In this document: positions 1-64,000 of the stretch, one piece after another
Position numbering within the stretch: the stretch's first letter is position 1
Layout of the letters: each line of letters starts with the position of its first letter
Origin: Pseudorhodoferax aquiterrae
Lineage (GTDB): Bacteria; Pseudomonadota; Gammaproteobacteria; Burkholderiales; Burkholderiaceae_C
Reading direction: 5' to 3'
DNA: 64,000 nt
Assembly: GCF_014652235.1 (NCBI RefSeq)
Contig: NZ_BMYK01000006.1
Location: 62,001-126,000, forward strand
Program-made: the position numbers and the translations under genes
Notes under the pieces: model-generated
Seen by the model: the letters and a program-made list of their open reading frames with translations, nothing else
The model's database searches: none
What the model was told of the DNA's origin: nothing

Positions 1-169
1 CGAAGCCGTCGGCACCGCGCAGGGCTTCGAACACGCGCTCGATGCCATGGCCGTAGGCATTGGCCTTGACCACGGCCCAGACCTTGGCGTCGCCCGCAGC
101 GCGGCGCGCACGCTGCAGGTTGTGGCGCAGTGCAGCATGGTGGATCGTGGCCTGGATGGGACGGGGCAT
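1..169 (-). CDS. alr: alanine racemase, N-terminal part (cut by window edge)
   Basis: Reading the minus strand from ATG at 169 gives [19 protein letters not shown] followed by [10 protein letters not shown], the PLP-lysine motif of alanine racemase, which makes D-alanine for peptidoglycan. The lysine of KANAYGHG is the Schiff-base residue. Only the first 56 codons lie in the window, so the rest of the barrel and the C-terminal domain cannot be judged. It is divergent from lplT across about 150 bp. The motif is very specific, so the family call is firm; whether this is the biosynthetic (alr) or catabolic (dadX) copy is inferred only from the lplT neighbour. Confidence 0.88.
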
Positions 170-318
170 GGCAGCAATGGCGGCGGTGTGCAACCGCGCA
201 ACGGTGGCAAGGACTTGAAGAATTCTCGCATTGGCCCCGTGATATAACCGCCGGCCACTAGAACACACAAGCTCTTATCACTTTGCATCAGCTCAACTGA
301 TCGCCCCCACGACATGCG

Positions 319-1599
319 ATGAAGCGCGGTTTTTTCACCATCATGTCGGCCCAGTTCTTTTCGTCGCTGGCCGACAACGCGATCTTCATTGCCGCGATCG
401 AGCTGCTGCGCGCCAGCGGTGCGCCCGACTGGCAGCGCGCCGCCCTGGTGCCGATGTTCGCGCTGTTCTACGTGGTGCTCGCGCCCTTCGTGGGCGCCTT
501 CGCCGACGCCTTGCCCAAGGGCCGGGTGATGTTCGTGAGCAATGCGATCAAGGTGGTCGGTTGCCTCATGATGCTGTTCGGCAGCCACCCGCTCATGGCC
601 TACGCCATCGTGGGCCTGGGCGCCGCGGCCTACTCGCCCGCCAAGTACGGCATCCTGACCGAGCTGCTGCCACCGTCCCAACTCGTCAAGGCCAATGGCT
701 GGATCGAAGGCCTGACCATCGGCTCCATCATCCTCGGCGTGCTGCTGGGGGGGCAGCTGGTCGGCCATGCCATCTCCGACCGTCTGCTGTCGATCGACCT
801 GCCGTTCGTGGACACCGGCATCGACACGCCGGCCGAAGCCGCGATCGCAGTGCTGGTCTTCATCTACGCGCTCGCGGCCTGGATCAACACCCGCATTCCC
901 GATACCGGCGTGCCGATGCGCCCCATGCCGCGCAACCCGCTGGCGCTGCTGCCGGACTTCTGGCGCTGCAACTCGCGGCTGTGGAACGACCGGCTCGGCC
1001 AGATCTCGCTGGCCACCACCACGCTGTTCTGGGGCGTCTCGGGCAATCTGCGCTACATCGTGCTGGCCTGGGCCGCCGCCGCGCTGGGCTACAGCACCAC
1101 GCAGGCCTCGTCGCTGGTGGGCGTGGTGGCCATCGGCACGGCGGCCGGCGCGGTGATCGCCTCCATGCGCATGAAGCTGGACATGGCCACGCGCGTGATG
1201 CCGCTGGGCATCGGCATGGGCCTGCTCGTGATCGGCATGAACTTCATCGACAACGTCTGGGTGGCCGCGCCGTTCCTGATCCTCTTGGGCGGACTGGGCG
1301 GCTTCCTGGTGGTGCCCATGAACGCGCTGCTGCAGCACCGCGGCCACAACCTCATGGGCGCCGGCCGCTCGATTGCCGTGCAGAACTTCAACGAACAGGC
1401 CTGCATCCTGGGCCTGGGCGCGTTCTACAGCCTGTCGACGGGGCTGGGCCTGTCGGCCTTCGGCGCGATCACGGCCTTCGGCATCGTGGTGGCCGGCTTC
1501 ATGTTCGTGATCCAGCGCTGGCACCAGCACAACTGCCGCGTGCACACCGACGAAGTCGAACACCTGCTCGAAATCGCCCGCAACGACCACACGCATTGA
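319..1599 (+). CDS. lplT: lysophospholipid transporter LplT (MFS)
   Basis: This 426-residue, strongly hydrophobic protein opens with a short tail and MSAQFFSSLADNAIFIAAIELL, then about twelve membrane segments, with KYGILTELLPPSQLVKANGW after the fourth: the LplT signature region. LplT flips lysophospholipids across the inner membrane for re-acylation. In enterobacteria the acyltransferase Aas follows it; here it is followed after 10 bp by a glutathione peroxidase, so the partner acyltransferase must be elsewhere. The start at 319 fits the family; an internal ATG at residue 9 is possible. Confidence 0.9.
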   Translation: MKRGFFTIMSAQFFSSLADNAIFIAAIELLRASGAPDWQRAALVPMFALFYVVLAPFVGAFADALPKGRVMFVSNAIKVVGCLMMLFGSHPLMAYAIVGLGAAAYSPAKYGILTELLPPSQLVKANGWIEGLTIGSIILGVLLGGQLVGHAISDRLLSIDLPFVDTGIDTPAEAAIAVLVFIYALAAWINTRIPDTGVPMRPMPRNPLALLPDFWRCNSRLWNDRLGQISLATTTLFWGVSGNLRYIVLAWAAAALGYSTTQASSLVGVVAIGTAAGAVIASMRMKLDMATRVMPLGIGMGLLVIGMNFIDNVWVAAPFLILLGGLGGFLVVPMNALLQHRGHNLMGAGRSIAVQNFNEQACILGLGAFYSLSTGLGLSAFGAITAFGIVVAGFMFVIQRWHQHNCRVHTDEVEHLLEIARNDHTH

Positions 1600-1609
1600 G
1601 GGAGGGCCG

Positions 1610-2095
1610 ATGGCCACCGTCTACGACTTCGAAGCCCTGGACATCGCCGGCCGGCCGGTCGCGCTGGCCCAGTTCAAGGGCAGGCCGCTGCTGATCGTCA
1701 ACACCGCCAGCGCCTGCGGCTTCACGCCGCAGTTCGCGGGCCTGGAGCAACTGCACCAAACCTACGGCGCGCGTGGCCTCGTGGTGCTGGGTTTCCCGTG
1801 CAACCAGTTCGGCCGGCAGGACCCGGGCAGCAACGACGAGATCGGTGCGTTCTGCCAGAAGAACTACGGCGTGAGCTTCCCCATGATGGCCAAGATCGAC
1901 GTCAACGGTGACGGCGCGCACCCGCTGTACCAGTGGCTCACGCGCGAAGCGCCGGGCCTGCTGGGCACCAAGGCCATCAAGTGGAACTTCACCAAGTTCC
2001 TCGTGGGCAGGGACGGCCAGGTGCGCAAGCGCTATGCCCCGACCGACAAGCCCGAGAGCCTGGGCCAGGACATCGAGGCAGCGCTGGCGGCCTGA
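1610..2095 (+). CDS. glutathione peroxidase (cysteine type)
   Basis: A 161-residue thioredoxin-fold peroxidase. VNTASACGFT places the peroxidatic residue at Cys36 (cysteine, not selenocysteine), VVLGFPCNQFGRQDPG is the second family signature with the resolving-type cysteine, and KWNFTKFLV carries the conserved Trp-Asn pair. It reduces hydroperoxides in the cytoplasm, probably using thioredoxin as often as glutathione, as for bacterial BtuE-type enzymes. It lies 10 bp after lplT and is probably co-transcribed, which would link lysophospholipid handling with lipid peroxide removal; that functional link is inference. Confidence 0.92.
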   Translation: MATVYDFEALDIAGRPVALAQFKGRPLLIVNTASACGFTPQFAGLEQLHQTYGARGLVVLGFPCNQFGRQDPGSNDEIGAFCQKNYGVSFPMMAKIDVNGDGAHPLYQWLTREAPGLLGTKAIKWNFTKFLVGRDGQVRKRYAPTDKPESLGQDIEAALAA

Positions 2096-2098
2096 GGC

Positions 2099-3340
2099 TC
2101 AAGCCGCGAGGGCTTCGTCGAGCACCTCGACCCAGTGCCGCACGGGCGTGCTGCAGCCGCCCTGCAGGTGGGTGATGCAGCCGATGTTGGCCGACGCGAT
2201 GGTCGCAGGCGCCAATGCCTGCAGGTGGCCGAGCTTGCGGTCGCGCAGCTGCACCGCGATCTCGGGCTGCAGCACCGAGTAGGTGCCGGCCGAGCCGCAG
2301 CACAGGTGCGCTTCGTTGGCGGCGACCTGCACGTCGAAGCCCAATTCGCCCAGGTGGCGCTCGACCAGGCCGCGCAGCTGCTGGCCGTGCTGCAGCGTGC
2401 AGGGCGGGTGGAATGCGATGACGCCCGAGGGCTTCTTTCCCTCGAAGCGCGATGCCAGGCCCGCGGAGATCTGCGGCAGCAGCTCGGTCAGGTCGCGCGC
2501 GAGGCCGCTCACGCGGCGCGCCTTCTCGGCGTAGGCCGGATCGTCCCGCAGCACATGGCCGTAGTCCTTGACCATCACGCTGCAGCCCGAGGCGTTGACG
2601 ACGATCGCCTCGACGGCGGTGTCGCCCGCGCCCTGCACATAGGGCCACCAGGCGTCGATGTTGGCGCGCATCTGCACCTTGGCGGCGTCCTGGTCGTTGA
2701 GGTGGAACTTGACGGCGCCGCAGCAGCCGCCGGCCGGCACGCGCAGGGCCGTGATGCCGACCGCGTCGAGCACGCGCGCCGTGGCACGGTCGATGCCGGG
2801 CGCCATGGACGGCTGCACGCAGCCTTCGGGCAGCAGCACCTTGCGCGTGTGGCGGCGCTGCGGCCAGGCACCCGGGTCGCGGCGCTCGGGCACCTTGGCG
2901 CGCAGCTTGCCGGGCAAGAGGCCACGCACGGCCTGGCCCATGCGCATGGCCGGCGCGAAGCCGCCCGAGGGCAGGCCTTCCTTGAGCGCCCAGCGCACGG
3001 CGCGTTCGCCGGCCGGGCGCGGCACCTTGGCATCGACGAGCTTGCGGCCGATGTCGACCAGGTGGCCGTAGTCCACACCCGAGGGACAGGTGCTTTCGCA
3101 GTTGCGGCAGGTCAGGCAGCGGTCCAGGTGCAGTTGCGTGGCGCGCGTGGGCTCGGCGCCTTCGAGCACCTGCTTCATGAGGTAGATGCGTCCGCGCGGG
3201 CCGTCCAATTCGTCGCCCAGCAGCTGGTAGGTCGGGCAGGTGGCGGTACAGAAGCCGCAGTGCACGCACTTGCGCAGGATGGCCTCGGCCGCGATGCCGT
3301 CGGGCGTGCCCTGGTACTCGGGGGAGAGATTGGTTTGCAT
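2099..3340 (-). CDS. glcF: glycolate oxidase iron-sulfur subunit GlcF
   Basis: 413 residues. Two [4Fe-4S] clusters are visible near the N terminus: CVHCGFCTATCPTY (about residue 25-38) and CLTCRNCESTCPSG (about 76-89). Two CCG-type cysteine-rich motifs follow (AGGCCGA near 215 and HLCCGSAGTY near 345), typical of the heterodisulfide-reductase-like C-terminal half. GlcF passes electrons from the flavin subunits of glycolate oxidase to the respiratory chain. Its ATG shares one base with the glcE stop (TGATG), so the two are translationally coupled. Its convergent neighbour is the glutathione peroxidase, whose stop lies 3 bp away. Confidence 0.95.
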   Translation of the reverse strand: MQTNLSPEYQGTPDGIAAEAILRKCVHCGFCTATCPTYQLLGDELDGPRGRIYLMKQVLEGAEPTRATQLHLDRCLTCRNCESTCPSGVDYGHLVDIGRKLVDAKVPRPAGERAVRWALKEGLPSGGFAPAMRMGQAVRGLLPGKLRAKVPERRDPGAWPQRRHTRKVLLPEGCVQPSMAPGIDRATARVLDAVGITALRVPAGGCCGAVKFHLNDQDAAKVQMRANIDAWWPYVQGAGDTAVEAIVVNASGCSVMVKDYGHVLRDDPAYAEKARRVSGLARDLTELLPQISAGLASRFEGKKPSGVIAFHPPCTLQHGQQLRGLVERHLGELGFDVQVAANEAHLCCGSAGTYSVLQPEIAVQLRDRKLGHLQALAPATIASANIGCITHLQGGCSTPVRHWVEVLDEALAA

Positions 3341-4458
3341 CAGAGGTGCTGGTACAGGCGGCCGCGGTTGAAGATGCCGGCCGGGTCGAACGCGGCCTTG
3401 AGCGCTGCGTGGATGCGCGCGAGCGCCGGCGGCAGCGGATCGAAGCAGGCGGCGCGCGCGCCGCTGCGCTCCGCGGACGCGGCCAGGAACAGCGTGGCGC
3501 TACCGCCCACGGCCTGCGCGGCCTGGCGCACAGCCTCGGCCTGCGCGGGTGCGGCCGCGAGCCAGCGCTGGCCACCATGCCATTCCACAAGGGGATCGTC
3601 CGGCAGGTCCAGCACGGGCGCGGTCTGCGGGACCGACAGCCGCCACAGGTCGCGCGTGCGGCCGATGTCGGGCCAGGGCATGCGCAGGTCGCGCCGCGCC
3701 TGCCAGAACCGCGCGGCCTCGTCGGCCGCGAGCACCGCGCCGCCCAGCCGGCTGCAGGCGGCGTCCACGGCCGCCACGGCGCCGCGCAGGCGCAGCGTGA
3801 GGCCGACGCCTTGCTGCCAGCAGCTCGCGTTGAGGGGCAGCGGCTGGCCGCCCCAGGCATGGAGCTGGCGCAGCGCCTCGTGCTGCGACAGCGCGAAGCG
3901 CAGCGTGGCCTCGGCCGGCGCCACGGGCAACACCTTGAGGCTCATCTCCGTGACCACGCCCAGCGTGCCCAGTGCGCCGGCCATGAGGCGCGAGACGTCG
4001 TAGCCGGCCACGTTCTTCATGACCTGGCCGCCGAAGCGCAGCAGTTCGCCGCGGCCGTTGAGCATTTCCAGGCCCAGCACGAAGTCGCGCACGGCGCCGC
4101 TGCTCGCACGCGCCGGGCCCGACAGGCCGGCGGCCAGCATGCCCCCGCAGGTGGCACGGCTGGCTTCAGATGCGTCGCTGCCCGGTAAATGGTGCGGCGG
4201 CTCGAAGGGCAGGCATTGGCCGCGTTCGGCCAGCGCGGCCTCCAGTTCGGCCAGCGGCGTGCCGGGCCGCACGGTCACGACCAGTTCGCTGGGCTCGTAG
4301 CTCACGATGCCGGCCAGGCCGCGCAGGTCCAGCGGCTCGCCGACCAGCGCCTGGCCGTAAGCGTCCTTGCTGCCGCCGCCCACGATGCGCAACGGCTGCC
4401 CTTGCGCGGCAGCGGCGCGCACGCGCAGGGTGGTCTCCTCCAGGGGGGTCCTTGTCAT
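3340..4458 (-). CDS. glcE: glycolate oxidase FAD-binding subunit GlcE
   Basis: 372 residues. The N-terminal FAD_binding_4 fold is shown by RIVGGGSKDAYG, then LDLRGLAGIVSYEPSELVVT and VRPGTPLAELEAAL, with GGMLAAGLSGPARASSGAVRD giving the FAD loop and VMKNVAGYDVSRLMAG the GlcE-type motif. GlcE works with GlcD and GlcF to oxidise glycolate to glyoxylate. glcD usually lies directly upstream in a glcDEF operon, but here the upstream DNA is the terminator of the amtB operon, so GlcD has to be encoded elsewhere. About 20 residues longer than the enterobacterial protein; the start at 4458 is the only good one. Confidence 0.93.
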   Translation of the reverse strand: MTRTPLEETTLRVRAAAAQGQPLRIVGGGSKDAYGQALVGEPLDLRGLAGIVSYEPSELVVTVRPGTPLAELEAALAERGQCLPFEPPHHLPGSDASEASRATCGGMLAAGLSGPARASSGAVRDFVLGLEMLNGRGELLRFGGQVMKNVAGYDVSRLMAGALGTLGVVTEMSLKVLPVAPAEATLRFALSQHEALRQLHAWGGQPLPLNASCWQQGVGLTLRLRGAVAAVDAACSRLGGAVLAADEAARFWQARRDLRMPWPDIGRTRDLWRLSVPQTAPVLDLPDDPLVEWHGGQRWLAAAPAQAEAVRQAAQAVGGSATLFLAASAERSGARAACFDPLPPALARIHAALKAAFDPAGIFNRGRLYQHL

Positions 4459-4521
4459 GCGGGCGATGGTACGGCGCGGAGCCGACCGGCGCCTTGAGCT
4501 TTTTTCAGCCGCGGCATGAAC

Positions 4522-4556
4522 AAAAAAAGGCCCGCAGAGCCTTCGCTCCGCGGGCC
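4522..4556 (-). terminator. intrinsic terminator of the TorF-glnK-amtB operon
   Basis: On the minus strand a 12-bp stem (GGCCCGCGGAGC paired with GCTCTGCGGGCC, one mismatch) with a 4-nt loop is followed directly by seven T residues. It sits about 60 bp after the amtB stop and about 65 bp before the glcE start, so it ends the nitrogen operon and insulates glcEF. Confidence 0.88.
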
Positions 4557-4618
4557 CAACCTCTTCAGGAGACCTCGCTCGTGTTCGGCGCGGCAGGTGG
4601 TCTGCCGCGCCACTCCCC

Positions 4619-6034
4619 TCAGCGGTTGTAGGCCGTCTCGCCGTGCGACGAGATGTCCAGGCCTTCGCGCTCTTCCTCTTCCGTGACGCGCAGACCCACG
4701 GTCATGTCGGCGATCTTGTAGGCGATGTAGGCGACGATGGCCGACCACACGATGGTGAACAGCACGCTCTTGACCTGGATCCAGACCTGGGCGCCCATGG
4801 CGAAGGTGTCGGGCGTCAGGCCGCCGGTGCCGCCCAGGCTCTGGGCTGCGAACACGCCGGTCAGGATGGCGCCGATGATGCCGCCCACGCCGTGCACGCC
4901 GAACACGTCGAACGAGTCGTCGGCGCCCAGCATGCGCTTCAAGCCACCCACGCCCCACAGGCAGATCAGGCCGGCCAGCAGGCCCATCACGATGGAGCCC
5001 ATCGGGCCGACGAAGCCGGCGGCGGGCGTCACGGCGACCAGGCCGGCGACGGCACCGGAGGCGGCGCCCAGCATGGAGGCCTTGCCCTTGTGCAGGCTCT
5101 CGCCCAGGATCCAGGACAGCGTGGCAGCAGCGGTAGCCAGCACGGTGTTGACGAAGGCCAGGCCGGCCGCGGCGTTGGCGGCACCGGCGGAACCGGCGTT
5201 GAAGCCGAACCAGCCCACCCACAGCAGCGAGGCACCGACCATGGTCAGCGTCAGCGAGTGCGGCGTGAAGGCTTCACGGCCGTAGCCGATGCGCTTGCCC
5301 AGCACATAGGCGCCCACCAGGCCGGCGATACCGGCGTTGATGTGCACCACGGTGCCGCCGGCGAAGTCCAGCGCGCCGTCCTTGGCCAGCAGGCCGCCGC
5401 CCCAGACGATGTGGGCCATGGGCACGTAGCTGAAGGTGAACCACAGCACGGCGAACACCAGCACGCCGGCGAACTTGATGCGTTCGGCGAAGGAGCCGAC
5501 GATCAGCGCCACGGTGATGGCCGCGAACGTGCCCTGGAAGGCCACGAACACGTACTCGGGGATGGTCGTCAGCGCGCCGAAGGTTTCGGTCGTGACGCCC
5601 TTCAGGAAGATCTTGTCGAACCCGCCGAAGAAGTTGCCTTCGCCCGAGAACGCCAGGCTGTAGCCGTACACGGCCCACAGGATGCTGATCAGCGAGAAGA
5701 TCACGAAGACCTGCATCAGCACCGACAGCATGTTCTTGGAGCGGGCCAGGCCGCCGTAGAACAGCGCCAGGCCGGGCAGCGTCATCAGGATGACGAGCAG
5801 CGTGGAGGTCAGCATCCAGGCGGTGTCGCCCGAATCCACCTTGGGTGCCGGTGCCGCGGCCGGTGCGGCCTCGGCAGCGGCGGGTGCTGCGGCCGGCGCG
5901 GCGGCTGCGGCAGGGGCCTCGGCCGCAGGTGCTGAGGCGGATGCCGGCTCAGCGGCCGGCGTTTGGGCCAGGGCCATCGATCCCCCGATCAACATGCCCA
6001 GGCCTAGAACGAAAGATGCAAATAGTTTTTTCAT
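4619..6034 (-). CDS. amtB: ammonium transporter AmtB with signal peptide and Ala/Pro-rich linker
   Basis: 471 residues from the ATG at 6034. A signal peptide (MKKLFASFVLGLGMLIGGSM, cleavage near ALA-QT) is followed by about 45 residues made almost only of Ala, Pro and Glu, then the eleven-helix Amt core beginning SGDTAWMLTSTLLVILMTLP. Recognisable core motifs are LFYGGLARSKNML, GGTVVHINAGIAGLVGA (pore histidine) and DDSFDVFGVHGVGGI (second pore histidine). It moves ammonium into the cell and is blocked by deuridylylated GlnK. It lies 34 bp after glnK. An upstream in-frame ATG would add 29 unlikely residues, so I use the one before the signal peptide. Confidence 0.96.
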   Translation of the reverse strand: MKKLFASFVLGLGMLIGGSMALAQTPAAEPASASAPAAEAPAAAAAPAAAPAAAEAAPAAAPAPKVDSGDTAWMLTSTLLVILMTLPGLALFYGGLARSKNMLSVLMQVFVIFSLISILWAVYGYSLAFSGEGNFFGGFDKIFLKGVTTETFGALTTIPEYVFVAFQGTFAAITVALIVGSFAERIKFAGVLVFAVLWFTFSYVPMAHIVWGGGLLAKDGALDFAGGTVVHINAGIAGLVGAYVLGKRIGYGREAFTPHSLTLTMVGASLLWVGWFGFNAGSAGAANAAAGLAFVNTVLATAAATLSWILGESLHKGKASMLGAASGAVAGLVAVTPAAGFVGPMGSIVMGLLAGLICLWGVGGLKRMLGADDSFDVFGVHGVGGIIGAILTGVFAAQSLGGTGGLTPDTFAMGAQVWIQVKSVLFTIVWSAIVAYIAYKIADMTVGLRVTEEEEREGLDISSHGETAYNR

Positions 6035-6068
6035 TGCCGATGTTCTCTGATGGATGGGAGCACGCTGT

Positions 6069-7173
<1,105 letters not shown>

Positions 7174-7215
7174 GGGTCGTTCTCCGGGATGTAAAAAGGT
7201 GGCGCGGCTCCTCAA

Positions 7216-7231
7216 TGCACGGAGCGTGCCA
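7216..7231 (-). promoter_or_regulatory. sigma-54 promoter for TorF-glnK-amtB
   Basis: The minus strand reads TGGCACGCTCCGTGCA. This matches the RpoN consensus TGGCACG-N4-TTGCA at every position but one, with GG and GC at the required 10-bp spacing. The predicted start is near 7204, about 30 nt before the porin ATG. Confidence 0.85.
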
Positions 7232-7303
7232 ATCGAAACCGGGCTTTCCCGGCCGCCGCGCAAGGGTTTGGGGCGTTGTGCAGTACACGCAAGTTCCCGC
7301 AAA

Positions 7304-7319
7304 TGCACGGGTTTGGTGC
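7304..7319 (-). promoter_or_regulatory. NtrC-type enhancer site
   Basis: TGCACGGGTTTGGTGC contains the half-sites GCAC-N7-GTGC, the spacing of NtrC operators. It lies about 85 bp upstream of the sigma-54 promoter, a normal enhancer distance, and within the 5' flank of comM. A weaker half-site (GCACC) is at 7355. Only one full site is clear. Confidence 0.6.
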
Positions 7320-7380
7320 GATCTGCAGCGGTGCGCGCCATGTTGGCCAGCAGAGCACCGCAATGGGGAGGATTTCAGCG

Positions 7381-8919
7381 ATGAGCCTGTCTTTGGTGCA
7401 AAGCCGCGTGCTGATGGGCCTGGATGCACCCGCCGTCACCGTCGAGGTGCATCTGGCCAACGGCCTGCCCAGCTTCACGCTGGTGGGTCTGGCGCACACC
7501 GAGGTCAAGGAGGCACGCGAGCGGGTGCGCTCGGCCATCCAGAACGCCGGGCTGGCGTTCCCGCACAACAAGAGGATCACGGTCAACCTGGCGCCGGCCG
7601 ATCTTCCGAAAGACTCCGGCCGCTTCGACCTGCCGATCGCGCTGGGCATCCTGGCAGCGAGCGGACAGGTCGACGCCGGGCGGCTGGCCGGCCACGAATT
7701 CGCCGGCGAGTTGTCGCTGTCCGGCGAACTGCGGCCCGTGCACGGCGCGCTGGCCCTGAGCCTGGCGCTGCACGACCGGGCCGAGCCCGTGACCCTGGTG
7801 CTGCCGCCGGGCAGCGCCGAAGAGGCGGCCCTGGTGCCGGACATGCGGGTGGTGCGCGCGCGGCATCTGCTGGATGTGGTGGCGGCGTTCGCGCCGGGCA
7901 ACGGCCCTGCGGCGGCGCCCGGCGCGGGCTGGGCCCGGCTGGAGCCCGGCCTGCCACCGGCCGCGCCAGCCGGCCTGGACCTGGCCGATGTCAAAGGGCA
8001 GTCCGCGGCCAAGCGGGCCCTGGAGATCGCGGCCGCCGGCGGCCACAGCGTGCTGCTGGTGGGCCCGCCGGGCAGCGGCAAATCCATGCTGGCCCAGCGC
8101 TTCGCCGACCTGCTGCCACCGATGCGCACCGAGGAGGCACTGCAAAGCGCCGCGGTCGCCAGCCTGGCGGGCCAGTTCTCGCTGGCGCAGTGGATGCGCC
8201 GGCCGACCCGCACGCCGCACCACACGGCGAGCGCCGTGGCCCTGGTGGGCGGCGGGTCGCCGCCGCGGCCGGGCGAGATCTCGCTGGCCCACCACGGCGT
8301 CCTGTTCCTCGACGAGCTCGTCGAGTTTCCGCGTGCCGCCCTCGAGGCCCTGCGCGAGCCGCTGGAGACGGGCCGCATCGCCATCGCCCGCGCGGCCCGG
8401 CGTGCCGAGTTTCCCGCGCGCTTCCTGCTCATCGCCGCCATGAACCCCTGCCCCTGCGGCTACTTCGGTGCCACGCACCGCGCCTGCCGCTGCAGCCCGG
8501 ACCAAGTGGTGCGCTACCAGTCCAAGCTCAGCGGCCCGCTGCTGGACCGGATCGACCTGCACCTGGAGATCGCCGCGCTGTCGCCCCAGGAACTGCTGGA
8601 CACGCCCGCGGCCGAAAGCACGGCCACCGTGCGCGCGCGCTGCAGCGCGGCCCGCGCGCTGGCCATGCAGCGCCAAGGCCAGTGCAACCAGGCTCTTGCC
8701 GGCCAGGAGCTGGAGCGCCATGCCCCGCGCACGGAGGAAGCGGCCCGCTTCCTGAACCATGCGGCGGCACGGCTGGGATGGTCGGCCCGCGGCATCCACC
8801 GCGCGCTGCGCGTGGCGCGCACGATCGCGGATCTGCAAGGCAGCGAACGGCTGGACACCAGCCACATCGCCGAGGCGGTGCAATACCGCCGGGCATTGCG
8901 CAGCCCTGGAACGGGCTAG
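7381..8919 (+). CDS. comM: YifB/ComM family Mg-chelatase-like AAA+ ATPase
   Basis: 512 residues from ATG 7381. The N-terminal LonC-like domain (MSLSLVQSRVLMGLDAPAV, then LANGLPSFTLVGLAHTEVKEARERV) is followed by an AAA+ Mg-chelatase module with Walker A VGPPGSGKS and Walker B LFLDELVEF, then PCPCGYFG and the sensor/lid helices. ComM is the branch-migration helicase that aids integration of incoming DNA in natural transformation. Divergent from the nitrogen operon. Longer upstream extensions lack family similarity, so this start is preferred. Confidence 0.94.
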   Translation: MSLSLVQSRVLMGLDAPAVTVEVHLANGLPSFTLVGLAHTEVKEARERVRSAIQNAGLAFPHNKRITVNLAPADLPKDSGRFDLPIALGILAASGQVDAGRLAGHEFAGELSLSGELRPVHGALALSLALHDRAEPVTLVLPPGSAEEAALVPDMRVVRARHLLDVVAAFAPGNGPAAAPGAGWARLEPGLPPAAPAGLDLADVKGQSAAKRALEIAAAGGHSVLLVGPPGSGKSMLAQRFADLLPPMRTEEALQSAAVASLAGQFSLAQWMRRPTRTPHHTASAVALVGGGSPPRPGEISLAHHGVLFLDELVEFPRAALEALREPLETGRIAIARAARRAEFPARFLLIAAMNPCPCGYFGATHRACRCSPDQVVRYQSKLSGPLLDRIDLHLEIAALSPQELLDTPAAESTATVRARCSAARALAMQRQGQCNQALAGQELERHAPRTEEAARFLNHAAARLGWSARGIHRALRVARTIADLQGSERLDTSHIAEAVQYRRALRSPGTG

Positions 8920-8926
8920 GCCCTGT

Positions 8927-9736
8927 TCAAACGCTCGCCGGCACGCGCTGCGGGAGTGGTGCCTGCTCCGGCGCCTGCTGCGCCAGGGCCTCGTGCAACA
9001 GGTAGCAGGTGTCCATCTGGGCATGCACCTCGTGCCAGATCGGGCGCACCATGGCACGCAGGCTGTTGTAGACCTGCGAGACGCGCATGAGCGAAGGGAT
9101 GCGGATGCCGCGGTGCTCGATCGGCGCGCCGACGGTCTCGATCTGCACCCCGCCACGCGCGAAATGCTTGGCCAGGCGTGGCTCCGTCAACGTGAAGAGG
9201 TATTCGACGCCGGCGCGCTGGGCCAACGCCACGGCACCGAAGTACAGGCTCACCGGGATGTTGGGAAAACGCGCTACCGGGTCGCCTGCGCTGTCGCGGG
9301 CAGACAAGGCCACCGGGCGGTGCAGTTCGCCGCGCCGACGGCGGAATTCACCCATGACGGCCAGCCGCGACACCTCGGCGATGCGTTCGCGCGGCAGCGC
9401 GGCCGGGTCGATGATGCGGCGGTCCAGCGTGTCGCGGCAGGACTGTTCGAACGGCAACGGGGCGTTGCGGTCCTGCGGGTCGGTCAACACCACGCGGGCA
9501 CAGCCCACCGGTCGGACATTGTCGTCATTGGTCCGCACAATGCAGTGCAGCGCATGCCTGTCGTAGGCGTCCACTTCGCGCTGCTCCGGTCGGACGGGTT
9601 CGAAACCCAGTTCCCGGGCATACACGTCGTGGCGCACAAAATACACTTCGTCTCTCGCCGCGGCGTCCAAAGCTGGTGCAATACGGAAATATTGCCCAAA
9701 ACGCTCACTGGCGGGCGAGGTGGCGAATGTTTTCAT
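8927..9736 (-). CDS. PEP-CTERM/exosortase-associated acyltransferase (FeeM/LuxI-like fold)
   Basis: 269 residues with the layout of the TIGR03694 acyltransferases: an N-terminal YFRIA...YFVRHDVYARELGFEP block, DAYDRHALHCIVRTN, a PVGCARVVL strand, the AEVSRLAVMGEFRRRRGE segment, and a GNAT/autoinducer-synthase-like core ending near TCYLLHEAL. These proteins usually occur with exosortase and PEP-CTERM genes in exopolysaccharide-producing Proteobacteria, and may acylate an amine with a fatty acyl chain. No exosortase or PEP-CTERM gene is in this window, so its substrate is unknown. Convergent with comM (7 bp between stops). Confidence 0.72.
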   Translation of the reverse strand: MKTFATSPASERFGQYFRIAPALDAAARDEVYFVRHDVYARELGFEPVRPEQREVDAYDRHALHCIVRTNDDNVRPVGCARVVLTDPQDRNAPLPFEQSCRDTLDRRIIDPAALPRERIAEVSRLAVMGEFRRRRGELHRPVALSARDSAGDPVARFPNIPVSLYFGAVALAQRAGVEYLFTLTEPRLAKHFARGGVQIETVGAPIEHRGIRIPSLMRVSQVYNSLRAMVRPIWHEVHAQMDTCYLLHEALAQQAPEQAPLPQRVPASV

Positions 9737-9931
9737 GACTTTTAAGTGATCTGGCGTTGCGCGACATGCTCAGCGGGTGTAGGTAGATGCTATTGGTTTT
9801 TGTAGGCCAACAGCGCTACAAAATGTCAGAGAACGTGAATAGTTCCCTTGACAAGCCTCGGATCACAACTTTTTTTTGTTCCGTTTTTGTTACGGGCCTG
9901 AAAAATCGCGCGCAGCGTCCCGGTCACGGAT

Positions 9932-9963
9932 AAAAAAAGGCCGGGCGTCCGAGACGCCCGGCC
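9932..9963 (-). terminator. intrinsic terminator of the glycine-zipper gene
   Basis: A perfect 11-bp stem (GGCCGGGCGTC and GACGCCCGGCC, loop CGA) followed on the minus strand by seven T residues. It lies 31 bp after the stop at 9995. The rest of 9737-9994 is A+T-richer upstream DNA of the acyltransferase, with no clear promoter that I can name. Confidence 0.88.
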
Positions 9964-9994
9964 GTTCTCCAGAACGAGGGACCGTGCCTTGCCG

Positions 9995-10654
9995 CTAGCC
10001 GTTCCAGGCCGTGGCACTGCCACGCAACCGGGCCGTGCCGTTCTGCACCACGACGGGGCTGCCCACCGCCACGGCTTGGGCTTGCTCGACGGTGCGCTCG
10101 CTGCCATCGTCCATGCGCACACGGACCGCATAGTGCGTGGTCTGGCGTACGCGCTTCTCGACCTCGTTGCCGGCAAAGCCCCCGCCCACGGCCCCCAGCA
10201 CGGTGGCCACGGCGCGGCCACTGCCGCCACCGATCTGGTTGCCCAGCACACCACCGACCACGCCGCCGGCCACGGCCCCCACGCCGCTGCCCTGGCCGGC
10301 GCGCTGCACGGCGGTCACGGAAACGACCGTGCCGCAGCTGTCGCAGCGCGCCACCGGCGCGGCGGCTGCGGGAGCCGCTGGCGCACGCACGACGGCCGGC
10401 GCGACGCGGGGCGCCGCCGGTGCCGTCGGTGCGCTCTGCGCCGCGGGCTTGGCACTTGCCGTGGGCGCGGCATCGAAGGGCACCAGGCCTGCGGCCTGGC
10501 CGGCGGTGGGCTCCGCCGCGCCGCGGGGCAACTGCGTGCCCAGCAGGGTGCCGCCCAGGCCGGCCACGGCGACGGCCAGTGCGCCGATCGCCAGCCACAG
10601 CGGCTTGTTGCCCGAACGGGCGGGAATCGAAGGGGACGTTTGGTGTTCTTGCAT
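9995..10654 (-). CDS. membrane-anchored glycine-zipper 2TM protein
   Basis: 219 residues from ATG 10654 (ribosome site GAGGAG). A cytoplasmic head of about 18 residues is followed by one membrane segment (LWLAIGALAVAVAGLGGTLLG), a long Ala/Pro-rich spacer, a CDSCGTV cysteine pair, and a glycine-zipper block (VGAVAGGVVGGVLGNQIGGGSG and VLGAVGGGFAGNEVEKR) of the Rick_17kDa_Anti/SlyB type. The C-terminal part (YAVRVRMDDGSERTVEQ) is a small beta domain typical of these envelope proteins. Likely an envelope or stress protein; the precise role is unknown. Confidence 0.75.
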   Translation of the reverse strand: MQEHQTSPSIPARSGNKPLWLAIGALAVAVAGLGGTLLGTQLPRGAAEPTAGQAAGLVPFDAAPTASAKPAAQSAPTAPAAPRVAPAVVRAPAAPAAAAPVARCDSCGTVVSVTAVQRAGQGSGVGAVAGGVVGGVLGNQIGGGSGRAVATVLGAVGGGFAGNEVEKRVRQTTHYAVRVRMDDGSERTVEQAQAVAVGSPVVVQNGTARLRGSATAWNG

Positions 10655-10723
10655 GGACACTCCTCGAAGCGGAGCGCAGGCGCGCTCCATGGATGCCAAG
10701 GCTATGCAACCCGCGTCGCGGCT

Positions 10724-10747
10724 CGGTGTCTCTTTTGTAAGACACCG
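10724..10747. repeat. inverted repeat CGGTGTCT-N8-AGACACCG
   Basis: Perfect 8-bp arms around an 8-nt spacer, between the metH stop and the glycine-zipper gene, about 70 bp upstream of that gene's ATG. Neither strand has a T tract after it, so it is more likely an operator or mRNA hairpin than a terminator. Confidence 0.5.
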
Positions 10748-10767
10748 TAAAACCCTCGCAGCGGCGG

Positions 10768-13539
<2,772 letters not shown>

Positions 13540-13542
13540 GGT

Positions 13543-13650
13543 CTCACCTGGGCATCCGGTCAAGGAACAGGTGAGCGTCGTTGCGGATGCGCGGTCCCAA
13601 GCCTGACGGGCGCCGGTGGCTCGGCCCGCTGCAACGCTCCTTGGGAGGCG
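13543..13650 (-). promoter_or_regulatory. S-adenosylhomocysteine (SAH) riboswitch and expression platform of metH
   Basis: The leader read on the minus strand contains the conserved SAH-aptamer blocks AAGGAGCGTTGCAGCGGG, CAGGCTTGGGA and CAACGACGCTCACC. P1 pairs TCCCAAG (13640-13646) with CTTGGGA (13595-13601); the pseudoknot pairs GAGCGT (13634-13639) with ACGCTC (13573-13578). The segment CTCACCTG (13568-13575) is also the exact complement of CAGGTGAG (13543-13550), which contains the metH ribosome site. Ligand binding and ribosome-site masking are therefore mutually exclusive, giving an SAH-ON switch. A TACAAT -10 at 13654-13659 puts the transcript start at the edge of P1. Confidence 0.88.
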
Positions 13651-13680
13651 GCGATTGTAGGCCGCGACGCGCCCACATCG

Positions 13681-13700
13681 TGGTGGCGAATCTGCCACCA
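13681..13700. promoter_or_regulatory. inverted repeat, likely toxin-antitoxin operator
   Basis: TGGTGGC-GAATCT-GCCACCA, perfect 7-bp arms with a 6-bp spacer, ends 15 bp before the toxin ATG. Position and symmetry fit autoregulation by an RHH antitoxin or toxin-antitoxin complex. It also lies about 25 bp upstream of the divergent metH -10 element. Confidence 0.6.
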
Positions 13701-13715
13701 GTAGTACGATGGCGC

Positions 13716-14138
13716 ATGATCGTCGTGGTCGACACCAATGTGTTCGTGGGCGCCTGCCTGGGGGTCGGCGCGGCAGCACGTGTCGTGTCGGATTGCCTGC
13801 GTGGCCTGCACCAGCCCTTGATGGGTGCCGCCCTGTTCGCCGAGTACGAGGATGTGCTGGCCCGGCCGGCACTGTTCAAGAACTGCCGCCTGGCCGCCGC
13901 GGAACGCGAGGAACTGCTCGACATCTTCATCGCCTGCTGCCGCTGGACGCGCATCTACTACCTGTGGCGACCGAATCTGCACGACGAAGGCGACAACCAT
14001 TTGATGGAACTGGCCGTCGCCGGCAATGCCGACTGCATCGTCACGCGCAACCTGCGTGATCTGGCGCGCGGCGAACTGCGCTTCGCGACCATCCATGTGC
14101 AATCGCCCGAGCAATTCTTGAAGGAGCCCGCACCATGA
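13716..14138 (+). CDS. PIN-domain toxin of a type II toxin-antitoxin pair
   Basis: 140 residues from ATG 13716. [13 protein letters not shown] gives the first PIN acidic residue (Asp6); a glutamate in LFAEYEDVL, Asp/Glu residues in [12 protein letters not shown] and Asp in [13 protein letters not shown] complete the metal site of the COG1569 type of PIN nuclease. Such toxins cut RNA. The gene overlaps the next one by 4 bp (ATGA). Toxin-before-antitoxin is the usual order for this COG1569 subfamily but reversed relative to classical vapBC. An earlier ATG at 13581 would read through the operator and the metH riboswitch and is rejected. Confidence 0.82.
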
Positions 14139-14365
14139 GCGCCCTGACCATCCGCCTGCCCGACGACAAGTACCAGCGGCTCAAGGCCTTGTCACGGCAA
14201 CGCAAGACCAGCGTGAACAAGCTCATCGACGAGATGACGACGCTGATGCTGGCCGAATTCGACGCGGAGACGCGGTTCCAGCTGCGTGCGGCGCGCGGTG
14301 CCGGTCAGCAGGCGCGCGGGCTGGAACTCCTCCGAAAGGCTCAGGACTCCGGCTCGACCACGTAA
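14135..14365 (+). CDS. RHH-type antitoxin
   Basis: 76 residues. The first half ([33 protein letters not shown]) is a ribbon-helix-helix DNA-binding fold: beta strand TIRLP, two helices and the SVNKLI turn. The C-terminal half would bind and block the PIN toxin encoded just upstream (4-bp overlap). It probably represses its own operon at the 13681 repeat. Its last 25 bp overlap the 3' end of the convergent GntR gene. Confidence 0.82.
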   Translation: MSALTIRLPDDKYQRLKALSRQRKTSVNKLIDEMTTLMLAEFDAETRFQLRAARGAGQQARGLELLRKAQDSGSTT

Positions 14366-15039
14366 TCCGGAAACTGCTGCCGGATCTCCTCGACAGCCGA
14401 CAGCGTGCCCGACAGGTGCGCACGCAGCGCCTCCTGCGCGGCCGCCGCGTCGCCGGCGGCGATGGCGGCCACGATGGCGCGGTGGTCGCGCAGGATGGAA
14501 GCGGTCTTGCCCGCGGTGGGCAGGTGCAGCCGGCGCAACCGGTCCACATGGCCCGAGACGCGGCCGACCAGCTCGACCAGCGCCGCCATGTCGGCCGCCG
14601 CGTAGAGCAGTTGGTGGAACTGCCGGTCTGCCGCGACGAAGTCACCGTACTGCCGGGCTTCGGCCAGTGACTGCTGCAAGGCGATCTGGCGGCGCAAGGC
14701 ATCGACCAGTCCCGCAGGTCGGCGCAGCGCCAGTTCGCGCACGAGTTCCAGCTCGATCGATCGCCGCAGGAAATGCGCCTGCCGCGCCGCGCGCAGGTCG
14801 ATGCGGCTGACCAGCGTGGCGTGCTGCGGGAACACGTCGACCAGGCCCTCTTCCGCCAGCCGCAGCAGCGCCTCGCGCACGGGCGTCTGGCTCACGCCGA
14901 ACTGCTCGGCCAGGGCCTGGCGCGCCAGCACCGTGCCGGGAACCAGCTCCAGCGCCAGGATGGCCTCGCGCAAGCGCTCCAGCACCTGGGGCGCGGCCAG
15001 GCGCGTGCGGTCCAGGCGGATCTTGGGCAGGGCGTTCAT
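14341..15039 (-). CDS. GntR-family (FadR/FCD) transcriptional regulator
   Basis: 232 residues. The winged-helix N terminus carries LARQALAEQFGVSQTPVREALLRLAEEGLV (about 38-67), the GntR signature. The all-helical FCD domain follows, with metal/ligand residues in DRQFHQLLY and HRAIVAAI. It is divergent from the Bug/dehydratase operon and almost certainly controls it; a 14-bp palindrome lies between the -35 and -10 of that operon. The effector is probably a sugar acid or its breakdown product. Confidence 0.88.
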   Translation of the reverse strand: MNALPKIRLDRTRLAAPQVLERLREAILALELVPGTVLARQALAEQFGVSQTPVREALLRLAEEGLVDVFPQHATLVSRIDLRAARQAHFLRRSIELELVRELALRRPAGLVDALRRQIALQQSLAEARQYGDFVAADRQFHQLLYAAADMAALVELVGRVSGHVDRLRRLHLPTAGKTASILRDHRAIVAAIAAGDAAAAQEALRAHLSGTLSAVEEIRQQFPDYVVEPES

Positions 15040-15055
15040 CGCGGGCGATTCTGCA

Positions 15056-15084
15056 TTGACGTACTAATATATTAGTGTTTCAAT
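15056..15084 (+). promoter_or_regulatory. promoter with GntR operator between -35 and -10
   Basis: TTGACG (15056-15061) and TTCAAT (15079-15084) are 17 bp apart, and the spacer contains the perfect 14-bp palindrome ACTAATATATTAGT (15063-15076). An operator in this place fits repression by the divergent GntR protein. Confidence 0.72.
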
Positions 15085-15121
15085 CCCGCGCCAGCAAGAC
15101 AAGTCACGACAAGACAAGGAG

Positions 15122-16105
15122 ATGAACATGCACCGTCGCACGATGATCCAGGGCGCGCTGTCCACCATGGCGACCGCGGCACTGCCCGCGCTGGCACAAG
15201 GCAGTTGGCCGACCGGCAAGGCGATCACCTACATCGTCCCGTTCCCGCCGGGGGGCAACACCGACACGCTGGCCCGCGTGATCGCGCCGGCGCTGTCCAC
15301 CGCGCTGGGCACGCCCGTGGTCATCGACAACAAGGGCGGCGCGGGCGGCAGCGTGGGCTCCACCCTCGCGGCGCGCGCCGCGCCGGACGGCTACACCATC
15401 CTGGGCGGCACCATCAGTTCGCACTCCATCAACGGAAGCCTGTACTCCAAGCTCGACTACGACCCGGTCAAGTCCTTCGCACCGGTCGCGATGCTGGGCT
15501 CCGGCCCGCTGGTGCTGGTGGTCAACGCGAGCAGCCCCTACAAGACCCTGAACGATGTGCTGGCGGCCAGCAAGGCGAAGGCGGGCGGCCTGTCCTCGGC
15601 CTCGCCGGGCAACGGCACCTCGCCGCACATGGCGCTGGCGCTGCTGAGCTACCAGTCCGGCGTGGCGTTCACGCACGTGCCCTACAAGGGCAGCGGCCCG
15701 GCCGTGCAGGACCTGGTCGGCGGCCAGGTGGACATGATGTTCGACACCACGCTGATCGTGGGTCCGCACATCCAGTCGGGCAAGCTGCGGCCGATCGCGG
15801 TCAGCAGTTCCAAGCGGCTGGAGTCGCTGCCCGACGTGCCCACCATTGCCGAGGCCGGCCAGAAGGGCTTCGACATGGGCTCCTGGCAGGCCGTGTTCGC
15901 ACCGGCCGGCACGCCCAAGCCCATCGTCGACCGGCTGCACGCCGAGATCATGAAGATCGTCGCCACACCCGAGGTGCAGGCCCGGCTCAAGAGCTTCGGC
16001 ATGCTGCCCTCGGACATGACACCGGCCCAGCTCGGCGAGTACCAGAAGGCCGAAGTCGAGAAATGGGCCAAGGTGATCAAGGCCGCCGGCATCAAGGCTG
16101 AGTAA
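15122..16105 (+). CDS. tripartite tricarboxylate transporter substrate-binding protein (Bug family)
   Basis: 327 residues. The signal peptide begins MNMHRRTMIQGAL (twin-arginine-like) and ends near ALAQG. The mature Bug fold shows PVRIVVPFPPGG-type ITYIVPFPPGGNTD, GTPVVIDNKGGAGGSVG, APDGYTIL and VPYKGSGPAVQDL, the usual ligand-loop motifs. Bug proteins bind carboxylates or small acids in the periplasm. No TctA/TctB membrane subunits are in the window, so it is an orphan receptor that may use shared membrane partners or serve in sensing. First gene of the GntR-controlled operon; a second ATG 6 bp inside is an alternative start. Confidence 0.9.
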   Translation: MNMHRRTMIQGALSTMATAALPALAQGSWPTGKAITYIVPFPPGGNTDTLARVIAPALSTALGTPVVIDNKGGAGGSVGSTLAARAAPDGYTILGGTISSHSINGSLYSKLDYDPVKSFAPVAMLGSGPLVLVVNASSPYKTLNDVLAASKAKAGGLSSASPGNGTSPHMALALLSYQSGVAFTHVPYKGSGPAVQDLVGGQVDMMFDTTLIVGPHIQSGKLRPIAVSSSKRLESLPDVPTIAEAGQKGFDMGSWQAVFAPAGTPKPIVDRLHAEIMKIVATPEVQARLKSFGMLPSDMTPAQLGEYQKAEVEKWAKVIKAAGIKAE

Positions 16106-16298
16106 TGGCTTCCCCCCGTTTGGCCGCCTCACTGCGTGTAGGCGGCCGATACCCCCCAAGGGGGCGCCGCCAGCGGCCGGGCGGAGCCCGTTCCGCGGCG
16201 GCTGCTGGCACGGCCTGCTCCGCGGCCACTCGCACCGCGGCGTGCCACCAACTGCAGAGCCATAGCCCACAGCGACGCACAGACCACGAAGACGCCAC
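16106..16298. repeat. G+C-rich intergenic repeat-like element with hairpins
   Basis: The 193-bp gap inside the operon holds a hairpin GGCCGCC-N12-GGCGGCC, then CCCCC-CAA-GGGGG and a tract rich in GGCGG and GCTCCGCGG. This layout resembles the dispersed intergenic repeats seen in Comamonadaceae genomes. It could attenuate or stabilise the mRNA between the receptor and dehydratase genes. Copy number cannot be judged from one window; I saw no second copy here. Confidence 0.45.
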
Positions 16299-18029
16299 AT
16301 GACAAGACGCACCTACGACAGCCTGCGCAGCGCGCGCTGGTTCGCCCCCGACGACTTCCGCTCCTTCGGCCACCGCTCCCGCGTGCTGCAGATGGGCTAT
16401 GGCTACGAAGACTGGAAGGGCAAGCCCATCATCGCCATCGTCAACACCTGGAGCGATGCCAACCAGTGCCACACGCACTTCAAGCAGCGTGTGGAGGACG
16501 TCAAGCGCGGCGTGTTCCAGGCCGGTGGTTTCCCGCTGGAGCTGCCCGCCATCAGCCTGTCGGAGAGCATGGTCAAGCCCACCACCATGCTGTACCGCAA
16601 CTTCCTCGCGATGGAGACCGAGGAGCTGCTGCGCAGCCACCCGGTGGACGGCGCCGTGCTGATGGGCGGCTGCGACAAGACCACGCCGGGCCTGACCATG
16701 GGCGCGCTGTCCATGGGCATCCCCTTCATCTACCTGCCGGCCGGCCCCATGCTGCGCGGCAACTGGAAGGGCCAGGTGCTGGGCTCGGGCTCGGACGCCT
16801 TCAAGTACTGGGACGAGCGCCGCGCCGGCCGCCTGTCGGACCAGGCCTGGTTCGAGATGGAAGCCGGCATCGCGCGCAGCCACGGCACCTGCATGACCAT
16901 GGGCACGGCGGCCACCATGATGGGCATCGCCGAATCCATCGGCTTCACCTTGCCCGGCGCCAGCAGCATCCCGGCGGCCGACGCCAACCATGTGCGCATG
17001 AGCGCCGAATGCGGCCGCCGCATCGTCGACATGGTCTGGGACGACCTCACGCCCGCGAAGATGCTGACCCGCGCCAACTTCGAGAACGGCATCGCCTGCG
17101 CCATGGCCATGGGCTGCTCGACCAACGCCATCATCCATCTGATCGCCATGTCGCGCCGGGCCGGCCACCCGGTGAGCCTGGCCGACTTCGACGCCTTCAG
17201 CCGCCGCGTGCAGGTGATCGCCAACATCCGGCCCAGCGGCGACGCCTACCTGATGGAAGACTTCTTCTACGCGGGTGGTCTGCGCGCGATGCTGGAACGC
17301 ATCCGCCCGCACCTGCAGACCGAGGCGCTGACCGTCAACGGCAAGACCATCGGCGAGAACATCGCGGGCGCCGAGGTCTACAACGACGACGTGATCCGCC
17401 CGCTGGACAAGCCGATCTATGCCGAGGGCGCACTCGCCGTGCTGCGCGGCAACCTCGCGCCCGACGGCGTGGTCATCAAGCCCAGCGCGGTGGCGCCACA
17501 TCTCTTGCGCCACACCGGCCGCGCCCTGGTGTTCGACGACTACCCCAGCCTCAAGAAGGCCGTGGACGATCCGGAGCTCGACGTGACGGGCGACGACATC
17601 CTGGTGCTGCGCAACGCCGGCCCGCTGGGCGCCGGCATGCCCGAGTGGGGCATGCTGCCGATCCCGACCAAGCTCTTGAAGCAGGGCGTCAAGGACATGC
17701 TGCGCCTGTCGGATGCACGCATGAGCGGCACCAGCTACGGCGGCTGCCTGCTGCACTGCTCGCCCGAGGCGGCCATCGGCGGCCCGCTGGCGCTGGTCAA
17801 GACCGGCGACCGCATCACGGTCGACGTGCCGGCCCGCACGATCCACCTGGAAATCTCGGACGACGAGATGGCGCAGCGCAAGGCCGCGTGGACGCCGCCT
17901 CCCCCGCGCTACGAGCGCGGCTACGGCTGGATGTTCGGCCGCCACATCAAGCAGGCCAACGAGGGCTGCGACTTCGATTTTCTGGAGACGACCTTCGGCA
18001 AGCCCGTCCCAGAGCCCGATATTTTCTGA
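16299..18029 (+). CDS. IlvD/Edd-family sugar-acid dehydratase (L-arabonate dehydratase-like)
   Basis: 576 residues. NTWSDANQCH, GGCDKTTPG and SHGTCMTMGTA contain the three cysteines expected for the [2Fe-2S] cluster of the pentonate-dehydratase branch. The ending GGCLLHCSPEAAIGGPLALV and the C-terminal YGWMFGRH-type tail also match that branch rather than valine-pathway IlvD. It would dehydrate an aldonic acid to a 2-keto-3-deoxy acid. The neighbours (Bug receptors, RraA-like protein) point to catabolism of a sugar acid; the exact stereochemistry cannot be read from sequence. Confidence 0.85.
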   Translation: MTRRTYDSLRSARWFAPDDFRSFGHRSRVLQMGYGYEDWKGKPIIAIVNTWSDANQCHTHFKQRVEDVKRGVFQAGGFPLELPAISLSESMVKPTTMLYRNFLAMETEELLRSHPVDGAVLMGGCDKTTPGLTMGALSMGIPFIYLPAGPMLRGNWKGQVLGSGSDAFKYWDERRAGRLSDQAWFEMEAGIARSHGTCMTMGTAATMMGIAESIGFTLPGASSIPAADANHVRMSAECGRRIVDMVWDDLTPAKMLTRANFENGIACAMAMGCSTNAIIHLIAMSRRAGHPVSLADFDAFSRRVQVIANIRPSGDAYLMEDFFYAGGLRAMLERIRPHLQTEALTVNGKTIGENIAGAEVYNDDVIRPLDKPIYAEGALAVLRGNLAPDGVVIKPSAVAPHLLRHTGRALVFDDYPSLKKAVDDPELDVTGDDILVLRNAGPLGAGMPEWGMLPIPTKLLKQGVKDMLRLSDARMSGTSYGGCLLHCSPEAAIGGPLALVKTGDRITVDVPARTIHLEISDDEMAQRKAAWTPPPPRYERGYGWMFGRHIKQANEGCDFDFLETTFGKPVPEPDIF

Positions 18030-18046
18030 ACCCGGAGACCCACCGC

Positions 18047-18757
18047 ATGAAGCAAGAAACCCGCGACCTTCTGATGAAGGTCAGCACCGCCACCCTGTGC
18101 ACCGCCCTCTTCAAGCGCGGCCTGCGCAACCAGGTGATCCAGGACGTGCGCCCGCTCAACCCCTCCGCCCCCACCATGGTCGGCGAGGCCTTCACGCTGC
18201 GCTACATGCCGGCGCGCGAGGACCGCAACGGCATCGAAGTCTTCCAGAACCGCGCGCACCCGCAGCGCAAGGCCGTGGAGGACTGCCCGCCCGGCGCCGT
18301 GATGGTCATCGACAGCCGCAAGGATGCGCGCGCCGCCTCCGCCGGCGGCATCCTCGTGGCGCGGCTGATGCAGCGCGGCGTGGCCGGCGTGGTGACCGAC
18401 GGCGGTTTCCGCGACAGCCCCGACATCGCGCGGTACGCCATGCCGGCCTACCACGTGCGCCCCAGCGCGCCGACCAACCTGACCCTGCACGAGGCCATCG
18501 AGATCAACGGCCCGATCGGCTGCGGCGACGCACCCGTCTTCCCGGGCGATGTGGTCGTGGGCGATGGCGACGGCGTGGTCGTGATCCCCGCGCACCTGGC
18601 GGACGAGATCGCGGTGGAGGCCACCGAGATGACGGTGTTCGAGGACTTCGTGCAGGAGAAGGTCATGGAGGGCCGCAGCATCCTGGGCCTGTACCCGCCG
18701 ACCGACGAGCAGAGCCGCACCGACTTCGCCGCATGGCGCCAGGCCAAGGGCCGCTGA
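18047..18757 (+). CDS. RraA-like / HMG-aldolase-fold protein
   Basis: 236 residues from ATG 18047, 17 bp after the dehydratase stop. The family core is clear: GAVMVIDSRKDARAASAGGILVARLMQRGVAGVVTDGGFRDSPDI, with the Arg and Asp that bind metal and substrate in this fold. GCGDAPVFPGDVVVGDGDGVVVIP is the second signature. Although often annotated as a ribonuclease regulator, members in sugar-acid operons act as aldolases or decarboxylases on 2-keto acids, which fits a step after the dehydratase here. That assignment is inference from context. Confidence 0.82.
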   Translation: MKQETRDLLMKVSTATLCTALFKRGLRNQVIQDVRPLNPSAPTMVGEAFTLRYMPAREDRNGIEVFQNRAHPQRKAVEDCPPGAVMVIDSRKDARAASAGGILVARLMQRGVAGVVTDGGFRDSPDIARYAMPAYHVRPSAPTNLTLHEAIEINGPIGCGDAPVFPGDVVVGDGDGVVVIPAHLADEIAVEATEMTVFEDFVQEKVMEGRSILGLYPPTDEQSRTDFAAWRQAKGR

Positions 18758-18773
18758 ACACCGAGGAGGAGAC

Positions 18774-19733
18774 ATGCAACGCAGAACATTCGCCCTGGCC
18801 GCCACGCTGGCGCTGGCCGCCCCCGCTTTCGCCCAAACCTTCCCGACCAAGCCCATGACCATCGTCGTGCCCGCCTCGCCCGGCGGCGCGATCGACCTGG
18901 CCGCGCGCCTGATCGGCCAGAAGTTCACCGAGGCCTGGGGCCAGCCCGTGGTCATCGAGAACAAGACCGGCGCCACCGGCGTGATCGGCACCGACTTCGT
19001 GGCCAAGAGCGCGCCCGACGGCCATGTGCTGGCGCTGGTGGCCAGCAGCCATGCCATCAACCCCAGCATGTTCAAGAAGTTGCCGTTCGACACGGTCAGG
19101 AGCTTCGAGCCCGTGGTGCAGACGCACACGGTGCCGCTGGTGCTGGTGGTGGCACCCGACGCGCCGTTCAAGACCATGCAGGACGTGATCGCCTTCGGCA
19201 AGAAGAACCCTGGGCAGCTCAGCTTCGCGTCCAGCGGCAACGGCGGTGCGCCGCATTTCTCGGGCGAGCTGTTCCAGAGCATGGCCGGCCTGCAGATGCA
19301 GCACATTCCCTACAAGGGCAGCACGCTGGCGCACCCGGACCTCATGAGCGGCCGCGTGTCCCTCATGTTCGACACCTTGGCCGCGACCAGCGCCCAGATC
19401 AAGGCCGGCAAGCTGCGCGCCCTGGCCGTGACCACGCCCAAGCGCCTGCCGGCCTTTCCCGACGTTCCCACGGTGGCCGAGGCCGGCCTGCCCGGCTACG
19501 AGACCAGCACCTGGGGCGGCCTGCTGGCGCCGGCCGGCACGCCCAAGGCGACCGTGCAGAAGCTCGCGCTTGAGACCACGCGCATCCTGGCGCTGCCCGA
19601 CGTGCGCGAGCGCATGCTGGCGGCCGGCGTGGAGCCCGTGGGTGGCACGCCCGAGCAGTTCGCGGCCTTCATCGCGAGCGAGATGGTGAAATGGGGCAAG
19701 GTGGCCAAGGCAGCCGGGATCGAGCCGGAGTGA
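18774..19733 (+). CDS. second Bug-family substrate-binding protein
   Basis: 319 residues with signal peptide MQRRTFALAATLALAAPAFAQ. Family motifs: MTIVVPASPGGAIDLAAR, QPVVIENKTGATGVIG, APDGHVLAL, IPYKGSTLAHPDL. It is 16 bp after the RraA-like gene, preceded by GAGGAG, and closes the operon. Having two Bug receptors flank one catabolic pair suggests two related substrates or two affinity ranges. No membrane subunits are nearby. Confidence 0.9.
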   Translation: MQRRTFALAATLALAAPAFAQTFPTKPMTIVVPASPGGAIDLAARLIGQKFTEAWGQPVVIENKTGATGVIGTDFVAKSAPDGHVLALVASSHAINPSMFKKLPFDTVRSFEPVVQTHTVPLVLVVAPDAPFKTMQDVIAFGKKNPGQLSFASSGNGGAPHFSGELFQSMAGLQMQHIPYKGSTLAHPDLMSGRVSLMFDTLAATSAQIKAGKLRALAVTTPKRLPAFPDVPTVAEAGLPGYETSTWGGLLAPAGTPKATVQKLALETTRILALPDVRERMLAAGVEPVGGTPEQFAAFIASEMVKWGKVAKAAGIEPE

Positions 19734-19741
19734 GCGCCAGA

Positions 19742-19760
19742 GCGGTGCGCCATGCACCGC
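19742..19760 (+). terminator. possible terminator hairpin after the Bug operon
   Basis: GCGGTGC-GCCAT-GCACCGC, a perfect 7-bp stem 8 bp after the stop. It is followed by ATTGATTC rather than a T run, so it may only stabilise the 3' end. Confidence 0.4.
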
Positions 19761-19772
19761 ATTGATTCGCCC

Positions 19773-19976
19773 TCAGTTCCGCGCCAGACCGCACCGGCAG
19801 CGGTACAGATGGGTGCACAGCACGTCCCAGCGTTCGGAAATCGCCTGCTGGGGCACGCCGCCGGAGCGCCCGCCCAGCGGCCGCTCCTCTGACGCGTCAG
19901 CACGTGAACCCGGGCCGGACCGGGGGCGCTCACCGTCCCAGGTCCGCGATGCAGAGCGAGATCTGCCTGTTCTCAT
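19773..19976 (-). CDS. small hypothetical protein, basic with Cys/His-rich C terminus
   Basis: 67 residues. The ATG at 19976 is preceded by a near-perfect ribosome site, GGAGGTGT, with good spacing, which is the main reason to believe it. The N-terminal half is Arg/Ser/Pro-rich and low complexity; the C terminus reads ISERWDVLCTHLYRCRCGLARN with three cysteines and a histidine, possibly a small metal site. It would be the only gene in the 313-bp gap at 19734-20046. I do not recognise a family, and the frame may be fortuitous. Confidence 0.42.
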   Translation of the reverse strand: MRTGRSRSASRTWDGERPRSGPGSRADASEERPLGGRSGGVPQQAISERWDVLCTHLYRCRCGLARN

Positions 19977-20046
19977 CGCGACACCTCCATTCGGAAGACG
20001 GTGCCGCTGAATGCAAGAGTGATGCCGGCCGTTCTGGCGGGGTGGC

Positions 20047-20766
20047 TCAGCCCAGGCCCTGCTGCGCCACCAGCTCCAGCACGATCTTGCGCACGCCCTT
20101 CACATGCCCGGCCACGGCGCGCGCCGCCGCCTCCGCGTCGCCCGCGCGGCAGGCCGCCAGGACCACGCGGTGGTCCTCGTTGGAGCTGCGGTTGAAGCCG
20201 GCCAGCGAGAGCTGCATGAAGGACATGCGCTGGATGTGCCCCTGCAGCATGGCCAGGATCTGCTTGGACAGCGGGCGCTGCGCCGGGCCGTAGAGCAGGT
20301 CGTGGAAGCGCACGTTGAGTTCGCTGAACGCCCATGCGGTGCCAGCCTTGTCCATGGCGCGCACCAGGCGCTCGGCCTCGTCCAGCTCGGCACGCGTGAG
20401 CAGCGGCGCAGCCGTGCGCATGAGGCTGGGCTCGACCAGCAGACGCAGCTCGAAGGCGTCCTTGAGCTGGTCCAGCGTGGGCGCCTGCACCAGGGCGCCG
20501 CGGTTCAGCGGCAGCTCGACGAAGCCCTGGGCCTGCAGCGTGCGCAGGGCTTCGCGCAGCGGGATCTTGCTGACCTGGAATTCGGCCGCGAGTTCGTCCT
20601 GGCGCAGCGCCTGGCCGGGATGGAAGATGCCGCGCACGATGGCCTGGTGCAGCACGGCGACGATGTCGTCGGTGGAAAAGCGCCCGCCCAGCGCCGCACG
20701 CTGCGCGGCCACCAGACGCTGCAGCGGCGTGGGCGCTTCAGGCGGTGCGGTGCGCGTGCCCGGCAT
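20047..20766 (-). CDS. GntR-family (FCD) regulator of the ABC/RutB operon
   Basis: 239 residues. HTH signature: LRQDELAAEFQVSKIPLREALRTLQAQGFVEL, then an FCD domain with ELNVRFHDLLYG and NEDHRVVLAACRAGD (metal-binding histidines). It is the last gene of the operon and its start overlaps the end of the ATPase gene by 29 bp, so it is co-transcribed with the genes it probably controls. The likely operator is the inverted repeat at 24173. Confidence 0.87.
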   Translation of the reverse strand: MPGTRTAPPEAPTPLQRLVAAQRAALGGRFSTDDIVAVLHQAIVRGIFHPGQALRQDELAAEFQVSKIPLREALRTLQAQGFVELPLNRGALVQAPTLDQLKDAFELRLLVEPSLMRTAAPLLTRAELDEAERLVRAMDKAGTAWAFSELNVRFHDLLYGPAQRPLSKQILAMLQGHIQRMSFMQLSLAGFNRSSNEDHRVVLAACRAGDAEAAARAVAGHVKGVRKIVLELVAQQGLG

Positions 20767-21568
20767 GGATGGTCTCGCGCACGAAGCTGCAGATGCTGTT
20801 GAACACCGGGTCCTCCTGCATCTCGGGCCGGCGTGGCCGCGCGAAGGGCACGCGGATGTCTGCCACGATGCGCGAGGGCCGCGCGTTCATGACCAGCACG
20901 CGGTCGGACAGGTAGACCGCCTCGCGGATGCTGTGCGTGATGAACACGGCCGTCTTGTGCACCTGGTCCCACAGCTGGGCCAGCAGGAGGTTCATGTCGT
21001 CGCGCGTGATGGCGTCCAGCGCGGAGAAGGGCTCGTCCATCATCAAGAGGCGCGGGTCGTGGATGAGGCCGCGGCAGATCGCCACGCGCTGGCGCATGCC
21101 GCCCGAAAGTTCGGCAGGACGCTTGTCGCGGAAGTCCCACAGGCCCGTGGCCCGCAGCAGCCGCTCGGCCTCGGCCCGGTAGTCGGCCACCACGCGCTTC
21201 TGCGTGCGGATCGGAAACAGCACGTTGTCGAGCACGCTCTTCCACGGCAGCAGCGTGGCGTCCTGGAACACGTAGCCGAAGTCGCGGCGCGGCGCCGTGA
21301 CGGGCGCGCCGCCGACCAGGATGCGGCCCGCGCTCGGGTTCTCCAGCCCGCCGACCATGGACATCAGCGTGCTCTTGCCGCAGCCGCTGGGGCCGACCAG
21401 GCTCAGGAAGTCGCCCTCGGCCACGTCGAAGTCGGCATGCTGCACGGCCTGGACGGCGCCGTTGCGCGTGGCGTAGGTCTTGTGGACGCCCTGCACGGAC
21501 ACGTAGGCGCCGCTGCGGTCCGCCGGGGTGACGAGCGGCTGCAGCCAGGAAGGGGTGACGGAAGACAT
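20738..21568 (-). CDS. ABC transporter ATPase (nitrate/sulfonate/taurine type)
   Basis: 276 residues from ATG 21568. Walker A VGPSGCGKSTLM, Q-loop VFQDATLLPW, signature LSGGMRQRVAI, Walker B LLMMDEPFSALD, H-loop FITHSIREAVYL. These fit the SsuB/TauB/ThiZ group. It powers uptake with the permease, whose stop shares one base with this ATG (TGATG). The substrate is judged from the operon, not from this subunit. Confidence 0.93.
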   Translation of the reverse strand: MSSVTPSWLQPLVTPADRSGAYVSVQGVHKTYATRNGAVQAVQHADFDVAEGDFLSLVGPSGCGKSTLMSMVGGLENPSAGRILVGGAPVTAPRRDFGYVFQDATLLPWKSVLDNVLFPIRTQKRVVADYRAEAERLLRATGLWDFRDKRPAELSGGMRQRVAICRGLIHDPRLLMMDEPFSALDAITRDDMNLLLAQLWDQVHKTAVFITHSIREAVYLSDRVLVMNARPSRIVADIRVPFARPRRPEMQEDPVFNSICSFVRETIHAGHAHRTA

Positions 21569-22326
21569 CAGGCGCCGAACTTCTTTTGCATCCAGCGCTC
21601 CAGCCCCGCGACGAGGCCGTAGAACGCCAGCCCGAACACGCACAACACGAGGATGGCCGCGAGGATCAGCGCCGTGTCGGCCTGGGCCGACGCGAACAGC
21701 ACGAGGTAGCCCAGGCCGGCCTGCGAGGTGATGAACTCGCCCACGATCACGCCGATGATGGCGAAGGTGGTGGCGATCTTCATGCCGCTGAACACGTAGG
21801 GCAGCGCGTGCGGCAGCCGGACCGACGTGAACACCTGCCAGGGCGTGGCCGTCAGCGCGCGGCACAGGCGCAGCAGCGACTTGTCCACATGGTCCAGGCC
21901 CGCCAGCGTGGCGATCACGACCGGGAAGAAGCTGATGAAGACCGAGAAGGTCAGCCGCGAAGAGAAGCCGATGCCCAGCCAGACGATGAACAGCGGCGCC
22001 AGCGCGATCTTGGGGATGAGCTGGAACAGCACGACGTTGGGGTAGAGCATGTCGCGCATCAGGGCCGAGGTCGAGAGCAGCGCGGCCAGCGCCACGCCCA
22101 GCACCGAGGCGATGGCGAAACCCGCCACGCTTTCCCACACCGTGGGCCAGGCGTGCTGCAGGAGCAGCGGGAAGGTCTCGCCCAGGCGCAGCGCGATCGC
22201 GCTGGGCGCGGGTAGCAGCACCTCGCGGATGCCGAAGCCGCGCACCACGCCCTCCCACAGCGCCAGCGTGGCCAGCGCGAACAGCAGCGGCAGCACGATG
22301 CGCCGCGGTGCCAGTCCGTCGTTCAC
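21568..22326 (-). CDS. ABC transporter permease (SsuC/TauC type)
   Basis: 252 residues, six predicted membrane segments. The cytoplasmic coupling loop reads ALTATPWQVFTSVRLPHALPYVFSGMKIA, an EAA-type motif. LLPAPSAIALRL near residue 37-48 is typical of the nitrate/sulfonate group. It overlaps rutB-like gene by 4 bp (ATGA) and the ATPase by 1 bp. Confidence 0.92.
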   Translation of the reverse strand: MNDGLAPRRIVLPLLFALATLALWEGVVRGFGIREVLLPAPSAIALRLGETFPLLLQHAWPTVWESVAGFAIASVLGVALAALLSTSALMRDMLYPNVVLFQLIPKIALAPLFIVWLGIGFSSRLTFSVFISFFPVVIATLAGLDHVDKSLLRLCRALTATPWQVFTSVRLPHALPYVFSGMKIATTFAIIGVIVGEFITSQAGLGYLVLFASAQADTALILAAILVLCVFGLAFYGLVAGLERWMQKKFGA

Positions 22327-23000
22327 GCGGGCAGCCTTTCAAAGCAGGCCACCGCGTCCTCCGTGGACAGGGTCCAGCCGAAGAACTTCTCGATGTTGAA
22401 CACGCTGGCCTCGAACACGGCGGGGCTGCCTGCCTGCAAGGTGGCATCGGCCACCATCACGGCGAAGAACTCGCGGTGGAAGGCGTCGCGCACGGCGGTC
22501 TCCACGCAGACATTGGTGTTGACGCCCACGAACACCAGCGTGGTGATGCCGTGGGCGCGCAGCATCATTTCCAGGTGGGTGCCGGCGAAGGCGCTGTAGC
22601 GCGGCTTGTCGACGATGGGCTCGCCCGGCAACGGCTGCATGGGTTCGACGAAGGCATGGTCCCAGCTGCCACGGATCAGCAGCTGCGCGCCCGGATGCGC
22701 GCGCATGTACTTGAGCGGGTTGGACTTGTGCCACATCGGCGAGCTGGCCGGGCCGGCCTCGGCCAGGCCCTCGGTCCAGCCGTTGCGCACGTGCACGACC
22801 AGGAGGCCGGCCGCGCGCGCGGCGGCCAGCACGCGCGCGGCGCGCGCGACCACGGGCGGGCTGCCCGTGATGTCGAAGCCCGCCAGATCCAGATAGCCGC
22901 CCGGCGAGAGGTAGCCGTTCTGCATGTCGATGGCGACCAGGGCGGTCTTGCCGCGCTCGGCCACCAGCGGTTCGGGCCGCGTGGGCAGCGTGAAGGGCAT
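22323..23000 (-). CDS. RutB-like isochorismatase-family amidohydrolase
   Basis: 225 residues. Catalytic triad positions: Asp in LVAIDMQNGYLSPGGYLDLAGF, a central Lys in PRYS region (VDKPRYSAF), and Cys in GVNTNVCVETAVRDAF. The long stretches SPGGYLDLAGFD, MWHKSNPLKYMR, GSWDHAFV, KPRYSAF and FNIEKFFGW closely resemble E. coli RutB, the ureidoacrylate amidohydrolase of pyrimidine-ring catabolism. None of rutA, C, D, F or G is here. The gene sits between the binding protein and permease of an ABC importer, suggesting that an imported ureido or carbamoyl compound is hydrolysed on entry. Confidence 0.8.
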   Translation of the reverse strand: MPFTLPTRPEPLVAERGKTALVAIDMQNGYLSPGGYLDLAGFDITGSPPVVARAARVLAAARAAGLLVVHVRNGWTEGLAEAGPASSPMWHKSNPLKYMRAHPGAQLLIRGSWDHAFVEPMQPLPGEPIVDKPRYSAFAGTHLEMMLRAHGITTLVFVGVNTNVCVETAVRDAFHREFFAVMVADATLQAGSPAVFEASVFNIEKFFGWTLSTEDAVACFERLPA

Positions 23001-24109
23001 CAGGCCAGGCCCAGCATCTTGTTGTAGGGGGCCACGTTCTTGCGGATCTGGTCCCACTCGGCCGCGCTGAGCTTGATCCTGCCGACGAAGCGGTTGGTGG
23101 CCAGGTCTTCGGGCACCAGCGGCTTGGCGTCGGCCGTCAGCGCGCCGGCACGCGCGGCCAGCGAGATCATGCTGGCCAGCGTGGGGATGCTGCTCCAGCC
23201 CATGCCATGTTCGACGGCCTCGGGCGCGACCATGGTGGCCTGGGCCAGGCCCTGCGCGATCCGGGCGTTCTCCTTGCCGCCCTTGGCCAGGGCGATCTCG
23301 GGCTGGGCCTTGTAGAGCATCTCCAGCGATTCCTCCGGCTTCTTGAGTGTGTAGACGACCGACTCCAGGATGCCGTCGACCATGGCCTGGCACAGGCCAG
23401 GGTCGGCCTCGATGGTCTCGCGCCGGGCGATGACCTGGGCCGCGTAGAGCTGCACGCCCGCCGTGGCCCAGGGGATGAAGCGCGTCTTCACGCCCAGCGA
23501 GTCCAGCACCGGGATGCTGGACGAGCCGATGGCCGTGATGGCGTCGACCTGCTTGTCCATCAGCGCGCGCTCGATCAGGCGTGCGTCCAGCTGCTGGCGC
23601 GTGACCTTGGACAGGTCGATGCCGGTCTTGGCCGCGTAGGCCGTCCAGTACGGCGACTCGGCCGAGGTCGTGACCGTGCCCACGCGCTTGCCCTCGAAGT
23701 CCTTGGGCGCGCGGATGGGCGAATCGGCCAGCACCAGGTTGCCCATGAGCGCGTCGTAGCCCACGGTGGCCAGGGCCTGCAGCGGCAGGCCGCGCGCCAT
23801 GTTGACGAGCGTGCCGCCGAAGAACACCACGCCCAGATCGAACTGCTTGTTGGCCACGGCCTGCGCCGCAGCAACCGAGCCGTTGCCGCGCGAGACCGTG
23901 AGGTCGATGCCGCGCTTCTTGAAGTAGCCCAGTTCCTTGCCGACCATGGGCCAGTAGTTGGAGCCGTTCACGACCCAGGGCAGCGTGATGGCGATGGCGC
24001 GCGTCTGCGCGAACACCGGCGCGGCCACGGCGCCGCAGGCGGCGGCACCCGCAGCCTGCAGCAGGCGGCGGCGCGACATGGAACGGAAAGGAATCGACGA
24101 AGAGGGCAT
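23000..24109 (-). CDS. ABC transporter substrate-binding protein (NMT1/SsuA-like)
   Basis: 369 residues from ATG 24109. Signal region MSRRRLLQAAGAAACGAVAAPVFAQ is twin-arginine-like. The mature part shows the NMT1/THI5 layout: VNGSNYWPMVGKELGYFKKRGIDLTV, then FDLGVVFFGGTLVNMARGLPLQALATV and FEGKRVGTVTTSAESPYW. This group binds pyrimidine-like and sulfonate/nitrate compounds. First gene of a five-gene operon in which every junction overlaps. Its promoter region carries a 24-bp inverted repeat. Confidence 0.9.
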   Translation of the reverse strand: MPSSSIPFRSMSRRRLLQAAGAAACGAVAAPVFAQTRAIAITLPWVVNGSNYWPMVGKELGYFKKRGIDLTVSRGNGSVAAAQAVANKQFDLGVVFFGGTLVNMARGLPLQALATVGYDALMGNLVLADSPIRAPKDFEGKRVGTVTTSAESPYWTAYAAKTGIDLSKVTRQQLDARLIERALMDKQVDAITAIGSSSIPVLDSLGVKTRFIPWATAGVQLYAAQVIARRETIEADPGLCQAMVDGILESVVYTLKKPEESLEMLYKAQPEIALAKGGKENARIAQGLAQATMVAPEAVEHGMGWSSIPTLASMISLAARAGALTADAKPLVPEDLATNRFVGRIKLSAAEWDQIRKNVAPYNKMLGLA

Positions 24110-24172
24110 GGCGGCTCCGGGGGACGGGGATGGCGGCCGCAGTGCACCGACCCGGGGCGGGCCATGCACCAA

Positions 24173-24196
24173 AACGTATACGATTTGCGATACGTT
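24173..24196. promoter_or_regulatory. inverted-repeat operator upstream of the ABC/RutB operon
   Basis: AACGTAT-N10-ATACGTT, perfect 7-bp arms, 64 bp upstream of the binding-protein ATG. The left arm also contains the palindrome CGTATACG. It stands out in otherwise G+C-rich DNA and is the natural site for the operon's own GntR protein. Confidence 0.6.
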
Positions 24197-24249
24197 GCGG
24201 GCGATGTCCTGAAACGCAAGTTGCGTACCAAACGCCCTACCCCCGGCCT

Positions 24250-24948
24250 TCACGCCCGCCGGATCCAGCCCTCTGGCACCGCCTGCAGCAGCGGGCTGTC
24301 GAACACGCCGAAGACCCGGGCCGCCCTCTGCGGCCCCAGCACCTCGGCCCAGCGCCGGCCCTGGCACATGGCCACGCCCACGCCCAGCACGGTGGCGCCC
24401 ACCGCCTCCAGCAGGTTCCAAGGCGCGGCGATGGTGCTGCCGCTGCTGACCGCATCGTCCACCAGCACCACGCGCTTGCCGCGCACCAGCGGCAGCAGGT
24501 TGGGATCGAGGTAGACGCGCTTGCCGGCCGTGGGCGTGGTGATGGACTGCACCGCGCCCGAGAGCGCCTCGTCGTACCAGAACTTGCGCGAGTAGCCCAG
24601 CGGCACCATGCGCGACAGGCCGAGCCGGCGCGCCACGATGGGCGCGAAGGACAGGCCCAGGGTGGGCACGCCCACCACCACCTCGGGCTGCAGCGGGGCG
24701 AGCCGCTCGGCCAGCAGTTCGCCGAGCGCGTCGATGACGTCGAGCGCGGCCTGGTTGCAGATCAGCGAGGCCACGGCGTGGTCCGGCTGGCCCGCCATCT
24801 GGCGGATCGGGAGCACGAGCACACGGCCGTCCGGCAGGCGCGCCGGGTAACCGTATTGCCAGGGCCCGTCGGCCGGGCCGGCCGCGGTGGCAGGCAGGAT
24901 CTGCTGCCAGTAGCCGGTGGTCGGCTCGGTGAAATGGGGGGTGGTCAT
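24250..24948 (-). CDS. phosphoribosyltransferase-family protein
   Basis: 232 residues from ATG 24948. The PRPP loop is VVLVDDAVSSGST (about residue 168-180), and VVVGVPTLGLSFAPIVARRLG resembles the PPi loop of orotate-type enzymes. The flexible-loop region contains LGYSRKFWYDE. The base specificity is not evident; it could salvage or make a nucleotide, or be a regulatory PRTase. It lies between the ABC/RutB operon and the hydrolase on the same strand, so a role in pyrimidine or related base metabolism is plausible but unproven. Confidence 0.75.
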   Translation of the reverse strand: MTTPHFTEPTTGYWQQILPATAAGPADGPWQYGYPARLPDGRVLVLPIRQMAGQPDHAVASLICNQAALDVIDALGELLAERLAPLQPEVVVGVPTLGLSFAPIVARRLGLSRMVPLGYSRKFWYDEALSGAVQSITTPTAGKRVYLDPNLLPLVRGKRVVLVDDAVSSGSTIAAPWNLLEAVGATVLGVGVAMCQGRRWAEVLGPQRAARVFGVFDSPLLQAVPEGWIRRA

Positions 24949-25006
24949 GCGTGGGCGGGTCAACAAGGGCGCGGCTGGGTCTAGCAGGCCGCGTGCCCGC
25001 CCTGCT

Positions 25007-25873
25007 CTACCCGCCGACGAAGCCGCGCAGCGCGCGGCACAGCGCGCTGTCGGTCTGCTCCAGCGGCACCATGGCCTCGAAGTGGTCGGCACCGGGCAGC
25101 GCCAGCAGTTCGCTGCGGTTGCCGGCCTGCTGCCAGGCCGCGTGCAGGCCCTGGGACTGCTGCGCGAAGGCGGCCTGTTCCACGTCGCCCCAGGCCAGCA
25201 GCAGCGGCGTGGCGCAGGGCCGCACATGCTGCACGGGCGAGTTGCGGCGCACGCTGCCCTCATCCAGCTGGATCAGCGGCTGCAGGTAGCTGTAGCGCAG
25301 CGGCGCGATGTCGTACAGGCCCGAGAGCAGCACGGCACCCGCGAAGGGGTCCTCGGGCAGGCCGTAGTCGGTACGCCAGGGCGTGGTCAAGAGCATGGCG
25401 CCCAGGTGGCCACCGGCCGAGCTTCCGCCGATGACGATGCGGCCCGGGTCGCCGTTGAACTCGGCGATGTGGCGCACGGTCCACGCGGCGGCCGCACGCA
25501 CCTGGCGCACCAGCTCGTCCAGCGTGACCGTGGGGCACAGCGCGTAGTCGATCACCACCGTGGTGAAGCCCATGGCCTGCGGGCCCAGGGCCACGCAGTG
25601 GAAATCACGCGCCGCACGCGCGCGCCAGTAGCCACCGTGGACGAAGAAGAACACGGGCGCGCCGGGCTGCGCGGCCGGGAAGATGTCCAGCGTCTCGGCC
25701 AGCGTGGGGCCGTAGGGCACGCCGAGCCGGTGCGGCAGCAGGCGCCGGGCCTCTTCGCTGCGCTCGGCGAAATGGCGGTTCGACGCCGCGGCATCGTGGG
25801 CCCGGCGGAACGGGTCGTAGGCCTCGTCGATCTCCGGCTGGCCGGCGAAGCCGTGGGGGAACGCGAAGGCCAT
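25007..25873 (-). CDS. alpha/beta hydrolase, kynurenine-formamidase-like
   Basis: 288 residues from ATG 25873. FFFVHGGYWRARAARDF supplies the HGGYW oxyanion-hole motif; IVIGGSSAGGHLGAMLL contains the nucleophile serine in GxSxG; the catalytic Asp/His are likely in LAWGDVEQAAF and GADHFEAM. This matches the bacterial esterase group that includes arylformamidases. No tryptophan-degradation gene is present, so the amide or ester it cleaves is unknown. It starts 10 bp after metH (N-terminal half) and may be in the same transcript. Confidence 0.8.
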   Translation of the reverse strand: MAFAFPHGFAGQPEIDEAYDPFRRAHDAAASNRHFAERSEEARRLLPHRLGVPYGPTLAETLDIFPAAQPGAPVFFFVHGGYWRARAARDFHCVALGPQAMGFTTVVIDYALCPTVTLDELVRQVRAAAAWTVRHIAEFNGDPGRIVIGGSSAGGHLGAMLLTTPWRTDYGLPEDPFAGAVLLSGLYDIAPLRYSYLQPLIQLDEGSVRRNSPVQHVRPCATPLLLAWGDVEQAAFAQQSQGLHAAWQQAGNRSELLALPGADHFEAMVPLEQTDSALCRALRGFVGG

Positions 25874-25883
25874 GGCGGCGCGT

Positions 25884-26933
<1,050 letters not shown>

Positions 26934-27307
26934 AGGGGGAGATTTTAGAAAGGCCGCCAACCCACAAGACACGGCACCTGATGCCAGCAAGAAGTAGCCA
27001 GGGCAGGAAAGAGCGGACTTGCACATTTCGGCTGTCTGTGTCGTACGGAATAATCCAATGTTTTTGCGTCTCTCCTTGTGATCGAAGCCCACATTCCGCG
27101 GCCGCCTTGCCACATGAACAGGCCGCATTGCAGGGAAGCGGGCCAGGATCTGTTGGCCCACCTTGGCGACACGGCTCCCGTGACGCGCAGGGACCAGGTC
27201 AAGGACTTTTCAAAAACCGCCTTCTGGCCCCTGCGCGGCGACCCGGAGGAGGAACTGCAGGGATGGACGCCAGTGACGGTGGGCGCGAGCGCCGGAAGGA
27301 ACAAAGC
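26934..27307. other. 374-bp left boundary of the accessory cassette
   Basis: This gap separates metH (N-terminal half, minus) from the cassette (plus). It is A+T-richer than its left neighbour from about 26990 on (for example the ggaataatccaatgtttttgc stretch near 27047). No att-like repeat or integrase remnant is seen. A candidate small reading frame occupies its right part (see next entry). Confidence 0.5.
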
Positions 27308-27311
27308 ATGA
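27078..27311 (+). CDS. candidate small first gene of the cassette
   Basis: A 77-codon frame with GTG at 27078 (or ATG at 27114, 65 codons). It ends TGA at 27309-27311, so it overlaps the next gene's ATG as ATGA, the same junction style as the rest of the cassette. The product is polar and has no recognisable domain; the segment [23 protein letters not shown] looks protein-like. There is no good ribosome site before either start, so it may be chance. Confidence 0.28.
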
Positions 27312-27772
27312 GTGCAGTGGGAGCGGCTTCGGTCAGCTACTTCGAGTCGGCGCGTCGGCACTTCACGGATGCAGGCACCTTGCTGAGCAGCAGCAGGCTG
27401 GCAAACGCGGGGCAGCTCTTCGGCATTGCAGCCGAATGCGGCATCAAGGCCATCCTGGTCGCCAGCAAGGTACCCGTCGATCATGAAGGCTCCATCGGCC
27501 GGATGCAGGGCCAGAAAGGCAAAGGTTTCAAAGCTCATTGGCCGCAGTTGGGCCAGACGCTGATCGACCTTGCCGGAGCGATTCCCGACAGCCGAACAGC
27601 GACAACCTATCTGTCAACACTGTCTAACCTAGCGCACTTTTCAGATTGGCTGATCGACCACCGATACTGGCGCGATGCGGCTTTACCACTGACCTCAGTC
27701 GCGCACTGGCAGGTGGCTGCGGCCGAGGTGATGGCGGCATTGGACCAGGCTAAGGAAGATGGGATCCTGTGA
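27308..27772 (+). CDS. cassette gene A: HEPN-like helical protein
   Basis: 154 residues, ribosome site AAGGAAC before ATG 27308. All-helical prediction. The N-terminal SYFESARRHFTDAGTLLSSSRLANAGQLFGIAAECGIKAILVAS follows the HEPN pattern (helix, gap, then an A-E-x-x-x-K helix). The classical R-x4-6-H nuclease motif is not clear; the conserved-looking end is HFSDWLIDHRYWRD. It may therefore be a non-catalytic HEPN or a divergent one. It is co-translated with an ATPase (TGATG). Base composition is well below that of the flanks. Function unknown; a nuclease or effector role in a defence system is speculation. Confidence 0.68.
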   Translation: MSAVGAASVSYFESARRHFTDAGTLLSSSRLANAGQLFGIAAECGIKAILVASKVPVDHEGSIGRMQGQKGKGFKAHWPQLGQTLIDLAGAIPDSRTATTYLSTLSNLAHFSDWLIDHRYWRDAALPLTSVAHWQVAAAEVMAALDQAKEDGIL

Positions 27773-29112
27773 TGGCGACGATTCGATTTCATGACGCATT
27801 GCGCCAGGCCGCCCAAGCCTTGGCGCATCTGGAACTTCCGGCCGAACCGCCTGTGCGTGTGGTACGCGACCTGTACGGCCGTTTGCGCTTTGCGGTGGAC
27901 AGCGCCCAGGCCGACTACCCGGTGCAAGCGCGGGAACAATTGCAAAAGGCCCAAGCCGCTCTGGGGCCTTATGCCACCAGCGACGAACTGTTGTTTCGCG
28001 AAAGCTTCTCCTATCCGGACAAGTTTTTCTACCAACAGAACTGGCTGCAAACCATAGTGCCCATGGGGAGCAATGAGGACGGCGAACCTCTGCCCGCAAC
28101 GGAAGTTTTGTTGCTAGATCGAACGGTGACGGGCCACGATTGGCTGCAACCAGCGCAGACCAATGGCAGGCATGCGCATCGCGTCGTGTTCTTCGGTCTC
28201 AAAGGGGGCGTGGGTAGATCCACCGCGCTGTGCATGGTGGCGTGGGGCTTGGCCCGCCAAGGCAAGCGAGTCTTGCTAGTGGATTTCGATCTTGAATCGC
28301 CAGGACTGTCGGGGTTGATCTTGCCGACTGAGCGAGTTGCCGAGTACGGCGTGATGGACTGGTTGGTGGAAGACGCAGTCGGTCAGGGAGACACCGTCCT
28401 GCAGGGCATGGTGTCCGCAAGCCCCTTGGGCGAGACCACGCAAGGCGCCGTGCGCGTAGCTGCCGCGATGGGATCGCAGGAGAGCGACTACCTCGCCAAG
28501 CTGGCACGTGCCTATGCTGATGTGCCGTCGGCGCATGGACCACAACGCCTCGGCGAACGGCTGCGAAGGATGGTAGAGGCATTGGAAGTTCGCGAGCAGC
28601 CCGACGTGGTACTGATTGATAGCCGCGCGGGCCTGCACGACCTAGCGGCAGCCGCCATCACGGGCCTCGCAGACACGACCCTGCTGTTCGCTACGGACAG
28701 TGCGCAGACGTGGCAGGGCTATCGGCAACTTTTCGGTCATTGGCAGAAGCGGCTCAAAGTGGTGCGCAAGGTGCGGGAGAGTCTGGCCATCGTGCGAGCA
28801 CTGACGCCCAAGAGTGACCGTGAAGGAGGCGTGAAGCGCTTCCAACGCAAAGCGTATGAACTGTTCGCCGAGACGCTGTACGACGCGATTCCCATAGGCG
28901 TCGTGGAGTCGGAGGCCGACTACTTTCACCCGATCGAAACGGACGAAGCTGCCCCACACTTCCCCATTCTGGTTGACTGGGACGAGCGCTTTCAGGAGTT
29001 CGATCCTGGTTTGCGACCCGAACATGGCGGCGCAAGCGAAGCGCAAGTGGATGCAACCTTTGGGGCGCTGATTGAGTGGGTGTCCAAGCGCATCCAGGGA
29101 GATGACGCATGA
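27772..29112 (+). CDS. cassette gene B: KGGVGR-type ParA/MinD-like ATPase
   Basis: 446 residues from ATG 27772 (a GTG 3 bp earlier is possible). About 140 N-terminal residues of unknown fold precede a SIMIBI ATPase core: deviant Walker A FFGLKGGVGRST (about 141-152; Arg replaces the usual second Lys/Gly-Lys), A' motif VLLVDFDLESPGL (about 168-180), and Walker B/switch VVLIDSRAGLHD (about 280-291). The KGGVGR variant is known as an accessory-genome family with no established role. The C-terminal part ends AEYFHPIETDE-like and EWVSKRI. It overlaps gene C by 4 bp. It lacks a ParB partner, so plasmid partition is unlikely. Confidence 0.8.
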   Translation: MATIRFHDALRQAAQALAHLELPAEPPVRVVRDLYGRLRFAVDSAQADYPVQAREQLQKAQAALGPYATSDELLFRESFSYPDKFFYQQNWLQTIVPMGSNEDGEPLPATEVLLLDRTVTGHDWLQPAQTNGRHAHRVVFFGLKGGVGRSTALCMVAWGLARQGKRVLLVDFDLESPGLSGLILPTERVAEYGVMDWLVEDAVGQGDTVLQGMVSASPLGETTQGAVRVAAAMGSQESDYLAKLARAYADVPSAHGPQRLGERLRRMVEALEVREQPDVVLIDSRAGLHDLAAAAITGLADTTLLFATDSAQTWQGYRQLFGHWQKRLKVVRKVRESLAIVRALTPKSDREGGVKRFQRKAYELFAETLYDAIPIGVVESEADYFHPIETDEAAPHFPILVDWDERFQEFDPGLRPEHGGASEAQVDATFGALIEWVSKRIQGDDA

Positions 29113-30557
29113 CGACAGCCGTGCAGGCGATCCGCAGTGGGATCAGGCAAGCTGCAGCTGTCTTGGCGCAGGATCAAGCCACATCCAGCAGACCCGAAGC
29201 TTTCACCTACGTCCCCCCGACGCATGCCAGAGCGTTGGATCTAGACGCGACGTTGATCGAGGGAATCCGGGGCGCAGGTAAGTCGTTTTGGTTCTCGCTG
29301 CTGGCGTCCCCAAAACATCTTTCGTTTGTACGGGCCAGCTTTCCGGAGGCTCGGCTGCCGCAAAGCGTGCAGGTGGCGCAAGGATTTGGCATGGGCTTGT
29401 CAATCGCGCAAGCGCCGGACGCGGACACCTTAGCCGCCCTGATGGACAACAACTTTCGCGAAAGATCCATCTGGCGCGCGGTGATCGCGCATCACGCTCA
29501 AGTGGACGGCCCTTTTGCAAAGTTGAAGGAGTGGACGGCTCGGGTGCACTGGGTGCAGCAGAACCCAGAAGCATTTGCTCGTGGGCTGGAAGCAGCTGAT
29601 CAACGGTTGGGCGCGAAGGGTGAAACGCTTCTAGTACTGTTCGATGCTCTGGACCGCATGGCAGATGACTGGCAGCACATTAACAAGCTGGCCAAAGGTT
29701 TGTTACAGGAGGCGCTGAACATGCGCTCTATGCGTTCGATCCGCTGCAAGGTCTTTGTCCGCCCCGATTTGCTGCAAGACCCCGCCGTAACGAGTTTTGC
29801 GGACTATTCCAAATTACTAGCAACCAAAGCGTCTCTCGTTTGGCACCGGGCAGATCTCTATGCACTGCTGTACCAGTGTCTTGGCAATGCACCGGTAAGT
29901 CGCAAGCATTTCGCAGCGTGGGCAGAGCGCGGAAAGTCGACTGCCGCAGCAGGTGACTGGGCGGTTCCGTCTAACCTTCGCAAGGATGAAGACCGTCAGG
30001 AAGCGTTGTTTGAAAGGATTGCTGGCAAAGCTATGGGCAGTAGCGTGAAGCGCGGCAAACCTTACACCTGGCTCGTCAATCATCTGCAGGATGGTCTCAA
30101 CCAAGTCAGCCCACGCAGTTTTCTGGCCGCGTTGGGTAAGGCGGCGTCCGAAACCGAGGAGGACTACGCGCTTCCGCTGGACTATCGAGGTATTCAACGC
30201 GGCGTGCAGGAGGCCTCACAGATTCGCGTGCAAGAAATCACCGAGGACTACCCATGGGTGGGGCGAGTCATGGAACCACTGCGCGGCAACCTGACAGTCC
30301 CTTGCACTGCTGCTGAAATTGAAAAGCTTTGGAAAGCGAATCAAACGTTGGACCAGCTAGAAGCCCTCCTCAAGAGGGGGAAAGCAGCGGTGAACCTTCC
30401 TCCGCAGAATCTAGAACAAGGCCCTTCCGGCATCTTGTTGGATCTTGAAGCCCTCGGAATGGTGCAGCGCATGGAGGGAAAACGTGTCCAAATGCCGGAT
30501 GTGTTCCGTGTTGCGTTCGGCTTTGGGCGACGCGGAGGCGTCACGCCTTTGAAGTGA
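29109..30557 (+). CDS. cassette gene C: STAND-like P-loop ATPase with winged-helix C terminus
   Basis: 482 residues. Walker A EGIRGAGKSFW (about 51-61) and Walker B LLVLFDALDRMA (about 174-185), the latter in the hydrophobic-DxLD form of STAND/KAP-like NTPases. The C-terminal end GILLDLEALGMVQRMEGKRVQMPDVFRVAFGF looks like a winged helix. Unlike its neighbours it uses many A+T-ending codons: I counted 31 G+C in the 60 bases at 29701-29760 against 50 in 60 at 31141-31200. Its stop overlaps the recC GTG (GTGA). Probably a sensor or regulatory ATPase; function unknown. Confidence 0.75.
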   Translation: MTTAVQAIRSGIRQAAAVLAQDQATSSRPEAFTYVPPTHARALDLDATLIEGIRGAGKSFWFSLLASPKHLSFVRASFPEARLPQSVQVAQGFGMGLSIAQAPDADTLAALMDNNFRERSIWRAVIAHHAQVDGPFAKLKEWTARVHWVQQNPEAFARGLEAADQRLGAKGETLLVLFDALDRMADDWQHINKLAKGLLQEALNMRSMRSIRCKVFVRPDLLQDPAVTSFADYSKLLATKASLVWHRADLYALLYQCLGNAPVSRKHFAAWAERGKSTAAAGDWAVPSNLRKDEDRQEALFERIAGKAMGSSVKRGKPYTWLVNHLQDGLNQVSPRSFLAALGKAASETEEDYALPLDYRGIQRGVQEASQIRVQEITEDYPWVGRVMEPLRGNLTVPCTAAEIEKLWKANQTLDQLEALLKRGKAAVNLPPQNLEQGPSGILLDLEALGMVQRMEGKRVQMPDVFRVAFGFGRRGGVTPLK

Positions 30558-30563
30558 CGCCTC
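30535..30563 (+). promoter_or_regulatory. hairpin over the recC ribosome site and start codon
   Basis: GAGGCGTCAC (30535-30544) and GTGACGCCTC (30554-30563) are perfect 10-bp inverted arms with a 9-nt loop. The 5' arm contains the GGAGG ribosome site and the 3' arm begins with the recC GTG. Folded, the mRNA would hide both; ribosomes finishing gene C would open it. No T tract follows, so it is not a terminator. Confidence 0.7.
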
Positions 30564-33500
30564 TCCTCCAACCCGGCCTCATGGTCCTGCACGGCAACCG
30601 GCCGGAGGACCTGCGCCAGCTGCTCGTGGCCTGGCTGCGCCGCCATCCGCTGGCGCCGCTGGAGAACGAGGTCGTGCTGGTGCAGAGCAACGGCATCGCG
30701 CAGTGGCTCAAGCTCGCGCTGGCGGCCGACGCGGACGACCCCGGGGGCGGCGGCCTGGGCATCACGGCCGCCACGCAACTGCAGCTGCCCGCGCAGTTCC
30801 TGTGGCGCGCCTACCGCGCCGTGCTGGGCCCGGGCACTGTGCCCGAGCGCTCGCCGCTGGACGAGGCACCACTGACCTGGCGCCTGATGCGCCTGCTGCC
30901 CGGGCTGCTGGACCAGGACGATTTTGCGCCGCTCGCCCGCTTCCTGGCCGACGACGCCGACCTGCGCAAGCGCCACCAGCTGGCCCAGCGCCTGGCCGAC
31001 CTGTTCGACCAGTACCAGGTCTACCGCGCCGACTGGCTGGCCGACTGGGCCGATGGTCGCGACGTGGTGCGCAATTTGCGCCGCGGCGAACACGCCCTGC
31101 CCGCCGACCAGCGCTGGCAGGCCCTGCTCTGGCGCGCGCTGGTCGCCGACGCGGGCGCCGCCGGCCAAGCCGGCAGCCGCGCCGGCGTGCACCAGCGCTT
31201 CATCGCGGCTCTCGAAGGACACAGCGGCCCGGCCGGCCTGCCGCGCCGCGTGGTGGTGTTCGGCATCTCCACCCTGCCCGCGCAGACGCTGCAGGCCCTG
31301 GCCGCGATCGCGGGCGTGGCCCAGGTCATGCTGTTCGTGCACAACCCCTGCCGCCACCACTGGACCGACATCGTGGCCGACCAGGACCTGCTGCGCGGCC
31401 CCTACCGGCGCCAGGCCCGGCGCGCCGGCATGCCGGCCCAGCTCGACGAGGCCGCGCTGCACCAGCATGCCCACCCGCTGCTGGCGGCCTGGGGCAAGCA
31501 GGGGCGCGACTACCTGCACCTGATCGACAGCTTCGACCAGCCGGACCAGTACCGCGCCGCCTGGAGCGGCATCGGCAGCGGCCGCATCGACCTGTTCAGC
31601 GAGGACGCCGCCCCCGCCGGCCTGCTGCAGCAGCTGCAGGACGACATCCTGGACCTGCGCCCGCTGGCCGAAACGCGCGCGCGCTGGCCCGCGGTCGATG
31701 TGGCGCAGGACCGCTCGCTGCGCTTTCACAGCACGCACTCGGCCCAGCGTGAGGTGGAGGTGCTGCACGACCAGCTGCTGGCCCGCTTCGACGCCGACCC
31801 CACGCTGCAGCCGCGCGACGTGATCGTGATGCTGCCCGACGTGGATGCGTACGCGCCGCACATCGAGGCCGTCTTCGGCCGGCTGCCGCGCAGCGACGCC
31901 CGCCACATTCCCTACACCGTGGCCGACCAGGGCCGGCGCGGCCAGGAGCCGCTGCTGGTGGCGCTGGAACTGCTGCTGCAGCTGCCCGACAGCCGCTTTA
32001 CCGCCAGCGACGTGCTGGATCTGCTGGAGGTCGGCGCATTGCGCGTGCGTTTCGGCCTCGATGACGAAGCCCTGCCCCAGCTCAAGCGCTGGATCGAAGG
32101 CGCGGGCGTGCGCTGGGGGCTGGACGCCGCCCAGCGCGCGCAGCAATCGCTGGGCGCGGCCGGCGAGGTCAACAGCTGGCGCTTCGGGTTGCAGCGCATG
32201 CTGCTGGGCTTCGCGGTCGGCGAGGGGGAGGCCTTCGAAGGCATCGCGCCCTTCGACGAGATCGGCGGGCTCGACGCCGCCGCGCTGGGCCCGCTGGCCG
32301 CGCTGCTGCGCGCGCTCGGCGAGACGCTGGCCACCCTGACGCAGCCGGCGCCGCCGCTGCAATGGGCCGAACGCCTGCGCGCGCTGCTGCAGGGCTTCTT
32401 CGCGCCCGTGGACACACGCGAGCAGCTGCGCGTGCAGCAGCTGCTGCAGGGGCTGGACCAGTGGCTGGACGAGTGCGCGGACGCCGGCTTTGCCGATCCG
32501 CTGCCGCTGGCCGTGGTGCGCGAGCGCTGGCTGGCCGTGCTCGAGCAGCAGGGGCTGCAGCAGCGCTTCATGACGGGCGGCGTGAGCTTTTGCACGCTGA
32601 TGCCCATGCGCGCCATCCCGTTCCGCGTGGTCTGCCTGCTGGGCATGAACGACGGCGACTTCCCGCGTCCCATGGTGCGCGCCGACTTCGACCTCATGCA
32701 GAGCGACTGGCGCCCCGGCGACCGCTCGCGCCGCGACGACGACCGCTACCTGCTGCTCGAAGCCCTGCTGTCGGCGCGCGAGCAGCTCTACATCAGCTGG
32801 GTGGGCCGCAACGTGCGCGACCACAGCGCGCGCGCGCCCAGCGTGCTGGTCGGCCAGCTGCGCGACCACCTCGCGGCCGGCTGGCAGGCCGCAGGCGGCG
32901 CCGACCTGCTCCAGGCCCTGACCACCGAGCACCCGCTGCAGCCCTTCAGTCCGCGCTACTTCGCGCCCGGTGCGCCGGCTGCGCCGGCCATCGACGGGCT
33001 CTACAGCTACGGCCGCGAATGGCAGGCCGCCCATGCCGAGACCCCCGCCGCCAGCGGCCCCGGCACGCCGCTGCCGCCCTGGCAGCCCGAGAACGCCCAG
33101 CCGCTGCGCCCGCTGGCCGACTTCCTGGCCCAGCCCGTGGAGGCCTTCTTCCGCCAGCGCCTGCAGACCGGCCTGGCGCTGCACGCCGAGGACACGCAGG
33201 ACGACGAGGCCTTCGGCCTGGACAGCCTACAGCAATGGACGCTGGAGCGCGACCTGCGCGCCGCGCTGCAGCCCTGGTGCGACGCCCAGCCCAGCCCCGC
33301 CGCCGCACGCGCGGGACTGGCCGAGGCGCTGGCCGAGCAGACCACCGCGCTCGCGCGCGCCGGCCAGCTGCCGCTGCAGGCCTTCGGACCCATCGCCGCA
33401 AGCGCGCTGGCCCAGCCGCTGCTGCGCACGCTGGGCCACTACCTGGACGCGCTCGAAGGCTGGCCAGCGCTGGAAGACCAGCGCCACGCGCTGCGCTGGG

Positions 33501-34072
33501 CCGATCCGGCCACGGCCATCGCCTTCGACGACCCGCTGCCGCAGCGCCGCCTGCCTGCCGATGCCGAGCAGTTGCCGGCCTGCCTGGTGCTGGCCAACGG
33601 CCGGCTGCACAAGGGCCCCACGCTGGCCTGGCACCACATCGTGCGGCACTGGCCCCAGCACCTGGCGCTGCAGATCGCGGCCGGCCCCACGCTCACGCTG
33701 CTGGCCAGCGAGTCGGGCCTGCTGCGCCTGCCCGCACTCGATGCCGAGGCCGCCACGGCCACGCTGTCCGCGCTCGTGCAGGCCTGGGCCGCCGGCCTGG
33801 CCGAGCCGCTGCCGGTGGCCTGCAAGACCGCGTTCGCGGTGCTGGCCGGCGAACTGCGCGCCGCGCAGGCGCTTTACGAGGGCGGCCAGCATGCCAGCGG
33901 AGAAGGCCAGCGCCCGGCGCTCGCACGCGTGTTCGCCGATTTCGACGCGCTGCAGGCCGCGCGAACGGCCGATGGCCGTGGCCTGCGCGACTGGAGCGAG
34001 GCCTTGTACGGGCCACTGTGGCGCGCGCTGGGCGGGGCACACCGCGGGCAGCCGGCAGAGGACGCGGCATGA
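30554..34072 (+). CDS. recC: exodeoxyribonuclease V subunit gamma (RecC)
   Basis: 1172 residues, slightly longer than E. coli RecC. N terminus MVLHGNRPEDLRQLLVAWL and NEVVLVQSNGIAQWLKLALA are RecC hallmarks; GMNDGDFPRP and DDDRYLLLEALLSAREQLYISW are conserved in the UvrD-like second half. RecC lacks a functional helicase motif and reads Chi in the RecBCD complex. GTG 30554 is preferred because LQPGL before the internal ATG (30581) looks native; that ATG has no ribosome site. The start lies inside the cassette's last codons, so recC translation is tied to the cassette. Confidence 0.95.
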   Translation: MTPLLQPGLMVLHGNRPEDLRQLLVAWLRRHPLAPLENEVVLVQSNGIAQWLKLALAADADDPGGGGLGITAATQLQLPAQFLWRAYRAVLGPGTVPERSPLDEAPLTWRLMRLLPGLLDQDDFAPLARFLADDADLRKRHQLAQRLADLFDQYQVYRADWLADWADGRDVVRNLRRGEHALPADQRWQALLWRALVADAGAAGQAGSRAGVHQRFIAALEGHSGPAGLPRRVVVFGISTLPAQTLQALAAIAGVAQVMLFVHNPCRHHWTDIVADQDLLRGPYRRQARRAGMPAQLDEAALHQHAHPLLAAWGKQGRDYLHLIDSFDQPDQYRAAWSGIGSGRIDLFSEDAAPAGLLQQLQDDILDLRPLAETRARWPAVDVAQDRSLRFHSTHSAQREVEVLHDQLLARFDADPTLQPRDVIVMLPDVDAYAPHIEAVFGRLPRSDARHIPYTVADQGRRGQEPLLVALELLLQLPDSRFTASDVLDLLEVGALRVRFGLDDEALPQLKRWIEGAGVRWGLDAAQRAQQSLGAAGEVNSWRFGLQRMLLGFAVGEGEAFEGIAPFDEIGGLDAAALGPLAALLRALGETLATLTQPAPPLQWAERLRALLQGFFAPVDTREQLRVQQLLQGLDQWLDECADAGFADPLPLAVVRERWLAVLEQQGLQQRFMTGGVSFCTLMPMRAIPFRVVCLLGMNDGDFPRPMVRADFDLMQSDWRPGDRSRRDDDRYLLLEALLSAREQLYISWVGRNVRDHSARAPSVLVGQLRDHLAAGWQAAGGADLLQALTTEHPLQPFSPRYFAPGAPAAPAIDGLYSYGREWQAAHAETPAASGPGTPLPPWQPENAQPLRPLADFLAQPVEAFFRQRLQTGLALHAEDTQDDEAFGLDSLQQWTLERDLRAALQPWCDAQPSPAAARAGLAEALAEQTTALARAGQLPLQAFGPIAASALAQPLLRTLGHYLDALEGWPALEDQRHALRWADPATAIAFDDPLPQRRLPADAEQLPACLVLANGRLHKGPTLAWHHIVRHWPQHLALQIAAGPTLTLLASESGLLRLPALDAEAATATLSALVQAWAAGLAEPLPVACKTAFAVLAGELRAAQALYEGGQHASGEGQRPALARVFADFDALQAARTADGRGLRDWSEALYGPLWRALGGAHRGQPAEDAA

Positions 34073-37000
34073 GCGCCGTTCAAGCCCTCGACCCCCTGCA
34101 CTTCCCGCTGCACGGCCAGCGCCTGATCGAGGCCAGCGCCGGCACCGGCAAGACCTGGACCATCGCGCTGCTGTACCTGCGCTTGGTGCTGGGCCATGGC
34201 GCGGATGGCACAGCCTTCGCGCGCGCGCTGACGCCGCCCGAGATCCTGGTCGTGACCTTCACCGAGGCCGCCACGCAGGAACTGCGCGAGCGCATCCGCG
34301 CGCGGCTGGACGAGGCCGCGCGCGTGTTCGCGGGCGAGGCCGAGGCCCCGCCCGGCGATGTGCTGGACGCGTTGCGTGCCGACTACCCGCCCGCGCAATG
34401 GCCGGCCTGCGCGCACCGCCTGCGCGTGGCTGCGCAGTGGATGGACGAAGCCGCCGTGGCCACCATCCACGGCTGGGCCTGGCGCATGCTGCGCGAGCAC
34501 GCCTTCGACAGCGGCAGCCTGTTCCGCCAGACCCTGCAGACCGACCTGGCCGCGCTGCAGCAGCGCGTGCTGCAGGACCATTGGCGTCGGCACTACTACC
34601 CGCTCGCGGCGCCGGCCGCGCAGATGCTGCTGCAGTGCTTCGCCCACCCCGAGGCGCTGTGGAAAGCGGTCGAGCCCCTGCTGCGCCGCGAGGATGCGCT
34701 GCTGCAACTGCAAGGCAGCGCGCTGCCCGCGTCCGACGATGCCCTGGCCGCCCTGCACGCCGCAGGCGCCACGCGCCAGCGCGCCGATGCGCTGGAACAA
34801 ACGGCGCGCGCCGCCTGGGCCGCCGCGCGCGAAGACCTCGAACGCCTGTGGCATGCCGCCCGCCCCCACCTGAGCGGCACCAGCTACCGCAACAAGGACG
34901 ACGAGGCCGTCTTCGCCGGCTGGCTGCAGGCCCTGGTCGACTGGAGCCAGGGCGCGCCCGCGCCGAAGAACATCGCCCTGTTCGGTCTGGCCGGTGCCAG
35001 GCTCAAGAAGAACCAGCAGCTGCCCGAGCACCCCGCGCTGCACGCCATCGACGCATGGCTGCATGCCAGCGAGGGCATTGACATCGACGAACTGCGCGCC
35101 CGCCTGGCCGCGCAGGCCGCCCATGCGCTGCGCGCGGCCCTGGCCGCCGAGAAGCAGCGCCGGGCCGAACTCGGCTTCGACGACCTGCTGCAGCAGCTGG
35201 ACCGCGCGCTGCAGGGCGAAGGCGGCGCGGCGCTGGCCGCGCGCATCCGCGCGCAGTTCCCGCTCGCGCTGATCGACGAGTTCCAGGACACGGACCCGGT
35301 GCAGTACCGCATCTTCCGCCGCATCTACGCCGTGGAGGGCTGCGGCCTGGTCATGATCGGCGACCCCAAGCAGGCCATCTACGGCTTTCGCGGCGCCGAC
35401 ATCCGCACCTACCTGCGCGCGAGCCGCGACACCGGCGATGCCCTCTACGCGCTGGACACCAACCACCGTTCCACCGAAGCCGTGGTGCGCGCCGTCAACC
35501 ACCTGTTCCTGCACGCCGAGCAGCAGCCGCGCGCGGCCTTCCGCTTCGCGCAGGACGCAGGCAACCCGGTGCCCTTCGTGCCCGTGCACGCCCGCGGCCG
35601 GCCCGAATGGCTGCAGATCGACGGCGCGCCGGCCAAGGCGCTCACGCTGTGGTCGCTGGAGCCGCCGGCGGACGCCGACAAGCCGCGCGTGGGCAGCGCC
35701 GAATACCGCCAGCGCATGGCCGAGACCAGCGCGAGCGCCGTCGTGCACTGGCTGCGCGGCGCGGATGCGGGCCACACCGGCTTCGTGCGCGGCGACCAAC
35801 TGCAGCCGCTGCGCCCGGCCGACATCGCCGTGCTCGTGCGCAGCGGCAGCGAGGCCGATGCCGTGCGTGCCGCGCTCGCGGCGCGCGGGCTGCGCAGCGT
35901 CTACCTGTCCGACCGCGCCTCGGTGTTCGCCACGCCCGAGGCGCAGGACCTGCTGCACTGGCTGCGCGCCTGCGCCGCCCCGGCCGACGAGGCCCTGCTG
36001 CGCAGCGCCCTGGCCACCCGCACCATCGACATGCCGCTGGCCGAGCTGGCCCGCCTGCGCGAGGACGAGCTGGCCTGGGAAGCCCTGGCGCTGCGCTTTC
36101 GCGCGCTGCGCGAGCTGTGGCAGCGCCACGGCGTGCTGCCCATGCTGCACCAGCTGCTGCACGACTTCGGCCTGCCCGCGCGCTGGCTCGCCGAGCCCGG
36201 TGGCGAGCGCCGGCTGACCAATGTGCTGCACCTGGCGGAATGGCTGCAGCGCCGCGCCGTGGAACTCGACGGCGAACACGCGCTGCTGCGTGCGCTGGCC
36301 GAGCGCCTGGCCCATCCCGAGGGCGAGGAGGACATCCTGCGCCTGGAGAGCGATGCCGCGCTGATCAAGGTCGTCACCATCCACAAGTCCAAGGGCCTGG
36401 AGTACCCGCTGGTGCTGCTGCCCTTCATCAGCGCCTGGCGCGAGACGAAGAGCGGCAAGCAGGAGACGCTGGGCTTCCACGACACCACGGCCGATGCGCG
36501 TGTGCTCGAGCTGGACGGCCAGTACACCCAGGCCCGGGCCCTCGCGGAGGAAGAGCGGCTGGCCGAGGACCTGCGCCTGTTGTACGTGGCGCTCACGCGC
36601 GCGCGCCACGGCCTGTGGCTGGGCGTGGCGCCGCTGGCCCCGGGCAACGCCGGCAAGCCGCAATTGCACCGCAGCGCGCTGGGCCATGTGCTGTCGGGCG
36701 GCGCGCCCATCGACGACCTGGCCAGCTACCGCGCCCAGCTGCAGTCCCTGGCCGCAGGCTGCGACGACATCGCGCTGGAACCCGCACCCCCACCCGACGA
36801 CGCCACCTGGCAGGCCGCCGCACCACCGCCCGTGGGCCCGGCACGCCTGCCACAGCGCCAGGGCCATGCGCCCTGGTGGATCGCGAGCTATTCGGCGCTG
36901 GTGCAGCAGCTCGGTGCGGCAGCCGCCGAACCGGAGGACGCGCGCCAGGACCAGGCCATGGAGGAGGCCGAGCCCGGCGAGGACGCCGAGAGCCCGCGGC

Positions 37001-37746
37001 CACCTGCCGCCGGCAGCTGGCACGCCTTCCCGCGCGGCGCCGAGCCCGGCAGCTTCCTGCACGGCCTGCTGGAATGGTGCGCGCAGCAAGGCTTCGCCCG
37101 GGTCGTGGCGCAGCCGCAGGCGCTGCGCGACCTTGTCGCACGCCGCTGCGCCGTGCGCGGCTGGGAGGCCTGGATCGACCCGCTGTGCGACTGGGTGCCG
37201 CGCTGGCTGCAGCTGCCGCTCGCCCTGCCCGGCCACGCCACCCCCGTGGCGCTGGACGGCCTGGCCCAGTACCAGACCGAGCTGGAGTTCTGGTTCCCCA
37301 TCCACCGCGCCGACACGCGCGCCATCGACGCGCTGGTCACGGCCCACACCTTCGACGCCGCGCCGCGCCCGGCCCTGGCCGGCACGCGGCTGGCCGGCAT
37401 GCTCAAGGGCTTCATGGACCTGGTGTTCGAGCACGAGGGCCGCTACTGGGTGGCCGACTACAAGTCCAACTGGCTCGGCCCCGACGCGCGCGCCTACGAC
37501 GCCGCCGCCATGCAGCAGGCGCTGCTCACGCACCGCTACGACGTACAGGTGCTGCTCTACGTGTTCGCGCTGCACCGGCTGCTCGGCGCGCGGCTGCCCG
37601 ACTACGACTACGACCGCCATGTGGGCGGCGCGCTGTACCTGTTCCTGCGCGGCGCCGAAGCCGACACGCAGGGCGTGTTCGCGACGAAGCCGCCGCGGGC
37701 GCTGATCGAAGCGCTCGACACCCTGTTCCGCCATGACCCAGCCTGA
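34069..37746 (+). CDS. recB: exodeoxyribonuclease V subunit beta (RecB)
   Basis: 1225 residues from ATG 34069, overlapping recC by 4 bp. Walker A IEASAGTGKTWTIALLYLRL (about 20-39), Walker B ALIDEFQDTDPVQYRIF, motif III GDPKQAIYGFRGADI, motif V VTIHKSKGLEYPLV, motif VI LRLLYVALTRAR. The C-terminal nuclease domain is intact: GSFLHGLLEW, GMLKGFMDLVFEHEGRYWVADYKSNW (about 1110-1135). RecB is the 3'-5' helicase and the only nuclease of RecBCD. Complete and apparently functional. Confidence 0.96.
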   Translation: MSAVQALDPLHFPLHGQRLIEASAGTGKTWTIALLYLRLVLGHGADGTAFARALTPPEILVVTFTEAATQELRERIRARLDEAARVFAGEAEAPPGDVLDALRADYPPAQWPACAHRLRVAAQWMDEAAVATIHGWAWRMLREHAFDSGSLFRQTLQTDLAALQQRVLQDHWRRHYYPLAAPAAQMLLQCFAHPEALWKAVEPLLRREDALLQLQGSALPASDDALAALHAAGATRQRADALEQTARAAWAAAREDLERLWHAARPHLSGTSYRNKDDEAVFAGWLQALVDWSQGAPAPKNIALFGLAGARLKKNQQLPEHPALHAIDAWLHASEGIDIDELRARLAAQAAHALRAALAAEKQRRAELGFDDLLQQLDRALQGEGGAALAARIRAQFPLALIDEFQDTDPVQYRIFRRIYAVEGCGLVMIGDPKQAIYGFRGADIRTYLRASRDTGDALYALDTNHRSTEAVVRAVNHLFLHAEQQPRAAFRFAQDAGNPVPFVPVHARGRPEWLQIDGAPAKALTLWSLEPPADADKPRVGSAEYRQRMAETSASAVVHWLRGADAGHTGFVRGDQLQPLRPADIAVLVRSGSEADAVRAALAARGLRSVYLSDRASVFATPEAQDLLHWLRACAAPADEALLRSALATRTIDMPLAELARLREDELAWEALALRFRALRELWQRHGVLPMLHQLLHDFGLPARWLAEPGGERRLTNVLHLAEWLQRRAVELDGEHALLRALAERLAHPEGEEDILRLESDAALIKVVTIHKSKGLEYPLVLLPFISAWRETKSGKQETLGFHDTTADARVLELDGQYTQARALAEEERLAEDLRLLYVALTRARHGLWLGVAPLAPGNAGKPQLHRSALGHVLSGGAPIDDLASYRAQLQSLAAGCDDIALEPAPPPDDATWQAAAPPPVGPARLPQRQGHAPWWIASYSALVQQLGAAAAEPEDARQDQAMEEAEPGEDAESPRPPAAGSWHAFPRGAEPGSFLHGLLEWCAQQGFARVVAQPQALRDLVARRCAVRGWEAWIDPLCDWVPRWLQLPLALPGHATPVALDGLAQYQTELEFWFPIHRADTRAIDALVTAHTFDAAPRPALAGTRLAGMLKGFMDLVFEHEGRYWVADYKSNWLGPDARAYDAAAMQQALLTHRYDVQVLLYVFALHRLLGARLPDYDYDRHVGGALYLFLRGAEADTQGVFATKPPRALIEALDTLFRHDPA

Positions 37747-39772
37747 CCTGTTCGACGCCCCCGCCCCGCCGCTGGACGACTGCGCCACGCTGCTGGCCGA
37801 CCTCGGCGAATGGGTGGAGCATGGCTGGCTGCGCGAGCTGGACCGCAGCTTCGCGCTGTTCCTGCTGGAGCTCGACCCCGGTGCCGGCGCCCCGCTGCTG
37901 CTGGCCGCCGCGCTGGCCAGCCACCAGCTGGGCCGCGGCCATGTCTGCCTGGACCTGCAGGCCGCACTGGCCGACAGCAGCACCAGCCTCTCGCTGCCGC
38001 CCGCCCACGCACCCGACGCGCCGCTGCAGCGCACGCCCAGCCAGTGGCTGCAGGCGCTGCGGCTGGACGCCTGGTGCGCCGCGCTGCGCGCCAGCCGGCT
38101 CTGCGAGGCCGGCCCCGGCAACGCGCCGCTGGTGTTGCAGGGTCCGCGCCTGTACCTGCGCCGTTACTGGCAGCACGAGCGCGAGGTGCGTGCCCTGGTC
38201 GGCGCGCGGCTGGCGCCCGAGCCGGTGGCCCCGGCCGCGCAGATCCGGCCCGTGCTCGACGCGCTGTTCACGGCACCGGCCCCGGACTGGCAGAAGCTGG
38301 CCTGCGCGCTGGCCCTGCGCCAGCGCTTCGCCATCGTCACGGGCGGCCCCGGCACCGGCAAGACCACCACCGTCGTGCGCCTGCTCGCGCTGCTGCAGTC
38401 CATGGCGCTGCAGGGCGGCGGCGAGCCGCTGCGCATCCGCCTGGCCGCGCCCACCGGCAAGGCCGCGGCGCGGCTGGCCGAATCCATCCGCGGCGCGCTG
38501 GACCGTCTGCCCTGGGACGCGCTGCCGCATGGCGAGGCGTTGCGCCCCCACGTGCCCAGCGCCGCCACCACGCTGCACCGGCTGCTGGGCCCCCAGCCCG
38601 AGAGCCGGCATTTCCGCCACCACGCGGGCAACCCGCTCGCGCTGGACGTGCTGGTCGTCGACGAAGCCTCCATGGTCGACCTCGAAATGATGGCCCGACT
38701 GCTGCAGGCGCTGCCGCCCAGCGCGCGCCTGGTGTTGCTGGGCGACAAGGACCAGCTGGCCTCGGTGGAGGCCGGCGCCGTGCTCGGTGAGCTGTGCAGC
38801 CGCGCGCAGGAAGGCCACTACGACGCCGCCACCGCGCAATGGCTGCAGGAGGCCGCCGGCCAACAGCCGCCGCCAGCGCTGCAGGACGCCGCCGGCCAGC
38901 CGCTGGACCAGGCGATCGCCATGCTGCGCGTGAGCCACCGCTTCACGGCCGACAGCGGCATCGGCCAGCTGGCCCAGGCCGTCAACGCGGGCGACGGCCG
39001 CACCGCCCAGGCCCTGTGGCGCGCCGGGCTGGACGACCTGCGCAGCTGCAGACTGAGCCAGCCACCCGCGCTGCTCGCGCAAGATGCGAAGCTGCGCGCG
39101 CTGGTGCTGGCCGAGCGCGCCGCGCCCTACGGCCACGCGCATTACCTGCGCCGCATGCACGCCACGCGCCCGGCCGACGATGCCGCGCCCGCGGCCTGGG
39201 ATGCCTGGGCGGGAGATTTGCTGCAGGCGCTGGGGCGCTTCCAGCTGCTCTGCGCGCTGCGCGAAGGTCCCTGGGGTGTCACGGGGCTCAACGCCACCGT
39301 GGCCGAACTGCTGCGTGAGGCCGGCCTGCTGCAGGGCACGCAGGGCTGGTTCGCGGGCCGGCCCGTGCTCGTCACGCGCAACGACTACGGCCTGTCGCTC
39401 ATGAACGGCGACGTGGGCCTCACGCTGGACCTGCCTGCGCCCGAGCCGGGTGCCGCCCCGGTGCGCCGCGTGGCCTTCCCGGCCGGCGACGGCAGCGGCG
39501 CCGTGCGCTGGGTGCTGCCGGCCCGGCTGCAGGCGGTGGAGACCGTGTTCGCGATGACGGTGCACAAGTCGCAGGGCTCGGAATTCGAGCACGCCGCGCT
39601 CGTGCTGCCCGACCAGGGCAGCCCGGTGCTCACGCGCGAGCTGGTCTACACCGGCATCACGCGGGCCAAGCGCTGGTTCACGCTGGTGGGTTCTGCCCGC
39701 GCGCATGGCGCGGTGCTGAACGAGGCCATCGGCCGGCGTGTGCTGCGCGCCAGCGGCCTCATGGCCGGGTGA
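37733..39772 (+). CDS. recD: exodeoxyribonuclease V subunit alpha (RecD)
   Basis: 679 residues, overlapping recB by 14 bp. Walker A VTGGPGTGKTTTVVRLLALL (about 203-222), LAAPTGKAAARLAESI, Walker B VLVVDEASMVDLEMMARLL, and near the end AMTVHKSQGSEFEHAALVLPD and YTGITRAKRW (SF1B motifs). RecD is the 5'-3' helicase. The recCBD gene order on one transcript is typical of betaproteobacteria, without ptrA between. Confidence 0.95.
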   Translation: MTQPDLFDAPAPPLDDCATLLADLGEWVEHGWLRELDRSFALFLLELDPGAGAPLLLAAALASHQLGRGHVCLDLQAALADSSTSLSLPPAHAPDAPLQRTPSQWLQALRLDAWCAALRASRLCEAGPGNAPLVLQGPRLYLRRYWQHEREVRALVGARLAPEPVAPAAQIRPVLDALFTAPAPDWQKLACALALRQRFAIVTGGPGTGKTTTVVRLLALLQSMALQGGGEPLRIRLAAPTGKAAARLAESIRGALDRLPWDALPHGEALRPHVPSAATTLHRLLGPQPESRHFRHHAGNPLALDVLVVDEASMVDLEMMARLLQALPPSARLVLLGDKDQLASVEAGAVLGELCSRAQEGHYDAATAQWLQEAAGQQPPPALQDAAGQPLDQAIAMLRVSHRFTADSGIGQLAQAVNAGDGRTAQALWRAGLDDLRSCRLSQPPALLAQDAKLRALVLAERAAPYGHAHYLRRMHATRPADDAAPAAWDAWAGDLLQALGRFQLLCALREGPWGVTGLNATVAELLREAGLLQGTQGWFAGRPVLVTRNDYGLSLMNGDVGLTLDLPAPEPGAAPVRRVAFPAGDGSGAVRWVLPARLQAVETVFAMTVHKSQGSEFEHAALVLPDQGSPVLTRELVYTGITRAKRWFTLVGSARAHGAVLNEAIGRRVLRASGLMAG

Positions 39773-39782
39773 CAATCGCGCC

Positions 39783-40202
39783 ATGCAAGAACTCCTTCCC
39801 AAGCAGGCCTGGGACCTGCTGCTGGAACGCACGCAGGACGCGGCCGAGGGCGCCGGCGATCCGCCGCTGTTCGTGGACGTGCGCATGGAGGTCGAGTTCC
39901 GCTGTGTCGGCCATCCGCCGGGCGCCCAGAACATCCCCTGGTACGAGTATCCGGACATGACGCCGGACCCGGCCGCGTTCGTCGCGGCCGTCGACCGTGC
40001 CGCCGGCAGCCGCCACCGTACCGTGGTGCTGATCTGCCGCAGCGGCAAGAGGGCCATCGATGCCGGCCAGGCACTGGAGGCCGCGGGCTTCGGCGACGTG
40101 GTGGCCGTCGTGCACGGTTTCGAGGGTGACCTGAACGAGGACTTGCAGCGCTCGCGCACCAACGGCTGGCGCTTCGACGGCCTGCCCTGGGAGCAGATGT
40201 AG
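39783..40202 (+). CDS. rhodanese-like sulfurtransferase domain protein
   Basis: 139 residues from ATG 39783. One rhodanese domain: [27 protein letters not shown] and the active-site loop [13 protein letters not shown] with catalytic Cys. The six-residue loop CRSGKR is the sulfurtransferase size. It is only 11 bp after recD and 14 bp before recQ, so likely in the same transcript; a link to DNA repair is not known. Confidence 0.88.
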
Positions 40203-40216
40203 GCAGGTGTGGCGAG

Positions 40217-42073
40217 ATGCGTGAAGTGACCGGTTCCATCCTGCGCGAGACTTTCGGCTATGCGCAGTTCCGCGGCCAGCAGCAGGCCGTCGTCGACCAT
40301 GTGGCCGAGGGCGGCGACGCGCTGGTGCTGATGCCCACGGGCGGCGGCAAATCCCTGTGCTACCAGATCCCGGCGATCGCGCGGCAGAACGCCGGCCTGG
40401 GCGTGACCGTGGTCGTCTCGCCGCTGATCGCGCTCATGCACGACCAGGTCGGCGCGCTGGAGGAAGCCGGCGTCGCCGCGGCCTACCTCAACTCCACGCT
40501 GGACTGGGCTGCCACCCAGGACCTGGAGCGCCGCCTCGCCCGCGCCGAGGTGACGCTGGTCTACGCCGCGCCCGAGCGTGTGGTGACGCCGCGTTTCCTC
40601 GAGCTGCTGGACGGCCTGGCCGCGCGCGGCAAGCTGGCGCTGTTCGCCATCGACGAGGCGCACTGCGTGAGCCAGTGGGGCCACGACTTCCGGCCAGAGT
40701 ACCGCCAGCTCACGCTGCTGCACGAGCGCTACCCCGGCGTGCCGCGCATCGCGCTGACGGCCACGGCCGACGCGCTGACGCGCGCCGACATCGTCGAGCG
40801 GCTGCAGCTGGAAGAGGCACGCCAGTTCGTCAGCAGTTTCGACCGGCCCAACATCCGCTACGCCATCGTCGAGAAGAAGGACCCGGTGACGCAGCTGCTG
40901 CGCTTCATCGAGCGCGACCACGATGGCGAAGCGGGCGTGGTGTACTGCCAGTCGCGCAAGCGCGTGGAAGAGGTGGCCGATGCGCTGTGCATGGCCGGCG
41001 TGAACGCCCTGCCCTACCACGCCGGCCTGGACGCTGCCGTGCGCCAGAAGCACCAAGACCGCTTCCTGCGCGAGGACGGCATCGTGGTCGTGGCGACGAT
41101 TGCCTTCGGCATGGGCATCGACAAGCCCGACGTGCGTTTCGTCGCGCACCTGGACATGCCCAAGAACATCGAGGGCTACTACCAGGAGACCGGGCGCGGC
41201 GGCCGCGACGGCGAGCCCGCCGACGCCTGGATGGCGTACGGCCTGCAGGACGTGGTGAACCAGCGCCGCATGATCGACGAGAGCCCGGCCGACGAGACCT
41301 TCAAGAAGGTCATGCGCGGCAAGCTCGACGCGCTGCTGGCGCTGGCCGAGGCGACGGACTGCCGGCGCGTGCGGCTGCTCAACTACTTCGGCGAGGCCAG
41401 CAGCGCCTGCGGCAACTGCGACAACTGCCTGGCGCCACCGGAGGTCTGGGACGCCACCGACGCCGCGCGCAAGCTGCTGTCCACGGTCTACCGCGTGCAG
41501 CAGCACAGCGGCATCGGCTTCGGCGCCGGCCACATCATGGACATCCTGCGCGGCAAGCTGACGGAGAAGGTCCAGCAGTTCCAGCACGAGAAGGTCAGCA
41601 CCTTCGGCATCGGCGCGGAGCTGTCGGAAGCGCAGCTGCGCAGCGTGCTGCGCCAGCTGGTGGCCACGGGCGCCATCGCCGTCAATGCCGAGAAGTTCAA
41701 CACGCTGCAGCTGACCGATGGTTCGCGTGCCGTGCTCAAGGGCGAAGTGCCGGTGCGGTTGCGCGAATCGGCTTCCGCACCCGCCGGCCGCAAGCCGCGC
41801 GCGTCCAAATCGCGCGGCGACCGCGTGGCGCCCGCCGCCGCGCCGTTGGACGCACCGGGCCAGGCGCTGTTCGCCGCGCTCAAGGGCTGGCGTGCCGAGG
41901 TCGCCAAGGCCCACAACCTGCCGGCCTACGTGATCTTCCACGACGCCACGCTGGCCGCCATCGCGCAGCGCGCGCCGCACACGCTGGACGACCTGCAAGG
42001 CATCAGCGGCATGGGCGCGACCAAGCTCGAGAAGTACGGAGAGGACGTGCTGCGCGTGTGCCAGCAGGGCTGA
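40217..42073 (+). CDS. recQ: ATP-dependent DNA helicase RecQ
   Basis: 618 residues. Motif [18 protein letters not shown], motif [22 protein letters not shown], motif [18 protein letters not shown], motif [22 protein letters not shown], motif [17 protein letters not shown]. The RQC zinc site is [10 protein letters not shown], and the HRDC domain occupies about residues 535-610 ([24 protein letters not shown]). RecQ unwinds structured DNA and feeds RecF-type repair. Its position right behind recBCD puts both end-processing routes in one locus. Confidence 0.96.
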
Positions 42074-42080
42074 GGGCGCC

Positions 42081-42491
42081 ATGGACGACTTCGCGCACTT
42101 CCTTGACGCCCAGGAGCCGGTCTGGTCGCAGGTCTGCGCCGAACTGCAGGCCGGGCACAAGACCAGCCACTGGATGTGGTTCGTCTTCCCGCAGCACGTG
42201 GCGCTGGGCCGCAGCGGCATGGCGCGGCGCTTCGGCCTGGCCTCGCTGGCGCAGGCCCAGGCCTATGCCGCGCACCCGGTGCTGGGGCCGCGACTGCTGC
42301 AGGCCACGGGCCTCGTGCTGGCGGTGCAAGGCCGCAGCGCGCACGCGATCTTCGGTTCGCCTGACGACCTCAAGCTGCGTTCGTGCATGACGCTGTTCCA
42401 GGCCGCGGTGCCGCAACAGCCCGAATTCGCCGCGGTGCTCGCGCGCTACTACGGCGGGCAGCCCGACGCGCAGACGCTGGCGCTGCTCTGA
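42081..42491 (+). CDS. DUF1810 family protein
   Basis: 136 residues. KTSHWMWFVFPQ, ALGRSGMARRFGLASLAQAQAYAAHPVLGPRL and IFGSPDDLKLRSCMTLF are the DUF1810 signatures. The family is small, cytoplasmic and conserved but without an established reaction. It starts 7 bp after recQ and is probably read through from it. Convergent with the AAA+ gene (stops 1 bp apart). Confidence 0.87.
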   Translation: MDDFAHFLDAQEPVWSQVCAELQAGHKTSHWMWFVFPQHVALGRSGMARRFGLASLAQAQAYAAHPVLGPRLLQATGLVLAVQGRSAHAIFGSPDDLKLRSCMTLFQAAVPQQPEFAAVLARYYGGQPDAQTLALL

Positions 42492-42492
42492 A

Positions 42493-44805
42493 CTACTGCA
42501 CGAAGCCGATGCCGCGCGCCTCGCGCACCTCGGGCTTGATGCGGTGCTCGGCCTCGAGCTGTTCGAGGAATTCCGTGGGCGCCATGTCGGCAGCCAGGAT
42601 GTCGACCTGGCGCCGCACGGCCGCGAAGTCGCCGGGGCACAGGTGCTCGAGCCGCTGCAAGCGCGCGCGCATCGCGTCATCCAGCCGTGCCGCATCGCCG
42701 CCCAGCGCCTCGACCACGAACATGCGTTCACGCTGGGCCGGCAGCAGCGGCTTGAAGCGGATCTTGAACGTGAAGCGGCGCAGCGCGGCCTGGTCGATGC
42801 GGTCCATCAGGTTGGTGGTGCAGACGAACACGCCGCGGTGCCGCTCCATGCCCTGCAGCATCTCGTTGACCTCGGTGACCTCGTAGGTGCGCTGTGCGCC
42901 GCGCCGGTCCTGCAGGAAGCTGTCGGCTTCGTCGAGCAGCAACACGGCCTTTTCGGCCTCGGCTTCGCGGAACATGGCGGCCATCTGCTGCTCGGTCTCG
43001 CCGACGAACTTGCTCATGAGGTCGCTGGCACGCTTGACGATCAGCGGCTTGTCGAGCGCGCGTGCGATGTGCTCGGCGAGCGCGGTCTTGCCGGTGCCGG
43101 GCGCACCGTAGAAGCACAGGCTGCCGTGGCCGCGCGCCTGCAGCGCCTGCACGATGCGGCCGATCTCGAAGCGGCTCTCGACGTTGAGCATCTCCAGGTC
43201 GTAGGTGGTGGCGGCGGGAATGCCGCCGCGCTCCTCGCTGTGCCGGCCCAGGGCCTTGTCGGCGTTGCGCAGCTGGCGTTCGATGAGCTGCTCGGTGCCA
43301 GCCTCGTCGGTGCGCGCCAGGCCGGCGAAGCGCACTGCGGTGCGGATCTGCGCGGGCGTGAGGCCCTTGCGCTCGGTCAGCCGGGCGACGAAGGCATCGG
43401 ACACGGCCACGCCTTCGAGGGTCTTGCGCACCAGGCCTTCGCGTGCACCGGGTGGCGGCGACTTGAGCTCCAGGTGGTAGGCGAAGCGACGACGGAAGGC
43501 GGGATCGATCTGCTCGATGCGGTTGGTGACCCACAGCGTGGGCACGGTGTTGCTCTCCAGGATCTGGTTGACCCAGGCCTTGCCGCTGACCGAACCGGTG
43601 GGCGGCGCGGCGATCTGCTCGGCGCGCGCCATGAGTTGCGCGGCCTCGGTGCTGATCGGCGGGAACACGTCCTCGACCTCGTCGAACAGCAGCGCCGCCT
43701 GCACGCTTCCCTTGAGGAACACCTGGGCGATCTGCAGCGAGCGGTAGCGGTCGCGGCCCGAGAGCGAATTGCCGTCGCGGTCGGCGTACTCGACCTCGAA
43801 CAGGTCCAGCCCCGCGGCCTGCGCAACGACGCGCGCAAGCTCGGTCTTGCCGGTGCCGGGCGGGCCGTAGAGCAGGATGTTGACGCCGGGCTCCTTGCGC
43901 GCCACCGCGTTGCGCAGCAGCGCCACCAGGACCTCGGCGTCGTCGGCGACGAAGCCGAAGTCGGCCATGGACAGCGCGCTCTTGGTGGCCGGCCGCGTGA
44001 ACACGGCCATGAGTTCGCTCTGGTCGCGGTACTCGCGCATGAGCACGGGCGGCAGCTTCTCGCTGACCTTCATGAGGTCGGCCAGGTCGGTGATGTTGTG
44101 CTCGGAGATCAGGTTCTCCACGAGGCCGATGCGCTCGAGCCGCGAACCCGCGCGCAGCGCCTCGCCGACCTCGGTGGCGCTGACGCCGGCGACCTCGGCG
44201 ATGGCGGCATAGGCCTCGGGCGCGTTGTTGACCTTCACCTCCACGAGGATGGTGCGCAAATCGCGCTGGTAGCGCGCGAGCGTGCCGTACAGCAGCAGCG
44301 CGCGCTCGGCGCGGTTGAGCTGCAGCAGGCCGGAGAGCGCGTCGATGTTCTTCTCGACCAGCGTGGACTGCTTCTTGAGCGCACGCGTGAGCCAGTCGCA
44401 GGTGACCTTGAGCGCGGCCAGCAGGTCCTTGGGCTGGTCCTTGGCGTACTCGTCCAGGTAGAAGAACAGCGTGCCTTCTTCGTAGGGGCCGCGCCAGATC
44501 GCATGGCGCTCCATGAACTCCGCCGTGGACAGCTGCGTGTGGCCGCGCCAGAACTCGTTGTCCTTGCAGCGCCGGGCCAGGAACTCGCGCAGGCGCAACA
44601 GCACGGGCTGCGGCCACACCAGGTGGCGCCCGGCCATCGCGAGCAGGCTGTTCAGGTCGCGCCGCACGTTGAACTTGGGGCCTTGCCGCGCGACCAGTGT
44701 GAGCACGAAGTGCGAACACATCAAGTCCAGGACCGGCGCAGCCTCCAGCCCGGGCGAAGCAATCACCTGGGCGGCTACCGGATCACGGACCGAACGCTTC
44801 ACCAT
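42493..44805 (-). CDS. large AAA+ ATPase with two P-loop modules
   Basis: 770 residues from ATG 44805, chosen because GGGAG precedes it at 9 nt; an ATG at 44820 lacks a ribosome site. About 300 N-terminal helical residues (no known domain) are followed by AAA module 1 (Walker A LLYGPPGTGKTELARVV, Walker B ALLFDEVEDVF) and AAA module 2 (Walker A CFYGAPGTGKTALAEHI, Walker B VLLLDEADSFLQDRRGA). A sensor-like CTTNLMDRIDQAALRRF is present in module 2. The architecture recalls CDC48/proteasome-type ATPases but is a bacterial family of unknown role. Single gene with no partner nearby. Confidence 0.82.
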   Translation of the reverse strand: MVKRSVRDPVAAQVIASPGLEAAPVLDLMCSHFVLTLVARQGPKFNVRRDLNSLLAMAGRHLVWPQPVLLRLREFLARRCKDNEFWRGHTQLSTAEFMERHAIWRGPYEEGTLFFYLDEYAKDQPKDLLAALKVTCDWLTRALKKQSTLVEKNIDALSGLLQLNRAERALLLYGTLARYQRDLRTILVEVKVNNAPEAYAAIAEVAGVSATEVGEALRAGSRLERIGLVENLISEHNITDLADLMKVSEKLPPVLMREYRDQSELMAVFTRPATKSALSMADFGFVADDAEVLVALLRNAVARKEPGVNILLYGPPGTGKTELARVVAQAAGLDLFEVEYADRDGNSLSGRDRYRSLQIAQVFLKGSVQAALLFDEVEDVFPPISTEAAQLMARAEQIAAPPTGSVSGKAWVNQILESNTVPTLWVTNRIEQIDPAFRRRFAYHLELKSPPPGAREGLVRKTLEGVAVSDAFVARLTERKGLTPAQIRTAVRFAGLARTDEAGTEQLIERQLRNADKALGRHSEERGGIPAATTYDLEMLNVESRFEIGRIVQALQARGHGSLCFYGAPGTGKTALAEHIARALDKPLIVKRASDLMSKFVGETEQQMAAMFREAEAEKAVLLLDEADSFLQDRRGAQRTYEVTEVNEMLQGMERHRGVFVCTTNLMDRIDQAALRRFTFKIRFKPLLPAQRERMFVVEALGGDAARLDDAMRARLQRLEHLCPGDFAAVRRQVDILAADMAPTEFLEQLEAEHRIKPEVREARGIGFVQ

Positions 44806-44922
44806 GGACAGATCTCCCATCAGCAAAGAAAGGATGGCCCACGATAACGCAGGCTTTGGGGGTTTGGAAGACAGCGCCTGAAAAACGCGCGCAGGCCTGT
44901 CGTTGCGGCCCACAATGCGCGC

Positions 44923-46128
44923 ATGCTGACCCTCGACGACATCCGCCAGGCCGCGGCCCGGCTGCAAGGCCAGGTGCTGGAAACGCCCTGCGTGGAATCG
45001 CGCACCTTGTCGGACATCACCGGCGCCCAGGTCTTCCTCAAATTCGAGAACCTGCAGTTCACGGCCTCGTTCAAGGAGCGTGGCGCCTGCAACAAGCTGG
45101 CGCGGCTGGTGGAGTCCGGCGGTGCGGCGCAGGGCGTGATCGCCATGAGCGCCGGCAACCACGCCCAGGGCGTGGCGTACCACGCGCAGCGCCTGGGCCT
45201 GCGCGCGGTGATCGTGATGCCGCGCTTCACGCCGGCCGTGAAGGTGGAGCGCACGCGCGGCTTCGGCGCCGAGATCGTGTTGCACGGCGATTCGCTGGAC
45301 GCGGCGCGCGCCCATGCGCAGCAATTGGCCAAGGCCCAGGGCCTGGCCTTCGTGCACCCCTACGACGACGAAGACATCGTCACCGGCCAGGGCACGGTGG
45401 GCCTGGAGATGCTGGCGCAGGTGCCGGCGCTGGACACGCTGGTCGTCTCGGTCGGCGGCGGCGGCTTGATCGCCGGCATCGCCACGGCGGCGCGCGCGCT
45501 GAAGCCCGGCATCGAGATCGTCGGCGTGCAGACGGCGCGCTTTCCGGCCATGGTCAACGCCGTGCAGGGCACGGCGCATGTGCAGGGCACCAGCACCATC
45601 GCCGAGGGCATTGCGGTGGGCTCGCCGGGGCAGATCACGCAGGCCATCGTGCGCGAGAGCGTGAACGCGCTGATGCTGGTGCAGGAGGGCGACATCGAGC
45701 AGGCCATCCTGATGCTGCTGGAGATCGAGAAGACCGTGGTCGAAGGCGCGGGCGCGGCCGGCCTCGCGGCGCTGCTGCGCGAGCCCGAGCGCTTTCGCGG
45801 CAAGAAGGTGGGCCTGGTGCTGTCGGGCGGCAACATCAACCCGATGCTGCTGGCGGCCATCATCGAACGTGGCATGGTGCGCTCGGGCCGGCTGGGCCGG
45901 CTGCGCGTGAGCGCGGCCGACCACCCTGGCTCGCTGGCGCGCATCGCCACGGTGGTGGCCGACACCGGCGCCAACATCGACCAGGTGGAACACCAGCGTG
46001 CGTTCACGGCGCTGTCGGCACAGAATGTGGACATCGAACTCGTGGTGCAGACGCGCGGACGCAGCCATCTGGACGAGCTCGTGCAGGCGCTGGGCCGGGC
46101 CGGCTTCGAGGCCAAGGAATTGCGCTGA
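44923..46128 (+). CDS. threonine ammonia-lyase (short, catabolic-type with C-terminal ACT-like tail)
   Basis: 401 residues. PLP lysine in FTASFKERGACNKL (about residue 49-62), VSVGGGGLIAGIATA is the phosphate-binding glycine loop, and SAGNHAQGVAYHAQ is the family motif. The last 75 residues (LGRLRVSAADHPGSLARIATVVADTGANI) form an ACT-type regulatory domain, like TdcB-type enzymes rather than long IlvA with two ACT-like domains. It deaminates threonine (or serine) to 2-oxobutyrate. A CACAAT -10-like hexamer is in the short upstream gap. Confidence 0.92.
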   Translation: MLTLDDIRQAAARLQGQVLETPCVESRTLSDITGAQVFLKFENLQFTASFKERGACNKLARLVESGGAAQGVIAMSAGNHAQGVAYHAQRLGLRAVIVMPRFTPAVKVERTRGFGAEIVLHGDSLDAARAHAQQLAKAQGLAFVHPYDDEDIVTGQGTVGLEMLAQVPALDTLVVSVGGGGLIAGIATAARALKPGIEIVGVQTARFPAMVNAVQGTAHVQGTSTIAEGIAVGSPGQITQAIVRESVNALMLVQEGDIEQAILMLLEIEKTVVEGAGAAGLAALLREPERFRGKKVGLVLSGGNINPMLLAAIIERGMVRSGRLGRLRVSAADHPGSLARIATVVADTGANIDQVEHQRAFTALSAQNVDIELVVQTRGRSHLDELVQALGRAGFEAKELR

Positions 46129-46185
46129 AACCCCGTCGCTACAATCCCGCGTTTCCAGAGCGAAGGTATAGAGAGGAATAGAGAC

Positions 46186-46341
46186 ATGTCCGACTCCCAC
46201 GCCAGCCCCAACCCGCACGAGGTCGCCGCCCATGAGGTGGACCCGGTCGAGGCCGTGGTGCCCATGATTCCCATCGTGCTGCCCATCGTCGGCGGCGTGA
46301 TGATGTTCCTGCTGGCCTTCATCGCCGTCTCGATGGCCTGA
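46186..46341 (+). CDS. 51-residue single-membrane-segment protein
   Basis: MSDSHASPNPHEVAAHEVDP begins a polar head with three histidines, followed by VVPMIPIVLPIVGGVMMFLLAFIAVSMA, one clear membrane helix, then stop. The ribosome site AGAGAGG lies 11 nt before the ATG, and TACAAT (46140-46145) is a good -10 for its own promoter. It is too short for usual gene callers, but its composition and start signals support it. No family recognised; similar tiny His-rich membrane proteins accompany respiratory complexes in this group, which is only a loose analogy. Confidence 0.66.
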   Translation: MSDSHASPNPHEVAAHEVDPVEAVVPMIPIVLPIVGGVMMFLLAFIAVSMA

Positions 46342-46713
46342 GCCTTGCGGCTCACGCAGGCCGTGCAACGCGGCCTGCTGTTGCTTTCCCGCGCGTTGGC
46401 ACGCTGCCGGCGCCGTTTTCCCCCGCACTCCCCGCTTCCGATCCGCCATCGCGCCCCGCTGTAAGCATTTGTTGCTTCCGCGCGACGACAACTTTGTCAC
46501 GGCCGTGCTTTCGCCGACATAACCCCATGCATGTTTTGCATGATTTTTGTCTCCAATGCGGCTCCACGCGCAAACCCCATCCCTAGAATTGGCCTCCCGA
46601 CCGGCGCCGGACTGATGCGCCGGGCTGCACCTGTCGCCTTCCACCAAGTCCAAGGCCTGCTTGCATCGCGAGCGACTTTGTGAAAGACGATTTTTCAACT
46701 TAGGAGCTAGCCC
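46342..46713. other. 372-bp upstream region of pckG with inverted repeat
   Basis: No gene is seen. From about 46460 the DNA is A+T-richer. It carries the perfect repeat CATGCA-TGTTT-TGCATG (46526-46542), a possible operator, and TAGAAT (46584-46589) as a plausible -10 with no convincing -35. The ribosome site TAGGAGC lies 10 nt before the pckG ATG. A leader of about 115 nt would result. Confidence 0.5.
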
Positions 46714-48597
46714 ATGAACGCACCCACGATGCAGGGACTGAACATCAATCCCCCGGCATATGTGAAGAACGCCAAGCTGATCGCCTGGATCGCCGACATC
46801 GCTGCGCTGACGCAGCCGGCCGACATCTACTGGTGCGACGGCAGCGACGCCGAATACCAGCGCCTGTGCCAGCAGCTGGTCGATGCCGGCACATTCAAGA
46901 AGCTCAACCCGGCCAAGCGCCCGAACTCTTTCCTGGCCCTGTCCGATCCGTCGGATGTCGCCCGCGTGGAAGACCGCACCTTCATCTGCACCGACAAGAA
47001 GGAAGACGCCGGCCCGACCAACAACTGGACCGCCCCGGCCGAGATGCGCGCCCTGCTGCAGACCGGCGAGAACGCGCTGTTCAAGGGCGCCATGAAGGGC
47101 CGCACCATGTACGTGGTGCCCTTCAGCATGGGCCCGCTGGGTTCGGACATCGCCCACATCGGCGTGGAACTGTCCGACAGCCCCTACGTGGCCGTGAACA
47201 TGAAGACCATGACGCGCATGGGCAAGGCCGTCTACGACGTGCTGGGCGTGGACGGCGACTTCGTGCCCTGCGTGCACACCGTGGGCGCCCCGCTGGAGCC
47301 CGGCCAGGCCGACGTGAAGTGGCCCTGCAACAAGACCAAGTACATCGTGCACTACCCCGCCACGCGCGAGATCTGGTCGTACGGCTCGGGCTACGGCGGC
47401 AACGCGCTGCTGGGCAAGAAGTGCTTCGCGCTGCGCATCGCCTCCACCATGGGACGCGACCAGGGCTGGCTGGCCGAGCACATGCTGATCCTGGGCGTGA
47501 CCAAGCCCGACGGCAAGAAGTACCACGTGGCCGCGGCCTTCCCGAGTGCCTGCGGCAAGACCAATTTCTCCATGCTGGTGCCGCCCGCGGGCTTCGAAGG
47601 CTGGAAGGTCACGACCATCGGCGACGACATCGCCTGGATCAAGCCCCAGGCCGACGGCTCGCTGCGCGCGATCAACCCCGAGGCCGGCTACTTCGGCGTG
47701 GCCCCGGGCACGAACTACAAGACCAACCCCAACTGCATGCGCAGCCTGGACAAGAACGTGATCTTCACGAACGTGGCGCTCACGGACGACGGCGACGTCT
47801 GGTGGGAAGGCATGGAAGACGACGTGCCGGGCAAGCAACTGCCCGCCCACCTGATCGACTGGCAGGGCAAGGACTGGACGCCGCAGATCGCCAAGGAAAC
47901 CGGCGCCAAGGCCGCGCATCCGAACGCGCGTTTCACGGTGGCCGCCACCAACAACCCTGCACTCGACCCGGCCTGGGACGACCCCAAGGGCGTGAAGATC
48001 GACGCCTTCATCTTCGGCGGCCGCCGTTCGACCACGGTGCCGCTCGTGACCGAGGCACGCAACTGGAACGAAGGCGTCTACATGGCCGCCACCATGGGCT
48101 CGGAAACCACGGCCGCGGCCTTCGGCCAGCAGGGCGTGGTGCGCCGCGACCCGTTCGCGATGCTGCCCTTCATGGGTTACAACATGAGCGACTACTTCCA
48201 GCACTGGCTGAACCTGGGCGCCAAGCTGCAGCAGTCCGGTGCCACGCTGCCGCGCATCTACACCACCAACTGGTTCCGCAAGGGTGCCGACGGCAAGTTC
48301 GTCTGGCCCGGCTACGGCGAGAACATGCGCGTGCTGAAGTGGATGATCGACCGCCTGGAAGGCCAGGCCCAGGGTGGCCAGGAGCACGTGTTCGGCGTGA
48401 GCCCGTCCTATGAACAACTCAACTGGACTGGCCTCGACTTCAGCGCCGAGCAGTTCCAGACCGTGACCAGCATCGACAAGGCTGCCTGGCAAGCCGAGCT
48501 CAAGCTGCACGAAGAGCTGTTCACGCAGCTGGCCTACCACCTGCCCAAGGAGATGGGCGAGATCAAGCAGCAGATCGAAAAGCGTCTGGCGGCCTGA
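46714..48597 (+). CDS. pckG: phosphoenolpyruvate carboxykinase (GTP)
   Basis: 627 residues. GTP-type P-loop [17 protein letters not shown] (about 276-292), the active-site cysteine in the same loop, [28 protein letters not shown], and the guanine-binding [26 protein letters not shown] near the C terminus. It converts oxaloacetate to PEP for gluconeogenesis. It is monocistronic and closes with a strong terminator. The long A+T-rich leader suggests regulated expression. Confidence 0.97.
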
Positions 48598-48623
48598 GCC
48601 GACACCGTTGCCCGATGAACGAA

Positions 48624-48646
48624 GCCACCTTGCGAGGTGGCTTTTT
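48624..48646 (+). terminator. intrinsic terminator of pckG
   Basis: GCCACCT-TGCG-AGGTGGC followed by TTTTT, 27 bp after the pckG stop. Confidence 0.9.
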
Positions 48647-48658
48647 CATGGGCGCGCG

Positions 48659-49885
48659 CTATGCGGTCTGGCGCCGCCGCAGCACGAGGCCAACGGCCGT
48701 CAGCGCGGCGAACAGCGCGCCGCAGGCGAAGGTGCCCTCGAAGCCCACGAGGTCCCAGAGCGCGCCGGCGATCACGCTGGCCAGCAACAGGGCCACGCCC
48801 GTCAGCAGGTTGTACATGCCGAAGGCCGTGCCGCGCAGGTCGGCCGGCGCGCTGTCGGCGATGAGCGTGTTGAACACGCCCTGCGTGAAACCCATGTGCA
48901 GGCCCCAGAGCAGCACGCCCAGTCCCAGCCCCCACAGGCCCGGCACGAAGGCCAGCACGAGGTCGGCAGCGACCAGCAGCGCCAGGCCGGCGAGCAGCAC
49001 GTCCTGGCGCGGCCGGCGGTCCGACAGCACCCCGGCCGGGTAGGCCGACAGCGCGTAAGCCACGCCCATCAGCACCAGCACGGCCGGCGCCCACATCGGC
49101 GCCAGGCCGACCGCCTGGGCACGCAGGATCAGGAAGGCCTCGCTGAAGCGCGCCAGCGTGAAGACCAGGCCGATGCCGACCACCCACCAGTAGGACCGCC
49201 CCAGGCGCACGAGCTCGCTCCTGCGCAGCGGCAGCTTGCGCGGCCGCGTGGCCTCAGGCAGCTTGGGCTCGCGCACGAACACCACGAGCACGGCCACCGC
49301 CACGAAGGCCGGCAGCACGGCCAGCCAGAACACCCGCTGGTAGTTGTTCGCCGTCCACCACATCAGGCCCATGGCCAGCAGCGGGCCCGTGAAGGCGCCG
49401 ATGGTGTCCAGCGTCTGGCGCAGGCCATAGGCCGTGCCACGCAGTTCGGGCGGCGTCACGTCGGCCACGAGCGCATCGCGCGGCGCCCCGCGGATGCCTT
49501 TGCCGATGCGGTCCACGAAGCGTGCGCCCACCAGCCAATCCAGCGTGCCGGCCAGCGGGAACACCGGCTTGGTCAACGCGCCCAGCCCGTAGCCGAGCAC
49601 GGCCAGCAGCTTGCGCTTGCCGAAGCGGTCGCTGATGGCGCCCGAGAACACCTTGACGATGGAAGCGGTGGCTTCGGCAATGCCTTCGATCAGGCCGACG
49701 GCCAGTACCGAGGTGCCGAGCACGCCCACCATGTAGAGCGGCAACAGGGCGTGGACCATCTCGGAGGAGATGTCCATGAACATGGAGACGAAGCCCAGCG
49801 CCCAGACGCTGCGGGGTACGGCACGCGCGCCGCGGGCTGGCGTCAGGCGGGTGCCTGATTCAACGGCTTTCGTCATGGGCGTCAT
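48659..49885 (-). CDS. MFS transporter
   Basis: 408 residues, twelve predicted membrane segments. MFMDISSEMVHALLPLYMVGVLG starts helix 1, ISDRFGKRKLLAVLGYGLGALTKP is the A-loop signature, and DRIGKGIRGAPRDALVADVTPPELRGTAYGLRQ is a strongly conserved stretch of a bacterial MFS group of unknown substrate (often annotated as multidrug or sugar efflux). It stands alone, convergent with pckG. The real start could be one of several ATGs in the first five codons. Confidence 0.85.
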   Translation of the reverse strand: MTPMTKAVESGTRLTPARGARAVPRSVWALGFVSMFMDISSEMVHALLPLYMVGVLGTSVLAVGLIEGIAEATASIVKVFSGAISDRFGKRKLLAVLGYGLGALTKPVFPLAGTLDWLVGARFVDRIGKGIRGAPRDALVADVTPPELRGTAYGLRQTLDTIGAFTGPLLAMGLMWWTANNYQRVFWLAVLPAFVAVAVLVVFVREPKLPEATRPRKLPLRRSELVRLGRSYWWVVGIGLVFTLARFSEAFLILRAQAVGLAPMWAPAVLVLMGVAYALSAYPAGVLSDRRPRQDVLLAGLALLVAADLVLAFVPGLWGLGLGVLLWGLHMGFTQGVFNTLIADSAPADLRGTAFGMYNLLTGVALLLASVIAGALWDLVGFEGTFACGALFAALTAVGLVLRRRQTA

Positions 49886-49938
49886 ACGGTAGCTTGGTCG
49901 AGTCCATGATTCAGCCGATTGTGCGGCGACCGTTCATG

Positions 49939-49961
49939 AAAAAAGCCACCGCGAGGGTGGC
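49939..49961 (-). terminator. intrinsic terminator of the 50003-50710 gene
   Basis: Minus strand: GCCACC-CTCGC-GGTGGC followed by six T residues, 42 bp after the stop of the 2TM protein gene. Confidence 0.82.
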
Positions 49962-50002
49962 TTCGAAAGGTTTCCCGGCGCGGCCGGGGCGGGCGCGCTG
50001 GC

Positions 50003-50710
50003 TCAGAAGTAGTAGCTGCGACGGGCGCCCATCGCGTGGGCAGCGTCGCGCAACGCGTTGCTGGCGCTGTCGCCGCGCAACAGGGTCTGCGTCTGGGCGG
50101 GCACCGACTCGGCGCGGGTGGCGGCGGCCCGCAGCTCGGCCAGCATGCGCGGGTCTTCATGGGCTGCGGCCAGGAAGGCCACGTCGGCGCGCGCCTTCTG
50201 CACGTCGCGGTACCAGCCCTGCACGACTTCACGCAGGCTGATGCGGGCCGGGGCCTCGGCGGCACGCAGGGCGGCGGCGATGCGCGGGGCGGCCAGTTCG
50301 CTGCGCGACACGGCGGCCTTCAGGTCGGCCATCACGCGGGCATCGGTCTGGGCGGTGGCCCACAGGCGTTCGTCGGCGCGCTCACGGGCCACGCGTTGCG
50401 ACCACGCGTCCAGGCGCTGCACCAGTGCGGTGGCCAGGCGACGGGCCGGGGTGGCGAACAGGGCCAGTGCGGCGAAGGCCACCAGCCACAGCACGACCCA
50501 GGCAGCCATCAGGCGGCCGCCGGCCCAGCTGTCGACCATGCGGTCGGCCAGCACGAGCAGTGCGGACACCACGGCGGCCAGCAGAAGCGCGGCGATGCCG
50601 CGGGTGCCGTCGAAACCCTGGCGCAGGCGGCTTGCGGCCTCGATCACCGCTTCGGCGCGGGCGACGCCGGGGTGTTGTTGGGGATGGTCGATGTGAACGA
50701 AGCTGGTCAT
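50003..50710 (-). CDS. hypothetical protein with two membrane segments and helical tail
   Basis: 235 residues from ATG 50710 (ribosome site AAAGGA). After about 40 polar residues come two membrane helices (ALLLAAVVSALLVLADRMV and LMAAWVVLWLVAFAALALFA), then about 140 residues rich in Ala, Arg and Glu that are predicted helical, ending MGARRSYYF. No family recognised. Its promoter shares an unusual element with the small gene at 51830-52036, so both may belong to one regulon with the LysR gene between them. Confidence 0.7.
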   Translation of the reverse strand: MTSFVHIDHPQQHPGVARAEAVIEAASRLRQGFDGTRGIAALLLAAVVSALLVLADRMVDSWAGGRLMAAWVVLWLVAFAALALFATPARRLATALVQRLDAWSQRVARERADERLWATAQTDARVMADLKAAVSRSELAAPRIAAALRAAEAPARISLREVVQGWYRDVQKARADVAFLAAAHEDPRMLAELRAAATRAESVPAQTQTLLRGDSASNALRDAAHAMGARRSYYF

Positions 50711-50756
50711 GGTGTTTTTCCTTTCGACGCCGCGTGGTGGGCGTGTCATGGTGTGA

Positions 50757-50785
50757 ATACTAGGGTTTGCCCTAGTGATCTTCAA
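50757..50785 (-). promoter_or_regulatory. promoter with AGGGTTNNCCCTAG element (copy 1)
   Basis: Minus strand: TTGAAG (50780-50785), 17 bp, TAGTAT (50757-50762). The spacer holds most of the perfect repeat ACTAGGG-TTTG-CCCTAGT (50759-50776). It lies 47 bp before the ATG of the 2TM protein and faces the divergent LysR gene. Confidence 0.65.
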
Positions 50786-50862
50786 CTTTATATTGATGAT
50801 GCTGGACATTCACCTCGGTGATGAATAGAGTCGCATGCCGACTTTTTGCACGCCCAAGGCCC

Positions 50863-51819
50863 ATGGCACCACCGAATTTCCGCACGCTGGATCTGAACCT
50901 GTTGCGTGTATTCGACGAGGTGCTGGCCGAGCGCAGCCTCACGCGTGCGGCGCGCAATCTCTCTCTGACGCAGCCCGCCGTGAGCAACGCCATCCAGCGG
51001 CTGCGCGACGCACTAGGCGACGAACTGGTGCAGCGCAGCGGCCAGGGCATCGAGCCCACGCCGCGCGCCATGGCGTTGTGGCCGGCCGTGCGCGAAGCCT
51101 TGCGGCAGTTGCAGGCCTCGCTGGCACCCAGCAACTTCGACCCGTTGTCGGCTGACAACACTTTCGTGTTGGCGATGGCCGACGCGACCGCCGCCATGCT
51201 GGTGCCCGGGCTGGTGGACATCCTCGAAGAAGAGGCGCCCGGCATCTCGCTGCGCGTGGTGCCGCTGACCACGCGCGACCCGCGCCGGTTGCTGGACGAC
51301 GAGACGGCCGATCTGGCCGTGGGCTTCTTCCCGGCCGTGCTGGCCGACCTGACGGCGCGGGCCCAGGTCGGCAAGGCCGTGCCCTTCGAGCACCAGCGCC
51401 TGTACGACAGCGAATACGTGTGCGTGATGCGGCGCGACCATCCGCTGGCCGGCGGCCCGCTCACGCTGAACCAGTTCTGCGCCGCGCGCCATCTGCTGGT
51501 CAGCTTCTCGGGCCGGCCCTATGGCTTCATCGACGAATCGCTGGCATTGCTCAAGCGCGAACGCCGCGTGGTGCTGACGGTCAACCAGTTCTTCACGGCC
51601 GGCCGCGTGGTGGCCAACTCCAACCTGCTGACGGTGTTGCCGCGGCACTTCGTCGACGCCACGGGCATCGCCGAGCAGCTCGTGCACCAGGATCTGCCGT
51701 TCGATGTGGCGGCCGTGCACGTGGCCGCGCTATGGCACCGCCGCACCGACCTGCAGAGCCACCACCAGTGGCTGCGCCAGGCCGTCGTGCGCGCGGCCGA
51801 ACAGGCTTTTGCGCTGTGA
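50863..51819 (+). CDS. LysR-family transcriptional regulator
   Basis: 318 residues from ATG 50863; earlier starts at 50818-50821 would add 14-15 residues. HTH: LNLLRVFDEVLAERSLTRAARNLSLTQPAVSNAIQRLRDAL (residues 10-50). The periplasmic-binding-like effector domain follows, with FVLAMADATAAMLVPGLV. The DLNLLRVFD start and the effector domain match the NodD/SyrM-like LysR branch. Divergent from the 2TM gene across a region with an inverted repeat resembling T-N11-A sites. Confidence 0.88.
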   Translation: MAPPNFRTLDLNLLRVFDEVLAERSLTRAARNLSLTQPAVSNAIQRLRDALGDELVQRSGQGIEPTPRAMALWPAVREALRQLQASLAPSNFDPLSADNTFVLAMADATAAMLVPGLVDILEEEAPGISLRVVPLTTRDPRRLLDDETADLAVGFFPAVLADLTARAQVGKAVPFEHQRLYDSEYVCVMRRDHPLAGGPLTLNQFCAARHLLVSFSGRPYGFIDESLALLKRERRVVLTVNQFFTAGRVVANSNLLTVLPRHFVDATGIAEQLVHQDLPFDVAAVHVAALWHRRTDLQSHHQWLRQAVVRAAEQAFAL

Positions 51820-51829
51820 AGCCGGCGCG

Positions 51830-52036
51830 TCAGCGCACCACGCTGAGCCAGGCCTGCGCGGCGCTGCGCAGGCGGCGTGCCTCGTGCGGGTCGTGCCCGG
51901 CGAGGTTGTCCGCGCTCTCCAGCAGCGCGAAGGCGACTTCGCGGGCGGCGCCATCACGGGCGCCCTGGTGGGCAGAGGCTGCGGCGGAAGCGGTCCACCC
52001 TTGGTAAACGCGGGCGAACCAGGAAACGATCAACAT
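51830..52036 (-). CDS. small helical protein sharing a promoter motif with the 2TM gene
   Basis: 68 residues: MLIVSWFARVYQGWTASAAA, then an acidic/basic helical middle (REVAFALLESADNLAGHDPHEARRLRSAAQAWL). No domain recognised. Support comes from a good upstream promoter at 52078-52105 carrying the same 14-bp element at nearly the same distance (about 47 nt) as the 2TM gene. It is tail-to-tail with the LysR gene (10 bp). The ribosome site is weak. Confidence 0.6.
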   Translation of the reverse strand: MLIVSWFARVYQGWTASAAASAHQGARDGAAREVAFALLESADNLAGHDPHEARRLRSAAQAWLSVVR

Positions 52037-52077
52037 ACAAACACCGCTTGTGGCGGTCCAAAGTTCAGGGTGAGTGA

Positions 52078-52105
52078 AGAATAAGGGTTATCCCTAGGGT
52101 TGCAA
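52078..52105 (-). promoter_or_regulatory. promoter with AGGGTTNNCCCTAG element (copy 2)
   Basis: Minus strand: TTGCAA (52100-52105), 16 bp, TATTCT (52078-52083). The spacer is filled by the plus-strand sequence AGGGTTATCCCTAG (52084-52097), which matches copy 1 at 12 of 14 positions. Confidence 0.65.
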
Positions 52106-52164
52106 GAGCAGGCCCATGCAGTTCACGCATAACCCTTGCATGGCACCGCACGGATCCAGATTCC

Positions 52165-52992
52165 ATGAAATTCCAGCTGCTTTCCGACCTGCACCTCGAA
52201 GTGCACACTGACTTCGTGCCCGAGCCTGTGGCGGGTGCCGATGCGCTGATCCTCGCAGGCGACGTCGGCTCCTACCAGACTGGTTCGCGCATGGCCGATG
52301 CGGACTTCGGCCTGCGTCTGTTCGCCGACTGGCCGGTGCCGGTGTACTACGTGCCGGGCAACCACGAGTACGACATGCTGGACGTGGACGCCACGGCCCT
52401 GCGCCTGCGCGAGACCTGCGAGCGCCTGGGCCTGCGCTGGCTCGACCGGACCGTGATCGAGTTGCCCGGCGCGGCCGCCGACGGCAGCGCACTGCGCCTG
52501 GTCGGCACCACGCTGTGGACCGACTACGACGCGATCGGCCCGGCCGGGCGCGGCGGAGAGTTCTCGCTGGCGGAGCAGTTGAAGGCCCGGCACAAGGCCT
52601 TCCGCGCTGCCGACCACTACCTGCGCCGGACGGGCACCACGCGCCACGGCCAGCCCTGGCTGGCGGCCGAGATGCGCGAGGAGGGCCTGGCCTGCCAGCA
52701 ATGGCTGCGCGCCGCGCTGGCCACGCCCTTCGACGGCACCACCGTGGTGGTCACCCATTTCGCCCCCAGCCTGCACAGCGCCGACCCGCGTTACGGCCTC
52801 ACGCCCGGCACCGCGGGCTTTTGCAACGCGCTGGACGCGCTGCTGCCCCACGCCCGGCTCTGGCTGCACGGGCACCTGCATGCGCCCAGCGACTATGTGC
52901 ACCGGGGCTGCCGCGTCGTCGCCAATCCGCTGGGCTATGCGAAGAACGGCGAGCAGGCGGGTTTTCGTCCCCACCTGCTGGTGGAAGTCTGA
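52165..52992 (+). CDS. metallophosphoesterase (calcineurin-like)
   Basis: 275 residues. Metal-site motifs in order: SDLHLE (Asp8, His10), LAGDVGS (Asp), YYVPGNHEYD (Asn, His), VVTHFAPS (His) and WLHGHLHAPSD (His-His). This is the UDP-2,3-diacylglucosamine/Icc-like group, but the substrate is not evident. Start ATG 52165 follows 68 bp after the shared promoter element, so divergent control with the small gene is possible. Confidence 0.88.
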   Translation: MKFQLLSDLHLEVHTDFVPEPVAGADALILAGDVGSYQTGSRMADADFGLRLFADWPVPVYYVPGNHEYDMLDVDATALRLRETCERLGLRWLDRTVIELPGAAADGSALRLVGTTLWTDYDAIGPAGRGGEFSLAEQLKARHKAFRAADHYLRRTGTTRHGQPWLAAEMREEGLACQQWLRAALATPFDGTTVVVTHFAPSLHSADPRYGLTPGTAGFCNALDALLPHARLWLHGHLHAPSDYVHRGCRVVANPLGYAKNGEQAGFRPHLLVEV

Positions 52993-53108
52993 CAACGCGA
53001 AGCAATCCGACGCAACCGCTTACGTTTGGAAATCACCCGGCACAGCCAGGGTTGTCGCGCGGACGTTATCTTGCGGTCACCCCCCTCGTCGCGCACAGGA
53101 GCCACCGT

Positions 53109-53645
53109 ATGAAAAGCGTCTGGTCCCCTACCCTGGCATGGTGTCTTGCTGTCGTGGCGGCTGTGCTGCTCGCCGTGGCGGCACCCACGGAATCCAGCGT
53201 GATGGGCCGTCTGCCGAGCCTGCAGGCGCGCCAGCTCGACCAGCAGCCATTGGCCCTGCCCGAAGGCCTGGGCGCCGAACGCACGCTGGCCTTCATCAGC
53301 TTCCACCGCGACCAGCGTCCCGCCGTCGACAGCTGGATCCAGGGCCTGCAGCTCAGTGGCGATGCCTCCGTGCGCTGGCTGCGCATGGTGGTCCTCAACG
53401 ACCCCGGCGACGCCGCCGAGCGCAGCCTGATCGAGAACCGGCTGCGCGAGCGCTACGCCCAGGAGAAGGCGGCCGTGGTGCCGGTGTTCACCGACCGCAA
53501 CGCCTTCGCACGTTCGACCGGCCTGTCGGGCGTGGAGCAGCCGCATGTGGTGGTGCTGAACCGCCGCGGCGAAGTGCTGGCCCGCGTCGAAGGCCCGTTC
53601 CACCCCGAGAAGGCGCGTGCGCTGCGCGCCACGCTGGACGAGTAA
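53109..53645 (+). CDS. exported thioredoxin-like hypothetical protein
   Basis: 178 residues from ATG 53109. Signal peptide or anchor MKSVWSPTLAWCLAVVAAVLLAVAAP. The mature part resembles a YtfJ/ATP10-like thioredoxin fold: LPEGLGAERTLAFISFHRDQRPAVDSWIQGLQ, then WLRMVVLNDPGD and VVVLNRRGEVLARVEGPF. There is no CxxC, so it is not a classical disulfide oxidoreductase. No better family is evident. It ends 1 bp from the stop of the convergent LysR gene. Confidence 0.68.
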   Translation: MKSVWSPTLAWCLAVVAAVLLAVAAPTESSVMGRLPSLQARQLDQQPLALPEGLGAERTLAFISFHRDQRPAVDSWIQGLQLSGDASVRWLRMVVLNDPGDAAERSLIENRLRERYAQEKAAVVPVFTDRNAFARSTGLSGVEQPHVVVLNRRGEVLARVEGPFHPEKARALRATLDE

Positions 53646-53646
53646 G

Positions 53647-54546
53647 TCAGTCCAGCACCGCGCGCGCGGCGTTCGTCAGCGCCGCGCTGAGTCCGTCCAG
53701 CACCTCGGACTCCAGATTCCAGCAATGCCAGTACAGCGCCACGCGCTCGGCGTGGCCTGGCGCGATGTCGACCAGCTCGCCCGCCGCCAGCAGCCCGCGC
53801 ACCAGCAGCTCGGGCACCACGCTGGCACCCCAGCCGGCCAGCACGGCGCGCACCTGGCCTTCCGAACTGGGCACGAAGAGCTGGTTCAGCGCCAGCCGCG
53901 GCAGGCCCAGCCGGCGCGAGACGAACTCGCGCTGCATGTCGTCCTTGCGGTTGAAGGCCACGAAGGGCACCTGGTGGAAGTTGTGCGGCGTCAGTTCGCC
54001 ACCCAGGCGCTGCCGCGCAAACGCCGGCGCGGCCACGGCCACGTAGCGCATCGCGCCCAGCGGCACCATGCGGCATCCGCGCAAGGCCTGGTCCAGCGTG
54101 GTCACGCAGCCCAGCACCTGGCCCTCGCGCAGCCATTCCTGCGTGAAGTCCTGGTCGTCCGCGATGATTTCGAGCGGCAGGCCCTGCGCCACAGGCTCCT
54201 GTAGCGCCGGCAGCACCCAGGTGGCGATGCTGTCCGCATTCACCGCCACGGCCACGCGTTCCTGCTCGCGCAGCCGGCCGCCGGCCTGCGGCGCGAAGGC
54301 GCGCATGTCGCGGTCCAGGTCCGCGCGCAGCAGGCGCAGCTGGCGCGTGTGCTTGAGCAGCAGCTGCCCGGCCGGCGTGGCCTTGAGCGGGCGCCGCACC
54401 AGCAGCACGGTGCCGGCCTGTGCCTCCAGCGCCTGCAGGCGTTGCGAGACCGCCGACTGCGTGATGTGCAGGCGCTGCGCGGCACGCTCGAAGCCGCCTT
54501 CCTCGACGATGGCGGCCAGGCATTCCAGCGCATCGGGATCGAACAT
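53647..54546 (-). CDS. LysR-family regulator, ArgP/IciA-like
   Basis: 299 residues from ATG 54546 (MFDPDALECLAAIVEEGGFERAAQRLHITQSAVSQRLQALE), the layout of ArgP-type LysR proteins. Effector domain contains VLGCVTTLDQALRGCRMVPLGAMRYVAVA, also ArgP-like. ArgP normally drives the arginine exporter ArgO/LysE; here the divergent gene is an MFS transporter instead, so it may control that. An ATG 6 bp upstream is also possible. Confidence 0.82.
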   Translation of the reverse strand: MFDPDALECLAAIVEEGGFERAAQRLHITQSAVSQRLQALEAQAGTVLLVRRPLKATPAGQLLLKHTRQLRLLRADLDRDMRAFAPQAGGRLREQERVAVAVNADSIATWVLPALQEPVAQGLPLEIIADDQDFTQEWLREGQVLGCVTTLDQALRGCRMVPLGAMRYVAVAAPAFARQRLGGELTPHNFHQVPFVAFNRKDDMQREFVSRRLGLPRLALNQLFVPSSEGQVRAVLAGWGASVVPELLVRGLLAAGELVDIAPGHAERVALYWHCWNLESEVLDGLSAALTNAARAVLD

Positions 54547-54610
54547 GTGCATGGGCGCGATGGTATGGTCAGCGCCACCACAAGAGGAGACGGCGCGCCG
54601 CGCCACACCG

Positions 54611-55840
54611 ATGAAGATCTTCTACGGCTGGCGCATGGTCGGCGCGGGCGGCGGCCTGCAATTCCTGCAGGCCATGCTGCTGCAGCAGGCCTTCGGTGCC
54701 TATGTCGCCGTGCTGGCCGAAGAGCGCGGCTGGAGCAAGACCACGCTGTCGGGCGCTGCGGCCATGCAGTCGGCCGAGTCGGCGCTGCTGGGCCCGGCGC
54801 TGGGCTGGCTGGTGGACCGGATTGGCCCGCGCGCCATGATCCGCGCCGGCGTGCTGGCCTTCGGCCTGGGCTTCATGCTGCTCAGCCGCATCGACAGCGT
54901 GGCCGGCTTCTACATGGCCGTCGCCGTGATCGCCATCGGCACCAGCCTGTCGGGCTACTTCCCGATCAACGTCGCGGTGATCCGCTGGTTCGCGCGCAAG
55001 CGCGCGCGGGCCCTCTCCGCCATGAACCTGGGGATGGCCATGGGCGGGCTGTTCGTGCCCATCGTGGCCTGGTCCCTCGTGGCCAACGGCTGGCGCGGCA
55101 CGGCCTTCGCCTCGGGCGTGCTGGCCATCGTGCTCGGCTGGCCGCTGGCCTCGATGTTCCGCAGCCGGCCCGAGGACCACGGCGCCACCGTCGATGGCGA
55201 CCCCGCTCCGCCAGCGCCGACCGCAGGCGGGCCGGCCACGCCCGCCGTGGCGCCGCAGCGCGAGTTCACCGCACGCGAGGCGCTGCGCACGCGCGCCTTC
55301 TGGCTGCTGGGCCTGGGCCACGGCTTCGCGCTGCTCGTCGTCACGGCCGTCAACGTGCACGCCATCAGCCACATGAAGGAAGGGCTGGGCTACAGCGTGG
55401 CGCAGGCCGCGCTGGTGGTCACGCTGTTGACCGGCGCGCAGATCGGCGGCGTGCTGCTGGGCTGGCTGATCGGCGACCGCTACGACAAGCGCTACCTCTC
55501 GGCCGGCTGCATGCTGGCCCATGGCGTGGCGCTGCTGCTGCTGACCTATGGCCACCATGCCACGGCCATGGTGGCGGCCTTCGCGGTGCTGCACGGCGCG
55601 GCCTGGGGCCTGCGCGGCCCGCTCATGCAGGCCATCCGCGCCGACTACTTCGGCCGCAATGCGATCGGCATGATCCTGGGCCTGTCCACGCTGATCATCG
55701 CGGTGGGCCAGGTCGCAGGGCCGCTGGTGGCCGGCGTGCTGGTCGACCTGACGGGCAACTACCGCGCCGGCTTCACGGTGCTGGCCCTGCTGGCGGCCAG
55801 CGGCTCGCTGCTGTTCCTGCTCGCACGCAAGCCCGCCTGA
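54611..55840 (+). CDS. MFS transporter (monocarboxylate/oxalate-formate-like)
   Basis: 409 residues. Twelve membrane segments; FYGWRMVGAGGGLQFLQAMLLQQAFGAYV is the N-terminal signature of the MCT/OxlT-like group, and GWLVDRIGPRAMIRAG is the A-loop. A long Pro/Ala-rich cytoplasmic loop (near DGDPAPPAPTAGG) separates the two halves. It probably moves a small carboxylate. Divergent from the ArgP-like regulator with 64 bp between, suggesting control by it. Confidence 0.82.
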   Translation: MKIFYGWRMVGAGGGLQFLQAMLLQQAFGAYVAVLAEERGWSKTTLSGAAAMQSAESALLGPALGWLVDRIGPRAMIRAGVLAFGLGFMLLSRIDSVAGFYMAVAVIAIGTSLSGYFPINVAVIRWFARKRARALSAMNLGMAMGGLFVPIVAWSLVANGWRGTAFASGVLAIVLGWPLASMFRSRPEDHGATVDGDPAPPAPTAGGPATPAVAPQREFTAREALRTRAFWLLGLGHGFALLVVTAVNVHAISHMKEGLGYSVAQAALVVTLLTGAQIGGVLLGWLIGDRYDKRYLSAGCMLAHGVALLLLTYGHHATAMVAAFAVLHGAAWGLRGPLMQAIRADYFGRNAIGMILGLSTLIIAVGQVAGPLVAGVLVDLTGNYRAGFTVLALLAASGSLLFLLARKPA

Positions 55841-55936
55841 GCCTGTCCCCCAGGCGTCGCGGGCATGGTGCGGGCCGCAGGCAGGGTCGGGACCGGCCTC
55901 CTAAAATTTCGCATTGCCAGCCGATCCGCCAGCGCC

Positions 55937-56515
55937 ATGCCTCTTCCGCCGCCAGCCCCCCGCGCGCCCGCCCACGACCGCCACATCGTCTACCGCGGCT
56001 TCCACCGCGAGGACGGCCTGTGGGACATCGAAGGCCACCTGCGCGACACCAAGCCCTACGACAAAACCGTCCGGGGCCGCGAACGCGCCGCCGGTGCGCC
56101 TGTGCACGACATGGAAGTGCGCGTGACCATCGACGACCAGATGACCATCGTCGACATCCACGCCGCCATGCTGACCACGCCGTTCGAGGAATGCCCGCGC
56201 GCCGAGCCGCCCGTGCGCCAGTTGATCGGCGCCACGCTGGGCCGCGGCTGGCGCCGCGCGCTGGACGAGGCCATCGGCGGCACGCGCGGCTGCACCCATT
56301 TGCGCGAGCTGCTGTTCGGCACCGCCACGGCCGCATTCCAGACCCTGGGCGCCTACCGCGACCACCTGCGCCAGCAGCGCGGCGAGCCCGAGCCGGTGCG
56401 CACCACCCCACCCTTTTTCATGGGCGGCTGCATGTCCTGGGACTTCGACGGTCCCGTGGTCGCGCGCATCGCCCCCCAATTCATCGGCTGGCACCGCCGC
56501 GAGGAGAAAGCATGA
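55937..56515 (+). CDS. DUF2889 family protein
   Basis: 192 residues from ATG 55937. RHIVYRGFHREDGLWDIEGHLRDTKPYD, VHDMEVRVTIDDQMTIVDIHAAMLTTPF and CPRAEPPVRQLIGATLGRGWRRALDEAIGGTRGCTHLRELL are the DUF2889 signatures. The family is common in proteobacteria and sometimes near aromatic-acid genes; no activity is established. It overlaps the FrnE-like gene by 4 bp (ATGA). Confidence 0.86.
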   Translation: MPLPPPAPRAPAHDRHIVYRGFHREDGLWDIEGHLRDTKPYDKTVRGRERAAGAPVHDMEVRVTIDDQMTIVDIHAAMLTTPFEECPRAEPPVRQLIGATLGRGWRRALDEAIGGTRGCTHLRELLFGTATAAFQTLGAYRDHLRQQRGEPEPVRTTPPFFMGGCMSWDFDGPVVARIAPQFIGWHRREEKA

Positions 56516-57165
56516 GCGCTACGCTTCAGATCGACATCGTCTCCGACGTGGTCTGCCCCTGGTGCTACATCGGCAAGCGCCGGCTCGAGGCCGCGCTGGC
56601 CAGCCCCGAGGCCGCCGGCCTGCCGTCCGTGCGGATCACCTGGCACCCGTTCCAGCTCAACCCCGACCTGCCGGCCGAAGGCATCGCCCGCAAGGCCTAC
56701 CTCGAAGAGAAGTTCGGCGGGGCCGAACGCGCCACCGCCATCTACGAGCGCGTGCGCGCCGCGGGCCGCACGGCCGGGCTGGAGCTCCACATCGACGGCA
56801 TCACGCGCCAGCCCAACACACGCCTGGCGCATGCGCTGATCGACTTCGCGCAGCGCAGCGGCGCCGACGCCAGCGACGTGAAGGAGCGCCTGCTGCGCGC
56901 CTACTTCATCGAGAACCGCTTCATCGGCGATGCCGAGGTGCTGGCCGCCATCGCCGCCGAAGCCGGGCTGGACGCTGGCGCAGCACGCGCGCACCTGGAC
57001 AATCCCGAGGCGCTGGCCGTGATCGACGAGGCCGACCGACAGGCACGCCAGATGGGCGTGAGCGGCGTGCCCTTCTTCATCTTCAACCGCAAGCTCGCGG
57101 TGTCGGGCGCACAGGAGCCGGCCACGCTGGTCGGGGCCATGCGCCAGGCCGCCGCGGCGGCCTGA
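56512..57165 (+). CDS. DsbA-family oxidoreductase, FrnE-like
   Basis: 217 residues. IDIVSDVVCPWCYIGKRRLE carries the CPWC active site; RITWHPFQLNPDLPAEG and QMGVSGVPFFIFN (cis-proline loop) complete the DsbA fold. No signal peptide, so it works in the cytoplasm, like FrnE and 2-hydroxychromene-2-carboxylate isomerase relatives. Coupled to the DUF2889 gene. Confidence 0.92.
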   Translation: MSATLQIDIVSDVVCPWCYIGKRRLEAALASPEAAGLPSVRITWHPFQLNPDLPAEGIARKAYLEEKFGGAERATAIYERVRAAGRTAGLELHIDGITRQPNTRLAHALIDFAQRSGADASDVKERLLRAYFIENRFIGDAEVLAAIAAEAGLDAGAARAHLDNPEALAVIDEADRQARQMGVSGVPFFIFNRKLAVSGAQEPATLVGAMRQAAAAA

Positions 57166-57174
57166 GCCGGGCCG

Positions 57175-57582
57175 TCACGGCTGGCCGTCGCAGGTCTCGG
57201 CCACGCCGGCCAGCCGGACCCAGGGCAGGCGCCGACGGGTCCAGATTTCCCGCCGCGGTGCACCCAGCGCATGGCGCTGCTGCAGCACGCCGGTGCGCAG
57301 CGAATACGACGAAGGGTTCTCCACGGCGCAGGCGTAGAGCGGGCTGCCGCAGTTGCCGCAGAACGCGAGCACCCGCTTGGCGCCGCTCGCCGCCGTCTTG
57401 ACGTAGGTGCGCGGCTCGCCGCGCAGCAGACGGAAGCTGGCCGCGGGCGCGGAGATGTTGGCCCGGAAGGCCGAACCTGAATGCGTCTGGCAGTCCGTGC
57501 AATGGCAGACCGTGGTGGTGCCTGGTTCCACCTGCGCCTCGAACGCGATCGCGCCACAGTGGCATTGGCCTTCGACTTTCAT
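57175..57582 (-). CDS. GFA family zinc-binding protein
   Basis: 135 residues. Zinc ligands are in GQCHCGAIAF, VCHCTDCQTHSGSAF and FCGNCGSPLY, the pattern of the glutathione-dependent formaldehyde-activating (GFA/CENP-V) fold. Most members have unknown substrates; formaldehyde-glutathione chemistry is established for few. Confidence 0.9.
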   Translation of the reverse strand: MKVEGQCHCGAIAFEAQVEPGTTTVCHCTDCQTHSGSAFRANISAPAASFRLLRGEPRTYVKTAASGAKRVLAFCGNCGSPLYACAVENPSSYSLRTGVLQQRHALGAPRREIWTRRRLPWVRLAGVAETCDGQP

Positions 57583-57618
57583 GCTGTTCCTCGGTGTTGG
57601 TGCAAACCACGCGACGGC

Positions 57619-58416
57619 TCACACCGGCGCGTAGTCCCCGGTGCCGTCCGGCCAGACCGTCAGCACCTCGTAGCCGTCCGGCGTCACGGCGACCATGTGC
57701 TCCCACTGGGCCGACAGCGAATGGTCCTGGGTCACCACCGTCCAGCCATCGGCCAGTTCCCGCGTGGCGGCCTTGCCGGCATTGAGCATGGGCTCGATGG
57801 TGAAGACCATGCCGGCTTCGAGCCGCAGCCCCTCGCCGCGCCGGCCGTAGTGCAGCACGTCGGGCGCCTCGTGGTAGTTGCGCCCGATGCCATGGCCGCA
57901 GTAATCGCGCACCACGCTGAAGTGCGCGCGCTGCGCCACGGTCTGGATGGCGTGGCCGATGTCGCCCAGCGTGGCGCCGGGCCGCACCTGCCGGATGCCG
58001 GCGCACATGGCCTCGTAGGTGGTGTCGACCAGGCGGCGCGCCAGCGGGCTCGGGCGGCCGACGCAGAACATGCGGCTGGTGTCGCCGAACCAGCCGTCGT
58101 GGACCACGGCCACGTCGATGTTGACGATGTCGCCCTTCCTGAGGATCTTGTCCGGCGAAGGAATGCCATGGCACACGACGTGGTTGACCGAGGTCAGCAC
58201 GGTCTTGGGATAGCCCTGGTAGCCGATGTTGGCGGGCGTGGCGCGCTGCACCTGCACGATGTGGGCGTGGCAGATGCGGTCGAGCTCTTCGGTGCTGACA
58301 CCCGGCACCACATGCGGCGCAACGACGCTGAGGACCTCGGCCGCCAGGCGGCCGGCCGCGCGCGCCTTGGCGATCTCCTCGGGCGACTTGATGCCGACGG
58401 TGCGGGGCATCAGCAT
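57619..58416 (-). CDS. map: type I methionine aminopeptidase
   Basis: 265 residues. All metal ligands are present: Asp101, Asp112, His175 (CGHGIGRNYHEAP), Glu208 (FTIEPML) and Glu239 (WEHMVAV). It removes N-terminal methionine. The housekeeping map usually lies by rpsB/tsf; this copy instead starts 3 bp after a ParD-like regulator, so it is probably a second map. The start at 58416 or 58410 (MPRTVG) cannot be decided. Confidence 0.92.
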   Translation of the reverse strand: MLMPRTVGIKSPEEIAKARAAGRLAAEVLSVVAPHVVPGVSTEELDRICHAHIVQVQRATPANIGYQGYPKTVLTSVNHVVCHGIPSPDKILRKGDIVNIDVAVVHDGWFGDTSRMFCVGRPSPLARRLVDTTYEAMCAGIRQVRPGATLGDIGHAIQTVAQRAHFSVVRDYCGHGIGRNYHEAPDVLHYGRRGEGLRLEAGMVFTIEPMLNAGKAATRELADGWTVVTQDHSLSAQWEHMVAVTPDGYEVLTVWPDGTGDYAPV

Positions 58417-58419
58417 GGC

Positions 58420-58677
58420 TCAGTGCCTGGCCTTCGCCGCGGCGCGTGGCTTGCCACTGGGCGGCGGCGCCGCGACCGCCGCGATGTCGAAGCCGCCGGC
58501 CAGCTCGGCCCGCACCAGCATCTGGCAGATGTCGCGGTGGTCCAGTCCGGGGTACATCTCGCTGAGCATGCCGATGCGCATCCAGTGCTCGGCCTGCGCG
58601 TTGATGGAACGGCTCAGCGCGTTGCCGGCCACGCGCAGGTTCTCGTGCATGAGGTCTGAAATCTTGACGATGCCCAT
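58420..58677 (-). CDS. ParD-like regulator paired with map
   Basis: 85 residues. IVKISDLMHENLRVAGNALSRSINAQAEHWMRIGMLSEM is the short ParD_like antitoxin fold (ribbon-helix-helix). No ParE toxin follows; instead the next gene, 3 bp on, is map. There is no ribosome site, and TAGAAT (58684-58689 complement) would place the transcript start at or next to the ATG, so the message may be leaderless. A perfect operator-like repeat covers the promoter. Confidence 0.72.
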   Translation of the reverse strand: MGIVKISDLMHENLRVAGNALSRSINAQAEHWMRIGMLSEMYPGLDHRDICQMLVRAELAGGFDIAAVAAPPPSGKPRAAAKARH

Positions 58678-58687
58678 GCGCTAATTC

Positions 58688-58713
58688 TATATGGAACGTA
58701 TATGAACCATATA
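58688..58713. promoter_or_regulatory. inverted repeat, likely ParD-like operator
   Basis: TATATGG-N12-CCATATA, perfect 7-bp arms in an A+T-rich island directly upstream of the ParD-like gene, overlapping its likely promoter. Fits autorepression by an RHH protein. Confidence 0.65.
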
Positions 58714-58754
58714 TTCGCCGGCACGGCGCCGCCGCGCGTGCCGCCGGCCGTTCG

Positions 58755-61079
58755 TCAGCCGTGCATCAGCGTCCACAGCCGCGCCGCCGTCAACGGCATC
58801 TGCAGCTGCGTCGTCTTGCCTGCCAGCCCGTTGCGCGCCAGCGCATCGGCCACGGCGTTGACGATGGTCGGCGTGGCGCCGATGGTGCCGAGCTCGCCCA
58901 CGCCCTTCACGCCCAGCGGGTTGTTCTTGCAAGGCACGCTCTGGTCCATGCGCGTGACGAAGTCGGCGCGCAGGATGTCGGCGCGCGGCACGGCGTAGTC
59001 CATCAGGCTGCCGGCCACGGGCTGGCCGGTCTCGCTGTCGTACACCACCTCCTCGCACAGCGCCTGGCCGATGCCTTGCACGGCACCGCCGTCGAGCTGG
59101 CCAGTCACGATCAGCGGGTTGATCACGCGGCCCACGTCGTTCATCGAGGCGTAGGCCACGACTTCCACGGCGCCGGTCTGCGGGTCGAGCTCGATCTCGC
59201 TGATGTGGCAGCCGTTGGGCCAGGTCGGGCCGGCCACGCTGCTCGTGGAGTCCATGAAGATGCGGCGCTCGGGCTGGCGCGCGGCCAGCTCGAACAGGCC
59301 GATCGAGACGTCGGTGCCGGCCACGGTGAAGGCGCCGCCTTCGTAGCGGATGTCCTCGGCCGCGGCCTCGAGTTCCTTGGCCGCCAGTTCGCGCGCCTTG
59401 GCTATGGTGCGCTCGCTGCCGATGCGCACGGCCGAGCCGCCCGTGAAGATGGAGCGCGAGCCGGCGCTGCCGAAGCCATCGCCGCGGTCGGTGTCGCCCA
59501 GCACCACGCGCACCTTCTCGGGTGGCACGCCGAAGGCGTCGACGACCAGCTGCGCCAGCGAAGTGGCGATGCCCTGGCCCATGGCGTTGACGGCCGAGAA
59601 CACCTCGATCATGCCGTCGGCCTGCACCTCCACCGTCACGCGCTCCTCGAACACGTTGCCGCCGGTCCATTCGAGGAAGGTGGCGATGCCCTGGCCGCGC
59701 CATTTGCCCTGGGCGGCCGAGGCCTTGGCGCGCGCGTCGAAGCCGCTCCAGTCGGCCAGCGCCAGCGCCTGGTCCATCTGCTGCTCGAAGGCGCCCGTGT
59801 CGTAGGTCTGCGCCATCGGGTTCTTGTACGGCATCTGCGCGGGGCGGATGAAGTTGGCCCGGCGCAGCGCGATGCGGTCGATGCCGGTCTGGCGCGCGGC
59901 CTCGTCCATGAGGCGCTCGATGTTGAAGATCGCCTCGGGCCGGCCAGCGCCGCGGTAGGCGCCGGTGGGCGCCTGGTTGGTCAGCACGGCCTGGAAGCGG
60001 AAGTCGATGGTCTGGATGTCGTAGACGCTGGTCTGCACCCAGGGGCCGATCAGCAGCTGGATGGCCACGCCGGTGCCCGTGGCGTAGGCGCCCACGTTGG
60101 CCTGCGAGGCGATGCGCAGCGCGAGGATCCTGCCCTTGTCGTCCAGCGCCAGCTCGGCACGCGCCTGCACGTCGCGGCCGTGGTAGGTCGACAGGAACTC
60201 CTCGCTGCGGTCGGCCACCCACTTCACGCTGCGGCGCAGCTGGTGCGCGGCATGCGCGAGCGCCACGTCCTCCAGGTAGGCGCCGGTCTTCATGCCGAAG
60301 CCGCCGCCCACGTCGCCCACCACCACGCGCGCCTGCTCGCGGGCCAGGCCCAGCGCGTCGGCCACGGTATTGCGCACGCCCGAAGGCATCTGCGTGGACA
60401 TGCGGATGGTCAGCCGGCCATCCGCCGCGTCGACACCGGCCAGCACCGTGCGCGGCTCCAGCGTCAGCGCCACCAGGCGTTGGTGCGTGATGTCCAGCGC
60501 GACACGGTGGTGCGCGCGCGCGAAGGCCTCGGCCGTGGCCTGGGCGTTGCCATGGCGCATCTCGGCGGCGATGTTGTCGGGCGCGGCCTCGGTCAGCACC
60601 GGTGCACCCGGAGACAGCGCCTGCGCCAGCGTGGTCACGGCGGGCAGCTCGGCATAGTCCACGAACACCGCCTCGGCCGCGTCGCGTGCCTGCTGCAGCG
60701 TCTCGGCCACGACCAGGGCGACCGGCTCGCCGACGAAGCGCACACGCTCGTGCGCCAGCGCATGCAGCGGCGGCGTGACGCCCGGTCCGCCGTCGGCACG
60801 CTTGAAGCCGGCCGTGCCGGGCAGCGGCTTGACGCCCGCGGCCACGAGGTCGGCCCCGGTGTAGACGGCCACCACGCCCGCCATGCCGCGCGCGCTCTCG
60901 GCATCCACCGACACGATGCTGGCATGCGGGTAAGGCGAGCGCACGAACACCGCGCGCAGCTGGCCCAGCGGCACCACGTCGTCGGTGAACTGGCCACGGC
61001 CGGCCAGCAAAGCGTCGTCTTCGAGCCGGCGAACCGCCTGGCCGCTGCCAAAACGGGTGGGGGAAGCGAGGGTGTCCAA
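58755..61079 (-). CDS. xanthine-dehydrogenase-family molybdopterin-binding large subunit
   Basis: 774 residues from a TTG at 61079 (AAAGG ribosome site); a GTG at 61115 is an alternative. SGQAVRRLEDDALLAGRGQFTDDV opens the small N-terminal domain; GDVGGGFGMKTGAYLED and GVKGVGELGTIGATP (catalytic Glu) mark the molybdenum-cofactor site. The CoxL signature AYxCSFR of CO dehydrogenase form I is absent (AYRGAGRPE instead), so the substrate is an aldehyde, purine or aromatic heterocycle. The expected small [2Fe-2S] and FAD subunits are not in the window. Confidence 0.85.
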   Translation of the reverse strand: MDTLASPTRFGSGQAVRRLEDDALLAGRGQFTDDVVPLGQLRAVFVRSPYPHASIVSVDAESARGMAGVVAVYTGADLVAAGVKPLPGTAGFKRADGGPGVTPPLHALAHERVRFVGEPVALVVAETLQQARDAAEAVFVDYAELPAVTTLAQALSPGAPVLTEAAPDNIAAEMRHGNAQATAEAFARAHHRVALDITHQRLVALTLEPRTVLAGVDAADGRLTIRMSTQMPSGVRNTVADALGLAREQARVVVGDVGGGFGMKTGAYLEDVALAHAAHQLRRSVKWVADRSEEFLSTYHGRDVQARAELALDDKGRILALRIASQANVGAYATGTGVAIQLLIGPWVQTSVYDIQTIDFRFQAVLTNQAPTGAYRGAGRPEAIFNIERLMDEAARQTGIDRIALRRANFIRPAQMPYKNPMAQTYDTGAFEQQMDQALALADWSGFDARAKASAAQGKWRGQGIATFLEWTGGNVFEERVTVEVQADGMIEVFSAVNAMGQGIATSLAQLVVDAFGVPPEKVRVVLGDTDRGDGFGSAGSRSIFTGGSAVRIGSERTIAKARELAAKELEAAAEDIRYEGGAFTVAGTDVSIGLFELAARQPERRIFMDSTSSVAGPTWPNGCHISEIELDPQTGAVEVVAYASMNDVGRVINPLIVTGQLDGGAVQGIGQALCEEVVYDSETGQPVAGSLMDYAVPRADILRADFVTRMDQSVPCKNNPLGVKGVGELGTIGATPTIVNAVADALARNGLAGKTTQLQMPLTAARLWTLMHG

Positions 61080-61200
61080 AGCTGCGCCTTTCGGGGATCG
61101 GGGTCCATCGGGCACTCCATGGCCCGGATGGCCATGGAGCGGAGCAGCGTCGGAAATTAACAGAAATCGGGCAAGGGCGCGGCGCCTGCGCGACCGCGGT

Positions 61201-61458
61201 TCAGTCCTTCTGGTGACGGTAGGTCCGGTCCATCTCGGGCGACTTGCTGGTGTCCTGCACGCCGCGCTGCAGGTCGCCATGGGCCTGCCGGCCTTCGGGT
61301 GGCACTCGCCCGTCGGTCATGTCCTGCTCGCTCTGGTCGCGCTCGTGCGGCAGGGCCAGGTCGTCGGCCGGCCGCACCAGTGCCCCGGGCCGGGGGCGGC
61401 GGCGCAGGTAGTTGACGCGGGGCTTGGAAGAGCCGGGGGGCCTGTCGTTGGCTGCCAT
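61201..61458 (-). CDS. small basic hypothetical protein
   Basis: 85 residues from ATG 61458, ribosome site GGAGAA. Pro/Arg-rich N terminus (NYLRRRPRPGALVRP), then DQSEQDMTDGRVPPEGRQAHGDLQRGVQDT. No domain recognised. The good ribosome site and non-random composition favour a real gene. Confidence 0.62.
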   Translation of the reverse strand: MAANDRPPGSSKPRVNYLRRRPRPGALVRPADDLALPHERDQSEQDMTDGRVPPEGRQAHGDLQRGVQDTSKSPEMDRTYRHQKD

Positions 61459-61657
61459 GGTGGTGTTCTCCTGGCCACCAGGCGAACCGGGCGGCAATGG
61501 GCAATCTGCAGACTCTGCGGTCCCCGCCGCGCCGGCGGTGTCGGAGAGCAGCCAGAACTGCCGTAGGACGCCCGCGCCACCCTTGACCCTCGCACCAGGT
61601 CCGCCAAATCCGCCCGCGACACGGGGCTGCGCAGCAGTTCGGGTAGATTCCCCGTCC

Positions 61658-62176
61658 ATGCCTGCTCCCGCCGTGCCGCCGCAAGCGCGCGCACCGAGTT
61701 TTTCCGCCGCCGAGTTCCGCCAGGGCCTGTCCATGTTCGCCACCGGCGTGACCATCGTCACCGCGCGCCGGGCCGATGGCCAGCTGATCGGCCTGACCGC
61801 CAATTCCTTCAACTCCGTGTCGCTGAACCCGCCGCTGGTGCTATGGAGCCTGGCACAGGCGGCCTCCTCCATGGCCGCGCTGAGCGCCGGCTCGCACTAC
61901 GCCATCAACATCCTGGCCTCGGACCAGAAGGCACTGGCCGAGCGCTTCGCCCAGCGCGGCGCCGACCGCTGGAGCGGCGTGGCCTGGCGCGAGGGCGTGG
62001 CCGGCGCGCCGCTGCTGGACGGCGCGGCCGCCGTCTTCGAGTGCTTCAACCGCAGCCGCTACGAGGAGGGCGACCATGTCATCTTCGTCGGCGAGGTGGA
62101 GCATTGCGCGCACCGGCCGGGCGCCTCGCCGCTGCTGTTCCACGGCGGGCGCTTCTACACCGAGCATCCCCTGTGA
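61658..62176 (+). CDS. flavin reductase family protein
   Basis: 172 residues from ATG 61658. FRQGLSMFATGVTIVTARRADGQLIGLTANSFNSVSLNPPLVLWSL is the flavin_reductase signature; GDHVIFVGEVEHC follows. It supplies reduced FMN/FAD to a two-component monooxygenase or reduces flavin generally; no oxygenase is next to it. The EamA gene starts 2 bp after its stop. Confidence 0.9.
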   Translation: MPAPAVPPQARAPSFSAAEFRQGLSMFATGVTIVTARRADGQLIGLTANSFNSVSLNPPLVLWSLAQAASSMAALSAGSHYAINILASDQKALAERFAQRGADRWSGVAWREGVAGAPLLDGAAAVFECFNRSRYEEGDHVIFVGEVEHCAHRPGASPLLFHGGRFYTEHPL

Positions 62177-62178
62177 GC

Positions 62179-63078
62179 ATGCCGGCGCAGCGCAAGGACC
62201 ACCTGGACGGCCTGGCGGTGGTCCTGCTGCTGGTCTGCTGCGTGCTCTGGGGCGGCCAGCAGGTGCTGGTCAAGGCCACCATCGCCCACGTGCCGCCGGT
62301 GCTGCAGGGCGCGCTGCGCTTCGTCGCGGCCACACTGTTGCTGATGGGCTGGTGCCGCTGGCGCGGCATTGCGCTGTTCGGGCGCGACGGCTCGCTCGCG
62401 GCGGGCCTGGCTGCGGGCCTGCTGTTCTTCGGCGAATTCGTCTGCCTGTACCTGGGCCTGGTGCACACCACGGCCTCGCGCGCCACGGTGTTCCTGTACA
62501 CCTCGCCGTTCTGGGTGGCGCTGCTGCTGCCCTGGTGGGTGCCCAGCGAGCGGCTGCGGCCGGCGCAGTGGACCGGCCTGGCCTTCGCTTTCGTGGCCGT
62601 GGCCTTCGCGCTGCGCGAGGGCTTCGGCACCGGGCTAGACAGCTGGCGCGGCGACCTGCTGTCGCTGCTGGCGGCGCTGCTGTGGGGGCTGACCACCGTG
62701 CTGATCCGCGCCACCGGCCTCACGCGGCTGGCGCCCGAGAAGCTGCTGTTCTACCAGCTGGTGGTCTGCGCGCTGCTGTTCCCGCCGCTGTCGCTGGCCC
62801 TGGGCGAGCGCTGGGACCTGCAGCTCACGCCGTTCGTCGTGACCTCTCTGCTGCTGCAGACCGTGGTCGGCGCCTTCGCGAGCTACCTGGCCTGGATGTG
62901 GCTGCTGGGCCGCTACCCGGCCACGCGGCTGTCGGCCTTCATCTTTCTGACGCCGCTGTGTGCGCTGGCGTTCGGCGCGCTGGCGCTGCACGAGCCGCTG
63001 ACGCCCAGCCTGCTGGGCGCCATGGCGCTCGTGGCGGCCGGCATCTGGCTGGTCAACCGCGCGCCGCTTCGGCGATGA
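62179..63078 (+). CDS. EamA/DMT-family transporter
   Basis: 299 residues, ten predicted membrane helices in two EamA repeats (VVLLLVCCVLWGGQQVLVKA and LLSLLAALLWGLTTVLIRATG). These drug/metabolite exporters move small solutes; specificity unknown. Start ATG 62179 or the GTG at 62173 that overlaps the previous stop. Confidence 0.86.
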   Translation: MPAQRKDHLDGLAVVLLLVCCVLWGGQQVLVKATIAHVPPVLQGALRFVAATLLLMGWCRWRGIALFGRDGSLAAGLAAGLLFFGEFVCLYLGLVHTTASRATVFLYTSPFWVALLLPWWVPSERLRPAQWTGLAFAFVAVAFALREGFGTGLDSWRGDLLSLLAALLWGLTTVLIRATGLTRLAPEKLLFYQLVVCALLFPPLSLALGERWDLQLTPFVVTSLLLQTVVGAFASYLAWMWLLGRYPATRLSAFIFLTPLCALAFGALALHEPLTPSLLGAMALVAAGIWLVNRAPLRR

Positions 63079-63109
63079 TCGCCCCTTTCCTCCCCTGCAA
63101 GGAAGCCCC

Positions 63110-63688
63110 ATGTCCCTGATCGAGATCCGCAAGCGCAGCCTGACCATCGAGACCACCTACCACGAGGGTGGTCCGCCGGTGGAGACGCCGCTCAAGCTGG
63201 CCGCGGCCTGCGCCGTGATCCGCAACCCCTACGCGGGCCGCTACGAACCCGACCTGATGCCCTTCATGGCCGAGCTGCGCAGCCTCGGCACGCTGCTCGC
63301 GCAGGAACTCGTGGACACGCTGGGCCGCGACAAGGTGGAGGTCTACAGCAAGGCCGCCATCGTCGGCGTGGACGGCGAGATGGAACACGGCGCCGTCTGG
63401 CACGAGGCCGGCGGCTGGGCCATGCGCACGGTGCTGGGCGAGCCCAAGGCCATCGTGCCGGCGGCCAAGGCCGTGGCCGGCGCGGGCTACCGGCTCATGG
63501 TGCCCGTGCACTACATCCACGCCTGCTACGTGCGCAGCCACTTCAACAGCATCGAGGTCGGCATCCAGGATGCCCCCAGGCCCAAGGAGATCCTGTTCGC
63601 CCTCGTGATGGGCACGGGCGGGCGCGTGCACTCGCGCCTGGGCGGCCTGCTCAAGGAAAACGTGTCCGTCCACGACGGACAGCGCTGA
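63110..63688 (+). CDS. amino acid synthesis family protein (DUF1185)
   Basis: 192 residues, AAGGAA ribosome site before ATG 63110. TTYHEGGPPVETPLKLAAACAVIRNPYAGRYEPDL, GDGEMEHGAVWHEAGG and HYIHACYVRSHFNSIEVGIQDAPRP are the PF06684-type signatures. The family is poorly characterised; despite its name no amino acid pathway step is proven. It stops next to the convergent DUF72 gene. Confidence 0.84.
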   Translation: MSLIEIRKRSLTIETTYHEGGPPVETPLKLAAACAVIRNPYAGRYEPDLMPFMAELRSLGTLLAQELVDTLGRDKVEVYSKAAIVGVDGEMEHGAVWHEAGGWAMRTVLGEPKAIVPAAKAVAGAGYRLMVPVHYIHACYVRSHFNSIEVGIQDAPRPKEILFALVMGTGGRVHSRLGGLLKENVSVHDGQR

Positions 63689-64000
63689 TCACGGCTGCGC
63701 CAGCAGCCGCGCCATGGCCTCCACGCTCAAAGGCGCCGAGCCCTCGGCCTTGTTGCCGACCGTGAGGTAGGCGTGGTGGCCCGCCGCCGTGGTCGCGCGC
63801 GCCACGCGGGCCAGCACCTCCCGCGTCTCCAGGTCCGGGTCGACCAGCTTGTCGAAGGGCAGGTACAAGGCCTTGGCGTCCTCGTAGCCATAGGCGCCGT
63901 GCAGGCGGTTCAGGTTCCAGCGGCAGACCATGGGGCCCGGCCACAGTGCGCGCAGCACGGGCAGCTGTTCGGCCATCGGCGGCAGCTTGGCATGGCCGCC
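63689..64000 (-). CDS. DUF72 family protein, C-terminal part (cut by window edge)
   Basis: The minus frame runs off the window end. The visible part ends VCRWNLNRLHGAYGYEDAKAL, RATTAAGHHAYLTVGNKAEGSAPLSVEAMARLL, the conserved DUF72 tail (VNNKAEGSAP type). The fold is a TIM barrel of unknown reaction. The in-frame codons reading GGHAKLPPMAEQ run to the edge, so the start is outside the window. Confidence 0.75.
   Translation of the reverse strand, partial: GGHAKLPPMAEQLPVLRALWPGPMVCRWNLNRLHGAYGYEDAKALYLPFDKLVDPDLETREVLARVARATTAAGHHAYLTVGNKAEGSAPLSVEAMARLLAQP

Follow-up and report, generated by a model that had tools for sequence, protein, structure and literature searches.

Related systems and a catalogued gene set

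PrrC is a single protein that carries its own ATPase and an Rx4-6H site. The gene for this RNase lies within the EcoprrI restriction operon, an anatomy like that of the hsdR-hsdS-ABC-hsdM operon found at one of the loci described below (L093), but the cassette considered here, ABC, has three proteins rather than one and an AbiV-type site rather than Rx4-6H. PARIS (AriA/AriB) also joins an ATPase sensor to an RNA-cutting effector and occurs as a backup in BREX operons (PMC12839542, available portion); it differs in using an OLD-type ABC ATPase and a TOPRIM nuclease, whereas the corresponding parts here are ParA/STAND and HEPN. AbiV resembles the product of our gene A in being a HEPN protein that keeps the conserved arginine but, lacking the canonical histidine, has an alternative one that lies between helices 2 and 3 (PMC3710099, available portion). 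The table in that source, however, gives AbiV no operon partners, in contrast to the three-gene module here. In HEPN/MAE_18760 + ParA/Soj dyads a HEPN gene likewise adjoins a ParA-like ATPase gene; the HEPN family is a different one, and the same portion of the source describes neither a third gene nor operon embedding. Finally, the retrons Ec48 and Se72 provide backup immunity tied to RecBCD (PMC12409349, available portion), but none of the ABC proteins matches a retron profile, and the cassette's link to RecBCD is purely positional.

The window, by which we mean the whole 64,000-nucleotide stretch of Pseudorhodoferax aquiterrae DNA that was analysed, contains three genes that match all three PDC-M28 profiles of PADLOC, in the same gene order. 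An earlier note on this DNA had not recognized the gene set as a named system; it is in fact already catalogued as the PADLOC candidate PDC-M28. That name was not found in the main texts of the literature searched, which likewise gave no description of a recC position, a pglX stub or an empty site for PDC-M28. What is new here is the empty metH–recC site, the capture from BREX-2 with a pglX tail and the embedding within other operons. Our best explanation, which we consider probable, is that the cassette is a PDC-M28 backup module of abortive-infection type, captured from BREX-2 and now an orphan that fronts the recBCD operon.

The cassette and its insertion site

Genes A (27308–27772), B (27772–29112) and C (29109–30557) are open and lie on the forward strand, encoding proteins of 154, 446 and 482 amino acids. 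As the earlier note had described, the stop of A overlaps the ATG of B (TGATG) and the ATG of C overlaps the stop of B (ATGA). To the left is a divergent metH-type methionine synthase N-terminal-domain gene (25884–26933, reverse strand; match 2.6e-113). Downstream of C, on the same strand as the cassette, follow recC (30581–34072 from its conserved ATG; TIGR01450, 1134 bits), recB (34069–37746; phmmer against the PDB, RecB 3.7e-238) and recD (37733–39772; RecD 1e-130). This layout makes a transcript shared by ABC and recBCD plausible, as had been proposed. Neither the insert region (26900–30700) nor the native leader of L124 gave a promoter-like match, and the terminator scan returned three terminator-like sites, which is the chance level. 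A hairpin at the C/recC joint was rejected as a candidate element (z −1.97), as 6 of 200 shuffles fold equally well and its bases differ in L003. The G+C contents of A, B and C (60.4, 61.3 and 57.5%) are below the 74–76% of recC, recB and recD, and third-position values are 62–70% versus 93–94%; the lower G+C claimed for the cassette is therefore real, but the gap is smaller than two hand-counted lines had suggested.

The metH–recC site is empty in four of five congeners (G002–G005), which bears out the proposal that an accessory cassette was acquired ahead of recBCD; the fifth (G001) carries a divergent ABC on another contig. In alignments with the empty-site congeners, left homology stops at 26951–26952 and the right block restarts at 30565, so that the cassette took the place of 63–66 bp. 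The C/recC junction (30554–30580, forward strand) contains a GTG at 30554 that overlaps the stop of C (GTGA), in frame with recC and 27 nt upstream of ATG 30581. Because the block shared by the four congeners begins at 30565, this GTG falls within the inserted part. The recC start conserved in the same four congeners is ATG 30581, and the overlap between the stop of C and the GTG therefore arose at the junction: the overlap reported earlier exists, but not at the conserved recC start. For the left part of the insert (26953–27175, forward strand), the 223 bp that precede the pglX stub, no clear source match was found, the tblastx list, which holds many GC-rich chance matches, having been set aside; nor does the genome hold a second copy of 26953–27307. 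Two other origins were considered and provisionally rejected: an integrase-borne island, as none of the genes identified beside the insert is an integrase and the junction alignment shows no target duplication, and an assembly join, as the insert lies inside a 323-kb contig.

The earlier descriptions of A as HEPN-like, B as a KGGVGR ATPase and C as STAND-like agree with the analysis, that of C weakly when the protein of the window is taken by itself. The A protein matches the PDC-M28A profile over nearly its full length (6.8e-36). Window A has no Pfam match, the AbiV profile included, and the HEPN call is made because of motifs and weak matches among its relatives: of 23 family members, window A included, 10 reach E ≤ 1 with the AbiV HEPN profile of Pfam (best 2.4e-4). 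The AbiV-type residues are nearly invariant among the A proteins: E43xxxK47 and R119 occur in 48 of 48 and H77 in 47 of 48. A histidine at the canonical Rx4-6H spacing after R119 is found in 3 of 48, window A not among them. The residue following the arginine is typically polar in canonical HEPNs (PMC3710099, available portion) and is Y120 in window A. We tentatively regard A as an AbiV-type HEPN protein, in which H77 would lie between helices 2 and 3, the helix positions being inferred. B is a ParA/MinD-like ATPase that matches PDC-M28B over nearly its full length (1.3e-148) and passes the 90-bit cut-off of NF047398 (KGGVGR ATPase) with 199.7 bits; in its P-loop variant K144, G145, G146, G148 and R149 are present in 50 of 50 rows and V147 in 49. 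C matches PDC-M28C, again nearly full length (5.6e-175), and contains GxRGxGKS and FDALDR, its Walker A and Walker B being conserved. It looks like a STAND/AAA_16-like ATPase: window C itself scores 13.1 bits for NACHT against a curated cut-off of 26.7, and among 11 relatives, with E ≤ 0.1 as the limit, 7 match AAA_16 (best 9.4e-5) and 6 match NACHT (best 0.0061). Sequence searches gave no convincing PDB relative for A or C. B and C are fused in L122, and C is fused to a phosphoesterase–NACHT region in L112 (by Pfam) and in L113–L116 (by similarity).

The pglX stub and capture from BREX-2

Immediately upstream of A is the 3′ end of a BREX-2 pglX gene (27176–27311, forward strand). This stub retains the PV..QxKDFxKTxFWxLRG motif with about 100 codons missing, and its TGA overlaps the ATG of A in the same layout as the intact pglX genes of L003 and L004. 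The match to L003 is 76% over 72 nt by blastn (3.2e-8), the tail alignment being short; none of 2000 shuffles was as good, and the stub scored 28.1 bits against a null maximum of 23.9. The closest relatives of the window cassette lie within BREX-2, between pglX and pglY, and it clusters with two BREX-2-embedded copies (SH-aLRT 98 in the C tree and 100/99 in the B+C tree, both trees giving long-branch warnings on distant rows). Because the stub ends on the start of A and the nearest relatives are inside BREX-2, we conclude from the sequences that a BREX-2 operon was the source of the cassette, and count this capture as demonstrated.

Of the BREX-2 set (pglX, pglY, pglZ), the window has the pglX stub alone. 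Searches found no PglX or PglZ elsewhere in the genome; the same searches were positive in three of three BREX-2 genomes (one PglZ under the curated cut-off) but missed the window's own stub, so other short remnants would escape too. Comparable decay is seen in two sister copies on MAG contigs, where the cassette is intact beside a pglX remnant (2.5e-6) with a fic remnant downstream (L092) and beside a weaker pglX remnant (0.004; L006); L082 and L099, of the same clade, have no pglX remnant. Compared with the L003 and L004 copies, A and B give a dN/dS of 0.08–0.09, a value that also spans pre-capture time, and the dS of C is saturated in both comparisons.

Genomic contexts and possible roles

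The cassette and its relatives were examined at 57 loci (L005, the contig of L092, excluded; the C proteins of L029 and L084 identical), in stretches of up to about 10 kb on each side, some of which stop at contig ends. Six weak partial C matches (G128, G314, G411, G469, G658 and G659; 1e-6 to 1e-14) were not counted, and the G1237 match, a fragment, is included in the phylum tally. The same gene order is found repeatedly: at 52 of the 57 loci both A and B were placed together with C, and at 54 B and C are separate genes, with all 54 gaps between them at most 114 nt (gene starts were called coarsely, and gap values are unreliable for L034, L089, L106, L122 and L150). Co-occurrence had been put forward as a check of the cassette, and its relatives are not scattered genes. 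Because all three genes match one catalogued system and their order recurs, the association goes beyond chance.

By hand summary, 26 of the 57 loci received a context label, the other 31 having unannotated, distant or ordinary neighbours; in this non-random sample 11 loci lie in methylase-based defence operons and 5 in repair or recombination operons. Seven are embedded in BREX-2, and 50 of 57 have no BREX-2 neighbours within their stretches. The other host operons are type I RM, Hma, DUF1156-MTase/PLD-helicase, yebC|ruvC, uvrD|rmuC and gatA|gatB. At yebC|ruvC, different cassettes have been swapped gene-exactly at one site; the family to which the yebC|ruvC genus belongs includes a fourth genome with ABC, G1580 (L150), whose stretch has no RuvC. 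Within the stretches, recC adjacency occurs at 1 of 57 loci, and a guard of RecBCD is therefore one possibility of several. Homologues of C occur on 20 plasmid records, and among the six examined there are ABC copies with no BREX or repair neighbours. Phage records gave no C match at 1e-5. Viral contigs gave none in a single-protein search and nine in an alignment-based search; eight of the nine carry A, B and C together (two being near copies), with no reference defence or repair genes adjoining.

PDC-M28 appears often to serve as a backup layer embedded in a host operon, the window clade mostly within BREX-2 at the pglX–pglY joint. In the reading we favor, capture with a degraded pglX tail would have been accompanied by loss of the remaining BREX genes, leaving the cassette at the head of the recBCD operon in place of the 63–66 bp of former recC leader. 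C would be the sensor or switch, B a nucleotide-dependent partner of C that restrains A, and A the effector, cutting or binding RNA to stop translation once the switch fires. We infer such effector activity, a trigger and phage defence, and from the layout also the shared transcript. The operon position may supply transcription without a promoter of the cassette's own, and may couple its dose or trigger to the adjoining DNA-processing machine, as for PrrC-EcoprrI.

The strongest alternative is that ABC is a pure hitchhiker: a defence module complete in itself that depends on read-through transcription and lands at any operon joint. We give this a substantial chance, somewhat short of even. RecBCD would then, with the same sizeable chance, be a promoter donor only, neither sensor nor target. 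Tight, co-directional housekeeping neighbours fit this account: L085 has gatA|gatB (gaps 8 and −4), in L119 guaA precedes the cassette by 41 nt, and in L097 a glmS-like gene does so by 43 nt. So do the plasmid and viral-contig cassettes and the single recC adjacency. In this non-random sample, the recurrence of DNA-processing hosts (the 11 and 5 loci above) and the gene-exact exchange at yebC|ruvC may instead suggest non-random landing, though a site hotspot would also explain such a pattern.

That the cassette guards RecBCD specifically, sensing phage inhibitors such as Gam and then firing A, is unlikely. Its position in the recBCD operon, related cassettes within yebC|ruvC and uvrD|rmuC, and the precedents of PrrC with EcoprrI/Stp, PARIS with Ocr and retrons Ec48 and Se72 with RecBCD inhibitors (PMC12409349, available portion) argue for such a role; against them stand a single recBCD locus, nearest relatives in BREX-2, viral-contig and plasmid cassettes without RecBCD neighbours and a sequence with no sign of retargeting. 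A toxin–antitoxin or plasmid-stability module, with a HEPN toxin, a ParA-like antitoxin and addiction, is slightly less credible still. HEPN + ParA/Soj dyads have been proposed as such pairs (PMC3710099, available portion) and the plasmid homologues of C would suit it, but the HEPN family of that proposal (MAE_18760) differs, the third, STAND-like gene and the C–NACHT fusions point to a sensor, and cassettes lie within defence operons. We consider it highly improbable that ABC is a BREX-2 subunit that works only with BREX-2, the window copy being a dying remnant: the seven BREX-2-embedded loci and the decayed pglX beside orphan cassettes would agree, but the reading frames and motifs are intact, the dN/dS of A and B is low and most loci have no BREX-2 neighbours within their stretches.

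A broader reading, to which we attach only a modest chance, is that PDC-M28 would be a portable guard, inserted gene-exactly into the operon of the machine it watches and sensing phage blockade of that machine, here re-homed from BREX-2 to RecBCD. Its clients may include BREX-2, type I RM, Hma, DUF1156-MTase/PLD-helicase, RuvC, UvrD/RmuC and RecBCD. If so, the window would record a client switch in nature, with the tail of the old client's gene still in place; each copy's neighbours would identify the machine that it watches, and exchanging copies among BREX-2, RuvC and RecBCD hosts would be a direct test of client choice. Even if the cassette is a hitchhiker, the locus indicates that an immune module can exit a large defence operon and, while remaining intact, seize a DNA-repair operon's leader.

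Cassette layout and the recC junction

Genes A (27308–27772), B (27772–29112) and C (29109–30557) are intact and overlap one another just as the earlier note described. Downstream come recC, recB and recD; upstream, on the opposite strand, is a methionine-synthase gene. The G+C content of the cassette genes is 57–61%, versus 74–76% for recC, recB and recD (62–70% versus 93–94% at third positions).

In four of five congeners (G002–G005) metH and recC adjoin each other. Relative to these empty sites, homology in the window ends at 26951–26952 and restarts at 30565, and the window lacks 63–66 bp of native leader. The fifth congener, G001, has no metH-like DNA next to recC within the stretch compared and carries a divergent ABC on another contig. 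The recBCD placement, backed by these empty-site controls, is new. The earlier note also had the recC GTG overlapping the C stop; this GTG is present and in frame, but the conserved recC start in the empty-site genomes is ATG 30581, 23 nt downstream of the C stop, indicating that the GTG was made at the junction. As a recC start it could add nine residues.

Capture from a BREX-2 operon

Directly 5′ of A lies a shrunken pglX end (27176–27311, plus strand), of which 72 nt match pglX of the BREX-2 locus L003 at 76% (3.2e-8 against 128 loci). The stub peptide retains the DFxKTxFWxLRG motif, with about 100 codons missing. No shuffle out of 2000 reached its score, and the highest null value, over the 109 random window pieces having any match, was 23.9 bits against 28.1 for the stub. 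The stub stop overlaps the ATG of A, as does that of intact pglX in L003, L004, L029 and L100. L003 and L004, both in BREX-2 operons of order pglX-A-B-C-fic-(further genes)-pglY, are the closest relatives of the window cassette in both trees, which carry long-branch warnings among distant rows. Within the L003 operon, the Fic-domain gene (9455–10543) overlaps the C stop.

Two loci of the same clade as the window have intact ABC with a pglX remnant: L092 (2.5e-6), which also has a fic remnant, and L006 (0.004). In L006, where a MAG contig ends, C is directly followed by GroEL-like fragments in shifted frames, as judged by eye. No pglX remnant was found in L082 and L099 of the wider clade. PglX and PglZ searches of the window's genome gave no match; short remnants would escape the PglX search, which missed the window's own stub. 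The same searches of three BREX-2 genomes gave matches, one PglZ falling below the curated cut-off. Against L003 and L004, dN/dS is 0.08–0.09 for A and B, a value that partly reflects time before capture; C is saturated. We conclude from these comparisons that ABC derived from BREX-2 and remained open once BREX was lost. Such capture, with the tail attached, is new.

Protein families of A, B and C

The gene set is already catalogued in PADLOC, where profiles of the candidate system PDC-M28 match all three proteins; neither 'KGGVGR' nor 'PDC-M28' was found by name in the literature searched, which covered papers on PADLOC candidates in part. B is a KGGVGR-variant ATPase (NF047398, 199.7 bits). 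Window C alone has a weak STAND/NACHT likeness that is somewhat clearer in relatives, 7 of 11 matching AAA_16 (best 9.4e-5) and 6 of 11 NACHT (best 0.0061) at E ≤ 0.1.

Window A searched alone against Pfam gave no match; at E ≤ 1, HEPN_AbiV matches 10 of 23 A members (best 2.4e-4) and HEPN 3 of 23 (best 0.032). All 48 A proteins compared have E43, K47, R119 and Y120, and 47 have H77; three place a histidine at the Rx4-6H distance of canonical HEPNs. According to the available portion of PMC3710099, AbiV proteins typically lack the canonical histidine, retain the arginine and have a different conserved histidine, which lies between helices 2 and 3. With helix positions inferred from the alignment, A fits the AbiV-type site described there, apart from the Y after R119; this putative site is new.

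Genomic company and likely role

C homologues (E 1e-20 or better) occur in 7/399 genomes of the family, 10/399 of the order, 8/369 of the class and 20/398 of the phylum, each count including the window's own genome and those for family and class leaving out weak matches. At looser limits, 20 plasmid records and nine viral contigs carry one, and none was found in the phage records searched.

In a convenience sample of 57 loci, 31 without a context label, methylase-based defence operons enclose the cassette in 11: BREX-2 in seven (two with identical C), a DUF1156-methylase/PLD-helicase operon in two, an Hma operon in one and the hsdS/hsdM joint of a type I RM operon in one. Two further loci (L008, L104) have a restriction-type gene tightly upstream. 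C is fused to a phosphoesterase-NACHT region in five loci (L112 by Pfam, L113–L116 by similarity), running on into a calcineurin-like phosphoesterase and NACHT in frames of 1328–1774 aa; the fused region of L112 shows PDC-S60 similarity. B and C form a single 915-aa reading frame in one locus (L122:8791–11538, minus strand; 7964–10711 in oriented coordinates).

Repair or recombination genes are neighbours in five of the 57 loci (yebC/ruvC in three, uvrD/rmuC and recC in one each). In one locus, L085, the immune-type cassette lies inside an operon for translation, between gatA and gatB with 8 and −4 nt of spacing. In one genus ABC is present in 3/23 genomes, always at the yebC/ruvC joint (L101, L102, L151); across its family the count is 4/117, the fourth not at ruvC. 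Between L102 and L151, yebC and ruvC DNA is 93–94% identical up to the gene ends, whereas the cassette proteins are just 41–45% identical. Different cassettes have been swapped within the same slot of this Holliday-junction resolvase operon. Recurrent operon embedding and this gene-exact exchange are new.

That the cassette directly guards RecBCD, as the earlier note proposed, is possible, and the available part of PMC12409349 gives PrrC, PARIS, Ronin and retrons linked to RecBCD as precedents. Counting against this idea are the occurrence of just one recBCD locus and the cassettes in housekeeping operons, gatA/gatB foremost. HEPN and PARIS-like backups are reported in BREX operons in PMC12839542; its main text does not contain 'RecBCD', 'MinD', 'SIMIBI' or 'three-gene', and as far as available it does not describe the present module. 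The anatomy of a STAND-like ATPase, a ParA-like ATPase and an AbiV-type HEPN, together with the company that the cassette keeps, speaks for a backup, Abi-like immune module.
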